Shown: positions 1 to 64,000 of the stretch, one piece after another
Position numbering within the stretch: the first letter of the stretch is position 1
How the letters are laid out: each line of letters starts with the position of its first letter
Assembly (NCBI GenBank): GCA_019096065.1
Contig: JAGUCH010000002.1
Coordinates: 16,442,501-16,506,500, forward strand
Direction of reading: 5' to 3'
DNA from: Paracyclopina nana
Lineage: Eukaryota > Arthropoda > Copepoda > Cyclopoida > Cyclopettidae
DNA: 64,000 nt
Made by a program: the position numbers and the translations under genes
Notes under the pieces: generated by a model
Told to the model about the DNA's origin: nothing
The model's database searches: none
Seen by the model: the letters and a program-made list of their open reading frames with translations, nothing else

Positions 1-3000
1 AGAAAAAAAAGCAACCAGGAAATATTCTGCTCCAGTGAAGCAATGAAAAATGCTCATGTATACCAAAAAGGTTAACCATACTAACATGCGGTATAGTATA
101 TAAATCCGTTTGAGGCTTGCTTTGCTTGACTATATTTATGCCCTGTTCATGTATTAAGAATGCCTTAAGGTATGGAAAAATGTCATTAAGAACAGTGAAT
201 AATCCGTTGCTGACTGCCACTCGACGAGTTCAGCTTGGGGCCGAGCAGCGTTTTTTATGGCAATTTTTGCTATTTTATCTCGTGGTTTTCAGCATATTTC
301 ACAACAAACTATCTTTCATCGCATTTCTTTAATATCAGATGAAGTTTAACAATTGATTTTGCTCAAAAGGACTTAAATGTGGAGCACTTAATAGCCAAAA
401 TAAGATTTGTTTACTTTCAAGTTGGCTTAAAGTTGATCTGATTTTTTTAGTATCAGCTGGCGCTTGCCATAAGACAATTTTTCTCCTTTCCTTGAGGTGT
501 TTTTCGTGCATTTTCCAAAGGAGTTTGAGGCGTACATGAACAGGACATTAAGTGTGAAGTGAAGCGAATTATAGCAAAGCTGAAGTTAACTCAACTTTTC
601 AGCAGTTCAAGGACAATATCAGTTCCAATTGTTTTTATTATAGAATTCGGCTCTATGCTTAATTAACTTAATTTAATAAATTCATTCAAAAGCAACAAAG
701 TTATGTGGGGACTTAACCAGTCAATGACAAAGAAGCACAGTCCAGCCATTATTATTGTTATGATCCACTTGAGCAATCCACTCCAACTGAGCTGAAGCTT
801 GAGAAATGTCCACCACAAAAAAGCTCCATAATTATTTAGCACTTTTTGCAATGAACTTCAAGTGTGCAAAAACACTTGTGCTTTGGGTTTGCGCCAATTT
901 TTTCCCCTATTTGACAGCTTGGCAGCCTGCTGAAGAACGGGGTTAAAGTGAACAAAAACTGGGTTTTTACCTGCGCCTTAGCCGAAACATGATCTTTATT
1001 GAAGCATCACTGAATAAATACTGAACTTGAACATTTTTATATTTGCAACTTGAGAGGCGCAGCCGCTTTAAAACAGCGCTTCAAAACAACGCCGTGGGAC
1101 AGACGGAGTCTTCTAGGACACGTTTGCACACTGGGGCATTGAGCCACCAAAAAGCACTGTTTTACATAAAAAAATCTATAAAAAATATTAAAGCCAAATA
1201 GCTAATGCCAAGGCTCTTGAAAAATCAGCTCGGCCTTTTATTTTAATAGTGAAGACGCAATTAGCAACATTCCTGAATCATTCAAGCATTTCATAGCACA
1301 ATTTCAGCAGTTAATTAAGAAAAATGGAGTTTTTTAAAATGTGCTCATAGTGCGTTTTCAGGTAGTAACATCTTGGCTAAAAAATGGGAAAAAACTGGCT
1401 GGCCAGAGTGTTTTCTTTCATTTTGGGCCAGAAAAAATCGAAAAGGAAAGCTACAAAGAAAAATGTACTCTCTTTTATTAAAAGTAGGTTATTATAGTAG
1501 TTAAAAATATCATTGTCATTTATGTAGCAAAGAAGGATTTTAGGATCTCGGTCCGATATGATACAAAAGGTGCGCTCCTTTTCACGATGATTGCGACCTT
1601 GGTCAATTCAAGGCCAAGGAAAATCATGAAAACGCATACTTGTAAATGAAGAACTCGAGCCGTTACATGACCACCATATGTTCATATCGTTAGTAAATAA
1701 AGCTTTGATTTACTGCCGAACTTGTGACAAAATCAGAATTTTAAACTCCACACAAAATTCAGCTTTTTTCAAAGAAGGCCGCCATTGAAACATTTTTTTT
1801 ATTTGCAAATTTTCAAGAATTTTGCTGCAAAGGAGTTGCTGCTAAAATGGGAGCGAGTAATTGACATGACAAATGTCCTTTCAACTCCGGATTTATAAAA
1901 AGCTCGAGAAAATCACGCAGAAATGTCATGAACGACGAGAAGAAGGCAAAAGTTGAACAAAGGCCAAAAGCTGCTCGTACTGAAAACAACTCGGAAATTA
2001 ACATGAGGCACATTCAAGCTCGTGTCCATTGCTGCAGTACATTAACAGAAGGAATTTCGGAGATTTCCGAAGCGAATAATTGACATGGACTCTTTGCTTG
2101 ATTCCTTTTATTTTTTCCCAAGCAAAAAAGTGGCCAAGAAATTCAAATCTTTTTTGGATTATTCAAAAGAGCTCCATAGTCTTTGATCTGCCAACCTTAA
2201 ACATCAAGATTTATCACTTCAGATGATCTTTGCATTGCGTGACAAATTAAATAAGAATCTCTCGCCTTTGCAACTAACTTCAGATATCAAACCAAAAAAA
2301 AAAAAATATTCATATTTGGACTTTAATTATTTGCTGCTTTCTGTCGGACTTGATTTTTTTGTTTTAATGTGGATATGAAAATACATTTTAGCTAGACTTT
2401 CCAGCATCAAATGCAAATAATAAGCCTTGCATTTGAGTGAAAGAAAATATAGAGGGAGCTCATTTCCTGCGTTTCTGAAAATTCCTCCGCTGATCTTAGG
2501 CCTCTGAATGCAACACCTTTTCCATTTGCTTTCATATAAAAACTGATGATATTGTAGCATAAAACCAAAACATGAGCAGTCATTTGAAGACATTTGCAAA
2601 ATGTTAGTGTTTTCAGAGAATTTTCTTTTTGCCAAAAGCATAGTTCCAATTGATATTGAGTTCTTGGGTGAATATGCCATGCACAAACAGAGATTTTTTA
2701 CCAAAATTGTTGTTGATAAAAATACTAATGAGTTTACTTTCATCATTTTCAAAAATACTCCATAGGTCTCAAGAAAAACTCAAAAATCCTTAATTCCCTT
2801 TGCTACGCCGCTGCGTTGATACTAGCTCTATTTTCACAATAGGGGGCGCTATTTACCCTCGACGGCAGGGGCTATTCGATGGATTTTCTAGCGGTGAAAA
2901 AAAAAAATTCCATTCTGAGCTGAAAAATCAAGTTCGATCGGTCTTGATTTTAGAGCAGAAAAATGTTGAAAAAGCAGTCAGAAGAGTGACGCCATTTTTG

Positions 3001-4230
3001 CATTTCTACTACGCCTTGCAATTTTAAAAGGCAGTCTCTCAAAGTCAAATACGGGTTTTTCTGTTAGTAAGATAAAGTAAAAGAAAATATTTAAAAGCTC
3101 TTCACTTTGGGTCAAAGCACATACATTAACTGCTGACATCATTTTAAAAGTGCACGAGGATAAAAGATAATTCACTGGGATTTAAGGACTTATGAGCCCT
3201 CCATGTTGACAGTTCATAGTAGCATTCATAGTCAATTTTAATCATGAGCCCTTTTTCCTAGGTCAATCTGGCTCAATTGTCATTGGTGACACGAGAGCAA
3301 CATAGTCGCACACTTTGTAATTAGAAAGCAATCAGAGTCACCTTCGAGCCGATATTGATATAAAAAAAGGAACTAATTGCATTCTGAGGCCATTTCAAGC
3401 AAAATGCTACATAATTGACATAATCAAAAGCATTAATGACTCGTGGAGATTGATAACAACCAAAAGAATCATTTAATGCTCAGCTTGCTCTTTGTCATAG
3501 ATATTTGAGTGAGTTTCACGCTTGAACCTTTTTCAAAACTAACTTCAATGACACAAGGAAAAATATGAAACTTGAGCGCAACCAGGATCACTTATACCTG
3601 TCAAAGCTGAACTCACTGTAACGAAGAGTGGAATGAAAACCAAAATATGCATGGGCTTGGCTCGATTGATTTCAGTTACGGAAAAAAGTCACTCACCTAC
3701 AAAAGATAATAGTGTGGAAAAATGGCTAGTAGTCGGAGACGACAATCCAAATGAGACCCCCAATGTGGAAAGCGGCGATGAGAAACAAAAATATTGTGCA
3801 CTTTTGTTGCACAGTCAACTCCACTCTGAGCATTTTTCTCCTGTTTCCAAGTTTGAAAGGTTCTCTTCTTTCTTCTCGAAATTTTTTGAGCAGCTGATGA
3901 GTGGATCAAATTAAGACCCGATCTATTTCTCGTGATGACATTTGGAGGCAAACATTGACTAAATTCAATTCAAAAGCTTTTCATTGTCCACAATATCAAA
4001 GTACTATTTAAATTTTCTAATATTTAAAAATATAAGTCAACTAAAAGATGATTTATATTTTTCTTACTTCTACTCTGATGAAGATAAAGGCTTAAAAAAG
4101 CTAGGACGCTTTCGCGGAAAAATAGGCTAGCGCGGCAGAAAAATAAAATCACTTTCAGAATGTAAACAAATCTTTGAGTTCCAAGTTCAAGCGGATTATG
4201 TTCAGTTGAAATACTCCCTTTTTTGTCACA
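1..4230. other. Intergenic region upstream of the TBC1D13-like gene
   Basis: Apart from the MITE at 139-547, I see no supported gene here. The short open frames are AT-rich, lack ATG starts or splice signals, and show no recognisable motif. Confidence 0.5.
139..547 (+). mobile_element. MITE family 1, copy 1 (409 bp)
   Basis: The terminal inverted repeats read TGCCCTGTTCATGTA at the left end and TACATGAACAGGACA at the right end. The element is flanked by a 3-bp duplication, TTA at 136-138 and 548-550. Near-identical copies of 407 bp lie at 42,824-43,230, at 44,847-45,253 and, interrupted, at 38,270-38,831. The TTA/TAA duplication suggests a PIF/Harbinger-type source, which is inference. No coding capacity is seen. 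Confidence 0.85.
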
Positions 4231-5591
4231 ATGTCGGCTTTTAAAGCTCGGTAAGTCCACTTTTGAGCGCTTTTCCATTGCAATCCTGCAGTAAAATGCA
4301 TTTTTGCCCTGCAGAGTGGAGGCATTTGATGCTGCTTTCAGCGAAGACAAGATTGATTTGGAGAAAGTGAGACTTCTTTGCTTTGGAGGAGTTCCGGAAG
4401 GTCGAGGTCGAAGGTCGCTAGCTTGGAGGCTACTACTGAACTATTTGCCTCCATTGAGGTCAGAATGGCCCGACTTTTTGGCCAACCAGCGTAAATTGTA
4501 CAAGCAATTGTGTGACGAGGTTGTGCTCCAGCCTCAGTCTTCGAAGGATATGGACCACCCTTTGAATCCCAATCCAGACAGTCAATGGCAAAACTTTTTC
4601 AAAGACAACCAAGTTCTACTGCAGATTGACAAAGACGTGAGAAGGCTGTGTCCTGACATATCCTTCTTTTCACAAGCTACCACCTTTCCAAATCCTGAGA
4701 TTGCCAATGGCCACGAAAGACTTCACCAACGAGTGCAACAGACCAGCCTAAAATCGCAGAATGTCGAGAGAAAAGGCCTTGGCATTGCCAAAGTAAGATA
4801 TTCACTGGTGTCTTACCTATTGCTCACTTTCATTCATTTTTGTAGCTTTCTTATGTGAAGAAAAAAGCGGTGGAAAACTACGCTCCATTAGAAGCAGGTC
4901 AAGAAGCTCATTGGGAGGTTGTAGAGCGCATCTTGTTTCTGTACGCAAAATTGAATCCTGGGCAAAGTTACGTGCAAGGAATGAATGAGATCATTGGACC
5001 GATCTATTATGTCATGGCCTCTGATTCAAACCAGGATTGGAGAGAACATGCTGAGGCGGATTGCTTTTTCTGCTTCACCAATTTGATGGCAGACATCCGA
5101 GACTTTTTCATCAAAAGCTTGGACAAGGTACGATTTTTTAAATCATATTGTTATCGCAAACTACAGCAAAATGACTAGAAAAGTAGAACCGTATAAAGGG
5201 CAATTTTGCAGTAGTGAATTATAAATTGTAGGCTGCGTCTGGAATCAATGGCATAATGGACAGGCTGATGGCCAAGGTGAGCAGACTTGACCCACAAGTG
5301 AGCCAGAGGCTCGTTGACCAAGACTTGAAGCCACAATACTTTTCTTTCCGTTGGCTGAGCCTCATGCTCAGCCAAGAATTTGCTCTTCCTGATGTCCTAC
5401 GAATCTGGGACTCACTTTTGGCCGACGAAACAAGGTGTGATTTCCTCATTGATGTGTGTACGGCCATGATCATTTTGGTGAGAGATCAAATTCTCACGAA
5501 TGATTTTGCTGAAAACATGAAACTCCTGCAAAATTACCCCTCGACGGACGTACATGACATTTTATCAAAGGCTGCCGGGCTCAAAATGTGA
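4231..5591 (+). CDS. TBC1D13: TBC domain family member 13 homologue (Rab GTPase-activating protein)
   Basis: TBC1D13 family proteins activate GTP hydrolysis by Rab GTPases (Rab35 in vertebrates) on endomembranes. Four exons are supported: 4231-4250, 4315-4792, 4846-5127 and 5232-5591. All have GT/AG borders and in-phase joins, giving 379 residues against about 400 in human. Diagnostic stretches include LLCFGGVPEGRGRRSLAWRL, DHPLNPNPDSQW, LLQIDKDVRRLCPDISFF, EAHWEVVERIL, NPGQSYVQGMNEI and DVLRIWDSL. The TBC arginine and glutamine fingers usually lie in IPxxxR and YxQ motifs. The YVQG finger is visible, while the first finger region reads GVPEGRGR. The first exon encodes only the first six codons (MSAFKA) plus two bases, so start choice rests on the exon 1 splice. 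A possible frame from 4304 lacks this start. Confidence 0.95.
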
Positions 5592-6099
5592 TATAGACCT
5601 CTTGAAATGCTCTGAAATACAAATGCAATTATCCTTGCAATCAACGACACACTAATTGCTCCCAAATGAAGTATAACTGTTTGCCATCAGTTTACAAGTG
5701 GCAAACAAACTCTCACACATATAGAGGGAAAAATGGCGCTCTCACATAATCAATCTTGTCACAATTTGACCAAGTCAAGGATCATTGCAAGAAAAGATCA
5801 CATGTCGCACAGATTTTTCACCACTCAGACTATTAAAGCTTACTTTCCAAGAGTTAGTTTATGCGCTTGCTTCATTTGCTTGCAATTTTTAATTGGGAGA
5901 TAAAATCTTGGCTGAAAGTGAAACGAGGAGTAAAAGTTGATTTTAAGAGTCCGATTTCTACAAAAGTCTCTCATTGTCTTATTGCCTGGTGTTCAGACCA
6001 GAAAGCGTAAAAAATGGATGAATCCTGATAAACGAGGCGTTAGTGCCAAGTCAGGTCCCAATCTTGTTACACCTATATGCTTAGCAAAAACTATGAACT
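5592..6099. other. Intergenic spacer and probable 5'UTR
   Basis: This holds the TBC1D13-like 3'UTR and probable leader of the next gene. No other feature is seen. Confidence 0.4.
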
Positions 6100-7328
6100 A
6101 TGAAGGTAAGCTTAACTATACTCATTTATTTTTTGATTATTAAGTTTGCATTACACTCAGGCTAAAACTACAGGAATCTTTCTCGCTTTTTTGCCGCTAT
6201 GCTTCAGTTGGAATGACAAATGCATTGGCAAAAAATGTGCCATTTTGAGCAGCCTTCACTCAGAAAAGATGCAGTATTATGCAAATCTTCCCAACTTAAG
6301 AGAGCCTTCAAGTCCTCAAGACTCAGTCAGGTTTGGTGACATTCCAATTTCAGAAGGTAAATGTCCAATTATACTGCACTTTTCAAACTTCTGGATTTCC
6401 TTTACTAACTCATTCAGATGACCCAAAGACATTTCCAACTCCAGTTGCCTCCGGCACAGAACAAATAGACTTTATGAGACTGAAAACTTTCTTTGACAAG
6501 CTGGGTGGTGCCAAGACAAATAACAGCTCTTCTTCATCTCTTGAAAATATCAAAAGTAATATACAAAAAATGAACGTCTTTGAAAAAGCGTCCACGAGGC
6601 CTCCCTATGTTTTCCAAGAAGTCAGTGCTGAGACAAGTACCACTCTACCTCCAAGCAAACTTGCGTCTATGGTTGGTGTCTCCACACCCTCAACATTTTC
6701 ACTGTTCAAGCCAGTCTTGGATCAGCTGGGCCAAAAATTGGTTAATTCCAAGCCAGCAATTTCCACAACTACAACTGCCAAACCATTTAGCATGCCTAGC
6801 TACTTTGGCAGCCTATTGGCGCAAGAAAGTTTGATGGACGATACCACCACTGAAACTCCAACCGCTCCACCAACTATTGAAAGCACTGAAAGTGTCAAGG
6901 ATTGGTGAGAAGCTAAATTGAAAAATCTGATGCTTGAACCTTGCTTCATCGTCATCTTTTGCAGGTACATGCAGCACATGTCCCAAGTTCTCTCCTCGTC
7001 AGGAGCAGGCTCAACAATCAAGGAGCCCACAAAGTTGAGGCCAACGACTAGGCCTCAACTGGTTTTACCCGGAGCAGCCTTCTTTAACCAACCCTCCTCT
7101 TCAGTCGAAGAAAATGAAACGCCAACGAAAGCAGCTCTTATCAAAACCTTTGAGGAGGAGCCAAATGTGTGCCCTACTCAATGCCAATGCGTGTGCCCCA
7201 CAGTTGAAATGAGTGGCAGCAAAGATGACCAGATCAAAAAGGTGAACTTGGACATTACTCTTTTGCCCTGTGCAAGAACCGCAGCATATCAGCTAGAATT
7301 GGCTATCAAATTATGCCGAAGGAAATAG
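6100..7328 (+). CDS. Unrecognised secreted Ser/Thr/Pro-rich protein
   Basis: I do not recognise the family. Four exons join in phase (6100-6105, 6161-6356, 6418-6904, 6965-7328) to give 350 residues. The start was chosen because the two-codon first exon (ATG AAG) splices to make a good signal peptide, MKAKTTGIFLAFLPLCFSWN. The next ATG upstream runs into a stop after splicing. The mature part has two early cysteines (DKCIGKKC). A long low-complexity stretch rich in Ser, Thr and Pro follows, suggesting O-glycosylation. Near the C-terminus is a cysteine cluster (VCPTQCQCVCP), then two more Cys and a basic end (CRRK). No transmembrane segment appears after the signal peptide. An extracellular matrix or haemolymph role is possible but is inference. 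Confidence 0.7.
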
Positions 7329-7365
7329 ATCACTCTCAGGATTATATTAGTAAGAAAATAGCGAT

Positions 7366-8947
7366 TTAGAGCTTGGACAGCTCGTCCATGTAAGCACTCA
7401 AAAGCTTGGTGCCTTCGATGTAGTTACGAACGTTGATCTTTTCATTCTGGCTGTGAGCACCATCATCGCAAGCTCCCATGGGGAGAAGGATGACATTCTT
7501 GCCAGTGGCCTCTTGCAAAGACAAGGTGACAGGAATGGATCCTCCCTCTCTGGTCAAGTCAGGCTCAACCCCATAAATGGTCTTGGTTGCCCTCCTTCCG
7601 GCAAGATAATTGGGGTGGTCCGGATCGGACATCCAGCATCGGCCTCCATGATACATGGAGGCATTCATCTTGTTGCAGGATCCCCTCTCAGCCCACTTCT
7701 TGTTCAAGTAGTCGACCACAATTTTCTCCACTCCCTCGGGCGTCTGGTTGGGAACAATTCTGATGGAGAATTTGCCAATGACTTTCCTCGGAATGACAGT
7801 CTTGGCTCCGGGCTCATAAAATGCACCGTTGATGCCATGGAGGGACAACGAAGGGTGCCTCCATCTTGCCATCAAGGTCTTGATCTTGTCCCCTTCGTGC
7901 ACAAGCTTGTTGGACTTGAGGTCGTTCTTGTAGTCTTCAATGTCAAAGTCTATGTTTTCATACTTGGCAATTTCGTCTGGAAATGACATAGCTTGATGGT
8001 GATAAAGTCAGTGCACAAAATTTCGAGTTACCTGGAGTGACCGGAGCCACATCGGCATGCAGGCCATCAACCAAGATTTTGCCATCTTTGTCAATGAGGG
8101 TGTTCATCATGTAAATCAAATCAGCCATGGCTTCGTGGACGGTGCCCCCAAAGACCCCGGAATGCAAGTCCTTGGCACAGCATTCGACTTCGATGAAAAA
8201 GTAGCAAATTCCTCTCAAGCCATAGGTGATGCATGGCTTGTTTTTTCCCAGCCAGTAGTTGTCAGAAATGCACACATAGTCAACGTTCTGCATGAACTCG
8301 GTCTCCTTGCGGGCAAACAAAAGGTCATCAAGACCCTCTGATCCAGACTCTTCCATGCCTTCAAAGCAGAACTTCAGGTTGACAGGAATCTCCATCTTGT
8401 TAGCTTGGAAAGCCTGCAAATCATAAAGGAGTATTTCAAAAATACGAATAGGAAACATTGCATCATTACTTGGATGGAATGGAGCCAACCAAGGACTGGA
8501 CCTTTGTCATCAGTTGAACCACGCCCATACAGCTTGTCACCATCCCTAGGAAAGAGTTGACAGTACAATATTTCATGGCCATAAATGAATCTCCTACTTG
8601 GTGAGAACAAAGGGCTCATAGTCCCAACCATCCTCTTTGAGGGCAGGCTGAACATCCAAATGGCCATAGACCAAAAGGGTCTTCTTTTTGGGATCACTGC
8701 CAAGCTGACCCATCAGGACTGGAGGCAATGGAATCTTGCTGCCATCGGGCAATTCTTGCTCCCCAACGTCACAATACTCAATTGAGGCTCCGCACTTCTC
8801 CAGCTCGGTTCCCATCCACTTGACCATCTTGACAATTTCTGGCCGCATTTCAGGCCATGCCGAGACCGATTTGATGGCCACAGCATCAGCCAGGTTCTGG
8901 ATGTACTTGTCCTTGTTGGCATCGATGTAAGCGAAAATCTTGTCCAT
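7366..8947 (-). CDS. CNDP2: Cytosolic non-specific dipeptidase (M20 metallopeptidase, CNDP2-like)
   Basis: This enzyme hydrolyses dipeptides in the cytosol with a two-metal centre. Four exons on the minus strand (8947-8598, 8545-8470, 8413-8032, 7976-7366) give 472 residues; human CNDP2 has 475. Family landmarks are in order: the metal-binding histidine in YGHLDVQP, the bridging aspartate in [10 protein letters not shown], the catalytic Glu pair in [18 protein letters not shown], then [73 protein letters not shown] and the late metal histidine in [10 protein letters not shown]. There is no signal peptide, fitting the cytosolic rather than secreted carnosinase branch. Nothing is broken. It ends 37 bp from the preceding gene's stop codon, in tail-to-tail orientation. 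Confidence 0.97.
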
Positions 8948-9820
8948 GTTGACTCAAATCCTGAGAAGAATTGACACACGGCTTAAATACAGAGCAAACA
9001 AAAGAATTGATAACGCAAAAGAGGCCAAGAATGTAAGGGGAGTTTTAGACAGTTAAAAAAAATGACACAATTATGGACAGGTCAAAAAAAACCTGACGAT
9101 TATGAGATGACAGGAAATATATCATTGCGCACCAATCGTAGATGAAAAATTGAGAAAATTTGAGCATCACTAAAATAAGGAGCTTTAACTACAAGGGAAG
9201 CTTACAGTGATTTTCCAAATTCGGCAAAGGAAAAGTTTACTCACTTTTTTGTTTGCTAAAGCAGTAAAGTCGTGAGCAGGAAACCAAGTCAATCTACCGA
9301 TTTCTTGCTGACATAAAAGTTTGCATGATCAAAACTTATGAAAAGCTTCAAAAGTGAAATTTTTTGCTATATGTATAATTTCAAATGTGCTATTTTTATT
9401 GTTATGGCATCTTTAATTTGCGCAAACTTTCAAACTTTTGTTGATGGTTTGCCTAAAATATTGTAAAACGCTTTATCTCGCATTGAAAAACGAGCTGCAG
9501 CGTTTAGGGCAAAAGATGGCTCTTGATTTTGAAAAATATTTCAAAATATCATGGAAATCAACCCATAAAAAGGTTAAAAACAAATTTATGATTTTTAAAA
9601 AATCATTTGGGAACCTAACATAAAGGATTTTGATTTCATGCGACAGCTGCTGGGGTAAATTGTTGTAGCTCGAGGTCTTTCGAACTCGTATGCGGCAAAA
9701 ACGTAAACAAAACTTCGAAAAGCGCAATTTTGAATTTTGGGTTTTTGGCTGAGGCTTGAATTTCATCTGCTTTTTAAAATTGCTCCTGAAGAATTGAAAA
9801 AGAAGGAAACTTGGCACACC
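8948..9820. other. Intergenic region between divergent CNDP2 and GLE1 genes
   Basis: This carries the two divergent promoters. I see no convincing TATA box, RNA gene or repeat. Confidence 0.4.
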
Positions 9821-11990
9821 ATGAATTCGTCGGCACTTGTTGTGGCAGCGTTAAAACAAAGCCCAAGAGGAAAACTTATTTATGAAAGGCAACCTCTCTC
9901 ATTGTCAATTGCACACAAATCATTGAGAGAGTCGACAAGCTCAGATTCACCCCAAAAGGTCAGCAATGGCAAAGACCAGGAAGTCACAACATTAGCTGGA
10001 TCGTTGGCAGATGTGTCCTCCGTTTTGGAAGATGTCACTACCGAATTGAGTGAGATTCAGCTGAAAAGAGTAGCATCCGTGATAAGCAGGCTGAATAGCA
10101 GTGCAAGGAGTCCAGAGCCTGAAATCTCAATTGACGAAGACTCGGAAAACATCACTAGTCCTGCGAAAGAACCTCATGTGTCAACTCCTCTGATGAAAAA
10201 GCCGGATAGCTTCGACGTTACATCTCCCACAATAGATGAAGTCATGTCAATAGTAGGCCGAGAGCTGTTGAAGCTGGAATCCGAGAGAAAGATGAAGGTT
10301 GAGCTGAAAATCAAGGAGAGAAAAATGCGACTGTCTGCTCGTCATGAAGAGAGGAAACTGCAATCTATCATTGATATGGAGAAGGCGATGCAAACAGTTC
10401 AATCTGACTTGGCTTTCATCGAGGCCAAAGAAAAGGAAGCTGAGGCAAATTTTAGCTCGAAAACCAACAATGATTTCCTGTATCAGCAGGAATTGGCAGC
10501 AAGAAAGGCAAGAGAAGCCCAAATTGAGGCTGAACTTCAAAGGGCCAAGCAACTGGAGCTTGCAAAACAAGAAAAGCAGAGAAAACTCCAAGAAGAGGTC
10601 ATTGCTCAAGCTAATAATCTCAACGAACTGTTGGAGCCCCTAGTGGCCATTGCTGATGCTGAGAGCATCAATGCTTCTCTTCAGCCTTTTGGTTTGAGCC
10701 TCGAAAGTTTGCCAGGCTTCATCCACTCCTCCCCTACTGGAAGCGATCTTCAGGAGGCTCTGGAGATCATCCAGGAGTTGAACACAGTTGTCATCGAATT
10801 GATCGACCAAGCAACGCGACAGCATGAGGAGAAGGAGGCTTTGGAAAGGCATAACCAGGAACAGGCTGAACTAGGCCAACAAAAAAAGCAGCAAGAGCTT
10901 CAGCTAAATCAGCAGCAACTGAATCAACAACAAAAGCCGCAGCAAGATCTCATCACTCCCCAAGCCACGATTGCAGAAACATGCCAATTGAGTGAAATTA
11001 GCCCTGCTAATGCTGAATTATTGAAGAATGTCATAACTTTCAGAGACAATTATGTGCGAGAGCTGAATCAAATGGCTGTGCCCAAAGACTTCAAGTTCAC
11101 GTGCCAAAAAGCTGTGACAACTCCACTCAACGCTATTAGTGATGTCTCGCCTGAGCACCTGAAAGACAAGCTGAACAAACTCACTGCACTCACTAATGGA
11201 GAGCCAGTTCAAGCGACAGAAACCGTGAGATTTCAGGCTAGCTCTTTGCCTGAAATGATCTATGCCAAAAACCATTTGGCCAAAAAGCTTGTCAATCACG
11301 GAGAAGACAATGTTGCCTCCAAGTCAAAAAATGCTTTTGCTCCAGCCATCATCATTGTGTCGATATGGGCCAACCACCAAGATTTTGGCCAAGCGTTCTT
11401 GGCCTACCTCTATGAAACGTGCCCCTTTTTGGTGCCAAAGTACCCACGAAAAACAAAAGATACGACGGACGTGGATTACCTCAGGGCTCTTGGCTACGCC
11501 ATTGGAATGGACGGAATTGCTGAGGACAAGACCAAATTCTTGAAACGTGTCAGTGGGTTAACGAGACTCTACACCGCAATCACAATATCCAGATTACCAG
11601 GTACTTGCAATCTTGACGTCACAATTTCCATATGTTGCAACAAATCTGTTTTCAGGATCCAGAGCTACGACTCAGGATCATCCCCATGGCTTGGGCAACA
11701 TTTGGAGGCTGCTGGCATCAACACTCAACTTGGAGCCCATCAATGACATCACTGCTACAGTTTTATATGACATATTGTCAGTGTCTGGAGCCTTTATGTT
11801 TGAAAAGTATGGGCCAATGTTTGGAAAGATGCTGTCTGTGCTAGCTACCGGATACTTCCAAAAAATCACTGCAGTGACTGAAGAGGGCTGTGGTGGACCT
11901 TTGGCTCGACTTGAGCTCTTCTTGCAAAAAGCTATTTCTTCGCAATCAATTGAACGGCCAGATGGCCTTTTGCGAGCTGATTTTCTATAA
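9821..11990 (+). CDS. GLE1: Nucleoporin GLE1-like mRNA export factor
   Basis: GLE1 sits on the cytoplasmic face of the nuclear pore and, with InsP6, activates the DEAD-box helicase DDX19/Dbp5 during mRNA export. Two exons (9821-11600 and 11656-11990) give 704 residues. The N-terminal part is Ser-rich. A long Glu/Lys/Gln-rich coiled coil follows (roughly residues 145-290), then a Gln-rich linker. The C-terminal GLE1 domain is clear: AIIIVSIWANHQDFGQAFLAYLYETCPFLVPKYP, DYLRALGYAIGMDG, FLKRVSGLTRLY, then HPHGLGNIWRLLASTLN and DITATVLYDILSVSG in exon 2. The ATG at 9821 begins MNSSALVVAALKQSPRGKL; the frame is open further upstream without an ATG. The splice is phase 1. Confidence 0.93.
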
Positions 11991-12643
11991 TTGTACCACA
12001 TTTACCTTACAATAGAATATTTTGGAGACATGACACAATTTTTTAAAGAGCTAGTTTACTTAAATTCTGAAGTGTTGCTTTGTGCACACCACAATGGTCA
12101 TCAATGGTTAATGAGCAATCGTATATAACAAGAGCCAACGAATAACTTTTCTATAATGAGTTTGTTGCTTATCAGTTAATGGAGCTATGACAACTTTTTA
12201 TTTTTCATTACCATGAAAGGTGAAAATCAAATGTCATATATCCATCACAAGTAGGTTCACTCATATGATTTGAATGCGTGCTTGGTGAAAGTCACACGAA
12301 AAAAGCTATCTGTGAAAATTGGGATTTCAGGTATATCGAATCCTTGAATTAGCTAATGTGAGAAAAAAGCTGCATGCAATTTCGTTGAAATTCTGTTCAT
12401 TTGTCTGAACAACTATTGCACATTTGTTAACTGCATTGGTAAGACGTCTTTTGCTAGTTTTGGCTATGAAAAAAATATTCTCAGAAGTGCTGATGACAAG
12501 TGTTGTAAAAGCATTTAAAAATAGCGTTCATTAATAGCCACAAAGCACAAACTTTTGCTACGCAGAGAACTAGAAAAAATTGGCCAATTATGCAAACATT
12601 ACTTTTCCTGTTGGTATTGTAGGTGAGAAAGGAGGTAGTGTAC
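11991..12643. other. Intergenic region
   Basis: This is AT-rich with no supported gene or RNA. It contains the GLE1 3'UTR and the start region of the receptor gene. Confidence 0.4.
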
Positions 12644-14184
12644 ATGATGTCCGGCTCATCCAAAGTCATCAAGATCAGCTCCATGGATCCTTTGCCGCCA
12701 AGCTTTCTAAGGAAAAGCTATGGGTACTTCAAAGGTGGAGGTGAACCGATGATTTACAAAGAGGCCAAATGGTTCCTCAGACTGACGAGGTGGACTTTGA
12801 CCACTCCTTTGACCAAAGGCTCCACTGAAGCATTTCCTTGGGTATTCGAAAAAAACAGCTCAATTCACATCTGGTCACAGATTTGGTTGATCATCCTTAT
12901 TATTATTGGGTGTCTCAGAGTAAGTCACGTTGTTGCATGCACAGATGAATAAGCCTGATTCACCTATTTTTTAAGTGCTTGATCACATTCAATTTGGCCG
13001 AAAATACCATTTCTCGGCTGGATGCTTCATCAAGAGCCCTACCAGACTACTTTCTTTTGGTGGCTTTGGTGGGATTCAGCATTAAAAGAAGCCCAATCGT
13101 AAGAGAGCTGCTGAAAGATTTCGACATATTTCCTAACTGCAAGCAAGTTTGGTTTCAGGTTGTCAAAGTTTTGCAAAAGTTTGCTGCATTCGACGAGGCC
13201 TTGTTAAGCCATAATATTCGATCCGAAGGGAATGTGAAATTCGAACTTTTTGTGCTTTTCATCACTGTCTGCTATGCCTCTGCATTCACTGCTTTCGGCT
13301 TCTTGATTGGAAATGAGTCCTGCCAATTTGATTACTTTGGCCTGATTGAGACTGTTTTCCAGCATTGTGCATTCACTTTTGCTCTGAACGGAATTTACTC
13401 CACAATTGTGGCCTGCATTTATGGATCTCAATATCTCCTATTTTTGTTCATGCTCTCTAGTTTCAATGATCGACTGAGAGCCTTGCAAGAACGAATGATC
13501 ATTCGACGCGAGCTTTGGAAAAATGAGTTGAACATTTTCCCTGACTTGCTCGATGAGCTGATTGAAATTTTGAAGACTATCATAGACGCTAATTCACCTA
13601 TGGTGTTCATTCGATATCTCGCTTCTCTCATAACCACAATCATGCTCGTTTACTTTTCATTTGTGGTCATCAGTTGGTGTCATTATGACATAGCCTTTTT
13701 CATCCTATGCTATGTCTCTTTTGATGTCATTTCAATCTATTCCCTGGCTAATTACTGCCAAATCATCATAAATAGAGCAGACAGGATGAAGCATTATTTG
13801 AAATCAAGCGCAAGTGGATATTTGCTCTTGGACAGCGAGAGCCAAGAAAAGGTTTCTTTCATTTCATCAATATCTGAAAGGCTTCGTTTAAGATTATTCT
13901 TTTAGTGTCGCGTCATGTCTGGTTACTTGGAACAAGTTGAAACAACCTTGAGTGCCACAGGCTTTTTTGGACTCTCCAGGCACTCTTTCATGATGGTATA
14001 TTTTGTAGCTTCACCAAAAAAAGCATAATGCGCACAAAAACTTATTCTCCAGATGGTGAATACAATGGCAACTTTTCTGGTTATCATATTTCAGTTCCAA
14101 ATTGATTCTCACGAGGACAGTGATGGTGGCGGACATTGTGATTATGGAACTCCTGCATATGCAAACCACACTGGCTCACACTGA
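12644..14184 (+). CDS. Gustatory receptor family protein (arthropod 7TM chemoreceptor)
   Basis: Gustatory receptors are seven-transmembrane ligand-gated channels in chemosensory neurons. Four exons (12644-12919, 12976-13851, 13906-13995, 14053-14184) all join in phase 0, giving 457 residues. Hydrophobic segments include IWSQIWLIILIIIGCLR, YFLLVALVGFSI, FELFVLFITVCYASAFTAF and SLITTIMLVYFSFVVISW. The last short exons carry the family hallmark: a leucine/serine-rich stretch (SATGFFGLSRHSFMM) followed by MATFLVIIFQFQ, which matches the TYhhhhhQF signature of TM7 with Ala-Thr in place of Thr-Tyr. Several phase-0 introns near the 3' end are typical of the family. A 27-residue hydrophilic C-terminal tail after TM7 (SHEDSDGGGHCDYG...) is longer than usual. 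ATGs at 12644, 12647 and 12680 are all possible starts. Confidence 0.85.
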
Positions 14185-14783
14185 TTTCAAATTTCATTTT
14201 CATGACTAGCTAAAGAAATATTCTAGCAAAAGAGTCAAGTTTGTACTCTGTATTTCAATGTTTTAGGGTACTCACCCTACTTGCTAAAAGAGGGCTCACA
14301 CATAGATACAAAAGTGATCTCAAATAGATCCATAAGAGATGTCATCATATTGTAACGCCAGGCATTAATACTTTTATCAAAGAGCAGTGGATAAGTTGAA
14401 TCAAAATCATTGATAAGACATGTGAAATATGGTCATAGAATAAAACATTCAAATATATCTTGAGATCTGGAGATTTGCTTGATTTCAAGAGCCTGGATCT
14501 TGATGTAGGGCCACTTTTGCTTGCAAGTAGCTCTGGTGGCTTCTTTTTTGTCCACAATATCATCCTGCTCAGCCCTGAGAGCTTTGCGATCTTTGGAAGT
14601 CCTGCTCCTTCAAGGTTTTGAGGTTTGGCCAGAGTAGTTTGCTCGTACAATTTTTAAAGGGGGAAAGCTGAATTGGTCTTAGTACACATACAACAATGAT
14701 GCGTTTTGATGCAGTCGATGCTCAAGACTAGAGTTGCAGAAGCGGAGTAACATAGGGAGCCTGGCGTGTAAATTACGTATGAT
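14185..14783. other. Intergenic region with a possible exon remnant
   Basis: Around 14,460-14,600 on the minus strand is a frame beginning near KDRKALRAEQDDIVDKKEA after a CAG acceptor-like site. No partner exon or family was found, so it is not called as a gene. Confidence 0.25.
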
Positions 14784-15032
14784 TTAGCTCATGTGCTTGC
14801 TGAGGAACTTGGCCATGCCAAAGCCCCTCATCTTGTCCTCGCCAAACACTCTCGACATTTTCTTGTCGGGCGTGAAGAACTGCTTGTTCTCCGGATCCTG
14901 GAGCCTGTGCTCCTTGATGTAAGCCCACAGTTGTTTGATACACTCGCCCCGACTGGCCTCCGTTTTGCCCACGATCTCGGACAACTCGGGGGACAACGTG
15001 TAAGCCTTGGTCAATCCGGTTCCTTTTGGCAT
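14784..15032 (-). CDS. Small SWIB/MDM2-domain protein
   Basis: The SWIB fold is shared by SWI/SNF BAF60 proteins and the p53-binding domain of MDM2. Stand-alone versions occur in eukaryotes and bacteria. This single-exon gene encodes 82 residues that are almost entirely the domain: AYTLSPELSEIVGKTEASR, ECIKQLWAYIKEHRLQDPEN, KQFFTPDKKMSRVFG and a C-terminal MAKFLSKHM helix. The start MPKGTGLTK matches the usual short N-terminus. It probably binds chromatin or transcription complexes, which is inference from the family. Confidence 0.93.
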   Translation of the reverse strand: MPKGTGLTKAYTLSPELSEIVGKTEASRGECIKQLWAYIKEHRLQDPENKQFFTPDKKMSRVFGEDKMRGFGMAKFLSKHMS

Positions 15033-15401
15033 GGTTGGTTTTTAAGAAGAGTATAACAATCGTTAAGGATGCAAGGAATGAAGCTTTGACGCTTTCAAGC
15101 TAACGCAAGCGAATGATGCAAAAAGAGAGAGAGATCGAATTTCTAAGACAAGACTGACGCCAACAGTTTTCACCAAAGTTTTGTGGCTTCATGAAGCATA
15201 ATATAGGTATAGTTTGATAAGTATTAAAAATTGTTGATATTTTTGAGGAAGAGTGCAAGCAACATGCTTTTCAGCAGATTAAAATGAGGTGTTTTGAAAT
15301 CTTTGATTGCCTTAAAATATGCGGCTCAACTTCCCGGAATTTTGCTTGATTTTCTGAAGATAAGCGATTTTCATGCTTATAATTTTTTGGTCAATTTTGA
15401 A

Positions 15402-16613
15402 ATGTTTTCTGCCAAGTCATTCCTTCAAGATTGGCGATTATGTATGTTGGCCAACTTCTTGATTTTAAATTGCTTGGACAGCTCAGTTTTCGACGCTGAA
15501 GTTTGTCTCTTTCTCTCTTTACTGTTTCCCTCCATGATTGCTTCTGAAGCCTTGAGTGAAGTTCTTCAGTTAGCATGGAAAAAGCAGTTGCCCAAAAAAG
15601 GCCGCGTAAAGCATTTACTTGGGGCATTTGCTTGGATCATTTTCATCAAAATTCAGCATCAAGTCGACACTCAGGTAAGTGACAATTAAATCTTTTCACA
15701 TTATATAAATTTGGAGCCATTTTGCTATTTCAGACGTTACTTTGTAATTTTGGAACAATTGCTGTTCTATGGGCGAGTATTTGTTTCCTAGACCTTGTGA
15801 GCTACATCTACTTTTATTCTCAAAACGCCAATTCAACTAATTATCTCTTTAGAACTTTTCTGATCCGGAGAAGCAAGATGGTTTGGCAATTTGCAGTGCT
15901 TTGATGTACTGGAGGGGCTACTTGGAACATGTGGCCAATTTCCTCTGTAAGCAAATCTTTGCAAGAATATCATGACAGTCGTGATTAATTTCTCCAATAG
16001 GTGAATCCCATTTCACTGAGCATGCTACACGCTTTCCAGAGCACAAGGTTGACATCAATGCTCTCATTGTGGTGGTCCCAAACAGCTGCAGTTTTCCCAG
16101 TCAGCTTAATAGAGACTTGAACGGATTAGAAATCATAGTTAGTATGAGTTAAGAATCTTTGACAGTCATGAGCTATTTCTCTATTGCAGGACTCTCTGAT
16201 GTGTGAAGTACCTCTTGGAAACGTGATGCTCAACAGGAGGCCTCCAATTAAACTGACACCGGTTAAAATATATCATGGGACCAAGGCTGTCAAAGCTCTA
16301 CTCAATTTTCCTACTTGCTTGAATGGGCTATGTAATAATTTTCTTTAAGTGACCATTTCCCTTTTTTATCTTACTTTTTTTCATAGTGACGGAGAATCCA
16401 GCTAAGCAGATTCAAGCAGAAAAATTCATTCAAATACTGGAAGATAAACTCAAAGGCAACATGCTAATCCGGATTCTTCGTATCAATGATGGTAAATGAT
16501 CTATGACTTGTCATGATTTTTCAAGTATTTTTTAATTTTATTTAGATGGCCATGAGGAAAATCCACTCATCTATGGGCAAAGGCTATATCACGCCATTAA
16601 AGAGCTCTCATAG
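15402..16613 (+). CDS. STING: STING homologue (cyclic dinucleotide receptor, four TM plus ligand-binding domain)
   Basis: STING is an ER membrane dimer that binds cyclic dinucleotides made by cGAS-like receptors and triggers innate antiviral signalling. Seven exons join in phase: 15402-15674, 15734-15796, 15853-15946, 16001-16137, 16190-16331, 16387-16491 and 16546-16613, for 293 residues. Four N-terminal hydrophobic segments are visible (around residues 10-25, 30-55, 75-90 and 93-112). The cytosolic domain follows: DGLAICSALMYWRGYL aligns with the GLAWSYYIGYL helix and keeps the Gly-Tyr that stacks on the ligand base. NALIVVVPNSCSFP matches the LYILLPLDCGVP strand, KIYHGT the lid region, and AEKFIQILEDKL...LIRILRINDD the last helix and strand. 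It stops at LYHAIKELS with no C-terminal tail for TBK1/IRF3, as in other invertebrate STINGs. The start at 15402 is the first ATG in frame. Confidence 0.82.
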
Positions 16614-16623
16614 TATTTAATTT

Positions 16624-17840
16624 TCACCCTTTGCAAGTGCAATCACGACAGAATTTGGGGTTGACAAAGCCGCAGCAATCTCCTCCGTCAAAGTCGCATT
16701 CAGGTACGTTCAAGTCATCGTCACAGAACAAGTCTTTGTAATTATCAGGTTGAGTGCATCTTTCAGGTGGAATGTCAACCGTTTCTTGCCCTCCATTCTG
16801 GCAGCAAATTAAGGCTTTTAAGGAAACGATTTTTTTGTACTTTTGATTTTCTCACCATGACAGTCAATATGAAGTCAAGGTAGAAATGAACGTTGGTGTA
16901 AACTCCATACACCTTGTCCAATCCGCAGCCTTTGCCCCAACTTGTGATGCCAACGACGACCGCTTTGCCAAAATGCTCACAAACCAAAGGCCCTCCGGAA
17001 TCAGCTTGGCACGAGTCCTTGTTGTTCCCTCCAGCACAAACCATGTTGGCATTGAGGTATGTCAAGTCGTATCCACATTCTTCAAGGGGGAAAACTGACA
17101 CTGTGGCTCTTTGCAGAACTCTTGGGTATTTAAGGGACTCAACTTTGCCCCATCCGCTTATGAGGCAACCACTTCGGGGCATTTGCTCCGCATTGGGCAG
17201 ACATGCTGGTCCAACATTTTCGTTGAATTCAAAAGGCTCATCCAGCTCAATGATGGCAATGTCATTGCTCTTTTCAGACCTCCTTTGATATGCCCTGGTT
17301 CTGTTGTTGTAGCCCAGAGGGAAGTGCAGCCTCTTGATCCTCCTCAGCTGAATTGTCAAATGGATTGTTTGCAACGAAAAATAATGATGATTTTGATGTA
17401 CTTGAGTGCTTCCAGTCTCCGACTTGGTTTGCACTATGGTGTAAGCTCCGGCTGCCACCGTGAACATTTGGTAGGGATTTTGGTCAAAGCAGTGCATGGC
17501 TGTGAGCACGAAATTCCTGCCAATTATGGTTCCTCCGCACCAAATGAGATTGTCGCCATCAATGATCAAATTCAAGGCAACTTGGTACGGAATCGGCCTC
17601 AATGCGGGATCACCATGCACGATTTGAGCCGATATTCCTCTCTTGGCTTCTCTTGGCATGTCCACTAGCGAAAATATGGAAAATATTCAACTTTTTAAGA
17701 GTGTTTTTTCGAGTTGGGTTACCGCACTGTGGATAGGCCATCAAGGATGTGCAATAGGCGAGAATAATCTAAAAATAGCAATTAAATTAATTTTAGCTCT
17801 TATTCAAGGGAGACAAACTCAAGACCGGAATTAGTTTCAT
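16624..17840 (-). CDS. Secreted trypsin-like serine protease with C-terminal LNR-type domain
   Basis: Five exons on the minus strand (17840-17826, 17768-17723, 17664-17402, 17347-16856, 16797-16624) give 329 residues. The first two exons encode a signal peptide, MKLIPIILAYCTSLMAYPQC. A peptidase S1 domain follows with TAMHC (His), NDIAIIEL (Asp) and DSCQADSGGP (Ser). The Asp six residues before the catalytic Ser predicts trypsin-like specificity. The residue at chymotrypsin position 193 is Ala instead of the normally invariant oxyanion-hole Gly. After the protease domain, exon 5 adds a Cys-rich tail with LFCDDDLNVPECDFDGGDCC, matching Lin-12/Notch repeats (LNR). The 54-bp intron at 17401-17348 is a multiple of three and open, so it could be read through by mistake. 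The first intron has an unusual GTCTTG donor, so the N-terminus is less certain. Confidence 0.85.
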
Positions 17841-18322
17841 GTCGATATAAATGGCGTCACGGTCAGTGTGCAAATTGAGCTTGACGCAATTCATTCTTAA
17901 CAGAATAAGGTAGATATGATTTAGGTTGATTTTTACTTTTATTTTGCAATTAAAAGTCAGTTTTTGGGCAGGCATTTCTATGTTTGCTGAAGTGTGCATA
18001 ATTTAGCTGCAATTTACCTGAAATAGCTCAAATGCGCAAAATTAGCAACGTTTTAAAAAGCTGCTTTCACTCACATTTTTGCAATGACGTCACGGGCTTT
18101 AACGAGTTGCGTCATTAGGAAGACAATTAAAATTGCAGTTCGTTCTTCATCCCAATGAAGCCAATTCTACCTTATTTTTCTATTACCCAACTTTTTCAGG
18201 CCATTTTTACCTTTTGGCCATTACTAGCTTGTTTACTATTAGGAGTCAAGGTTGAATGTTTTTCCCCTCTTTACATTTGCATTATTGCTGAATTATGCTT
18301 TTTTTTTATTCCTCTAGTCAAA
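17841..18322. promoter_or_regulatory. Intergenic promoter region between divergent genes
   Basis: This holds the promoters of the protease (minus) and the His-rich peptide gene (plus). An acceptor site ending at 18,317 suggests a 5'UTR intron for the latter. No other feature is seen. Confidence 0.35.
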
Positions 18323-18757
18323 ATGAGCAAGTATTTGCTTTTTTGGGCCATTTGCTGCTTTTTCCTATGGATGAGTGTCGTATTTTCCCTGCCAGCTCCA
18401 GAAGCTGGACCAGAGCCTCATTTTGGCCGTGGAAGGCTCAAGCATAGGAATTTTGGCCATCACAGGAGAAACTTGAGAAAGCACCATAATAGCAAGGAAA
18501 AGCACGCACATCATAGAAGAAACCATCACAGCAATAAGGAAAATGTGTCAAGTCATGAAAAATTCACTACAACTTTGGCTAGCTCAACAATTGCGAACTC
18601 TGCCAAATTGGATTACGGCATCAACTTGAACTATGATGATCGGTACTATAATTATGACGAGCTTGCTGGAATTGCTCATTTGCCTACTGACGTCACTGTG
18701 GTCGTTACTTATGGTGATCCGGATGATGCAGAGTATGACTATGAGTACAATTACTGA
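18323..18757 (+). CDS. Secreted His/Arg-rich then acidic Tyr-rich peptide
   Basis: This gene encodes 144 residues. The ATG follows a TTCCTCTAG acceptor by five bases, the layout seen in the other peptide genes here. A signal peptide (MSKYLLFWAICCFFLWMSVVFS) is followed by a Pro/Glu linker, LPAPEAGPEPHFGRG, similar to the neighbouring GY-rich peptides. The middle (about residues 35-75) is strongly basic and His-rich, with runs such as HHRRN and KHAHHRRNHH. The C-terminal third is acidic and Tyr-rich (DDRYYNYDE, DPDDAEYDYEYNY). The basic part recalls histatin-like antimicrobial or metal-binding peptides, and the acidic part could neutralise it as a propiece. Both ideas are inference. The family is not recognised. 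Confidence 0.7.
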   Translation: MSKYLLFWAICCFFLWMSVVFSLPAPEAGPEPHFGRGRLKHRNFGHHRRNLRKHHNSKEKHAHHRRNHHSNKENVSSHEKFTTTLASSTIANSAKLDYGINLNYDDRYYNYDELAGIAHLPTDVTVVVTYGDPDDAEYDYEYNY

Positions 18758-19120
18758 CTTCTCTAATCATGGATCAAATTGATGTCATCAATCCAGAAAA
18801 ATTCAGTTTTCTGCATACTTGATTCTAATTTTGGTTCAAGCTATTCTTTTGATTTTCTGCATATATAAACTTGTGGTTTTGGCTTTTTTCTCTATTTGCA
18901 TACATAGCAGAAGATTCGGTTTTATACCGGGCTGCTCCGAATTTTTCCCAGGTCATCAATTTTGCCCAAGAATCATTGCACTGCAAGATATCAAGTTTCA
19001 GTTGCAACTCTGCTTCAAAGCTTGAAATCAGGTTGAAGTGGAATTGTTTGCAGGGGCTTTTACCCACTGTGTCCAAGCGGTACAAGTTGGGTACAAGTTC
19101 GGTATTTCCCCTGGAATCGG
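18758..19120. other. Intergenic region between peptide genes
   Basis: This holds the 3'UTR of the His/Arg-rich gene and upstream sequence of the next. Nothing else is supported. Confidence 0.35.
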
Positions 19121-19128
19121 TATAAAAG
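19121..19128 (+). promoter_or_regulatory. TATA box of GY/His-rich peptide gene
   Basis: TATAAAAG precedes a non-coding exon ending at 19,194 (GTAAGA donor). A 53-bp intron ends at CTTTAG (19,247). Confidence 0.75.
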
Positions 19129-19258
19129 CTCGGCTTTGTGCCAATGATTTCACATTAACCTTTTGGAGGCAAGTGAAGACAAAATCCCAGCAAAGTAAGA
19201 ACATATAATATTAATCTATAAACCTAATAAAGGCTGTTTTTCTTTAGTCTCTTGCAAG

Positions 19259-19531
19259 ATGCACCGATCTACAATTTTGGCCTTTTGCTGCCTCATGGCC
19301 TTGGCCTTGACTGTCGCTCTCCCCGCTCCAGAGCCTGAGCCTCAGCCCATTTTTGGCCTCTTCGGAGGCTATGGAGGTCATAACCACTATGGTGGTTACG
19401 GAGGCCACGGAGGTTACGGAGGTTACGGCCATCACCACCATCATCATGGTCATCACCACCATGGCCATCATCATCATCATCACCATGGACACTACCATGG
19501 TCATCACCATCATGGACATTACCATCATTGA
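19259..19531 (+). CDS. Secreted GY/His-rich peptide, PIFGL group
   Basis: This gene encodes 90 residues. The signal peptide MHRSTILAFCCLMALALTVA is followed by LPAPEPEPQPIFGLFGGYGG. Gly-Gly-Tyr repeats and then a His tail of alternating H-runs and Gly come next. The PIFGL motif recurs after the signal peptide in the genes at 19,914, 34,157 (PILGL), 36,542 and 43,977 (PTFGL). Gly/His-rich secreted peptides in arthropods are often antimicrobial or metal-binding, as in acanthoscurrin, ctenidin and armadillidin, but that role is inferred here. The exon starts at 19,248, and an AATAAA polyadenylation signal lies at 19,575-19,580. Confidence 0.85.
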   Translation: MHRSTILAFCCLMALALTVALPAPEPEPQPIFGLFGGYGGHNHYGGYGGHGGYGGYGHHHHHHGHHHHGHHHHHHHGHYHGHHHHGHYHH

Positions 19532-19913
19532 TGGCTTGAACAGATTTCATGATGTGAGTTGTCGATTAGCAATGAATAAAAGGTATATTCTTATGGTACG
19601 TACTGCAAAAGGTATGTTTTCTTAACGTCTTTAAATAACAACGGATCGCCCTTTTTTTGCTTCTTGATTGTTGACATTACAAGTGTTAGTCCTACCTCTT
19701 TTTTTGGAAACTTGACATAACTCTTTGGTGGTAATAAATGCAATGGAGGTTTCGACAGCCCTGATTTCCATGATCATCAGCATTGAATTTAACTCTTTAA
19801 CGATGATTTATTATCACAATGTGGACACTTTCAAGTTTGAATTGATAATACTATTTATTTGCATCATTCAGTTGTTTGGTTACTTTGAGCAATTATAATG
19901 GCATATAGTAAGG
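19532..19913. other. Spacer between convergent peptide genes
   Basis: This contains the 3'UTRs of the two facing genes. No other feature is seen. Confidence 0.35.
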
Positions 19914-20153
19914 CTAGTAATGATGATGGTCATCGTCATGGTCATCGTGGTAAAAATCGAGATGGTCGCCATGGAGATGATAATGCCCATGATGATGATC
20001 ATGATGATCATGGTCATAATAATTGCCGAAACCTCCATTGCCTCTGTTGCCGCCAAAGAGAAGATTGAAGAGTCCAAAAATTGGGGTAGGAGTAGCACTT
20101 GTCATGGCCGCAATCAGGAAGCAAAAAAAGGCTGAGACGTAGAAACGAGCCAT
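19914..20153 (-). CDS. Secreted Gly/Asp/His-rich peptide, PIFGL group
   Basis: This gene encodes 79 residues. The signal peptide MARFYVSAFFCFLIAAMTSA is followed by TPTPIFGLFNLLFGGNRGNGG and then a His/Asp-rich tail (YDHDHHDHHHGHYH and similar). Alternating His and Asp suggests divalent metal binding, which is inference. An acceptor (ATTCCAG) lies four bases upstream of the ATG on the minus strand, implying a non-coding first exon as in its neighbours. It converges with the gene at 19,259 and diverges from the one at 20,483. Confidence 0.8.
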   Translation of the reverse strand: MARFYVSAFFCFLIAAMTSATPTPIFGLFNLLFGGNRGNGGFGNYYDHDHHDHHHGHYHLHGDHLDFYHDDHDDDHHHY

Positions 20154-20482
20154 TTTTCTGGAATAGCAGCAATAGTCAATTAATCAATCATAATAATATT
20201 GATGCAAGCTATTACTCGCTATGACTTGAGTCAAATGTATGCAAATCGAGATTTTGCAGTTTCTTTTATGCACGAGTACGGTAAATAACCTAGTTCTTTG
20301 CGCGCGCCAGTTTTTACCAGTTTAGGTACACAACGATTTTCTTCACTCCGGTTATTACCCTGATTTTGGTACATGCGCGTACGCACGCGCGCACGGCTGC
20401 CTCGCGGTTCATAAGACGGCTTCTTTTTCTTATTCTGCGCGCATAAAAAATAATCCATTGGCGAGACTGTAACAAATACGAA

Positions 20483-20803
20483 ATGCATTGCATTTTGCTG
20501 TTCCTGACAATTTTCTCGACTGCCTTGGCCTGGCCTCAGCCTCAGAGAGGCCAAGGGGCCAATAATGGCCTCGTTGGCGGAGATGGAAGCTTGCCTTCAA
20601 ATTCTGGAGTCCAAATCGGGTCTGGATTGATTGAACACCTTTCGGGCTTGGGAAAGCGCGGAGGTCATAAGCATGGGAATTCCGGACGGTTTGGAGGCCA
20701 AAATGGAGGCCAGCAAGGAGGTCAAGAAGAAGATCACCGTGGAGGTTATCATGGAGGTCATAGGCATCATGATGGCCACCGTCGTCGCCATCATCACTCT
20801 TAG
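20483..20803 (+). CDS. Secreted Gly/His-rich peptide with internal dibasic site
   Basis: This gene encodes 106 residues. The signal peptide MHCILLFLTIFSTALA precedes WPQPQRGQGANNGL. A dibasic site (SGLGKRGGHKHGNSG) could release a C-terminal basic Gly/Gln/His-rich peptide ending in HRRRHHHS. Unlike most neighbours there is no obvious intron between promoter and ATG; a TATA-like CATAAAAAAT lies about 40 bp upstream. The peptide family is not recognised. The shared secretion signal and composition place it with the cluster. Confidence 0.75.
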   Translation: MHCILLFLTIFSTALAWPQPQRGQGANNGLVGGDGSLPSNSGVQIGSGLIEHLSGLGKRGGHKHGNSGRFGGQNGGQQGGQEEDHRGGYHGGHRHHDGHRRRHHHS

Positions 20804-21247
20804 CCAAAATTATTTAAAAAATATCCATGTCAAAGTAAAATCTAACCAAAAAGGCCAAAAATAAGCCAAAATAAATTCTTTGCTTTTTTAAAGTGTGTTC
20901 TGCTGAATAAATCGTCTTTATTTTGGCAAAATATTGTTGCAAAAGCAAAAAAAAAGGACAAAATTCTTTCAAAAAAATTGCTTGAATTTGCTTTGTTGCG
21001 TGCTATTTTGGCACAAAAAAATGCACATTTTCCAAAGGTGAATTGTGGAATACTGCTTATTTAGCCAGTGATTTTGCTCCAATTATTTTTTTTTTTTGCT
21101 TGGTTTCACTTTTTGTGATGCCTTTTTTGAAAGTGCTGACGGTATAATACGGCGAAAACTGCGCTTTCATCGTTTGCGTCGCATTATTCCAGTTTGCATC
21201 GGTTGCTTGGTTTTTTCCCCAAGGTAAATGGAGCTCACAATACATGC
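20804..21247. other. Spacer between the Gly/His-rich peptide gene and the GGY locus
   Basis: This is AT-rich, with AATAAA signals near 20,870 and 20,905. No gene is supported. Confidence 0.35.
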
Positions 21248-22936
21248 TATAAAAAGATTTTAGCTCGTTATAACAAGTTCTTCTCTGTTACATCTCACCT
21301 AAGCTAAATTGAGCAAGTTGGATAACGAAAAACGTGGCCTTTTATGGTTACGGTCAAGGTTACGGAGGCTACATAGATTACGGAAGCTACGGAGGTTATG
21401 GAGGCTACGGAGGTTATGGAGGCTACGGAGGTTGTGGAGGCAACGGAGGCTTCACAGATTACGGAGGCGACGGAGGTTACGGAGGCTACGGAGGTTACGG
21501 AGGCTACGGAGTTTATGGAGGCTACGGAAGTTACGGAGGCTACGGAGGCTACGGAAGCTACATAGGTTATGGAGGCTACAGAGGTTACCGAGGCAACGGA
21601 GGTTACGGAGGCAACGGAGGTTACGGAGGCAACGGAGGTTACGGAGGCAACGGAGGTTACGGAGGCAACGGAGGTTACGGAGGCAACGGAGGTTACGGAG
21701 GCAACGGAGGTTACGGAGGCTATGTTGGCAACATAGGCTACGAAGGATACATAGTTTAAAGAGGCTACGGAGGTTACAGAGGCTTTGGAGGTTACGCAGG
21801 CTTTTGAGGTTACCGAGGCTACGGAGGTTACAGAGGCTTTGGAGGTTACGCAGGCTTTTGAGGTTACCGAGGCAACAGAGATTACTGAGGCAACGGAGGT
21901 TTTGGAGGCTACTGAGGTTACATAAGGCTACTTAGAATATGGAGGCTAATTAGAATATGGAGGCTGCAGAGGTTATGGAGGCTGCAGAGGTTATGGAGGC
22001 TACTTAGATTATGGAGGCTACAGGGGTTACCGAGGCAACAGAGATTACAGAGGCAACGGAGGTTACGGAGGGAACGGAGTATATGGAGGCTACGGAAGTT
22101 ACGGAGGCTACACAGCCTACGGAAGCTACATAGTTTAAGGAGGCTACGGAGGTTATGGAGGCTACGGAGGTTGTGGAGGCAACGGAGGCTTCACAGATTA
22201 CGGAGGCGACGGAGGTTACGGAGGCGACGGAGGTTACGGAGGCTACGGAGTTTATGGAGGCTACGGAAGTTACGGAGGCTACGGAGGCTACGGAAGCTAC
22301 ATAGGTTATGGAGGCTACAGAGGTTACCGAGGCAACGGAGGTTACGGAGGCAACGGAGGTTACGGAGGCAACGGAGGTTACGGAGGCAACGGAGGTTACG
22401 GAGGCAACGGAGGTTACGGAGGCAACGGAGGTTACGGAGGCAACGGAGGTTACGGAGGCTATGTTGGCAACATAGGCTACGAAGGATACATAGTTTAAAG
22501 AGGCTACGGAGGTTACAGAGGCTTTGGAGGTTACGCAGGCTTTTGAGGTTACCGAGGCTACGGAGGTTACAGAGGCTTTGGAGGTTACGCAGGCTTTTGA
22601 GGTTACCGAGGCAACAGAGATTACTGAGGCAACGGAGGTTTTGGAGGCTACTGAGGTTACATAAGGCTACTTAGAATATGGAGGCTAATTAGAATATGGA
22701 GGCTGCAGAGGTTATGGAGGCTGCAGAGGTTATGGAGGCTACTTAGATTATGGAGGCTACAGGGGTTACCGAGGCAACAGAGATTACAGAGGCAACGGAG
22801 GTTACGGAGGGAACGGAGTATATGGAGGCTACGGAAGTTACGGAGGCTACACAGCCTACGGAAGCTACATAGTTTAAGGAGGCTACGGAGGTTACGGAGG
22901 CTACGGAGGTTATGGAGGCTACGGAGGTTATGGAGG
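21248..22936 (+). pseudogene. Decayed GGY-repeat peptide locus, 5' part
   Basis: A TATA box (TATAAAAAG, 21,248-21,256) is followed by a long tract of GGAGGCTACGGAGGTTAC-type repeats encoding Gly-Gly-Tyr and Gly-Gly-Asn. The GGY frame is open from about 21,334 to 21,759 but has no ATG or signal peptide, and downstream it meets repeated stops. Because the repeat is purine-rich, another frame stays open and reads Arg/Leu repeats; I treat that as a shadow. About 739 bp (around 21,390-22,130) is repeated almost exactly at about 22,130-22,870. The LTR element then interrupts the tract. The lost start suggests decay, though an undetected upstream exon supplying a signal peptide is possible. Confidence 0.6.
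21390..22908 (+). repeat. 739-bp tandem duplication within the GGY tract
   Basis: Matching landmarks are offset by 739 bp: the unique GTTGTGGAGGCAAC occurs at 21,431 and 22,170, and ATAGTTTAAGG near 22,130 and 22,869. The second copy differs by few substitutions, so the duplication is recent or homogenised. Confidence 0.8.
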
Positions 22937-23135
22937 TGTAGCAGGATCCCGAGCCTGCGCACCTGCGCTCTTGCCTCCTCTCGTGCGGTAGCACTACAAT
23001 TGTACAGCAGTAAATAAACGACTATGCGTGAGCAAACAGCTCGACGACATATATCCTTCCAACTAAGATGGAGTCTTATAAGCTATAAGTTAGTAAGGTG
23101 TAACGCGTAGGTCTCAGAGTGTTCGAACCCCTACA
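22937..23135 (+). repeat. 5' LTR
   Basis: This is 199 bp, TG...CA, and matches 32,856-33,054 except for one T/C difference that I noticed (GCGTGAGC against GCGCGAGC). Confidence 0.95.
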
Positions 23136-23139
23136 AAAT

Positions 23140-23157
23140 TGGCGCGGTGCTGAGGAC
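23140..23157 (+). other. Probable tRNA primer binding site
   Basis: TGGCGCGGTGCTGAGGAC starts four bases after the 5' LTR. It begins with TGG, the complement of a tRNA CCA end. The priming tRNA was not identified. Confidence 0.6.
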
Positions 23158-24336
23158 AACTCTTCGAGTACCGCAAAACACGCGACACCTTCGCTCCCGC
23201 CTCCATCCCTGGGGAAGTCGTTGTTTCCGACAACGACCAAATAAGACCGGGAAGAGGAGGCAACAATATTAGTGCGTTCCGGCTGAAAGTATGCCACGAA
23301 CATCAACCTCACCCTCGCTGAGGCTACGGTGGCTGAGGCTACCAAAAGCTCACGAGAGGGAGTAACTTGGGCAGCAGGTCCCGCCACCCGCGCTGCCCCC
23401 GAGAGAGACACCGAGTGCGGATGCTGTGCCCCCTGGGTCCAAACACCAGGACCGTTTCCGCGTCGAGGCCGGGGTGCCCCTGAGAAGAGGCCATCTACCC
23501 CGGGCCACCGGAAGCGCGCTACATAGTCGGCGCTGCATCACTCTGCAGAAGAGTGCAACGAGCCACTATATGAGAGCTAGTCACTATACATGCATCGCAA
23601 ATGCTAATAAATCAAATTCGATCAACACGATCAATTCTTTGCTCATTCTCATGCTCCCAATTCGATTCGAATACCTGCGCAGCGAACTGCCGGGTCGGCC
23701 ACACCCCCGCACGTCACGATCGACGGCCTCGAGGCCGCGGTCGCCCAAAGCCACGCAGGGCGGGCCAGCGACCCCCCCTGAGGCAGAGCCAGAGCCGCTC
23801 CATTTCAATGCATTTCAACGCATAATTGCCGCTGCTGCAATTTACGCATCGGCCATCTTGCAGTGAGGCAAGAGAGCGCCAATAAACAAGCCGTAAAACT
23901 GGCCCCTTTATGAGGGCTGCATGCTGTGCTTCACATGTGCAAGGCAATTATCGAGATTGTCTGTCAACGCACTAAAAGCCATTATTCTCGCATGCACAGC
24001 AGTCGCTCCAAACAACCTTCTTGTTTTACGATCGTCAAAATCTCCTATCGAGGACCGGATCGCACAAACAATTTCAATTGCCATGCTAAAACGATCACCC
24101 GAGGGTCGGAAAAATGCAGCGGATGCTGCGGGTGAGCGGTCGCTGCACAGGGGACGAGAGAGGCTATAAAAGATCGAGTACCAGGGGGAAAAGACCCAGT
24201 TCTTTGGATTCACTCCAAGTTGTTACACCCCTGCTCTCGCGCTTTTTACGCCACTCTCGGTAAATATTCATTCACTTGCTTTCACCAGGGCCTTAAGCCA
24301 ACCCCTTTTCGCTTCTGCAGCCGCCGCTCACTCATC

Positions 24337-25598
24337 ATGCCTGTCGAACGATCTCCTCCTCACACCTCTGCGAACGAGGAGCTCGGGACGTCCCCAGACA
24401 GCCACGAGTTGGGGCCCCACCCCACCGGCCTTCACCAACGCTTGGCCGATTTAAGCACCCTCGGGGCCCACGGGGCCGCCACCGGGAGCCATTCTGGCCT
24501 AGACCCTCTCGGGTTTCCGCGGAACCACGGATCGGCCGCTGAGACCGTCACTGGGACCAGGCCGCGCCCCGGGCCCGGGGCTAGGGTGGATCCGCCAAAC
24601 CAACCAGCTGAGACTGACCCGGCTGGCGCCGGCGCCAACCCCGACACCGAGGGGCTGTCGCAGTCGATGCTGCTGCAATTCCTGAGGTCCATGGAGGCCC
24701 AGCGGCAGGCGGATGCACAGGCCCGCAAACAGGAGGCCGAACTACGGCTCCTGGAGATCAACACCCGCCGTCTCGAGGCCGAAACGCCGCTGCTCGTTCC
24801 GGGCGCAAGCGCAAACTCGAAAAGTTCGAGGACACGGAAGCGGACAAGTGGCTCACCTTCCGCCTTCATGTGGAGGCCACCTTCTTGGGGTCCAAGGATA
24901 CCGAGGCCACCAAGAAACTGGAGGTCAAGCATGCCATGGTGGGCGCGGCACTTCGTACTATCAATGAGGTAGATCTGCTCCTGACGGACGAAAGCTTCAC
25001 CCTCAAGCACCTGCTCGACGCCTACGAGAGGTTCTTCGTCACCGCTACGTCGTCCCAGGTGGCCCGTATAGCCCTCGAAACGGCCCATCAGCGCTCTGAT
25101 GAAGGGATTCCCCAATGGCACGCTAGGCTACGCAGCATCTTCGTCCGCGCTAAGCCTGAGCTAGCCAAGGAGGTCGAGACCTACCCCGACTTGATCCGTA
25201 TGTTTGTGACCAAGCTTCACCGCAAGGATGTGGTCATGGGCATCGCCGGACACAAATTCACCACCATGGCCGACGCCTTGGAAGCCGCCAGTCAAGCTGA
25301 ATGTTGGTTGTCGTTGGGGCAAGGTAAAGGCCGCGTCGCCGCCATGATTCCCGGAGCCGGCGACGACTCCACGGTCGTATGCTTCTACTGCGAGCGTAAG
25401 GGTCACCGCAAGAGCGAATGCAGGACCCTCGACTCCGACAAGCGTAATGGCCGCTACGACTCCAAGATCGACAAGTGGGCTCACGCAGCTTCCCTCAACA
25501 AGGACCAGGCGGCTCGAGGACAGAGTTCCCGAGGTCGAGGACGAAGTCGCGCCTCCGACCAGAAAAGGCTCGTCGAACAAAAAGCCTCGAGTCAATGA
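24337..25598 (+). pseudogene. gag: gag of the LTR element, one frame break
   Basis: Gag forms the particle and packages the RNA. The frame from ATG 24,337 reads a Pro/Gly-rich N-terminus and a helical Gln/Arg/Glu region up to about 24,795. The coding signal then continues in another frame to the stop at 25,598. The second part has a capsid-like region and a single CCHC zinc knuckle (CFYCERKGHRKSEC), followed by a basic RGRGRSR tail. The break could be a one-base loss or an assembly error; a programmed shift is less likely this early in gag. The leader from 23,158 to 24,336 has no clear gene. Confidence 0.8.
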
Positions 25599-28500
25599 AA
25601 TCTACGAGGCCAAGCCCAAGGAAGAACCCGAATCCGAGGCCTCGGATGATGCGGCACCGGGAAACGACTCGACCCGGTTGTAGAGAGCTCCAGCCGGGTC
25701 CCCTCACCTTCCTTCATATTAGCAGCTCTCGACCACATCGCCAGTCATCAACGATTCATGGCCCAAGTCCCGATCCGCATCGGCAAGATCAAAGCCAGGG
25801 CCCTGGTCGACAGCGGCAACAGCTGGCGCACGTGCATCTCCGAGAATTTCGCTCGCCGACTTGGAGTTCTTCCACACGGTCTCCGGCCCATGCTCGACAT
25901 GCCCGCGGTGGGCACCGCCCACGCGCAGCAACGCCTCCAGGTCCTGGGGGAGTTACGGCAACCACTGCGAGTGCAGCTGGGTAATCACCCTCACTCCTTC
26001 TCTATCCGACCCGCAGTGGTACGAAACCTCTCCATGGATTTCAACTTGTCAGGGCCATTCCTGAGCCACCACCGCATCGACCAGCTCCACTCCCAAGGGA
26101 CCCTGCGCGTGCACGGGAAGCAGATCCCGCTGGTGGGCGCCCTCCAACCCGCTGAGGATCAGGAAGAGTACGAAATCCGGATTCTGCAGCCCGTCAATAT
26201 TCCAGCCCGCACTGTCACCCTGGTGGCCGCCGTAGCCCCTCACTGGCCCCACGGGTCCACGCGGGCCGCCGCCCTCGAAGCAGGGCCCCAGTTTGCCGCG
26301 CAGACGCAGCTGGCGCCCTGGAACGTTGCACTGGTCCAGCCGCGGGCCGGCGGCAGCCTGGCAGTTGGGGTGCTGAACCCCCTGGATCACCCGCTCCGCC
26401 TTAAGAGGCGGAGTGATCTACGGCACCCTCCGCCTCACGAAGAAGACGAGGGCCCCAGCGGAACCGAGGCTACTCCCTCGGTGCGCGCGGTGAGCACGCC
26501 GGCCACCACCCGCAGTACCAGCCGGAAGCAGTCGGAGTCCGATGCCAAGCGCCGCTACGAGCAAGCTGACCGTATCATCGACACCTTCAAGCTGAACGAG
26601 AACGACATGCTCAAAGATAATCCCAAGCGGTTGGCTCAAGCCGCCACCCTGCTCGCGGCCCACGCCGGAGCCTTTTCATTTGACGGCCGCACGGGGCAGA
26701 CCACACTGGTCGAGCATGCCATAGATCTCAAGCCTGGGACGAAGCCCATCAACATCCGTCGGCGACCCATCAATCCGAACCTCGAGGCGTCCCTGAAGGA
26801 ACAGATCCAGAAGTGGTTGGATGAAGAAGTCATCACGCCCATCACTTCGCCGTGGTCCGCTCCTCTTGTTCCCGTCCGCAAGAAGGATGGCACGCTGCGC
26901 TGGTGCGTCGCTTATCGGGCACTCACCAAGGCCGCTGTAGTCGACTCCACACCCCATCGGAGACGTCAGGGACAACCTCAGCCGACTGGCCCGCTCCACG
27001 GTGTTTTCGACGTTGGACGCGGTGGGTGCCTTTAACGTGGTTCCCATTCGGGCAGAGGACGTGGAGAAGACCACCTTTTCCACAGGGGACGGCTCATACG
27101 CCTTCCTCAAGATGCCCTTCGGCCTCACCAATGCGCCCAAGACATACAGCCGCCTCAATAGGATGGTTCTGGAGGGCATATCATGGGACGTTGCCCTGCC
27201 ATACCTCGATGACTGCTTAGTCCATTCAACCGACTTCGAGTCCCACCTCCGCAACTTGCGCCTGGTGCTGCAGGCCCACGAGAAAGCAGGACTTCTGCTG
27301 AAGCCGTCCAAATGTCACCTGTTCCAATCCAGAGTGACATACTTGGGGCATGTTGTCACTCCTCAGGGCCTCGAGGTCATGCCAGCCTACATTGACCTCA
27401 TCCGTGAATGGCCCTTGCCTAACACCAGGAAGCAGTTGCGTATCTTCCTTGGCAAGGCCAATTATTACCGATCCTTCATCGAAAAGTACCAACATGTCGC
27501 GGCGCCCCTGTCGGACAAGCTCTCCAAGGACGACGGCACCAGCGACAACCATGTTTTCCAACCCAGCCCGGAGTTCCGGGCCGCTTTCGACGAGCTCAAG
27601 AAAAGGCTGACCTCCGCGCCTGTACTGGCCTATCCGGACTTCGCCTCGCCTAACCCCTTCATCCTGGATAACGGATTTCTCACAAGAAAACAGGGCTGTT
27701 GGAGGGTCCTCTCCCAAGTCCAAGATCGCAAGGAAAGAGTCATCTTATACGGCGCCAAGAAGCTGAACGCCGCTCAAAGCAATTATTCCGCTTAATCAGG
27801 GCGAGCTGGTGGCCGTAATAATTTTCATCAAACAATTCAAGTATTACCTGCAACACCGCCGTTTCATCCTGCGCACCGACCATCGGGCCCTCCTCTGGAT
27901 CCGCTCCATGGAAGCGCCCACGGAATGCTGGGCCGATGGCTCGACACCATCTCCAACTACGACTTCGAAGTGGTACACCGGGCAGGAGTGAAGCACGGCA
28001 ACGCCCGATTCCCTCAGCCGAGCGCCCCCACCTGGCACAGCGGGGTGACCATATCAGCTCAGACGTCTCTGATGATGACTTTTTCCGGGTGGCTAATCTC
28101 AAGCTGATTCCCACGAAGCCGGAAGCGTGGGCTGCGGCCCAGGAGGAGGACGACGACCTGGTCCTTCTGAGACAGCTAGTCCGACTGAAACAATCGCCTT
28201 CGCAGGAGAACCTCAACGCTGCATCACCTCGAGGTCGCGTGCTACTGGAACAACTAAGTTCCATGACCATGGATCGGCAAGGTGCTCTTCGCTTGCTGGA
28301 TCGGAAGAGGCAAACCTCGCGACTGGTGGTGCCCGCCAGTGGCAGGAAGCCAGCCTCCGCCACGCACACGACACCATGGGACACCAAGGGCGCGACTCCG
28401 TGGTCCACAGGGCAGCTCAGCACTTCTACTTCCCAGGCATGACGCGCCTGGCCGATGAAGTCGTCAAGTCCTGCCTCCTTTGCCAGCGGTCCAAGCCGGG

Positions 28501-30078
28501 CCAGAAGAGCCAGCTGCACACCCTCAAATCGCACTACGCGGGCTACCCGTTCCAGATCTTGAGCCTCGACTCACGTAGGGCCGTTCCAGCCTTCGTCGAA
28601 CCGTCACCGCTACTTGTTCACTGCTAAGTGCGCCTTCACCAAATGGATCGAAGCTTTTCCGTGCGGTTCCAATGATGCTGAAACAGCCGTGCGGTTTTTG
28701 ACGACCGAAATCATCCCTAGATTTGGCCTTCCAGAGAGACTACACACCGATCAAGGGACTCATTTCACGGCCCATCTCATGGAGGTATGCGCGGCCCTTG
28801 GGATACAAGCCACCACTACTCCTTCATACAACCCGCGCAGCAACCCGGTCGAACGGGCGCATCGGGATCTCAACGAGCTCATCAGGAAGATGGTCAAGGG
28901 TCGATACGCGGACTGGGCCGAGGTCGCTCCTTCGCCCTCTTCGTCCTCCGTACTCACCAAAAACCGCTCCACGGGCATGGCACCATATGAAATGGTTTTC
29001 GGTCGCCAACCGTCGACCAACCTGGACTTGATCTTTGGGGACCCGCAGCCGGCTGTAGCAAAGGCCACGCAAGCAGGCCGATTCGCCAAGCAACTGAAGG
29101 AGCGAATACAACTGGCGCATGAATGGGCGAGGAAGAACATCTCCAACTCGATCGAGCGACAACGACGGGCTTATCACATGGACAAGCGTGCGTTCGTAGT
29201 GGGACAGAAAGTGTGGCTGTTCACCCCGAAGGTTATTCCACGCATCTCCAAGAAGCTACAAACCTTCTGGACGGGACCGTGGACAATTGAGAAACGAGTG
29301 AACGAGCTCACTTACGAAATAGCACCAGACCCGTCTTGGGCTCGAGCGCGGAACCAAGTTGTCTCGGTAGACCGCCTTAAGTTGTACATCCCACCTGACC
29401 AAGATCAAGGCAACGTGTCTACTGCACCACCGGCCGAGGATTTGGATCTGTCCATGTTAGGTGACGAATCCGCCGAATTCCTCGCGTACCCACCACATGA
29501 AATCGCGGCGGAGCCCGCTAATGACCTCGCTGTACCTTATGAATATGCGGTGGCCCCGACGGACAGAGAATATGGGTTCCCAGAAGCCCGAGATGACCCC
29601 ATCCCGGCCTTCAACGACGACCCCACGATACCTGAGTACGACTGCATCCACACCGGATAATGAGTCTCCGCAGAATACTCAGCAACTGCCAAGCCCTCCT
29701 ACAGACGATGATGAGCCCAGGCGCACTAGCACAGTGGTGAAAAGGAAACGACGATCAAATGCAGAAATGTTGCAGGCTGACACCGAGAGATTCTTAGGTG
29801 GACCAGAGGCGGTCACCAAACGGTCTAGATCCAAAACACGCAGCGGTGACAGGAGAAGCACGATCGACGAAGATACGTTGCCACTGCAGCATTTGCAAGA
29901 CAATCCGCCAACCGTGCATCAAACTACTAGATATCTGCTCCCGCCGCTAGAACCGCGGCCACTACCTCTTCGACCGTCCATTCCGTCACCGATCAAAGAG
30001 GCCTCTCACTCAACATCATCATCGGCACCGTCAGCAGCTACCGCAGAAACGTGCGACGACGTGTTCCAGGACTAATAC
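25599..30078 (+). pseudogene. pol: pol of the LTR element (PR-RT-RH-IN), several frame breaks
   Basis: The polyprotein carries out proteolysis, reverse transcription and integration. An aspartic protease motif (ALVDSGNS) lies near 25,800. Reverse transcriptase runs about 26,750-27,400, with a frame change near 26,940-27,000, and carries the catalytic YLDD motif. RNase H (about 27,650-28,000) is the most damaged part, with frame changes and a stop at 27,795. Integrase has its HHCC zinc finger near 28,350-28,500, another frame change near 28,590, and a DQGTHF motif plus the region of the catalytic Glu afterwards. An extended acidic C-terminal region changes frame again near 29,650 and ends near 30,075. 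The order PR-RT-RH-IN identifies Ty3/gypsy. As written, this copy cannot make an intact Pol. Confidence 0.85.
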
Positions 30079-30288
30079 AAACCAAGTGTAAAAAGGCTAT
30101 CATACGCACCAATATTGCTCCCTCATGACAAAGTTTGGGGGGGTGCACACACATTTATGCCACATTCATGCCATATTTCACATCACATATGTATCATAAC
30201 TGCATTATTAACACATGCTCATGCTATATAAACCATGACATTCGGGCGCAAACACTAACAAGACAAACAAGCGTATAATAATCATTTA

Positions 30289-30303
30289 CCTTCTCTCTTG
30301 CAG
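30289..30303 (+). promoter_or_regulatory. Candidate splice acceptor for env mRNA
   Basis: A pyrimidine tract ending CTCTCTTGCAG at 30,303 lies 84 bases upstream of the env ATG. It fits a spliced subgenomic env message. The donor was not located. Confidence 0.5.
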
Positions 30304-30387
30304 TCTGAGTTAATAACCAACTACCTCCTAGCGAAAGGAATTTATAAAGTGTATACTAGCTCACCACTACGTACTACGTCGTCCACC

Positions 30388-32847
30388 ATGCATCCAGGTC
30401 ATTGTTTGTGCAGTCCCACGCTGATGCTCCTCGTCTTCTTTGGATACAGCTACTGGATCCTCCTCAACGAGGTGGCCCAAGCAGCAGCCTTCCCGGGGCA
30501 GTCACCACGACCAGCCGATTTGTACACCCCAGACGCCAAGGTGACCTCGTTCACCACCTATGACTGCGCGCACCCCGATGCCATGCACGAAGCCATCGAC
30601 CTGAGCCAGCCTGAACTCTGTGAAGATATTCGCAGCTCTTACCAGTCGCCGGTTAATATCACGATTCAGGTACTGCAGACGGCCTCGACCCTCTCCGTTA
30701 AGGCATACCGGTGCCGAGTGCACATATCGCGGGAAGTCACTCGCTGCGGATATGATAGCATCAGTTATGGGAGTCAAATGACAGACGTAAATAGGCCCTA
30801 CCTGGTAACGCCGCAAGCCTGCCGAGACGCCGCCGAGAAACGCTTCCTGCTGGTGGAAAATAAGAAGGTCCAAGTCACGCTCAATACCCCCGTGTCCCTG
30901 TCATACTTCTCCAAGGGTGGGCTCGATAAGGATCACAAATGCACGACGACTACTTTCATCAGTGGTGGCGTGACATTCTACAAATCGTATGAAACCACCA
31001 CGATCCACGCGCTGGTGGAGCCGATCTACGGGAAGCTAAACACGGCCAATGGGCGGGTGGTCTTCTCCAACCACCTTACAGCCAACTTCCAGGACTTGAT
31101 CGTGCAGGACGACGCCGAAGGCACCATTGTGTGGCCTAAGCGCAAGACCCCCCGTTGCGAAGATGAACTGAGCGAAGTATACAAGGGGCCGGCCATTCTG
31201 TATCCTCACCGCAACTCGTCCAGCTTCAGCGGCAACGCGGGTCACCTAGGAGACCTGCTCCTCCTTGCCCACGAAGAAGAATCGCGGTTCGCGGGATTCG
31301 TCCTCAAGGGCGTGCAGTCCATGTGCCAGTGGCGGCTGTTCACCACTCAGCTCCGCGACTTCGCCGTCTTGATCGTGGGACCCGGGATGGACCCCTCCAA
31401 GCCAAGTACCTCCACCCGGGAGGACATGGACGGTGCGAACATACAGACACAGCTGGCATTCGTGCATTCGCAGCATGCGCTGCATATCCAGGACCGGTTC
31501 AAGTTCCTCCAGGAACTTATTTGCAAGAACGAACGAGCGATCCTGCACTCCAAGCTGCAGAGTATGGCTTCTGGCTCCTCATCATACGCCACCCTGGATA
31601 GCCACGGACCAGGCCATCTAGTCACCCGTGCCGGGGCTGTAGCCTATGTTACCTCCTGCTACCCGGTGCAAGCCGTCACCAGGTCTATTGCGAACTGCAC
31701 GCAGGAGATTCCTGTGCTGGTGAACAACGAGACACGATTCGCGGACCCTCTCTCCTTTGTGCTGACTGACCGGCCCAGCGTGGTCCCATGCGATTCCATC
31801 ACCCCGATTAAATGGAAGATCCACAATCAGTGGATGTGCGCTACCCCCAGATCCACGCCTGTATTGCCCCTACGCAACTCAACCCCATGTCGGACGCGGC
31901 TCCCGGAGCGGACATTACGACATCAGTCGAGGACTAGGGGTGGAGTGTTCTCGGCGGAACAACGGGCTAACCATATCCTCTACCTCCACTTGTTTAGCAG
32001 TCGGGAGGCCGTGGTGAACACTATCACTAGTAACATGCTCCACAACTCGCTTATCACGGCAGCAGGTCGACTACGCTATGGACGCAGGAAGACATTGATC
32101 AAAATGGTGGATCATGTCGGCAGCGCAATTATTCCTTTCTTCAGCTCAGTGGGGAAGTATTACTCCTACTTCACAGGGACTCTCATCACCATCGGCCTGA
32201 TCAAGTTGATCCTCGGAGCCGTCATCCGGATGATCATCCTGTACCGACGGCGCGGATTGGGTTGGTGGATGTTCTTGGCTCTGTGGCATACGGCCTTCCT
32301 GATGGTTGAGATGCCGTGGCGGATGCTTACCAACCTTGGGCACGACCAGATCCTATTCCCTGGCGGGGACGACGATGACGAGGATCAACCCCCAACACGC
32401 GGCAGGCGCCGACCTCGAAACCGAGACGGACCCGAGGCGTACCCCCTGGCCGCACTCAGCGACGGAGACGAAGAGGATGACGACGAGGCACCCCCTAAGT
32501 ACGGGGTCGCAGAACCAGGAGAAACCGATGGACCCCGCCGGACTGGATTCCGCCAACGCATGAAGGAGGCTCTATTTAAAGAACAAGACGGCCTCTACCG
32601 GAACCTGCAGGCACAGGTCGACGCACTGGCGAGGCAGAACGAGACTATGCACAACTACATTATGGCTGTGCTTCCCTCGGCTCCGGCGCCCAATACTGTG
32701 GCCTCCGCGACCTCGACGCCCCTGAAGTCACCGATGGAAGGAGGAGCGACCACCGGTCCACCTATCTCCCCTGTACCTCCGGCCGCGGGATCCCCCCGAC
32801 ATAGGGTGCCAGCATTGCGCCGTGAGGACACGGCCACGCTTCAATAG
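30388..32847 (+). CDS. env: Env-like glycoprotein of the LTR element, intact frame
   Basis: The frame encodes 819 residues from ATG 30,388. A hydrophobic N-terminal segment (LMLLVFFGYSYWILL) acts as a signal sequence. The ectodomain begins with a YDCAHP motif and many Cys; NIT, NSS, NCT and NET give N-glycosylation sites. Near residue 600 two hydrophobic segments follow (FTGTLITIGLIKLILGAVI and WWMFLALWHTAFLMV), then a long acidic and Pro-rich cytoplasmic tail. The YDC...C...IQVLQ...C...RCG pattern resembles chuvirus-type glycoproteins that arthropod LTR elements have captured. That assignment is from memory of the family pattern and needs a profile search. It would mediate membrane attachment and fusion if expressed. 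It is the only long element gene here without a break. Confidence 0.75.
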   Translation: MHPGHCLCSPTLMLLVFFGYSYWILLNEVAQAAAFPGQSPRPADLYTPDAKVTSFTTYDCAHPDAMHEAIDLSQPELCEDIRSSYQSPVNITIQVLQTASTLSVKAYRCRVHISREVTRCGYDSISYGSQMTDVNRPYLVTPQACRDAAEKRFLLVENKKVQVTLNTPVSLSYFSKGGLDKDHKCTTTTFISGGVTFYKSYETTTIHALVEPIYGKLNTANGRVVFSNHLTANFQDLIVQDDAEGTIVWPKRKTPRCEDELSEVYKGPAILYPHRNSSSFSGNAGHLGDLLLLAHEEESRFAGFVLKGVQSMCQWRLFTTQLRDFAVLIVGPGMDPSKPSTSTREDMDGANIQTQLAFVHSQHALHIQDRFKFLQELICKNERAILHSKLQSMASGSSSYATLDSHGPGHLVTRAGAVAYVTSCYPVQAVTRSIANCTQEIPVLVNNETRFADPLSFVLTDRPSVVPCDSITPIKWKIHNQWMCATPRSTPVLPLRNSTPCRTRLPERTLRHQSRTRGGVFSAEQRANHILYLHLFSSREAVVNTITSNMLHNSLITAAGRLRYGRRKTLIKMVDHVGSAIIPFFSSVGKYYSYFTGTLITIGLIKLILGAVIRMIILYRRRGLGWWMFLALWHTAFLMVEMPWRMLTNLGHDQILFPGGDDDDEDQPPTRGRRRPRNRDGPEAYPLAALSDGDEEDDDEAPPKYGVAEPGETDGPRRTGFRQRMKEALFKEQDGLYRNLQAQVDALARQNETMHNYIMAVLPSAPAPNTVASATSTPLKSPMEGGATTGPPISPVPPAAGSPRHRVPALRREDTATLQ

Positions 32848-32855
32848 GGGGAAAT
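32843..32855 (+). other. Polypurine tract
   Basis: The purine run TAGGGGGAAAT ends immediately before the 3' LTR, the usual plus-strand primer site. A second G-run (TTTGGGGGGGTG) near 30,135 might be a central tract. Confidence 0.7.
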
Positions 32856-33054
32856 TGTAGCAGGATCCCGAGCCTGCGCACCTGCGCTCTTGCCTCCTCT
32901 CGTGCGGTAGCACTACAATTGTACAGCAGTAAATAAACGACTATGCGCGAGCAAACAGCTCGACGACATATATCCTTCCAACTAAGATGGAGTCTTATAA
33001 GCTATAAGTTAGTAAGGTGTAACGCGTAGGTCTCAGAGTGTTCGAACCCCTACA
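32856..33054 (+). repeat. 3' LTR
   Basis: This is 199 bp, nearly identical to the 5' LTR, and is followed by the GAGG target duplication. Confidence 0.95.
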
Positions 33055-33352
33055 GAGGCTACGGAGGTTACGAAGGCTACGGAGGTTTCGGAGGCTTTGG
33101 AGGTTACCAAGGCAACAGAGATTACTGAGGCAACGGAGGTTATGGAGGCTACAGATGTTACGGAGGCTACTTAGAATATGGAGGCTACTAGGTTATGGAG
33201 GCTACATAGGTTATGGAGTCTACAGAGGTTATAGAGGCTACAGAGGTTATGGAGTCTGCTTAAGTTACGGAGGCTCTTGAGGTTACTGAGGCTCTTGAGG
33301 TTACGGTTACGGGGATCATTTTCATTATAATGGTGACAAGTAGAAAATAAAT
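33055..33352 (+). pseudogene. Decayed GGY-repeat locus, 3' part
   Basis: The GGAGGCTACGGAGGTTAC repeats resume after the LTR element, with in-frame stops. They end in GGTTACGGTTACGGGGATCA and an AATAAA at about 33,346. The last codons (GYGYGDHFHYNGDK, then stop) resemble the His-containing ends of intact GY genes in the cluster. This supports one ancestral gene split by the insertion. Confidence 0.55.
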
Positions 33353-34156
33353 TAAAATGTGCTAGCTTATTTCCTGGTTTTGAGAAAGTTTAATGAACTA
33401 CTCAGTGACGTCACGCGGGAATATACCAACTCTGACGTCATCATAGAAGGTCATTCTTCGTACTGTGCAGTAAAAAGTACGAGTTTTTCCCGAGACGCAA
33501 AAAAGCGTGTTTGGCTCGTTGAATTCTCCCATTATTTAGTCTGAATGACATCAGAGATCGAATCTTAGTAAATGTAATTTTGCTGCCATTTGACATTTCT
33601 TTATTCTGCATTTCAAATCAAGAAATGGTGCCCATTACAAAGCCCTTATCATTTTTTACTCATCAGATTATAATTAGCCTGCTAAATAATAAGATGTCAA
33701 CAAAACTAATAAAAAGGGTGTGTTTCTTTGTATATTTCATAACGGTTCTTCATGAGATGGGATTATCCTTAAAAAGTCTTAACAAGCTTAGCATATACCT
33801 TAATTTAATTATGGTGACTTGCTCCATAATATCCAATATTTTGGGCAAATATTTACAAAAGCAAATTCAAGCCGGTGGCTTTTTCCGCAAAAAATTGGAC
33901 TAATCATGAAAAAATCGTTAACATCGGCAATTATCTGGAGCTGAACACAGCATAATTTTCTTAAAGACGTCCTCAATCCAAGATTGCCATTTTTTTCAAA
34001 TAAATTCTTCCAGAAAAGTTTTGCAATAAAAGTTGACGGATTTTTTAGGGAGTTTTCATTTATTTTTCAGGTTGTGCATTTCAATACAATACTGAGCATT
34101 GGTATCATTAAGCATCACAATTCGATATCATTATTATGCATTGCAGCGAAATCAGA
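33353..34156. other. Intergenic region
   Basis: This is AT-rich. A hydrophobic open frame around 33,600-33,900 has ATGs but no signal, family or splice support, so it is not called. It carries the 3' end of the minus-strand peptide gene. Confidence 0.35.
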
Positions 34157-34453
34157 CTAGTAATGGTGTCCATGCCCATGTCCATGTCCATGACCGTGAC
34201 CATGACCATGACCACCATGATGTCCATGACCATGTCCGTGACCATGCCCGTGACCGCCTCCAAATCCGTTATTGAAGCCTCCTCCGAATCCGTTATTGAA
34301 GCCTCCTCCAAATCCGTTATTGAATCCTCCTCCAAATCCGTTATTGAATCCTCCTCCAAATCCTCCTCCGAGGCCTCCAAGGAGTCCCAAAATGGGAGAG
34401 GCTGTGGCAATGGCCGCCATCATCAGGCAAATGAGAGCAACAATCTTGTACAT
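34157..34453 (-). CDS. Secreted Gly/Phe/Asn and Gly-His repeat peptide, PILGL group
   Basis: This gene encodes 98 residues. The signal peptide MYKIVALICLMMAAIATA is followed by SPILGLLGGLGGGF. Four near-perfect GGGFNNGF repeats follow, and then a Gly-His dipeptide tail (GHGHGHGH...HHY). Promoter and non-coding exon are visible on the minus strand: TATAAAAAG at 34,711-34,703, exon 1 ending at 34,638 (GTAAGA donor), and exon 2 starting at 34,460 after TTCGCAG. The 177-bp intron is longer than in sister genes because it carries a small palindromic insertion. GGGF repeats recall armadillidin-like antimicrobial peptides; function is inferred. Confidence 0.82.
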   Translation of the reverse strand: MYKIVALICLMMAAIATASPILGLLGGLGGGFGGGFNNGFGGGFNNGFGGGFNNGFGGGFNNGFGGGHGHGHGHGHGHHGGHGHGHGHGHGHGHGHHY

Positions 34454-34489
34454 TTTGATGCTGCGAAAAAAACGAAAAATAAATATATG

Positions 34490-34626
34490 CGAAATTCAAT
34501 TGAGTATTTTTATCGTTAACTAGGTAACGGAACTTCAATACTCCCATGTAGCTTGGCTTATCACTACATAGGTGTATTTAAATACCGTTACGGGGTAACA
34601 ATCAAAAGGCGGAGTAGGGAACAAGC
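34490..34626. mobile_element. Small palindromic element related to the 6.2-kb foldback ends
   Basis: GTTAACTAGGTAACGG near 34,510 and CCGTTACGGGGTAAC near 34,590 form an inverted pair. The right end (minus strand: GCTTGTTCC... CCTTTTGATTGTTACC) matches both ends of the element at 50,012-56,226. It lies inside the 5'UTR intron of the minus-strand peptide gene. Left boundary is approximate. Confidence 0.55.
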
Positions 34627-34702
34627 CTCTTTCTTACTTTTTTCAGTTGTTTGTTGGTTGACTTGAGATTAGCTAGTGTTGTTTTCTGTGGAAGACTCGC
34701 GT

Positions 34703-34711
34703 CTTTTTATA
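34703..34711 (-). promoter_or_regulatory. TATA box of the Gly-His repeat peptide gene
   Basis: TATAAAAAG on the minus strand, about 65 bases upstream of the exon 1 donor. Confidence 0.65.
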
Positions 34712-36416
34712 CAGGTTCGTGTCACGATGTAGCAATAATATCGTAGTTGGGAAAACCAGGCCACTTAGGTGCAACCCCGGCGCTTTTATGCACCTAAGCG
34801 CGCGCAGCTGAACTTGCTACGATGTAACGTATAATGTACCCAAGGTCCATTGAGTAAAAACGCGCTTGACATTTGAAAGATACGATTATTTTCAGTAACG
34901 GCCCGGGAATATCCCCCGAAATTAATGCAACAACAGCCATTTTAGGCCCTTTTTAATAGTTGGCATTTTTTTTTAAACTTTTAGCTTTCAGCCCGTTATC
35001 AGCTATTTTTTCGATTTCATTTTTCCGCCAAAGCGTCATGTGTAAACAGCTGTGCTTTGAAGTGGCGCCATCTAGCAGGAAAAAAGTCAACTCTTAATGT
35101 GCCGATTATGTGCAAAGTTGCTTTTTCGGAAAGTAAAAAAATGTCGAAAGCCAAAGGAGTTAGCTACCAGGCAATATTAAAAGGGCCTCTCAACAAGTTG
35201 ATCCAAGGAACGAGTCGACAAAGTTGAGGCGAAATTCGGAAAAACTTTTGATTTTTCCAGCTGTGTTTTTGTTGTAATAATGCGGCAATTACGGCACTTT
35301 GGTCATATTAATTTGTGTGATGCATTTTAATTGATGACAATTTTGGCATCAGAATTCAAAGAATGTTTACTTTCAAGTAGTCTTAAAATTGACCTGTTTT
35401 TTTTTCTTTTTAGCATCAGCTGAAGTTTTTTCGTCTTTTAGCATCATGCAGCTGAAGTTTACTTTTGTCTCCTTTCGTCAAGGCATTCGGAATTATTGGG
35501 TACATGAACGGGACATTATTGTTGTTGACATTGTCGCGGAATAAGAAGCGGCTGAACATGTAGAAAATTGCTTAAAAGTGCCACAAAAAACAGGGCAAAT
35601 AGAAAATGGCTGTAAATTGCTATTACTTGACCTACTATGGTAACAAAACGTTTTTTAGGCATGCTTATGTAGAAGAAATACACAAACAGCCACGAAAAAC
35701 TTTCCATTTCGTGGGACAAGAGCTTAAAATTGGCTAATAATAGATACAGCTATAAAAAAATTAATGATAATTGAAAAATCTTTGACAAAGGCAGACTTTC
35801 GTTCTGTACACATTTTCCCATGACGAAGAAAAAGGCCTAGTCATCTTTAGCAGTGACTTTGAGTACACTAAAGAATTTGACGAAATTATTGAACTGTCAC
35901 ATGAAATCGAGTGTATTAAAAAAAAACATTACTTTTTGTGTTGGTTCTTTCCAAAAAGCATAAATTTCATTCTGGATTCCTTAATGAATATATTATTATT
36001 TCCTTGACGAAAACACAATTAGAAATCCCAAATAAGCATTAAAAAGGTTTTTTAAATTATATAATGTCTATATTATTTATTTTATTTGCCACCTTACTTT
36101 TGCTTTAGCTGCATTTTTGAAGTTTTACACTATATGCCACATTTATTATTTTTTCTTAGCATGTTAACCAGATCAAACTTGAAATACTATGATTATTATG
36201 GTAGAACAATTTTCCATTTTTAGTTGACTCATCTTGAAAAGGTTAGCTCCCGGTTATTGACGCGGCTTTGTTTCATTTACTTGCAATTTGTGCAATGCCC
36301 TGTAAGCTTCTTGAGCGCGTTTCTTCATCATGACGTCATCAAGAAGACCACTGCATCGTTCTCCAACCTGGAGACAACTTTTTCAAAGGTTTTTCACCTA
36401 TAAAGGAGCCTATGGG
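34712..36416. other. Intergenic region with a decayed family 1 MITE end
   Basis: Sequence from about 35,340 to 35,515 matches the right part of MITE family 1 and ends TACATGAACGGGACA before TTA. No gene is supported in the remainder. Confidence 0.5.
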
Positions 36417-36424
36417 TATATAAA
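36417..36424 (+). promoter_or_regulatory. TATA box of GGY/His peptide gene
   Basis: TATATAAA is followed by a non-coding exon ending at 36,473 (GTAAGA donor) and an intron to 36,539 (CTTTTAG). Confidence 0.75.
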
Positions 36425-36541
36425 GACACGCAATTTTCCACCAGCCATCAGTAGCAAATCCCCATTTGAAAAAGTAAGACTTACCACTGAATTTCAAATA
36501 AGGAAATATTTAATTCAATATTTTTAATTTATCTTTTAGAA

Positions 36542-36769
36542 ATGTATCGACTTTTGGCCTTTGTCTGCCTTCTGCTCGTGGCCGTGGCCACTGCCAATCC
36601 TGCTCCCATTTTCGGCCTTCTGAGCGGCCTCGGTGGCTACGGTGGTTACGGCGGTTACGGTGGTTACGGTGGCTACGGAGGCTACGGTGGCTACGGTGGA
36701 CACCATCATCATCATCATGGCCATCACCATCACCACGGTCATGGACATGGATACGGCTATTACGGTTAA
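36542..36769 (+). CDS. Secreted GGY/His peptide, PIFGL group
   Basis: This gene encodes 75 residues. The signal peptide MYRLLAFVCLLLVAVATA is followed by NPAPIFGLLSGLGG, seven or more GGY repeats, and a His-rich segment ending GHGYGYYG. It is a clean short version of the decayed GGY locus at 21-33 kb and shares the motif after the signal with the genes at 19,259 and 19,914. AATAAA lies at 36,822-36,827. C. elegans nlp/cnc peptides and several arthropod antimicrobials are similarly YGGYG-rich, so an antimicrobial or cuticular role is plausible. The signal and promoter are the firm evidence. Confidence 0.87.
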   Translation: MYRLLAFVCLLLVAVATANPAPIFGLLSGLGGYGGYGGYGGYGGYGGYGGYGGHHHHHHGHHHHHGHGHGYGYYG

Positions 36770-36869
36770 AGTGACGGATTTCGAATTTTGATATTATGGA
36801 GCCCAAGTGTTTTTTGTGCGCAATAAAAAAACAATTTTGCATTATTCAGAACTACTTGTTATTTCTTTA

Positions 36870-37330
36870 GGGCGTTCCCACATTGACAGGTTAGTCAAGT
36901 TAAGTTAGGAAAAAAGTTACGCTTAGCTCAGTTCCATTCTCAGTTATTCATGTGGGTACATCCTAACTTCGCTTAATTTAATGTCGTACTAGCTTGCTTG
37001 CTAAGCTAAGTTAAATTGCCGAGCCGAGCTTAGCAACAAAAAGAGCATTTTCATATGCGTGGCAACTGAAGCTTGCTAAGTTTAGTTAAGTAGCCAAGCT
37101 GAGCTGAGCTTAGCAACAAAAAGAGCATTCTCATAAGCATATCAACTGAAGCTTGCTCGCTTGAGAAAAGCTAAGTTAGCTCATCGGCCGCTGATGTAAG
37201 ATGTTATGGCGCGTAAGCAAAGCAGCCAGCTTCACTTTGCTAAAACCAACTGGATTTGGCTTGAACGAGCTGAACTCAACTAATCAAGTATTGTTACTGT
37301 TTCAGCAAGGCAACTCGACTAAAAATTATA
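36870..37330 (+). mobile_element. MITE family 2, copy at 36.9 kb
   Basis: It begins GGGCGTTCCCACATTGACAG, then TTAGTCAAGTTAAGTTAGG, and carries many subterminal AAGTTAAG/GCTTGCT motifs. It ends near TCGACTAAAAATT. Relatives lie at about 39,956, 42,384, 46,277 and 62,398. No coding capacity is seen. Confidence 0.7.
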
Positions 37331-37558
37331 ACATGGGATCGACCTATTGTAATGACGTTTTGCGACTCCTCCCTACATTATTATTGTTATTATTGCAAGA
37401 ATTCATCTTTTTGCGTAGCATATGAATTCTTTAGCGCGGAGATTATAAGGGCGCGTTTTTGCCTTTAAAAGAGATGTTCACTATTGGTATACCATTCATT
37501 CGTGCAGATTAGATAACCCTATAAAGTTGTGAAGAACTTGCCATACCGAAGCTAAAAA

Positions 37559-37960
37559 ATGTGCTTTGTCGTGTTCACAGCCTTCATTTGCTTCATTACT
37601 ACGGTGGCCTTTGCAGACTGCTCTAATATTGATGAAGTGCTTACATACGACTACGAAGGCAATATTTCTGGCAACAATAACCTCAGTAAAGGTTACCCAG
37701 GAGGGTATACTTATGGCAATGCTGGGCTGACTGGTTATGCCGCAATGCCCTACCTCAATGGAGGCTATTATGGCGGCCTCGGAGGCCTCTATGGCCAGCA
37801 AGGATACAGCCCTTACTTAGGGGGCTATTCTGGGGTCTATGGACGAGGGGCCAATGGCTTGGCTGGAGGGTATTATGGCATGTATAACCCTTATGGCTAC
37901 AGCAATTATGGACTGCGAGGAGGATATCCAATGATGCATGGGAATCACTATCATATGTGA
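37559..37960 (+). CDS. Secreted Gly/Tyr-rich protein
   Basis: This gene encodes 133 residues. The signal peptide MCFVVFTAFICFITTVAFA is followed by DCSNIDEVLTYDYEGN. A long Gly/Tyr/Leu/Pro/Asn-rich region then runs with less regular repeats (LGGLYGQQGYSPYLGG, GGYYGMYNPYGYSNYG) and ends HGNHYHM. It has one Cys after the signal. Composition is closer to cuticle or silk-type GY proteins than to the strict GGY peptides. A TTATAAGG box near 37,443 is a possible promoter. The family is not recognised. Confidence 0.78.
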   Translation: MCFVVFTAFICFITTVAFADCSNIDEVLTYDYEGNISGNNNLSKGYPGGYTYGNAGLTGYAAMPYLNGGYYGGLGGLYGQQGYSPYLGGYSGVYGRGANGLAGGYYGMYNPYGYSNYGLRGGYPMMHGNHYHM

Positions 37961-38017
37961 AAGTTATCATAATGAAATATATATCTCAGTGAAATAAGGA
38001 GCAGCAGTATTCACATG

Positions 38018-38257
38018 AGTATCATAACAATAACATTGATGTAGGGCGAACCTAGCGGCCTTCTAGGGCAACATCTGGGATTTCCAGTGTACGCAGCCCG
38101 TGTTGCTTGCATTTTATCAGTTTTTAATAAAGACCCAAGCAAATTGGTAAAATCTTACCATAATAATTCTTTGCCCTAGAAAAAGTAGCTCAACTCATCA
38201 AAACTCAACTCCCAAGTGTTTCTTTAAAAATGTCGGTAGATGGTTTGTTATGATACT
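38018..38257. mobile_element. MITE family 3, copy 1
   Basis: The left end AGTATCATAACAATAACATT is inverted relative to the right end GTTTGTTATGATACT. A second copy lies at 41,056-41,444 with the same start and the shared GAGCGACCCTAGCGGC-type region. Confidence 0.65.
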
Positions 38258-38269
38258 GTTGCCTATTTA

Positions 38270-38831
38270 TGTCCTGTTCATGTACGCCCCAAACTCCTTA
38301 TGAAAATGCACGAAAAACACCTCAAGGAAAGGAGAAAAATTGTCTTATGACAAGCGCCAGCTGATGCTAAAAAATTAGAACGACTCTAATGCTCTGTTCA
38401 TCTACAAACTCCTTAAGGAATCGGAACGCGAAATTCCTTTGCGCAAAGGAGTTCTCAGTACATAAACTAGCTGCGTAGAGTCGTCATTCTGCATGGTTTC
38501 GTCATTATGGATTCTTTAAGGAACGGTAGATGAACAGAGCATAAGCCAACTTGACAGTAAACAAATCAAATTTGGGCTATTAAGCACTCCACATTTTAGC
38601 CATTTTGAGCAAAATCAACAGTTAAATTTCAACTCTTATCAAAGAAATGTTAAGAAAGCTAGTTTGTTTTGAAAAAAGCTGAAAACCATGAGACAAAATA
38701 GCAAAAATGGCCATTCAAAACGCTGCTCGGCCTCAAGCTGAACTCGTAGAGTAGCAGTCAGCAACAGATTCACTTTTCCTCATGGCAATTATTTCCATAG
38801 CTTAAGGCATTCTTAATACATGAACAGGGCA
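38270..38831 (-). mobile_element. MITE family 1, copy 2, interrupted by another MITE
   Basis: It runs from TGTCCTGTTCATGTA to TACATGAACAGGGCA with TTA duplications at 38,267-38,269 and 38,832-38,834, in reverse orientation to the copy at 139. Removing the nested 152-bp element and its 3-bp duplication leaves 407 bp, the family length. Confidence 0.85.
38390..38541. mobile_element. MITE nested in family 1 copy 2
   Basis: This is 152 bp with inverted ends TGCTCTGTTCATCTAC and GTAGATGAACAGAGCA. The TAA target duplications lie at 38,387-38,389 and 38,542-38,544. The ends resemble family 1, so the two families probably used related transposases. Confidence 0.85.
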
Positions 38832-38834
38832 TTA

Positions 38835-39533
38835 GTGCGTCTTTATTTTCCAAATAGTTAAGCTATAGCGATCCAAATCATAACAAGTAACATTGACATT
38901 GAGCCCTCCGCGCGATCGTTCTAGGCAAATTTGGGGTTTATATAGAAAGGGAGACATCGCGGTTCTAGAACATTCTTTTTCACATTGAGCATGTCAGCAA
39001 CTTTGGCTTTTTACGTTATAAAATGCGCAAGACGCCAAAAATAACCCCTTTCAGCGTCAAAATGACTTGTTGCAGATTTTCAACACTCTTTCCCTTTTGG
39101 TATTTTTACTAAAAAATTTGTTTTATTTAAATTATTTTTTTGTACCTTCATACCCTCAAAAAGTTGCTACTTATATTCACACTACATTATTTCCCATACT
39201 GTTTCCGCATTTTGTGACAAAATGTTATGATTGGAAGCTCTCACCAGACTATTTTCGCCATTGCATTCGCTGATTAAAAAAGCCAAATAGCAATTTTAGC
39301 AAAACAATCCACTTTTGGTATTTTTGTCCTGCCATCTGAAGTGAAAAAACTAAATCACTTGATCCTGGATAATTGGGCAGATTAAGGCGAAGCAAGATAG
39401 GTCATATTGTCTTCTTTTTTTCTGGTGGAAGCAACTCGAACTCAATCTAGCTCGCGCGTTTCACGCCTGACAAGACGCTGTTTTTCCAGGTATTCTGGTT
39501 ATTTTGCCATTTTCCTCAGCATAAATGCATTGG
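38835..39533. other. Intergenic region
   Basis: No supported gene. Sequence near 38,870-38,990 weakly recalls MITE family 3. Confidence 0.35.
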
Positions 39534-39540
39534 TATAAAT
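39534..39540 (+). promoter_or_regulatory. TATA box of the GY/Asn-rich peptide gene
   Basis: TATAAAT lies about 110 bases upstream of the ATG. A TTTTATAG acceptor ends at 39,640. Confidence 0.65.
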
Positions 39541-39644
39541 ATCAAAGCCTCTACTCACTCTCCTCATTTTGCTCATACAACACTGAGTAGTTTCATTTAA
39601 TTATTCATTTAAACGAATTTTGGTGTATTTTCTTTTATAGAACA

Positions 39645-39920
39645 ATGCTTGCTGTCGTGGCCTTTGTTTTTTGTGCTGCTTTGGCCTTTGCCCAGGCTGC
39701 CCCCTTCCCTGATGATGACGAGGTTGGTACCAGATTTTTCTTGGGCAATTACGGCTCTAATTATGGAGGAAATGGCTACTACAATGATTACAACAACGGT
39801 TATTACAACAATTATGGATATGGCAACGGCGGCTACTTTAATGGAGGCTATGGCAACGCAGGATACTACGGAGGAGGATATGGAAGTTATGGAGGATCTG
39901 CTATTGACTACTTTGTATAA
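39645..39920 (+). CDS. Secreted GY/Asn-rich peptide, acidic-propeptide group
   Basis: This gene encodes 91 residues. The signal peptide MLAVVAFVFCAALAFAQA is followed by an acidic propiece, APFPDDDEVGTR, and then FFLGNYGSNYGGNGYYND with Gly/Tyr/Asn repeats. The pattern of acidic stretch, Val, x, Thr/Ala/Ser, Arg and then an aromatic or His start recurs at 41,819, 45,331, 47,643 and 56,268, suggesting processing after the Arg. The repeat region is less ordered than in its sisters. Predicted secreted; function unknown. Confidence 0.82.
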   Translation: MLAVVAFVFCAALAFAQAAPFPDDDEVGTRFFLGNYGSNYGGNGYYNDYNNGYYNNYGYGNGGYFNGGYGNAGYYGGGYGSYGGSAIDYFV

Positions 39921-39955
39921 ACCAATAAAAATCTCATGAATTTGCTCGACCTACT

Positions 39956-40335
39956 GGGCGTTTCCATATCGACTAATTAGTCAAGTTAAGCTAGGAAAAA
40001 AGTTAGGCTTAGTCCAGTTCCGTGCTCAGATATTCATGTAGGTACATCTTAACTTCGCTTAATTTAATGTCGTACTTGCTTGCTTGCTAAGTTAAGTCGA
40101 GTTGCCGAGCTGAGCTTAGCAACAAAAGGAGCATTCTCAGATGCACCGCAACTGAAGCCTGCTCGATTGAGAAAAGCTAAGTTAGCTCATCAGCCGCAGA
40201 TGTAAGATGTATTATCGAGTCAGCTAAGCAGCCAGCTTCACTTACCTAAAACCAACTGAACTTGGCTTGAACGAGCTGAACTTGACTAATCAAGTAAGGC
40301 TGATGTTTTAGCTAGGTAACTTGACTAAAACTTCA
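39956..40335 (+). mobile_element. MITE family 2, copy at 40.0 kb
   Basis: It begins GGGCGTTTCCATATCGAC, then TTAGTCAAGTTAAGCTAGG, and ends near GGTAACTTGACTAAAACTTC, closely parallel to the copy at 36.9 kb. Confidence 0.7.
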
Positions 40336-40407
40336 ACTATGGGATATCGCCTCAATAATGACAAGTTTATTCCTTTGCAACGTAAATCTTACACGGAATT
40401 GCTTTTT

Positions 40408-40590
40408 TCACCCAAGGAAAGGCTTGTAAGGCTTCTTGAATTGATTACTGGGCCTTTTATGAGGCCTAGGAGGCCTGAAGCTTCCACGAGGACGATATCT
40501 TGCGTCCAAGTCATCTTTGCCATAAGACAAGTAAACCATAAATAAGAGGCAAAAGGCAAGGATCATAAATGGGGATTTGAGGAGGAGCAT
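40408..40590 (-). CDS. Secreted Pro/Arg-rich cationic peptide, antimicrobial-like
   Basis: This gene encodes 60 residues. The signal peptide MLLLKSPFMILAFCLLFMV is followed by YLSYG and a short acidic spacer (KDDLDA). A strongly basic Pro/Arg region follows: RYRPRGSFRPPRPHKRPSNQ, then FKKPYKPFLG and stop. The PRP/PRPPRP pattern resembles proline-rich antimicrobial peptides of arthropods (apidaecin, oncocin type). The terminal Gly could be converted to a C-terminal amide. A 53-bp 5'UTR intron (donor after 40,644, acceptor TTTTTCAG directly before the ATG on the minus strand) gives independent support for a real gene. Antimicrobial activity is inference; the family is otherwise unknown to me. 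Confidence 0.75.
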   Translation of the reverse strand: MLLLKSPFMILAFCLLFMVYLSYGKDDLDARYRPRGSFRPPRPHKRPSNQFKKPYKPFLG

Positions 40591-40645
40591 CTGAAAAACT
40601 ATTATTTATGAAAGTTAGGGATAAAATTGAATTTTGGGCTTACTG

Positions 40646-41055
40646 TGGGAATTTGGATTTAGAATGGAGGTTTGAAGGTCTCTGAGCTAAATGAGCAAAT
40701 GCAACAAAAAAATGCCAGGCCGGCTTGCCCCGAGCTCTTAATGGCCTGCCTGAGATAATAGGGGAATTCCGCTATTCTTACTCGCTATTTACGGAAAGAT
40801 CGAGATGATGTTGTAGCATAAAGTAGCAACTGGCAACAGCTGACGATGGTTAGGCCTGGATCAGCTGGTCATTTGGCAACATTTGTGAGCGCCGAAATTG
40901 AGATCCAAATGTAAACAAAACAACAGTCAGCTGTTGATTTTCATGCAATGCCCAAAGATGGCAAAAATATTTCATTTGAAGGTTCTTGGTAAGACTTTTA
41001 CTCCATACTTAGAAAACGCCAATGTTTCAGTTTGAATCATGAAAAAAGCCGCATT
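40646..41055. other. Intergenic region
   Basis: Promoter side of the Pro/Arg-rich peptide gene. No other feature is supported. Confidence 0.35.
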
Positions 41056-41444
41056 AGTATCATAACAATAACATTGATGGAAGAGCGACCCTAGCGGCAA
41101 TTTAGGGCAACAGCTGGGATTTACGGCCGACAGTGCTTAAAAAACAAACTGAGTTTCCGCGTTTTTTCGAATTAAGGACTCCGGCAAATTAGTAACATCT
41201 AACTATTTAGAGAGATACTTAATTCATGACGCAAAAACCAAGTGGTTTTAAATCTAAAATAACCACAATAATATACTTAATTACGAGTTGTTGGAGTCCC
41301 GATGCTAAGCTTAAGTTAAACAAAAGTAAGCATTAAGAATAATTACTCACCCTTAAAAAGTGACTCGACTCATTGAAATGAAACTTGATTTAGAGCTCAA
41401 CTCTAAACTTTTCTTGAAATTTTTCGGTAGATTATGATAATACT
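41056..41444. mobile_element. MITE family 3, copy 2
   Basis: It starts AGTATCATAACAATAACATT and ends ATTATGATAATACT in inverted relation. It is longer than copy 1 because of extra internal sequence. Confidence 0.6.
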
Positions 41445-41818
41445 GTAATAATGTAGCAGCTATGGCCACAGATGATCTGGGCCTCAACCACTTCAAAGTA
41501 AATCCGCGTGTAGCGTAAAACAAGCGCGGATTTTGTCAACATAACACGCGCTGCTTTACAGTACCAAGCCCTTTATCGTCATCCGATGGTCGAAAATGCC
41601 ACAACTAGTGAACAATTCCACTTCTGGTACTTTCTATAGTGAAAGTGATTGACTCCAATGAATTCTCTTTTAGATTTTCTAGGGGATTTTCAGGCATTGA
41701 AAAAAAAACTGAGTATGACCATTTTTCATCATGATGATGCTTCAATTTTTATTTGCAGTGAATTTCTAAAGCCAATTTTTCAAAGTGCAATTTTGGAGGT
41801 GATTTTTTTTCATGTTTT
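41445..41818. other. Intergenic region
   Basis: 3' flank of the minus-strand peptide gene. No feature recognised. Confidence 0.35.
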
Positions 41819-42100
41819 TCAAGCACTGGCGTCATTGCTGCTGCGAAATCCAAATCCGTTTCCAAAGTAGTTTCCTGGGTAGTAATTGTTGTAGCCACCA
41901 AAGTTGTTATACCCTCCATAAGGCCTATAAGGTCTGTAAGGCCTGTAAGGCCTGTAAGGCCTATTGTAACCTCCGTAGAAGCCGCCAAAATGGTGCCTTG
42001 CTTCAACTTCATCCGTTTCCTCTTGTGGAGAAGGAGCAGCTTGCGAAATGGCTGCAATTGCGAGGCAGAAAATGGCCACAATTTGCAAATAGCGGGTCAT
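41819..42100 (-). CDS. Secreted RPY/GGYNN-repeat peptide, acidic-propeptide group
   Basis: This gene encodes 93 residues. The signal peptide MTRYLQIVAIFCLAIAAISQ is followed by AAPSPQEETDEVEAR and then HHFGGFYGGYN. Four RPY repeats (PYRPYRPYRPYRPYGG) lead into GGYNNFGGYNN, ending FRSSNDASA. The propiece is acidic and ends in Arg just before HHFGG, the same junction as in the gene at 45,331. Exon 2 starts at 42,110 after CCCCCAG. Exon 1 ends at 42,182 (GTAAGT donor), giving a 71-bp 5'UTR intron, and a TTATAAG box lies at about 42,233-42,240 on the minus strand. Confidence 0.85.
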   Translation of the reverse strand: MTRYLQIVAIFCLAIAAISQAAPSPQEETDEVEARHHFGGFYGGYNRPYRPYRPYRPYRPYGGYNNFGGYNNYYPGNYFGNGFGFRSSNDASA

Positions 42101-42383
42101 GGTTGATTTTCTGGGGGAGAATGAACGAAAAAATATTAGGGCTAATTTTGGGCCCAGAAAATGGAGTGTTCACAGACTTACCTTAGGGAGCTTGACAGTT
42201 CAAGTGATGATTGTGCAGCACAGGTAGGCCCGCTTATAAAGCACTCACAAAGGAAATTCCACAATTCGTGGCTGAAATCAACCACCAGAACAAGGGAATA
42301 TCCCATCTTCGCGGAAAGCACCCAGAGCAATCATTATCATCATTGCAAGTGTGAATTTCGAAAATCAGGGCATTTTCCTTACT

Positions 42384-42820
42384 TGATCAGTTAAGTTCAG
42401 CTTGTTCTAGGCAAGTTTGGTTCGTTTGAGCCATGCTCAGTTGACCGCTGAGTTGACAAGCCAACGCGTTGTACATTCGCATCTAATGAGCAAAGTTAGC
42501 TTTGCTCAATTATGCAAGCTTCAGTTACAATACACATGAAACCACTTTTTGTAGCCAAGTTCATCAGCTCGGCAACTGAACTTAGCTGGGCAAGCAAGCT
42601 AGCACTACATGAAATTAAGCTAAGTCAAGTTCCAACATGCATAAATATCTTGGAACGGAACTGAAGTAAGCGTAAGTTTTTACCTTACTTAACTCGACTT
42701 AAAGGTCAATGCAGGAACAACCTAGAACTACATAAAGCTAAGCTAAGTTAAGGTCTACCTACATTAATATCTGAGAACGGAACTTATCTAAACTAAACTT
42801 ATTACCTAACTTAACTTGAC
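42384..42820 (-). mobile_element. MITE family 2, copy at 42.4 kb
   Basis: It reads TTACTTGATCAGTTAAGTTC from the left, in reverse orientation to the copies at 36.9 and 40.0 kb. Part of its right end is duplicated. It abuts a family 1 MITE. Confidence 0.65.
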
Positions 42821-42823
42821 TAA

Positions 42824-43230
42824 TGCCCTGTTCATGTATTAAGAATGCCTTAAGGTATGGATAAAATTGTCTTAAGGAAAAGTGAATCTGTTGCTGATTG
42901 CTACTCTACGAGTTCAGCTTGGGGCCGAGCAGCGTTTTGAATGGCCATTTTTGCTATTTTGTCTCATGGTTTTCAGCTTTTTTCAAAACAAACTAGCTTT
43001 CTTAACGTTTCTTTGATAAGAGTTGAAATTTAACTATTGATTTTGCTCAAAATGGCTAAAATGTGGAGTGCTTAATAGCCCAAATTAGATTTGTTTTCTG
43101 TCAAGTTGGCTTAAAGTCGTTCTGATTTTTTTAGCATCAGCTGGCGCTTATCATAAGACAACTTTTCTCCTTTCCTTGAGGTGTTTTCGTACATTTTCAT
43201 AAGGAGTTTGGGGCATACATGAACAGGACA
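42824..43230 (+). mobile_element. MITE family 1, copy 3
   Basis: 407 bp from TGCCCTGTTCATGTA to TACATGAACAGGACA, flanked by TAA at 42,821-42,823 and 43,231-43,233. Confidence 0.88.
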
Positions 43231-43348
43231 TAACAGGTCTATACGTGAACTCCCCATTTGATATCACCTAACTTAAATTGAATTGCCTTTATGACAAGTG
43301 TAACAGAATTTGCTGCTAATTGGAGTCTTTGATCAGATTTTCAATATA

Positions 43349-43737
43349 CAGTCTGACCGTTCAAAATTGGACGGTACGGGAATCTAAACTTTTTGTCACA
43401 TATTCAATAAATACAGGACTTTTAAATGATATCGTTGGAAAGATTGAGCCTTTTTCCATCTTTTTTGTAAAAGTAGAAAATATCAATTGAAAGAGGAATA
43501 AACCCGGAAAATTCAATTTTCCCAAGGCAAACCAGAAAATTGTCACGAAAAAACTGATGCATGATTTATTTTTTGCTGTCACGCGGAATTCTCAATAATA
43601 TTTTTCATTTTGTCAGAAAACAAAAAAGATGTCCAAAGGTTCAAGCTTTCCAACGATACCCATTAAGCCTCAAAATTCATGAATTCATAACACAAACTTT
43701 TGATTCCCGCACCGTCCAATTTTGAACGGTCAGACGG
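43349..43737. mobile_element. Tc1/mariner-type MITE
   Basis: Long inverted ends (CAGTCTGACCGTTCAAAATT, then GGACGGT; and ACCGTCCAATTTTGAACGGT, then CAGACGG) lie between TATA sequences on both sides, fitting a TA target site. About 390 bp with no coding capacity. Confidence 0.8.
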
Positions 43738-43841
43738 TATACCGTTGTTGTTGTCGTTGTCACTGATTTCCCAACTGATATCACCACTTCAATTCTTCCA
43801 TTTTTTGCGTTGCTGCATGAAGTCTCGGGTAATTTGGCTGA

Positions 43842-43850
43842 TATATAAAG
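43842..43850 (+). promoter_or_regulatory. TATA box of GY/His two-exon peptide gene
   Basis: TATATAAAG precedes a non-coding exon ending at 43,920 (GTGATG donor) and an intron to 43,975 (ATTCAG). Confidence 0.7.
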
Positions 43851-43976
43851 ACATGTATCTTATTGTCAAATATCTTCAATTGAAAAGTGTTGCTTGCACC
43901 ATCAACAATCATTCCTTCAGGTGATGAATAAATCGAATTCTTTTTTACTATTTGTTAAATTTTTTTAACATTCAGA

Positions 43977-44467
43977 ATGGAAAAGGCTGTGGCCTTATCG
44001 TTTTGGCTGTTTTTCGCATCGCTTATGACCACAATTGAGTCTTCGCCCACTTTTGGCCTTTTTGGATACAGCAGCCTTTACGGAAGATACGGCGGCTATG
44101 GAGGTTATTACGGAGGTTACGGCATCCCTGGATACAGCAGCGCTTACGGAGGATACGGTTACGGACTTGATCCGTAAGTACACTACTATTACCCTATAAA
44201 AAAATTGCAATAATGGCAAAAATTTAATTGAGCGAAGCTAATTTTCTAAATTATTGAAAAGCGTTTTATGCGTCCTGAAAGACCCGCAGTGCACCCAAAA
44301 AATGGCTGTTAAAATGGTCCGCTCAAATCATCCGACTCGTCAAGGCCTCGGACACCTAATTAATGGTAAAAATACATTTTTTTATACATAGGTATGCCAT
44401 TAATCCATATGACGATCTTCATCATCACCACCACCATCATCCTCATCATGGAGCGTATTTTGGATGA
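43977..44467 (+). CDS. Secreted GY/His peptide with a coding intron, PTFGL group
   Basis: Two coding exons (43,977-44,173 and 44,392-44,467) join in phase to give 90 residues. The signal peptide MEKAVALSFWLFFASLMTTI is followed by ESSPTFGLFGYSSLYGRYGG. GGY repeats run to GYGYGLDP, and the second exon adds YAINPYDDLHHHHHHHPHHG and AYFG. Most sister genes have the whole CDS in one exon. Here the His tail is on its own exon, separated by a 218-bp intron (GTAAGT donor, ACATAG acceptor). Without splicing the protein would stop one codon after the donor. Confidence 0.82.
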
Positions 44468-44515
44468 GTAACTCCCCAAAGTGAGAATAAAGTGGTCACA
44501 ATTAATGCCATGTTC

Positions 44516-44842
44516 ATCTACAGCGACAAAATTAGTGTCTTAATTACTAATACGGCAAGCGAGTCAAACGAGTTCAGCGTTGGCTAGCTAGGGTTGATTA
44601 AATCCATGTTGCTTTGCCATCAGTTGAGAGAATCACAATGGTTTAGCCGATCCTAACGCAAGCTTTACGAGCAAGTAAAGCTTGGCAGCTAGGGTAGACT
44701 GAAAGCATTATACACAGCCAGCAACTTGGGCCATATAGTAACGGCTTCTTCAATTGTTCAAGGCAACCCTAGAAGCAGCTATTGCGATGCTAAGCAGAGC
44801 TCTAATTTTTACGGCTACTTCAGCGCATGGATGAACAGGACA
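44516..44842. mobile_element. MITE with family 1-like ends
   Basis: It runs from TGCCATGTTCATCTACAGCG to CGCATGGATGAACAGGACA. It is internally different from family 1 and immediately adjacent to a family 1 copy. Confidence 0.6.
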
Positions 44843-44846
44843 TTGA

Positions 44847-45253
44847 TGCCTTGTTCATGTATGAAGAATGCTTTTTAAGGTATGCAAAAATTGATCTCAA
44901 GGAGAAGTGAATCTGCTGCTAACTTCCTACGAGTTTAGCTTGGGGCCGAGCAGTGTTTTTAATGGCAATTTCTGTCATTTTGTTTCCTGTTTTTCAACAT
45001 TGTTTCATGAAAAACCAACTTTATTCACGTTTCTCTAGTATAAGATGAAAATCTGTCGAGTAATTCTGCAGACAATGTCGAAAACGTGGCCTATAATTGG
45101 CCAAACTTATATTTGTTTACTTTCAAGTTGGCTTAAAGTCGATCTGATTTTTTTAGTATCAGCTGACGCTTGTCATAAGTCAATTTTCCTCCTTTCCTTA
45201 AGGTGTTTTTCGTGCATTATCCTTAGGAGTTTGGCGCGTACATGAACAGGACA
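44847..45253 (+). mobile_element. MITE family 1, copy 4
   Basis: 407 bp from TGCCTTGTTCATGTA to TACATGAACAGGACA. The 3-bp flanks no longer match, probably because the preceding MITE sits against it. Confidence 0.8.
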
Positions 45254-45330
45254 TACGAGTTCCATTGAAAAATTGAGGCGTTTATTCGATAAACTCGAGT
45301 ATTTTAAAGCTATGTATCACTATACTAATT

Positions 45331-45786
45331 TTAAGCGTCTCCAGCTGAACCAGCCGCAACATCATTATTATTATTGTTGGTATCTCCAGCCAAATCTGAG
45401 TTCCTGAATCCATATCCGTAGTAGCCAGGCCTGTTATTGTATCCGTTATAGCCGTTATTGTATCCATTATTGTATCCGTATCCGTTGTTGTATCCTCCAC
45501 CGTATCCGTTGTTATATCCTCCACCAAAGCCGTTGTTGTATCCGTTGTATCCGTTGTTGTATCCGTTGTTGTATCCGTTATTGTATCCACCGTAAGGCCT
45601 GTTATTGTAGCCTCCGTAAGGCCGATTGTTGCCATAGGCTCCACCAAAGTGATGCCTGGCCACAGCATCTTCATCTTCAGCCTCATTTCCAGACGATGAT
45701 GGAATGTCAACCTCTTGAGGCCACGGGGCAGCGTGGGACAAGGCCACGACCAAAAGGCAAAAAAAGGCCAAAGTGAGTTGTGTCAT
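45331..45786 (-). CDS. Secreted Asn/Gly/Tyr-repeat peptide, acidic-propeptide group
   Basis: This gene encodes 151 residues, among the longest of the set. The signal peptide MTQLTLAFFCLLVVALSHA is followed by an acidic propiece (APWPQEVDIPSSSGNEAEDE, then DAVAR) and HHFGGAYGNNRPYGGYNN. About ten copies of YNNG or YNNR units follow, ending in a Asn/Ala/Gly tail. The HHFGG junction after Arg matches the gene at 41,819. The C-terminal part repeats FRNSDLAG, comparable to FRSSNDASA in that gene, so the two are paralogues. A TTATATAG box lies at 45,926-45,933 on the minus strand; an AAATAG acceptor lies about 12 bases upstream of the ATG. Confidence 0.85.
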   Translation of the reverse strand: MTQLTLAFFCLLVVALSHAAPWPQEVDIPSSSGNEAEDEDAVARHHFGGAYGNNRPYGGYNNRPYGGYNNGYNNGYNNGYNGYNNGFGGGYNNGYGGGYNNGYGYNNGYNNGYNGYNNRPGYYGYGFRNSDLAGDTNNNNNDVAAGSAGDA

Positions 45787-46276
45787 TTTTCGTTTTTCCT
45801 ATTTGAAAAATAATTGTTATAACGATGGAAAGTTCAACGAACGTAATACGAACTTTTACTTTTGGTTCTGTTGTTGCTAAGGGGGCTCGAAATGCTCAAG
45901 TGAAGATTTTCATTGCAGGTATGATCTATATAAGGGCTGGCTAGCGGGAAAAACCAGAGTTCGGCTTCAGCCCAAACAATAAAGGTTTGCCTAGCTTTGT
46001 TACTGTAGTAGCCAGCTTTGGCCAGCTCCAAACTCTGAGAAAAATGCAATGCCAAGAGCCATCATGGCATTCTAGTGCGTATATACATTTTCAAAGCGGA
46101 AAAATCTGGAATTTTCACCTTGCCATGTTTTTTATGTCGGCCATGATGGAATATGGACTTTGTGCTGGTATGTAGGCCTATTCTGCTCCATTAGAAAATG
46201 GCCGGTATGGAAAAAAGTTCATCCAAGGACTTGAAAAGTTGTTCGTCAATAATTGATTGATTGCACCGCAGCACAG

Positions 46277-46740
46277 TAGGGCGTTCCCGTATTGACATGC
46301 TAGTCAAGTTAAGTTAGGTACAAAGTTAAGTTTAGTTCAGTTCCGTTCCCAGATATTTACGTAGGTAGGCCTTAACTTAGCTGAACTTTATGTAGTTCTA
46401 GGATGTTCACGTAATGACCTGTTAGTCTAGTTAAGTGAGGTGCAAAGTTAAGTTTAGTTCAGTTCCGTACCCAGATATTTACGAAGAACTTAACTTAGCT
46501 TAACTTTATGTAGTACTAGCTTGCTTGCTTAGCTAAATGAAGCTGCCAAGCTGATGAACTTGGCTACAAAAAGTGGTCTGGTATGCGTAGTAACTGAAGC
46601 TTGCTTGATTGAGAAAAGCTAACTTTGCTCATCAGCTGATGATGTACAACGCGTTGGCGTGTCAGCTCAGCGGTCAACTGAACATGGCTAAAACGAACTA
46701 AACTTGCCTTGAACAAGCTGAGCTTAACTGATCAAGTAAG
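46277..46740 (+). mobile_element. MITE family 2, copy at 46.3 kb
   Basis: It begins GGGCGTTCCCGTATTGACAT. An internal partial repeat of its own first 150 bases follows (ATGTTCACGTAATGACCTG), and it ends near AACTGATCAAGTAAG. Confidence 0.7.
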
Positions 46741-47573
46741 AATTAAAATAATTAAATGGATTAATGTGGTGCTTATCTTTTAAAAGAAAAAGACAATCCT
46801 TATCCTCAACACCTTCAATTCTCAATTAGAACTCCCAATTCAGCAAATTTCTGCTGCCCGTTTTGATACTGAAAGAAGGCGAAATTGGCTTCTTTTAAAA
46901 CTGTTTTTCACCACGGAGCCTGTTTCTGAAACAATTTGAAGCTTTTTTATCCATTCCCACAAATGTGAACTATTTTTAATTTAATTTAATTTTTTTTTTC
47001 TATTAAAGCTGAAAAAAATTAGAATTTGGCGATTTGGCGGAATTTCCAATTACCACTGAGCACCGCTGATATTTAGTTGTCAAAGTCGCCGCAGATGGCG
47101 CTACATGCCTAGCCATCAATTAAAACAAACGATGAATTTTCAAAAATGCTAACTTGCAAAAAGCTTTAGGTGAAAAAAGTTTTAAAAAAGTTTTGGCTAC
47201 ATTACGTACATATTATGCATTGAGTAGCGTTACTTTATGGGGCGTGAAATAAATCTAAATGAAAAATATTTACAGAATGCAATTTTGAAAGAAGTTTACA
47301 GATCTCTTGAATCTTTACACATTTTAAAATTACAAAATGTATGTTGGTGGGCTATTTTCGGTGAAGAACCGCCGAGCTAAAAAACTGGAATAATCTTACT
47401 TTGTTCAATGCATTGGAGAGCGCATTCTCATTGAAAAACTAGGTGAGTAATATACTACATTGAGATTACAACAAAGTGGATTTGTGCAGGTTTTTCACCC
47501 TCAAAATGCTACAAAAGGATCATCTTCAACAGTTGAGACTTCATTAGTAATTCACCAGTTCACTAATTCACAA
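46741..47573. other. Intergenic region with non-coding exon of the next gene
   Basis: AT-rich. The end contains a probable non-coding exon ending at 47,573 (GTAAGT donor), spliced to the acceptor at 47,636. Confidence 0.45.
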
Positions 47574-47642
47574 GTAAGTGAGTAACTCATATAACATAAA
47601 ATTAATTAAAATAATTCTTTGTTAGTACTTTTGCAGGGGAAA

Positions 47643-47948
47643 ATGTATCGATACTCAATTGCCGTATTTTGCCTGATTGGCTTGGCACTTGTAAATGCAG
47701 CTCCAGCTCCAGAGGCTGAGGCCGATTCTGGAGAGGTTCAATCAAGACACCATGGAGGCTACGGTGGCGGATACGGAGGATACGGAGGTTACGGTGGCTA
47801 CGGAGGCAACGGAGGTTACGGTGGCTACGGAGGTTATTATGGAGGTTACGGTGGTGGATACGGAGGATACGGAGGTTACGGTGGTGGATACGGAGGATAC
47901 GGAGGACACGGACATCACCATCATCACCATGGCCATAGCTATTATTAA
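47643..47948 (+). CDS. Secreted GGY-repeat peptide, acidic-propeptide group
   Basis: This gene encodes 101 residues from the ATG six bases after a TTTTGCAG acceptor. The signal peptide MYRYSIAVFCLIGLALVNA is followed by APAPEAEADSGEVQSR and then HHGGYGGGYGG. Dense GGY repeats follow, then a short His tail (GHGHHHHHHGHSYY). It combines the acidic propiece with the GGY/His body typical of the PIFGL group, linking the two groups. AATAAA is at 47,986-47,991. Confidence 0.87.
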   Translation: MYRYSIAVFCLIGLALVNAAPAPEAEADSGEVQSRHHGGYGGGYGGYGGYGGYGGNGGYGGYGGYYGGYGGGYGGYGGYGGGYGGYGGHGHHHHHHGHSYY

Positions 47949-47991
47949 AAAATGCAATGCTCTAAAAAACATGTGATTTGTGTTCAATAAA

Positions 47992-49333
47992 ATGGAAATT
48001 CGAAAGTTCAGTTTTGCCTCATATTTTTTTTGTTTCCAAAATGAAAGTCAAAAGTAAACTTGTTTGCATAATGAATAGCAATAATGCTGAGTGCTTTCGA
48101 CATTTCCACAAATATATGCAGATCATACAGAACATAAATACAAATTACACGCGTTTTTCGCGAGAAATGGCTCATTTTCAAATATCCAGAGGATATGGAT
48201 ATTTGTTGCTATAAAAATAGTTACTTAATACGAAACATCAATTATCATCAATATAATAAAATGAATGATTACGCACTATTTCATGATAGCAACTGATAGC
48301 GGAGCGTAAATAGGTTGAATAACCATTCATAACACTGCGAGCCACTCATTTTAAGGCAAAAATGGCCGTAATTCTATGCGTACCTTAATGTCCCGTTCAT
48401 TTACACCCAAAGCCGTAAGATAATCCTTGTTGAATGCCTTAATTAGGAAAGGAGAAAAATTGTCTTGTGGCAATCGCAAAAGTGTACTTCAGCTGAACTG
48501 CTGAAGCAAATACTTTAAGAAAAAACGGGTCAATTTTGAGACCCATTTTTACGAAAACACTCGAATTTTCCTTCAATTTCAGCTCTAAAATAGCAATGAT
48601 GGAATCAACGCGCATTACTGGAATAATCAATATGATCCAATTTTAGCAATTGCCGCATCATTGCAGCAAAAGTACAGGTGATGAATAGAAAGTTATTCCA
48701 ATTTTCGCCTTAATTTTGACTGCTCGTTCCGTGGTTCAACTAGCTGAGAAGCTCTTTTTTAAAAGCGGTCTAACGGCCAAACTTCTTTGCTCTCTGGCAA
48801 TTTCTCATTAATTTAAAAGCAATTCTGCACTATAACGGCATAATTATCTATTTATATTTGTAACAAGCTAATAAAACAGCTGAGCAAATTTTGTAAAGCA
48901 AAAATCGAGTGGTAACTTTGCGGGCTCGAGCTTGCGAGAGCCAAGTAATGCTACAAGATTTTTACTTTACAAAATGAGCTCAGATATTTTGTAAGCATGT
49001 TTTGTAATTTGTTTACATATATATACAATTCTATATGATGGAAAGTATTTTTCAAATGTTAATAAAGTTACCAGACCAGGCAATCTTGACTTAGCATTTG
49101 ATCCATTACTTTGAGGGCTTGGGTTGAGAGGCCTTCAGTAGTGCAAGAGTAGCTGAAAGTGTTAATGAATCACTTAAAAAGTGTGCATTTTGAATTTGGC
49201 ACTTTTTGAAACTAAAAGACGTGTTAGATCAAGTTTTGTCTGGTATCTCTGATAGAGACTCTACTCCTATGCTTCACTTAGCTAAGCTTAGAAGAAGAAT
49301 AAAAAGGAATTCTAACAACAATTTTTTCTATCT
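47992..49333. other. Intergenic region
   Basis: A decayed family 1 MITE end (TGTCCCGTTCATTTACACCC) starts near 48,390. No gene is supported. Confidence 0.4.
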
Positions 49334-49406
49334 GTATTGTTAGCTCAGTCAGTAGAGCGTCGGATTCCTAATCTAGATGATCAGGGTTCAATCCCCATGC
49401 AAGGCA
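49334..49406 (+). tRNA. tRNA-Arg(CCU)-like gene or pseudogene
   Basis: The 73-base segment folds as a tRNA: acceptor GTATTGT/GCAAGGC (one mismatch), D arm GCTC...GAGC, anticodon loop TTCCTAA with CCT, and T loop TTCAATC. A box (TTAGCTCAGTCAG) and B box (GGGTTCAATCC) are good, and TTTTTT follows. The anticodon and T stems each contain mismatches, so it may be a pseudogene or tRNA-derived repeat. Confidence 0.45.
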
Positions 49407-49893
49407 TTTTTTCTCCTTTTTTCTGCAATGGGATTTACTTCTTCGACAATATCTGGTCAAACAGAGGAGCAACACACCTTATAAAATACTTTATATATGT
49501 GTAGTTATATGAACTGAGACAAATTGGTAAACTGAATTATACATGCGAAAATTACTTTCCATCATATAAAATAGTATACAGAGTGCTTTTTCCGATCTTC
49601 ATTATAGTGTGTTATGACTAGCCTAAAAGTTCCACCCAAATAGCACCAAAGTCACCTTTGAGTTGGGTAAACAGACCAAACAAAGAATGATTAAGGACTT
49701 TTTCCAGGTAAACTCCCTTAAAAACTGCCTTACAAAATGAATGCCCTGTTTTTATTGCCATGCAGCGAGCATCTCTACTCCTGAGTACACATGCACCCAG
49801 TAAAGTAAAAAAATTCCAAGTAAGCGCGGCAAAGTTGGCGTAAAGACGTCCACGGTTTTACCCCTGATCACTTTTGTCCACAAAGCCATTTTG
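49407..49893. other. Intergenic region upstream of the GY-gene promoter
   Basis: No feature recognised. Confidence 0.35.
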
Positions 49894-49900
49894 TATATAA
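49894..49900 (+). promoter_or_regulatory. TATA box of the GY gene whose coding exon lies at 56.3 kb
   Basis: TATATAA is followed by a probable non-coding exon ending at 49,973 with a GTAAGT donor. The matching acceptor (CTTTACAG, 56,263) is beyond the 6.2-kb foldback element. Confidence 0.6.
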
Positions 49901-50659
49901 ATGAAGCCTTCTTTAAAGCCAAATTCAATTACAATTTGAAAGCAGTTGAAGCAACAACATCCAACTAAATAACGTAAGTTATATTTACGATGAGGATATA
50001 AAAATACTTTGGCTGGTTCTTTAGGTAACTTTTTGATCGTTACCACGTAACGGTTTTTTTAATACACCACACCTATGAAGTGATCAGCCAGGTATTCATA
50101 TACCTTTCCATTACATAGGCTTAGTCTTTCGCACAATTTACATAGTAACGTTATTTAAATCGCTCCTACTAAAAGGCACACAATGCCCACAATTGGCACA
50201 CAATGCCCACACCACCCACAAGGCACACAATCGGCACACAATTACTAAAAGGCGCACATCAAAAAAAAAAAAAAAATTTGATTCCTAAATGTAAGCTAGA
50301 CAGTGTTTGCGAAAATTTTTGGAATTAGGAGCCATGATTTTTAGCTTAGCTGTGTGCCAAAAAAAGTAGCTTTTAAAATTATAAAAAAATAGAATTTGGC
50401 TTTTACTATTTAACAAAAAATAATAAACTAATTTTCTCTGACTTTGCATTGCTTAGATAATGCCAAAATTTAGGCAATTACTGTTGAGACCTTTATGTGC
50501 TTTTGTGCCTCTAGTCAGAAAACGTGTAAAATATAAAGAGTTAAAGTTAATGCAAACCAAATAATTTTCTAACAATTGGTCCCAATGCTGAGATAATGCC
50601 AAAATTTGGGGATATTAGTGCGAAATTCCTTATTAGTAATGGAGCACAAAGCCCAAGAA

Positions 50660-50880
50660 CATAATAGCCCACTATGGCACACAATTGCACACAATTGCAC
50701 TCAATGATGGCACACAATTGTACACAATGGCACACAATGGCACACAATGACACACAATGGCACACAATGGCACACAATGGCACACAATGGCACACAACGG
50801 CCTGCAACAGTACACAACGGCACACAACTGCCCGCATTGGCACACAATGGCACACAACAGCCCATGAAGACATATAATGG
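50660..50880 (+). repeat. GGCACACAAT 10-bp repeats, outer left arm
   Basis: Degenerate tandem copies; a second short block lies at about 50,930-51,090. Confidence 0.8.
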
Positions 50881-51269
50881 CTAACAATAGAAAAAAAGGC
50901 AGACACTGACACATAATGATGGTGCACAATGGCACACAATGGCTAACAATTGCACATGATGGCACAAAAGGCAGACAATGACACACTATGATTGTGCACA
51001 ATGGCACTCAATGATGCCCACAAAATGGCACACAACGGCCCGCAATGGTACACTATGGCACACAATTACACACAATGGCACACAACTGCCTTAGTGGAAC
51101 TTAGTTGCGGTATTTTAGCACTGAGTGGCGCTTCAGTCGCTCATCGGGGCAGTCCGAAAAAAATAAATAAAAATAACTTACTGCAGTTTCCAAAAATGTA
51201 ATTAAATTAATTTTCTTAATTTGTTTTGCTGAGATCATGACAAAATTCGGTCAATTACCGCAGAGAATT

Positions 51270-52375
51270 AAGTATGCGTGTTGTGTGCCAACATGTAAGT
51301 TGCTTTTAAAAATATAAGCAATTAAAATTTGGGTTTCACTATTAAACATAAAATAATGATAATTTGATGCAGTTTCCAAAAATGTAAACAAATTATTTTT
51401 CTGACTTTGCTTTGCTGAGATAATGTAAAAATTCGGGCAATTACTGCTACGACCTTTGTGTGCTTGTTGTATGCCAAGATGAAAGTTACTTTTAAAAATA
51501 TAAGGAATTAAAATTTGGGTTTCACTATGTAACAAAAAATAAAGATAATTTGATGCAGTTTCCGAAAATGTAAACAAATTATTTTTCTGACTTTGCTTTG
51601 CTGAGATAATGTAAAAATTCGGGCAATTACTGCTACGACCTTTGTGTGCTTGTTGTATGCCAAGATGAAAGTTACTTTTAAATATATAAGGAATTAAAAT
51701 TTGGGTTTCACTATGTAACAAAAAATATAGATAATTTGATGCAGTTTCCGAAAATGTAAACAAATTAATTTTCTGACTTTGCTTTGCTGAGATAATGCAA
51801 AAATTCGGGCAATTACTGCTACGACCTTTGTGTGCTTGTTGTGTGCCAACATGAAAGTTACTTTTAAAAATATAAGGAATTAAAATTTGGGTTTCACTAT
51901 GTAACAAAAAATAAAGATAATTTGATGCAGTTTCCGAAAATGTAAACAAATTATTTTTCTGACTTTGCTTTGCTGAGATAATGCAAAAATTCGGGCAATT
52001 ACTGCTACGACCTTTGTGTGCTTGTTGTGTGCCAACATGAAAGTTGCTTTTAAAAATATGAAGAATTAAAATTTGGGTTTCACTATGTAACAAAAAATAA
52101 AGATAATTTGATGCAGTTTCCGAAAATGTAAACAAATTAATTTTCTGACTTTGCTTTACTGAGATAATACAAAAATTCGGGCAATTACTGCTACGACCTT
52201 TGTGTGCTTGTTGTGTGCCAACATGAAAGTTACTTTTAAAAATATAAGGAATTAATATTTGGGTTTCACTATTTAACATAAAATAATGATAATTTGATTC
52301 AGTTTCAAAAAATGTAAACAAATTAATTTTCTGACTTTGCTTTGCTGAGATAATGCAAAAATTCGGGCAATTATG
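51270..52375 (+). repeat. Six tandem 186-bp units in the left arm
   Basis: GATGCAGTTTCC (GATTCAG in the last copy) recurs near 51,366, 51,552, 51,738, 51,924, 52,110 and 52,296, an exact 186-bp spacing. Inverted copies lie in the right arm at about 53,950-54,480. Confidence 0.9.
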
Positions 52376-52402
52376 GTTAACTTCATTGTTGTTAACAACA
52401 AA

Positions 52403-52590
52403 CGCACACAATGGCACACAATGGCACACAATGGCACACAATGGCACACAATGGCACACAATGGCACACAATGGCACACAATGGCACACAATGGCACACA
52501 ATGGCACACAATGACACACAATGGCACACAATGGCACACAATGGCACACAATGGCACACAATGGCACACAATGGCACACAATGGCTCACA
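52403..52590 (+). repeat. GGCACACAAT satellite-like tract
   Basis: About 19 nearly perfect 10-bp copies, mirrored by ATTGTGTGCC copies at about 55,525-55,655. Confidence 0.95.
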
Positions 52591-52620
52591 ATGATGGCAC
52601 ACAATTATGGCAAACCAATA

Positions 52621-52810
52621 GCACACTTTTGTGACCTATTTTGTGACCACTTTTGTGACCACTTTTGTGACCACTTTTGTAACCACTTTTGTGACTACTT
52701 TTGTGACCACTTTTGTGACCACTTTTGTGACCACTTTTGTGACCACTTTTGTGACCACTTCTGTGACCACTTTTGTGACCACTGTTGTGACCACTTTGTG
52801 ACCACTTTGC
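52621..52810 (+). repeat. 12-bp TTTTGTGACCAC repeats
   Basis: About 15 copies with few changes; I see no mirrored copy in the right arm. Confidence 0.9.
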
Positions 52811-53129
52811 TGAGATAATTCCAAAATTTGGGCAATTATTGCAAAGACATTTTTGTGTGAATGGTGTGTACTCAGCATGAAAATTGCTTTCAAATGTAAA
52901 CAGAATAATTTACTGACTCTGCATTGCTGAGGTAATGCAAAAATTTGGGCAATTAATCCAATGTAGCTAAAGTAGCACACAAACCAAAGAATGGCCCACA
53001 ATGGCACATTATGACAAACAATGATGGCACACAATGATGGCACAAAAATGATGGCCCACAATGGGTCACAATGGCACATTATGGCACACAATGATGGCAC
53101 ACAATGGCCCACAATGGCGCACAATGATG

Positions 53130-53600
53130 GTACACAATGGCCCGTTTAAACGACAGCCTTTTTTACAACGCACTTCATAAGGCATGCTGCTGAGATTTAC
53201 TGAGTCAAAATGCAGAGATGCTGAGTTTTCTCACTGATAAAAAATGTAGAGTATGCTCTCTGGTTTCCAAAACTGTAAACAGATCAAAAATCGGACCATT
53301 TTTTGATTTTTGGCATTGATTAAATGGTTAAAACGGCAGCCTTAAGTACTGCATTACATTAGGCCTGCTGCTGAGATTTACGGAGTCAAAATGCAGAAAT
53401 GCTGAGTTTTCTCACTGATAAAAAATGTAGTATATGCTCTATGGTTTCCAAAACTGTAAGCAAATAAAAAAATGGACCATTTTTCGAATTTTGGTACTGA
53501 TTAAACGATTGAAACGGCAGCCTTGTGTAGAACGCACTACATAGGGCCTGCTGCTGAGATTGAGTATGCTAGGTTTACTCACTAATCATCATTACATGGA
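53130..53600. repeat. Central spacer with three ~181-bp repeats
   Basis: GCTGCTGAGATT recurs near 53,186, 53,367 and 53,549. This is the non-inverted middle of the foldback element. Confidence 0.7.
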
Positions 53601-54439
53601 TTGATGACAGCAATGGATTTTGCAGTAATTGCCCGAATTTTGCGATTATCTCAGCAAAGCAATGTCAGACAATTATTTCGTTTACATTTTTGGAGGATCC
53701 CCCAAATTATCTTTATTTTCTGTTCAATAAGATTAGCCGAATTATAATTCTTTGTAATTTTAAAAGCTTATTTCATTTTTGTGGCACAGCTAAGCTAAAA
53801 ACAAGCAACCCCTTTCCGTTGTGTGCCTTTGTGTGCCTTTGTGTGCCATTGTGTGCCATTGTGTGCCATCATTGTGTGCCATTGTGGGCCATTGTGTGCC
53901 ATCATTGTGTGCCATCATTGTGTGCCATTGTGTGCCATTGTGAGCCATTGCCCGAATTTTTGCAATATCTCAGCAAAGCAAAGTCAGAAAAATATTTTTT
54001 TACATTTTCTGAAACTGCATCAAATTATCTTCATTTTATGTTAAATAGTGAAAGCGGAATTTTAATTCCTTATATTTTTAAAAGCAACTTTCATGTTGGC
54101 ACACAACAAGCACACTACGGTCTCAGCGGTAATTGCCCGAATTTTGGCATTATCTCAGGAAAGCAAAATCAGAAAATTATTCAGTTATCATTTTCGGAAA
54201 CTGCAACAAATTATCTTTATTTTATGTTAAATAGTGGAAGCCGAATATTAATTCTTTGTATTTTTAAAAGCAACTTTCATGTTGGCACACAACAAGCACA
54301 CTAAGGTCTCAGCGGTAATTGCCCGAATTTTGGCATTATCTCAGCAAAGCAAAGTCAGAAAATTATTTTTTTTACATTTTCGGAAACTGCATCAAATTAT
54401 CTTTATTTTTTGTAAAATAAGATTACACAAAATTATTAT

Positions 54440-55740
54440 TCTTTATAATTTTAAAAGCTAATTTCATATTTGGCTTACAGCTAAGCTAAAAACAAAAGTG
54501 TGCTATTAGTTTTCCATCATTGTGTGCCGTTGTGCAATTGTGTGCCATTATGTGCCATTGTGTGCCGATGTGTGCCATCATTGTGTGCCAATATGTGCTT
54601 TTGTGTGCTTTTGTTGTTAACAACAATTGAAACAATTGATTTAGTTGTAATTGCCGAAATTGTGGCATTATCTCAGCAAAGCAATGCCAGAAAATGTAAA
54701 TGCAATAATTTTCTGACTTTGATTTGCAGCAAGCCTTATGTAGTGTGTTGTACAAAAGGCTGCCGTTTCAACCGGCCATTGTGTACCATCATTGTGAGCC
54801 ATTGTGTGCCATTGTGTGCCTTTGTGTGCCATTGTGTGCCATTGTGTGCCTTTGTGTGCCATTGTGTGCCATGATGGCACACAATTACTAAAAGGCACAC
54901 AAAGAGTAAAAAAGCAAACTAATTGGATCATGTGCTTGGGTTGTTAATAACAATGGATTTAGCGGTAATTATCTCATTATCTCAGCTAAGCAAAGTCAGA
55001 AAATTATTCTGTTTACATTTTTGGAAGCTCTCCCAAAGTATCTTTTTTTTCAATTAAATAATAAAAGCCAAATTATTATTCTTTATAATTTTAAAAGCTA
55101 ATTTCATATTTGGCACACAGCTAAGCTAAAAACAAAAGTGTGCTATTAGTTTTCCATCATTGTGTGCCGTTGTGTGCCATTGTGTGCCTTTATGTGCCAT
55201 TGTGTGCCGATGTGTGCCATCATTGTGTGCCAATATGTGCTTTTGTGTGCTTTTGTTGTTAACAACAATTGAAACAATTGATTTAGTTGTAATTGCCGAA
55301 ATTGTGGCATTATCTCAGCAAAGCAATGCCAGAAAATGTAAATGCAATAATTTTCTGACTTTGATTTGTAGCAAGCCTTATGTAGTGTGTTGTACAAAAG
55401 GCTGCCGTTTCAACCGGCCATTGTGTACCATCATTGTGAGCCATTGTGGGCCATTGTGTGCCATCATTGTGTGCCATTATGTGCAACTGTGAGCCATTGT
55501 GGGCCATTGTGGGCCATTGTGGCCCATTGTGTGCCATTGTGTGCCATTGTGTGCCATTGTGTGCCATTGTGTGCCATTGTGTGCCATTGTGTGCCATTGT
55601 GTGCCATTGTGTGCCATTGTGTGCCATTGTGTGCCATTGTGTGCCATTGTGTGCCATGATGGCACACAATTACTAAAAGGCACACATGGAGTAAAAAAGC
55701 AAACTAATTGGATCATGTGCTTGGGTTGTTAATTTTGTGT
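54440..55740 (+). repeat. 640-bp direct tandem repeat in the right arm
   Basis: GCTATTAGTTTTCCATCATT occurs at 54,502 and 55,142, and long flanking sequence matches, including GTTGTTAACAACAATTGAAA. Confidence 0.85.
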
Positions 55741-56267
55741 GCCATTGTGCGCCAATGTGTGCCATCATTGTGTGCAAAGGAAAGTCGGAAATTTTTTTTT
55801 TACATTTTTGGAAGCTGCATCAAATTATCTTATGTTTAATAATATTAGCTAAATTGTGATTCCTTGTATTTTTAAAATGGTACTTTTATATTTGGCACAT
55901 TTCTAAGCTAAAAACATGCAACCACTTTCCAACTTACTTTTACGAATCAATTACTTTTTTTTTAAATTTGATGTGTGCCTTTTAGTAATTGTGTGCCGGT
56001 TGTGTGCCTTGTGGGTATTGTGGGCATTGTGTGCCAATTGTGGGCATTGTGTGCCTTTTAGTAGGACCCATTTAAATAGCTCATAACATGAAATGTATTT
56101 CAGATGCCTAAATACATTCATAGGCTATTTTTAAAAATAGCGAGACTATACAAAACTTGCGAAAGACTAATGCATTATTAAGCACCGTTACAAAGTAACT
56201 ATCAAAAGGTTGGGTAAAGAGTCAGCCTTTGTGATCAATGTATGCATTCTTTGCGCTTTACAGGAAG

Positions 56268-56753
56268 ATGAATCCACGACTAATGACCTTTGTTTGTCTC
56301 ATCATGGCTCCCTTGTCCCAATGCCAAGATGAAGTGAGCGAAGTGGATACAAGGCATTTTTCCGGAAATGGCGGATTCAGCACTAACGGACTGAGCGTAG
56401 ACTACGGAAACAGGCCGAGTTACGGCAGTAACCTACCCACCTACCGACCTACTTACGGAGATAACGGAGGATACGGAAATAACGGTTACGGAGGAAACCG
56501 ACCTAGCTACGGAAATAACGGTTACGGAGGAAACCGACCTAGTTACGGAAATAACGGTTACGGAGGAAACCGACCTAGCTACGGAAATAACGGTTACGGA
56601 GGAAACAGACCAAGCTACGGAAATAACGGTTACGGAGGAAACCGACCTAGTTACGGAAATAACGGATATCATGGCAGTCTCGGAGGATACAATAAGCCTA
56701 GCTATGGAAATCATGGTCATCATCATCATCATCATCATGGAGTTTATTATTAG
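56268..56753 (+). CDS. Secreted YGNNGYGGNRPS-repeat peptide, acidic-propeptide group
   Basis: This gene encodes 161 residues. The ATG lies four bases after a CTTTACAG acceptor (56,263). The signal peptide MNPRLMTFVCLIMAPLSQC is followed by QDEVSEVDTR and then HFSGNGGFSTNG. Five 12-residue repeats YGGNRPSYGNNG follow, then a His run (HHHHHHHGVYY). The junction DTR-HFSG matches the Arg-aromatic/His junction of its group. Its promoter and non-coding exon appear to lie at 49,894-49,973, on the far side of the foldback element. Without that element the intron would be 70 bp, the usual size here. An AATAAA lies at about 57,054. Confidence 0.85.
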   Translation: MNPRLMTFVCLIMAPLSQCQDEVSEVDTRHFSGNGGFSTNGLSVDYGNRPSYGSNLPTYRPTYGDNGGYGNNGYGGNRPSYGNNGYGGNRPSYGNNGYGGNRPSYGNNGYGGNRPSYGNNGYGGNRPSYGNNGYHGSLGGYNKPSYGNHGHHHHHHHGVYY

Positions 56754-57205
56754 ATTATTAGAAAAAACTCAGAAAATATATCCACACTTTTCGAAAATCT
56801 TGATTTCATATAGTACAATTAAGTCGATATCCGGCAAAATTAGCCAACATAAGCCACTTTCTATTGATTGTTCCAGATTTTTTGGCCAACATTGGCTTGA
56901 AAGTGTTCAAATAGATAACCGTGCAGCACTTTCAAGCAGATTTCAACAATTCCTCACAGCAATATCTTGTCTTAACATCGACCATAAAGAGCAGGTGAGC
57001 ACAGTCCAAGAATAAAACTGACAAAAAAAATGAATGTGGATTTCTCAACTAAAAATAAAAGGGTCCGCAGAAATAAACGACATGGATTTAATTAAAGGCC
57101 ACACACACCACACACACACACACTCCAAGAGTGTATGACATTGTTAGATTGTCCAAATAATTGAGCTCTGTTAGTCGCAACAGCTTTCTATATGTGTGAC
57201 GCTCC
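56754..57205. other. Intergenic region with short CA repeat
   Basis: A CACACA tract lies at about 57,100-57,122. Nothing else is recognised. Confidence 0.35.
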
Positions 57206-57212
57206 TATATAA
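57206..57212 (+). promoter_or_regulatory. TATA box of the WDxRIRLA prepropeptide gene
   Basis: TATATAA lies 66 bases before the ATG. Confidence 0.65.
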
Positions 57213-57277
57213 CGGAGAGGTCTTGATACGGACAAAACGTAGTTGTCCGGAGGCCAGAGGCCGACACACGTATAACA

Positions 57278-58745
57278 ATGAAGCGTCAATGCCTTTTTGC
57301 AATTTTGGGCCTCGTAGTTGCGATTCTCGCCATCAGTGGCGCCAATGCTCATGACGACAATGCAGACACCGAAGGTGAGCTCTTTTCACTTGATGTGTTC
57401 ACCTGCTCTTCATGGTCGATATTTCGACAAAATATTGCTGTGAAGAATTGTTGAAATCTGCTCGAAAGTACGACACGATTTTCTTGTTATACGCCTTTAA
57501 GCCATTTTCGTCTAATGAATTGGAAAAAATCAGTAGAAAATGGCCTGCGTTGGCTGATAATGCTTTATGTTCGAAAAAAAACATAATATTTTAGACCAGG
57601 TGAACAGGGCCTATTAGTGTAATTTCGCTGAACAAAAGAATCGTATTTTGACTTGTCATCCATTTCCTTTTGAGCTGCATCTGTGCAAAAACCGCATCAG
57701 TCCGGTTTGAAATCTTTTCTTTTTTTTTTGCAGTCAAAGGGGCCTTTTTGTTCATTGGGAAATACAAACTGCAAAGAAACTACCGTTCATTTTGTAGTGC
57801 CATGCACGGTGGATTATTTTGCAGTTTGAACGCGCATACTGCACACATGTTTTTGGACCATTAAATCAACCCCATTGAAAAGCATGTAAAATCCATTTAA
57901 ATTGTTTCTCTTTTTGGATTGAAAAGCTAGAAATATGTGAATATTGATAAACAATGAATTTGTTCATTTTCTAATGTAAACTGAATGACTTTCTGGGAAT
58001 TCCCAAATTCCACCAAGCCACACACAAAAAATACACTTTTCCACGGTGTTCAACCATTATTTGCAAATTAGTCACAGAAGAAATTGCACACATTTTACAA
58101 CAGTGTCCATTTTAGCCAAACCAGTTTTTTCCAACGATTTGAAAAGGCCAATTTTACACTGTCATCATGATGATGATTATATTCTTTAAAAGTCAATTGT
58201 GCGAGCTGATGATATGGCCCTTAAGAGATCTTGTTGCAAATCTCTATTGTTGCAGATTTCTTCAGCTCAATTTTGACTTGAGTCATCAGTTTTCTTAAAG
58301 AGAGAATGCGAAAAAATGGAAGGTTCAAGTTTTATGCTTTTTTTCCTCAGATGATTTAGTGGAGGACATGGGCCATGAAATGTTGCCCAAAAGGTGGGAC
58401 AACCGTATCAGGTTAGCTCGTAAAAGGTGGGACAATCGCATACGTTTAGCCAAAAAATGGGACAGTCGAATCCGATTGGCCAAAAAGTCAACTGAGGAAG
58501 ATTCCAAATGGGACAAACGCATCAGGCTCGCCAAAAAATGGGACAACAGAATCCGACTGGCGAAAAAGGAGGCCATTTTCATTCCAGGTAAAATTGCCTA
58601 AAGAGGTTGCGTGATTTAACCATTCCGGAAAGTTCCGACATGACTTGATTTGTTTACAGTTGATTACGAGTCAGAGGATGATGACAGCACAGTGGACCCG
58701 TCGAATGTTCTGGAAAAACGTGGTGGTTATATTCGACTGTTGTGA
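57278..58745 (+). CDS. Prepropeptide with five WDxRIRLA repeats (candidate neuropeptide precursor)
   Basis: Three exons (57,278-57,374, 58,351-58,587, 58,660-58,745), all joined in phase 1, give 139 residues. The signal peptide MKRQCLFAILGLVVAILAIS ends at GANA. After an acidic spacer, exon 2 carries five copies of an eight-residue unit: WDNRIRLA three times, WDSRIRLA and WDKRIRLA once each. Four are followed by KK and one by RKR; they are preceded by KR, KK, RKR or a single K. Exon 3 is acidic and ends EKR, then GGYIRLL and stop, a possible sixth, related peptide. Repeats between basic sites behind a signal peptide are the hallmark of neuropeptide precursors. There is no Gly before the cleavage sites, so the peptides would not be amidated. 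I match it to no known family. Confidence 0.85.
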
Positions 58746-58885
58746 ATTTAATTAATCGTGGGCCTTTTCATCTTTATTCTGTCTCGCGCCAATCATTGAA
58801 AATATAGTTGTACACCAAATATCAACCACAATTTGTCAATAAAATTTCAACTATGGGACTCTTTAATTGTTGTTGCTGATGCGTT

Positions 58886-58980
58886 TCAGTTTTGATACTC
58901 CAGATCAAATTGGAACTTGCGAATGCGTTTCTTCAGGTCTTTGGTCTCCCAATAAAGAGGACCACACCACATGCCAAAGC
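58886..58980 (-). CDS. Duplicate last exon of the minus-strand gene, copy 1, open
   Basis: After a CATTTTTCAG acceptor it reads FGMWCGPLYWETKDLKKRIRK and more, in the phase needed for splicing from the donor at 60,460, and then stops. It could serve as an alternative terminal exon. It lies inside the 3' flank of the prepropeptide gene. Confidence 0.5.
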
Positions 58981-59075
58981 CTGAAAAATGAAGGGAATAA
59001 AACTGCAGCAAGCTCTAACTATAATGCGTTTCAGGTTTTGACCCTCAGGATCAAATTGGAACTTGCAAATGCGTT

Positions 59076-59125
59076 TCAAGTCTTTGGTCTCCCAATATAA
59101 GGAGGACCACACCACATGCAAAAGC
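59076..59125 (-). pseudogene. Duplicate last exon of the minus-strand gene, copy 2, frameshifted
   Basis: The acceptor is kept, but two extra bases after CGPPY shift the frame and give an early stop (RPKT, stop). Confidence 0.55.
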
Positions 59126-59167
59126 CTGAAAAATGAATCGAATACAATCCATGTATTTTGCTTGCAG

Positions 59168-59260
59168 CTGAATAAGAGACTTGAGACTGCGGATGATGAC
59201 AACACAGTGGAAGTGTCGAATGTTGTGGAAAAACGCGATGGTTACATCAGACTGTTGTGA
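59168..59260 (+). pseudogene. Duplicate of the last exon of the prepropeptide gene
   Basis: It reads ADDDNTVEVSNVVEKR, then DGYIRLL and stop, closely matching exon 3 of the upstream gene, after an acceptor-like CTTGCAG. Joined to exon 2 the phase does not fit and gives an early stop, so it is probably not a working alternative end. Confidence 0.6.
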
Positions 59261-59377
59261 ATTTAACTAATTGTGGGCCTTTTCATCTTTATTCTATCTC
59301 GCGCCAATCATTGAAAATATAGTTGTACATCAAGTATCAACCACAATTTGTCGATAAAATTTCAACTATGGGACTCA

Positions 59378-62300
59378 TTAATTGTTGTTGCTGATGCGTT
59401 TCAGGTTTTGATCCTCAGGATCAAATCGGAACTTGCGAATGCGTTTCATCAAGTCTTTGGTCTCCCAATAAGGAGGACCACACCACATGCCAAAGCCTGA
59501 AAAATGAATTGAATAAAAATGCAGCATAGCTACTGTAGTTCTAAGTATTGTGTACACAGAGAAGAGGAGGACGTTGCCCGCCTTCAAATGATAACATATA
59601 ACTAAAGGAGTAGAGAATGGAAGTAGCACAGATGCTGAGTTGTACTGAAAAACAAAAACAAAAAACGCGACTGAACAATTAAGAAGCTAAGCAAAGCAAA
59701 GCTACATCACTTTGGTAGCTCATTTCCCAGCACCGCCTGCATCGATTGGTGCCAAAGTAGGTGGGACTCATGAGAGTTGCCTAATAATTGTTGATGTCAA
59801 ATTTAGTGCAAATCCGAGGTGCTAAGTGGCACCCGAATTTCTTTATAATAGCTCACCTTTTCTTTGCTGAAAACCGATCTGTTGATTGTGGCCTCGGATT
59901 GGGACCAAATTAAATATGAATTATTATTAGACAACTCTGATAAATCCAACCAATTTTGGTTCCTATCAGCTGAGAAGATACTGAGAAACGCGCCATCAAA
60001 CCTTGCTTTTGCTTTAACTTAGCTGTCTTATGTAGTGGAATCTGCCTAATATTGGGAGACTTTCAATAGAAAAGAAAATATCAATCCTTTTTTTTAATTT
60101 GTTCATGTCAGATGAAATAATGTGAAATAAAAATGAATATCGAAAATTAAAATTGAAAGAAATTCCTATCCATAAAAAATACTTCTAGTCTCTCCCAAAT
60201 TGATCAATTTTCTCAGTTTCCGTGCTACTCACTTCTCAACGGCCTTTGAACGTAACATATGTAATAAGGCACAAAAACAAACACACTATTTACCTCTAAT
60301 TATCATTCAAAGTAAACAAAAGTCGTCATCTGCGAATATAAAAAGGGAAAAAGCAGTGCAAGAATAATTAGGAGAAGAGTGCAAAGTAAAAATAAAAAAA
60401 ACATCAAGCCAGTCGTGGTGTCAATTTGATAAAGGCCAAAATGTAAGCAAATAACTTACTGCTTTCACGTGACAGCTGGCCAATTGGCGGAGCTTTTGAT
60501 GAGGAAGTCGTGGAAGATTCACTGGTGCTTCTCTTGAACCCACCACATCTGGCTGGTGGGGAAGGGCAAGGGGTTTTGAAGTTGGTGGCTGTCACATATT
60601 CCAGAAATGCGTCGAGTTGTCGCAAAGACAGAGCGTTATGTAACGTTTCAAGCGGTCTGATGTTGGGCATGCCCACAGATAATGCTGCAGAAAATCACAA
60701 CAAAAAGCAATTAATACACACTGACATTTGGCGAAATGACAGGCACTTATAGATATAGGTGACTCGTGGAAAAATGGCTTTTATCATTGTGGCTCCTATC
60801 ATTATTTGCTTAAGGTTCATTCATCAATATATGATAATTTTTGGGAAATGCGCAGCTACATTTTTTCCCATCAAATTAATTTGGAAAGGGTACACACGAA
60901 TTTTTCGGTGTTTGCTCACATTTGATGGGGTTGACATGTGTTGACTTTAAGCCAGATGTCATTTCATGAAACTCTGAGCATGAAAAATAACGCAACTTTT
61001 ACTTTTGAATTACTTTACTTGCAATTATTACAAGAGTCTGTTCTCATCTAGTTCAACAAGCAAGGCTGCTGTGAAGTTAAGCAAGGCTCTTTGAAGGCTT
61101 ATAACTCTACTACTGAGCTGATCGGATTTTTACATTAGTGCTGAAAACTACCCTGAATGCCAATCCGGATTGCTATAAGCCAGGGGAGGGACAAACTTTT
61201 TCGCTAGATGGCGCTTTTTGAGCAAGTGTTTTTGGAAAAACTACCTTGCGCGAAACTTGTCACGTGACTACGAGCGGCAATTTGATTGGCTGAGCAGCGG
61301 AGCGAGGCTACAAAAATTTGGGTTCAACAACGAAAAGCTTGAAAGTTTGCGAAAGACGCTAAATGTTTTATGGCTTGAAAGGGTGCCATTTTGCCTGTAG
61401 ATTATGCCGCATTAATAAAGTTTTCGACACAAGTGCTCGCAAAGCCAAACAATTGCCAATTGTGTATCATCATAGCAGCGCAGCCATATCAAATGTACTT
61501 GCCCAAGTTAAAAGGATAGATGGCGCTGCGAATCTGGCAACTTTACGCCTTTGCCTTATAACGAAACAGCTTACCAACGTTTTCGCCCTGCCTTGGCATT
61601 TCTTGCAAGTTGGGCACCGAGGTTGATCCGGAAATGACCGCGGTGCTGAATAAGTGGGCCGTGGTTGATCCTTTGGCAGCCAATTCATGGAGAAACTTCA
61701 GGTAGTTGTTCAACCGGTGACCGGGTATGGAATGCCTATGGGCTCTCCGGAATGCATCTGCGGAGGGTGGGGCCACGATTAGGGCGGAGATTGAATTAGC
61801 AGGGGACGTGCCAGCCGAGTTCCCACAAGGGGGCGTGGCCACCAAGTTGGTCGAGGGGAAGAGGGGCGTGGCAGCGCCGGAGTCGGCGCAGTTGGGCGGG
61901 AGCGAGCGGCTCTTTTGCAAAGGGCAAAAGTAATCACAGCTTGAGGAGCAAGGATCCGGACTGGCCAAACCTGTTGAGGAGGAGGAGGAGTGGCCACTGT
62001 GGATTATGACTCGAAAAAGGGCGGTTGAAGGGCTTTCTGACATGGAGACAATCAAGTGCGAAGAAATCAGAAATAGGATAGAAAAAGAAAGAAAAAACAG
62101 CAATTAACCTAATATGCCCATCAATGTGTACGATAACTAATAAAATGAGTTACATTCTCTTCAACACGCTCACGAACACAATTTATACATGTAAAGTGTT
62201 AAATATTGAATGAGTGAGTGAGCAATGAGGGGACAAGCACGTGCATTTCTTAAAATCATTGATTTGACCTCAAAAGCAAAATAAGCAGAGAAGGAGAGTA

Positions 62301-63338
62301 AAGCAGTGAAGTAGGGAAGTAGATTACTAACTGAGGGAAACTGAGAAGCGACGCGAGATTGCTTACAGGACGATCCCATATCTGAATTTTTAGTCAAGTT
62401 ACCTTGCTAAAACAGCAACCTTACTTGATCAGTTAAGTTCAGCTTGTTCTAGCCAAGTTCGGTTCGTTTTAGTCATGTTCAGTTGACCGCTGAGCTGACA
62501 CGCCAACGCGTTGTACATCAGCAGCTGATGAGCAATGTTAGCTTTTCTCAATCAAGCAAGCTTCAGTTACTACGCATATGAGAACACTTTAAGTTCATTT
62601 CGGCAACTGAACTTAGCTGGGCAAGCAAGCTAGTACTACATAAAATTAAGCTAAGTTAAGTTCTACATACATAAATATCTGGGTACGGAACTGAACTGAA
62701 CTTGCCTTTTTACCTAGCTTAACTTGACTGACAGGTCAATATGAGAACGCCCTCACGCAAAATCATCCCTACAAAAGTAGTAAATCTTCTCTCCATTTGA
62801 CCACATCTTATCAATTTAAATTTAGGCTACAATATTATGTGGTGAAATTTAGTCATTGATCCCAAATTTCAATTTGAGCCAAAATATCTAGAAATGCAAA
62901 TTCAAGATCAAAAAAGCCAAGAAATGCTGCAGTTAATTACATTTATAAAATTGACTGATGTATGGTGCCGCGAAAAAAATAAGGCCCAACTTTAAAAAAA
63001 AATTCCCTCTAGAATTGGAGAGTGCACTCACATTCACAGTTTGTGAGCTACTTTACTACTACACTGCTTTAAGCGAGAGTAACGCAGATGCAGAGTTCAA
63101 CTGAATAATAATAAATAAAAAACTCAAACTGTGGAAATGGCAGACAAAACGAGCAAGGCATGCAGACCATGTCAGGGACAAAAAGGGGGCATATTATGAG
63201 AGTGTTCCGTCATCTTTTTTGTGCCAAATTGGACGCGGAAAAAAGCTGACGCAAAAAGAGTAGCATACTTTCAATGATAGGTACCTTCTTCTCCAACATG
63301 ATCCATGCTCTGAGATCTGGACGGGTGCTGAGGATCCT
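59378..63338 (-). CDS. Unrecognised Ser-rich protein, 5' end outside the supported exons
   Basis: Four exons on the minus strand join in phase 1: 63,338-63,285, 62,036-61,575, 60,684-60,460 and 59,496-59,378, at least 286 residues. The first visible exon has an acceptor upstream, so the true start is further out and may be beyond the window. An ATG at 62,043 just before exon 2 is an alternative start. Conserved-looking segments are [37 protein letters not shown] and [20 protein letters not shown]. Ser-rich stretches lie between, and the end is basic ([16 protein letters not shown]). No signal peptide or membrane segment is seen, so it is probably intracellular. I recognise no family with confidence. 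Confidence 0.65.
61576..62035 (-). other. Ser/Pro-rich exon of the minus-strand gene
   Basis: Positions 62,036-61,575 form the largest exon of the gene above. It is noticeably more GC-rich than the flanking introns, which supports coding status. Confidence 0.55.
62398..62754 (-). mobile_element. MITE family 2, copy at 62.4 kb
   Basis: It starts near CTTGCTAAAACAGCAACCTT, then ACTTGATCAGTTAAG, and ends GACAGGTCAATATGAGAACG, then CCC: a reverse-orientation copy of the element at 46.3 kb. It lies in an intron of the minus-strand gene. Confidence 0.7.
62755..63284. other. Intron sequence of the minus-strand gene
   Basis: AT-rich with no separate feature seen. Confidence 0.35.
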
Positions 63339-63534
63339 CTGGAGATGACAAAGAAAGGGGGAAATAAAGATGAAAAGCCGACAAAAACATGATCACACCA
63401 GGCCAGGGGAAAAAAGTGATTTTAAAATCAGCTGTGCAAACACAATTACAATAATATCCCGTTATTTCTATTAAACAATATTTGGCCCATTTGATGAATT
63501 TTGGGCCAAGCCACAACGAGACTCTTCAATCAGG

Positions 63535-64000
63535 CTTAAATTCAAGCGGGCTTAATTTCAAATTTCAAGCAGGCTTAATTCAAGCGGGCTTAATTTCAAA
63601 TTTCAAGCAGGCTTAAATTCAAGCGGGCTTAATTTCAAATTTCAAGCAGGCTTAAATTCAAGCGGGCTTATTTTCACGTAGGCATAAAATAAAGCGGGCT
63701 TAATTTCAGGTAGGCTTAAAATCAAAATCGGGCTTAGTTTCAGGTAGGCTTAAATTCAAAATCGGGCTTAATTTCAGGTAGGCTTAAACTCAAGAAGGCT
63801 TGATTTCAAGCAGGCTTAAATTCAAGCGGGCTTAAATTCTAGTGGGCTTAATTTCAGGTAGGCATAAAATAAAGCGGGCTTAATTTCAGGTAAGCATAAA
63901 ATAAAGCGGGCTTAATTTCAGGTAGGCTTAAATTCAAAATCGGGCTTAATTTCAGGTAGGCTTAAACTCAAGAAGGCTTGATTTCAAGCAGGCTTACATT
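63535..64000. repeat. Minisatellite of AGGCTTAAATTCAAGCGGGCTTAATTTCA-type units
   Basis: Degenerate units of about 15-33 bp built from GGCTTAAATTCAAG and GGGCTTAATTTCAGGTA alternate to the window edge, with a higher-order repeat (TAGGCTTAAACTCAAGAAGG occurs near 63,778 and 63,957). Confidence 0.85.

Follow-up and report, generated by a model that had tools for sequence, protein, structure and literature searches.

Read together with its relatives, a gene in the window, i.e., the whole stretch of 64,000 nucleotides analysed here, encodes a secreted precursor that carries several peptide copies between basic cleavage sites and fits no recognisable family motif. It is likely to encode a preprohormone whose family, of multi-copy neuropeptides or peptide hormones, matches none that we found. 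The family itself is real and conserved, and apparently undescribed within the open-access library searched. Precursors of this kind are well known; for its peptides the resources consulted gave no match, and we infer that they would be neuropeptides in the strict sense, i.e., made in neurons.

Gene model and repeat units

Splicing of three exons, scripted on the window sequence, gave an open frame for a precursor of 139 amino acids (Table 1). Both introns have GT-AG borders and are in phase 1, in line with the three exons joining in the same phase that the earlier note had described, and the last exon adds KR-GGYIRLL before the stop, as had also been read. For the claimed upstream TATA box there is a candidate, a TATATAA string found in the sequence. 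A scan for bacterial sigma-70 promoters returned 0 sites, its consensus being bacterial and uninformative for this gene.

Two features of neuropeptide precursors were looked for and found, namely an N-terminal signal peptide, judged by hydropathy, and short peptides in several copies with basic sites for cleavage on either side, the latter with unit 4, preceded by a single K, as the exception. The N-terminus of the precursor, MKRQCLFAILGLVVAILAISGANA, is signal-like, with a hydropathy peak of 3.2 (14 residues, residues 6-19) that was reached in 0 of 2000 shuffles of the precursor, which bears out the signal peptide proposed previously; by eye, A-N-A precedes the presumed signal cut.

Table 1. 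Positions in the window of the precursor gene, its repeat units and nearby elements
Feature	Position	Strand	Remarks
TATATAA, possible TATA box	57206..57212	+	66-72 bases 5' of ATG; from sequence
Exon 1	57278..57374	+	signal sequence 57278-57349, start of acidic spacer, phase-1 donor
Exon 2	58351..58587	+	spacer and five WDxRIRLA units
Unit 1 WDNRIRLA	58395..58418	+	aa 48; KR before, RKR after
Unit 2 WDNRIRLA	58428..58451	+	aa 59
Unit 3 WDSRIRLA	58458..58481	+	aa 69
Unit 4 WDKRIRLA	58509..58532	+	aa 86; internal KR; single K before
Unit 5 WDNRIRLA	58539..58562	+	aa 96
Exon 3	58660..58745	+	acidic spacer, KR, terminal GGYIRLL (58722-58742), stop
AATAAA polyadenylation signal	58838..58843	+	from sequence
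Second copy of exon 3	59175..59260	+	ends KR-DGYIRLL; probably decaying duplicate

The repeats had been described as five WD(N/S/K)RIRLA units between basic cleavage sites. Five units there are, with N, N, S, K and N as their variable residue and RKR, KK, KK-STEEDSK and KK as the pieces between them in order, and units 1, 2, 3 and 5 are indeed bounded by KR, RKR or KK. The description fails for unit 4 (KK-STEEDSK-WDKRIRLA-KK), which has no dibasic site directly before it. With a single K in that place the fourth peptide is probably the extended STEEDSKWDKRIRLA, and for the same reason the identity of the fourth product is less clear. The precursor is without a glycine-basic site for amidation, in agreement with the missing amidation glycine reported earlier; arthropod neuropeptides more usually have amidated than free-acid C-termini.

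The five units code the same residues by different codons (47 synonymous and 16 non-synonymous differences over 10 pairs), giving a pS of 0.88, a pN of 0.086 and a pN/pS of 0.10, and all amino-acid differences among them fall at position 3. These codon comparisons demonstrate purifying selection on the repeats.

The gene is single-copy, since exon 2 had one good match in its own genome (92 Mb, 10 contigs), namely itself. A second genomic match (E 8.25) was rejected as chance, having eight internal stops, and searching this genome with a DNA pattern found two places in the gene and one at C2:12674372, equal to its reversed control (3 vs 3). Exon 3 and its 3' flank are, in turn, duplicated 515 bp downstream (226 nt at 91%), in a duplication of ~515 bp that repeats most of the exon, the 3' flank and part of the opposite-strand region. 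Exon 3 and its second copy agree at 65 of 86 bases. Entered at its CAG acceptor and joined to a phase-1 donor, the copy reads A-E-stop, therefore its use as an alternative exon is disfavoured and a decaying duplicate is preferred. The YIRLL codons of the two copies differ by synonymous changes only, which speaks for past selection, and over the exon as a whole pS is 0.31 and pN 0.21, indicating little constraint.

Relatives and anatomy of the family

Three protein searches together recovered 59 distinct relatives (P0001-P0059; weakest P0057, E 0.054). The single-sequence search, which covered ~5.8 billion proteins, contributed 45 proteins at E <=1 (best 7.3e-33), while profiles of 12 sequences (A2) and of seven diverged sequences (A3), scored on the 8000 candidates sharing most words, found 57 proteins at E <=10 and 52 proteins, respectively. 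The search tables held no names or precomputed Pfam domains for any of the 59. Their sources are labelled 'ena', 'jgi', 'lgn' and 'merc', the last of which we take to be a marine eukaryote metatranscriptome catalogue. Viral contigs were dismissed as a source, with 11 stretches fitting the peptide patterns and none encoding a relative, and no PHROGs family matched. By sequence, the PDB returned weak matches only (best E 1.4 for the single sequence and 0.54 for the diverged profile).

The host is an arthropod, its genome having 80 matches to the cuticle domain Chitin_bind_4 and, at E <=10, ten to the CHH neurohormone family, of which six are marked as exceeding the cut-off; this also counts in favour of the prohormone reading. 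The compact genome and the environmental origin of the relatives make a small-genome crustacean, such as a copepod, the most likely host. COX1 had no match in the assembly, nor had insect odorant receptors and odorant-binding proteins, for which the search controls were equally silent.

In a tree of the window's precursor and 20 of the 59 relatives, P0042, P0043, P0044, P0050, P0053 and P0054 split from the other 15 with a support of 98/96. The window falls in the 15-member group, where its place is without resolution, and the split suggests that the family has at least two diverged groups.

Among the 59 relatives, 23 (including P0001, P0002, P0012, P0013 and P0014) have an extension, starting with MG, ahead of the usual signal start, and in some of them these starts vary by a single residue (MGEQS, MGQS). 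Possible causes are a trans-spliced leader with ATGG at its end and assembly at the protein level.

The relatives also bear on the gene model. Genomic 'ena' relatives enter foreign flanks where transcript-like 'merc' relatives go on. At the left border DELEEIDKRG is preceded by FFSFS in P0005 and by DVTTP in P0012, and the same kind of border separates P0019 from P0024 and P0020 from P0013; at the right border KKDSL-GIFIPSQ or KKDSL-GKFIPSQ (P0003, P0005) stands against KKDSL-DYNEPLL (P0012). Comparison of P0059 with P0050 places a border ahead of the last part of the diverged group. These relatives were compared as proteins, in which intron phase is not directly visible, and their borders fall where the window has its introns, ahead of DDLVED and of VDYES, thus supporting the three-exon model. 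P0020 seems to have one further intron within the repeats.

Units were counted as matches to xDxR(I/L)R(L/V)x, a pattern in which D and both R are set from the outset, and amounted to 273 in 60 sequences (the window and its 59 relatives). W occupies position 1 in 208, position 3 is N in 110, S in 101, K in 43, T in 12, R in 5, and G and Y in 1 each, and position 8 is A in 228, V in 21, M in 10, T in 9, G in 3 and S in 2. An alignment of 16 sequences, made independently of this pattern, shows no variation in its D, R, I, R, L and K columns. The two residues after the unit are KK in 213, KR in 52, RK in 4, KS in 3 and HK in 1, such that KK, KR or RK follows directly in 269 of the 273, and a glycine-basic site follows in 0 of the 273. 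The three units with G at position 8, then KS, belong to P0020, P0040 and P0041, which are genomic and seem to enter an intron there.

A KR-x-IRL(L/I/V) terminus is found in 13 of the 60 sequences (the window and 12 relatives) and in both groups, the diverged group including a KR-GGYIRLV terminus; in P0058 KR-GGYIRLV is internal, not terminal. The terminal IRL peptide is absent from P0001, P0002, P0004, P0010, P0013, P0018, P0021 and P0024, so it is not universal, and some further relatives are fragments or run into introns. P0046 could end in KR-xxx-IRL(L/I/V/M)-stop in another frame, which is weak, as 20 of 300 shuffled tails did likewise.

Four or more units are present in 46 sequences, and in 40 of these one unit, and only one, has K or R at position 3, which creates a dibasic KR or RR directly before IRL. 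This odd unit is the penultimate one in 31 of the 40, the last one in 3 and another one in 6; the window has it as unit 4, its penultimate. P0016, P0033, P0042, P0043 and P0044 have no odd unit and P0023 has two. A cut at this internal dibasic site may release a third product, IRLA. Cleavage before aliphatic residues is disfavoured.

Neighbourhood of the gene

An apparent last exon of a convergent gene lies on the minus strand at 58878-59526, where a stretch of 650 bases contains it in three forms (near 58.9, 59.1 and 59.4 kb, one being 59378-59496) of which one has a broken frame. Four pieces of that gene searched against Pfam gave nothing at E 0.1, and three joined pieces gave nothing in the PDB at E 1. 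After its repeats, P0046 (on a 1093-bp contig) has a stretch resembling the reverse side of the convergent exon (18/44 residues, E 4e-8 in a single comparison), hence the convergent pair may be conserved.

Small Gly/Tyr-rich frames (GGYGG or GNNGYGG) with signal-like starts were noticed by eye at 19199-19528 (+), 34160-34495 (-), 36491-36766 (+), 41822-42169 (-), 45334-45798 (-), 47610-47945 (+) and 56235-56753 (+); they are perhaps a cluster of secreted glycine-rich proteins, and the last of them had no Pfam match. Also by eye, retroelement-like frames occupy ~25650-29657 (+), with a reverse-transcriptase-like stretch (FLKMPFGLTNAP) and an integrase-like one. Long tandem repeats, reading CAIVCHCVPL on the minus strand and with some frames of >400 codons, fill 50550-55670, and the window further holds a GLE1-like gene at 9734-11743 (+) and a Rab-GAP TBC domain at 4846-5175 (+).

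Known families, alternative readings and proposed processing

The earlier note had placed the core outside the known arthropod neuropeptide families. This view is upheld by the absence of any match to the motifs tested or, above the cut-off, to Pfam, and of any neuropeptide paper among the literature matches listed for the peptide strings in open-access texts. Neither the 17 motifs of known families nor a general pattern for amidation matched the precursor. Absent from it are the C-terminal or core motifs of kinin, allatostatin A/B/C, pyrokinin, tachykinin, RYamide, SIFamide, proctolin, CCAP, PDH, EFLamide, sulfakinin and FMRFamide-like peptides. No Pfam family exceeded its cut-off, the sole match being DUF3849 (8.2 bits vs a cut-off of 25), and a TpcC match in 1 of 7 diverged relatives (E 0.0086) was taken as chance. 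Searching open-access full texts for the unit and terminal strings gave no neuropeptide paper by title among the matches listed, and a term search for IRL had 0 occurrences in the main text of the barnacle neuropeptide paper PMC3462748.

Three known types of precursor are similar in general plan. Those of the orcokinin/pedal-peptide type carry many near-identical non-amidated peptides, and differ in that the orcokinin core NF(D/E)EIDR is not found here. Neuropeptide-like precursor 1 (NPLP1) is likewise a non-amidated multi-peptide arthropod precursor, and differs in its core LGSLA(R/K), also lacking here. The arthropod short neuropeptide F (sNPF), whose core comes nearest, is an RLRF-amide, and its precursor shares with ours the multi-copy/multi-peptide layout, the basic cleavage sites and an R-(L/I)-R-(F/L) near the C-terminus. 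In contrast, the units of the window gene start with W-D and lack the aromatic residue of that core and an amidation glycine, and RLR(F/W)G is absent from the precursor.

The neuropeptide or peptide-hormone reading has points against it, namely the terminal IRL peptide missing from several relatives, the less usual free-acid C-termini and the lack of a dibasic site before unit 4. The alternative that fares best, although improbable, is a secreted multi-copy peptide that is not neural, i.e., one with an antimicrobial, epithelial or cuticular role that is released from a repetitive precursor. The window's list of open reading frames contains several small genes that by eye look secreted and rich in repeats, which fits with this, as does the mildly basic nature of the peptides; however, the peptides are short (7-8 aa), carry little net charge and lack cysteines, and a single core kept across copies by purifying selection would suit a receptor ligand better than a membrane-active peptide.

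We regard as very unlikely that a known family, most plausibly sNPF/FMRFamide-like, has been strongly derived here by a change from R-L-R-F-G to R-I-R-L-A with loss of amidation. By eye the cores are alike, both being R-(I/L)-R-(L/F), and R-L-R is read in 3 of the 273 units, yet neither RLR(F/W)G nor another tested motif was found in the precursor, the units are never followed by a glycine-basic site, and Pfam was silent above its cut-off. Least credible of all is a chance open frame or decaying repeat with no functional gene: the neighbourhood is repeat-rich and the exon 3 duplicate is seemingly decaying, but splice sites are intact, relatives share the architecture, and chance is excluded because those relatives exist and because pS so exceeds pN among the units.

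For the prohormone reading, which we prefer, processing could run as follows. The precursor would enter the secretory pathway, prohormone convertases would cut after KR, KK and RKR, and a carboxypeptidase would trim the basic residues. The predicted products, each with a free-acid C-terminus, are WDNRIRLA in three copies, WDSRIRLA, STEEDSKWDKRIRLA (or IRLA, should its internal KR be cleaved) and GGYIRLL, and a G-protein-coupled receptor would probably read their shared C-terminal IRL-aliphatic core. We give roughly even chances to a more specific proposal, in which an undescribed family of free-acid peptides built on this core would have its own receptor, would be widespread in planktonic crustaceans (probably copepods), and would yield a third product by regulated cleavage at D(K/R)RIRL of one, usually penultimate, unit.

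Motif-based surveys would miss such a system, because the known cores and the amidation signal are both absent. The analysis offers concrete peptides to synthesise and a reason to seek their receptor, and alternative prohormone processing becomes testable through the conserved unit that has a dibasic site inside it. If the host and the relatives are copepods, the signalling system would belong to animals that rank among the most abundant in the sea.
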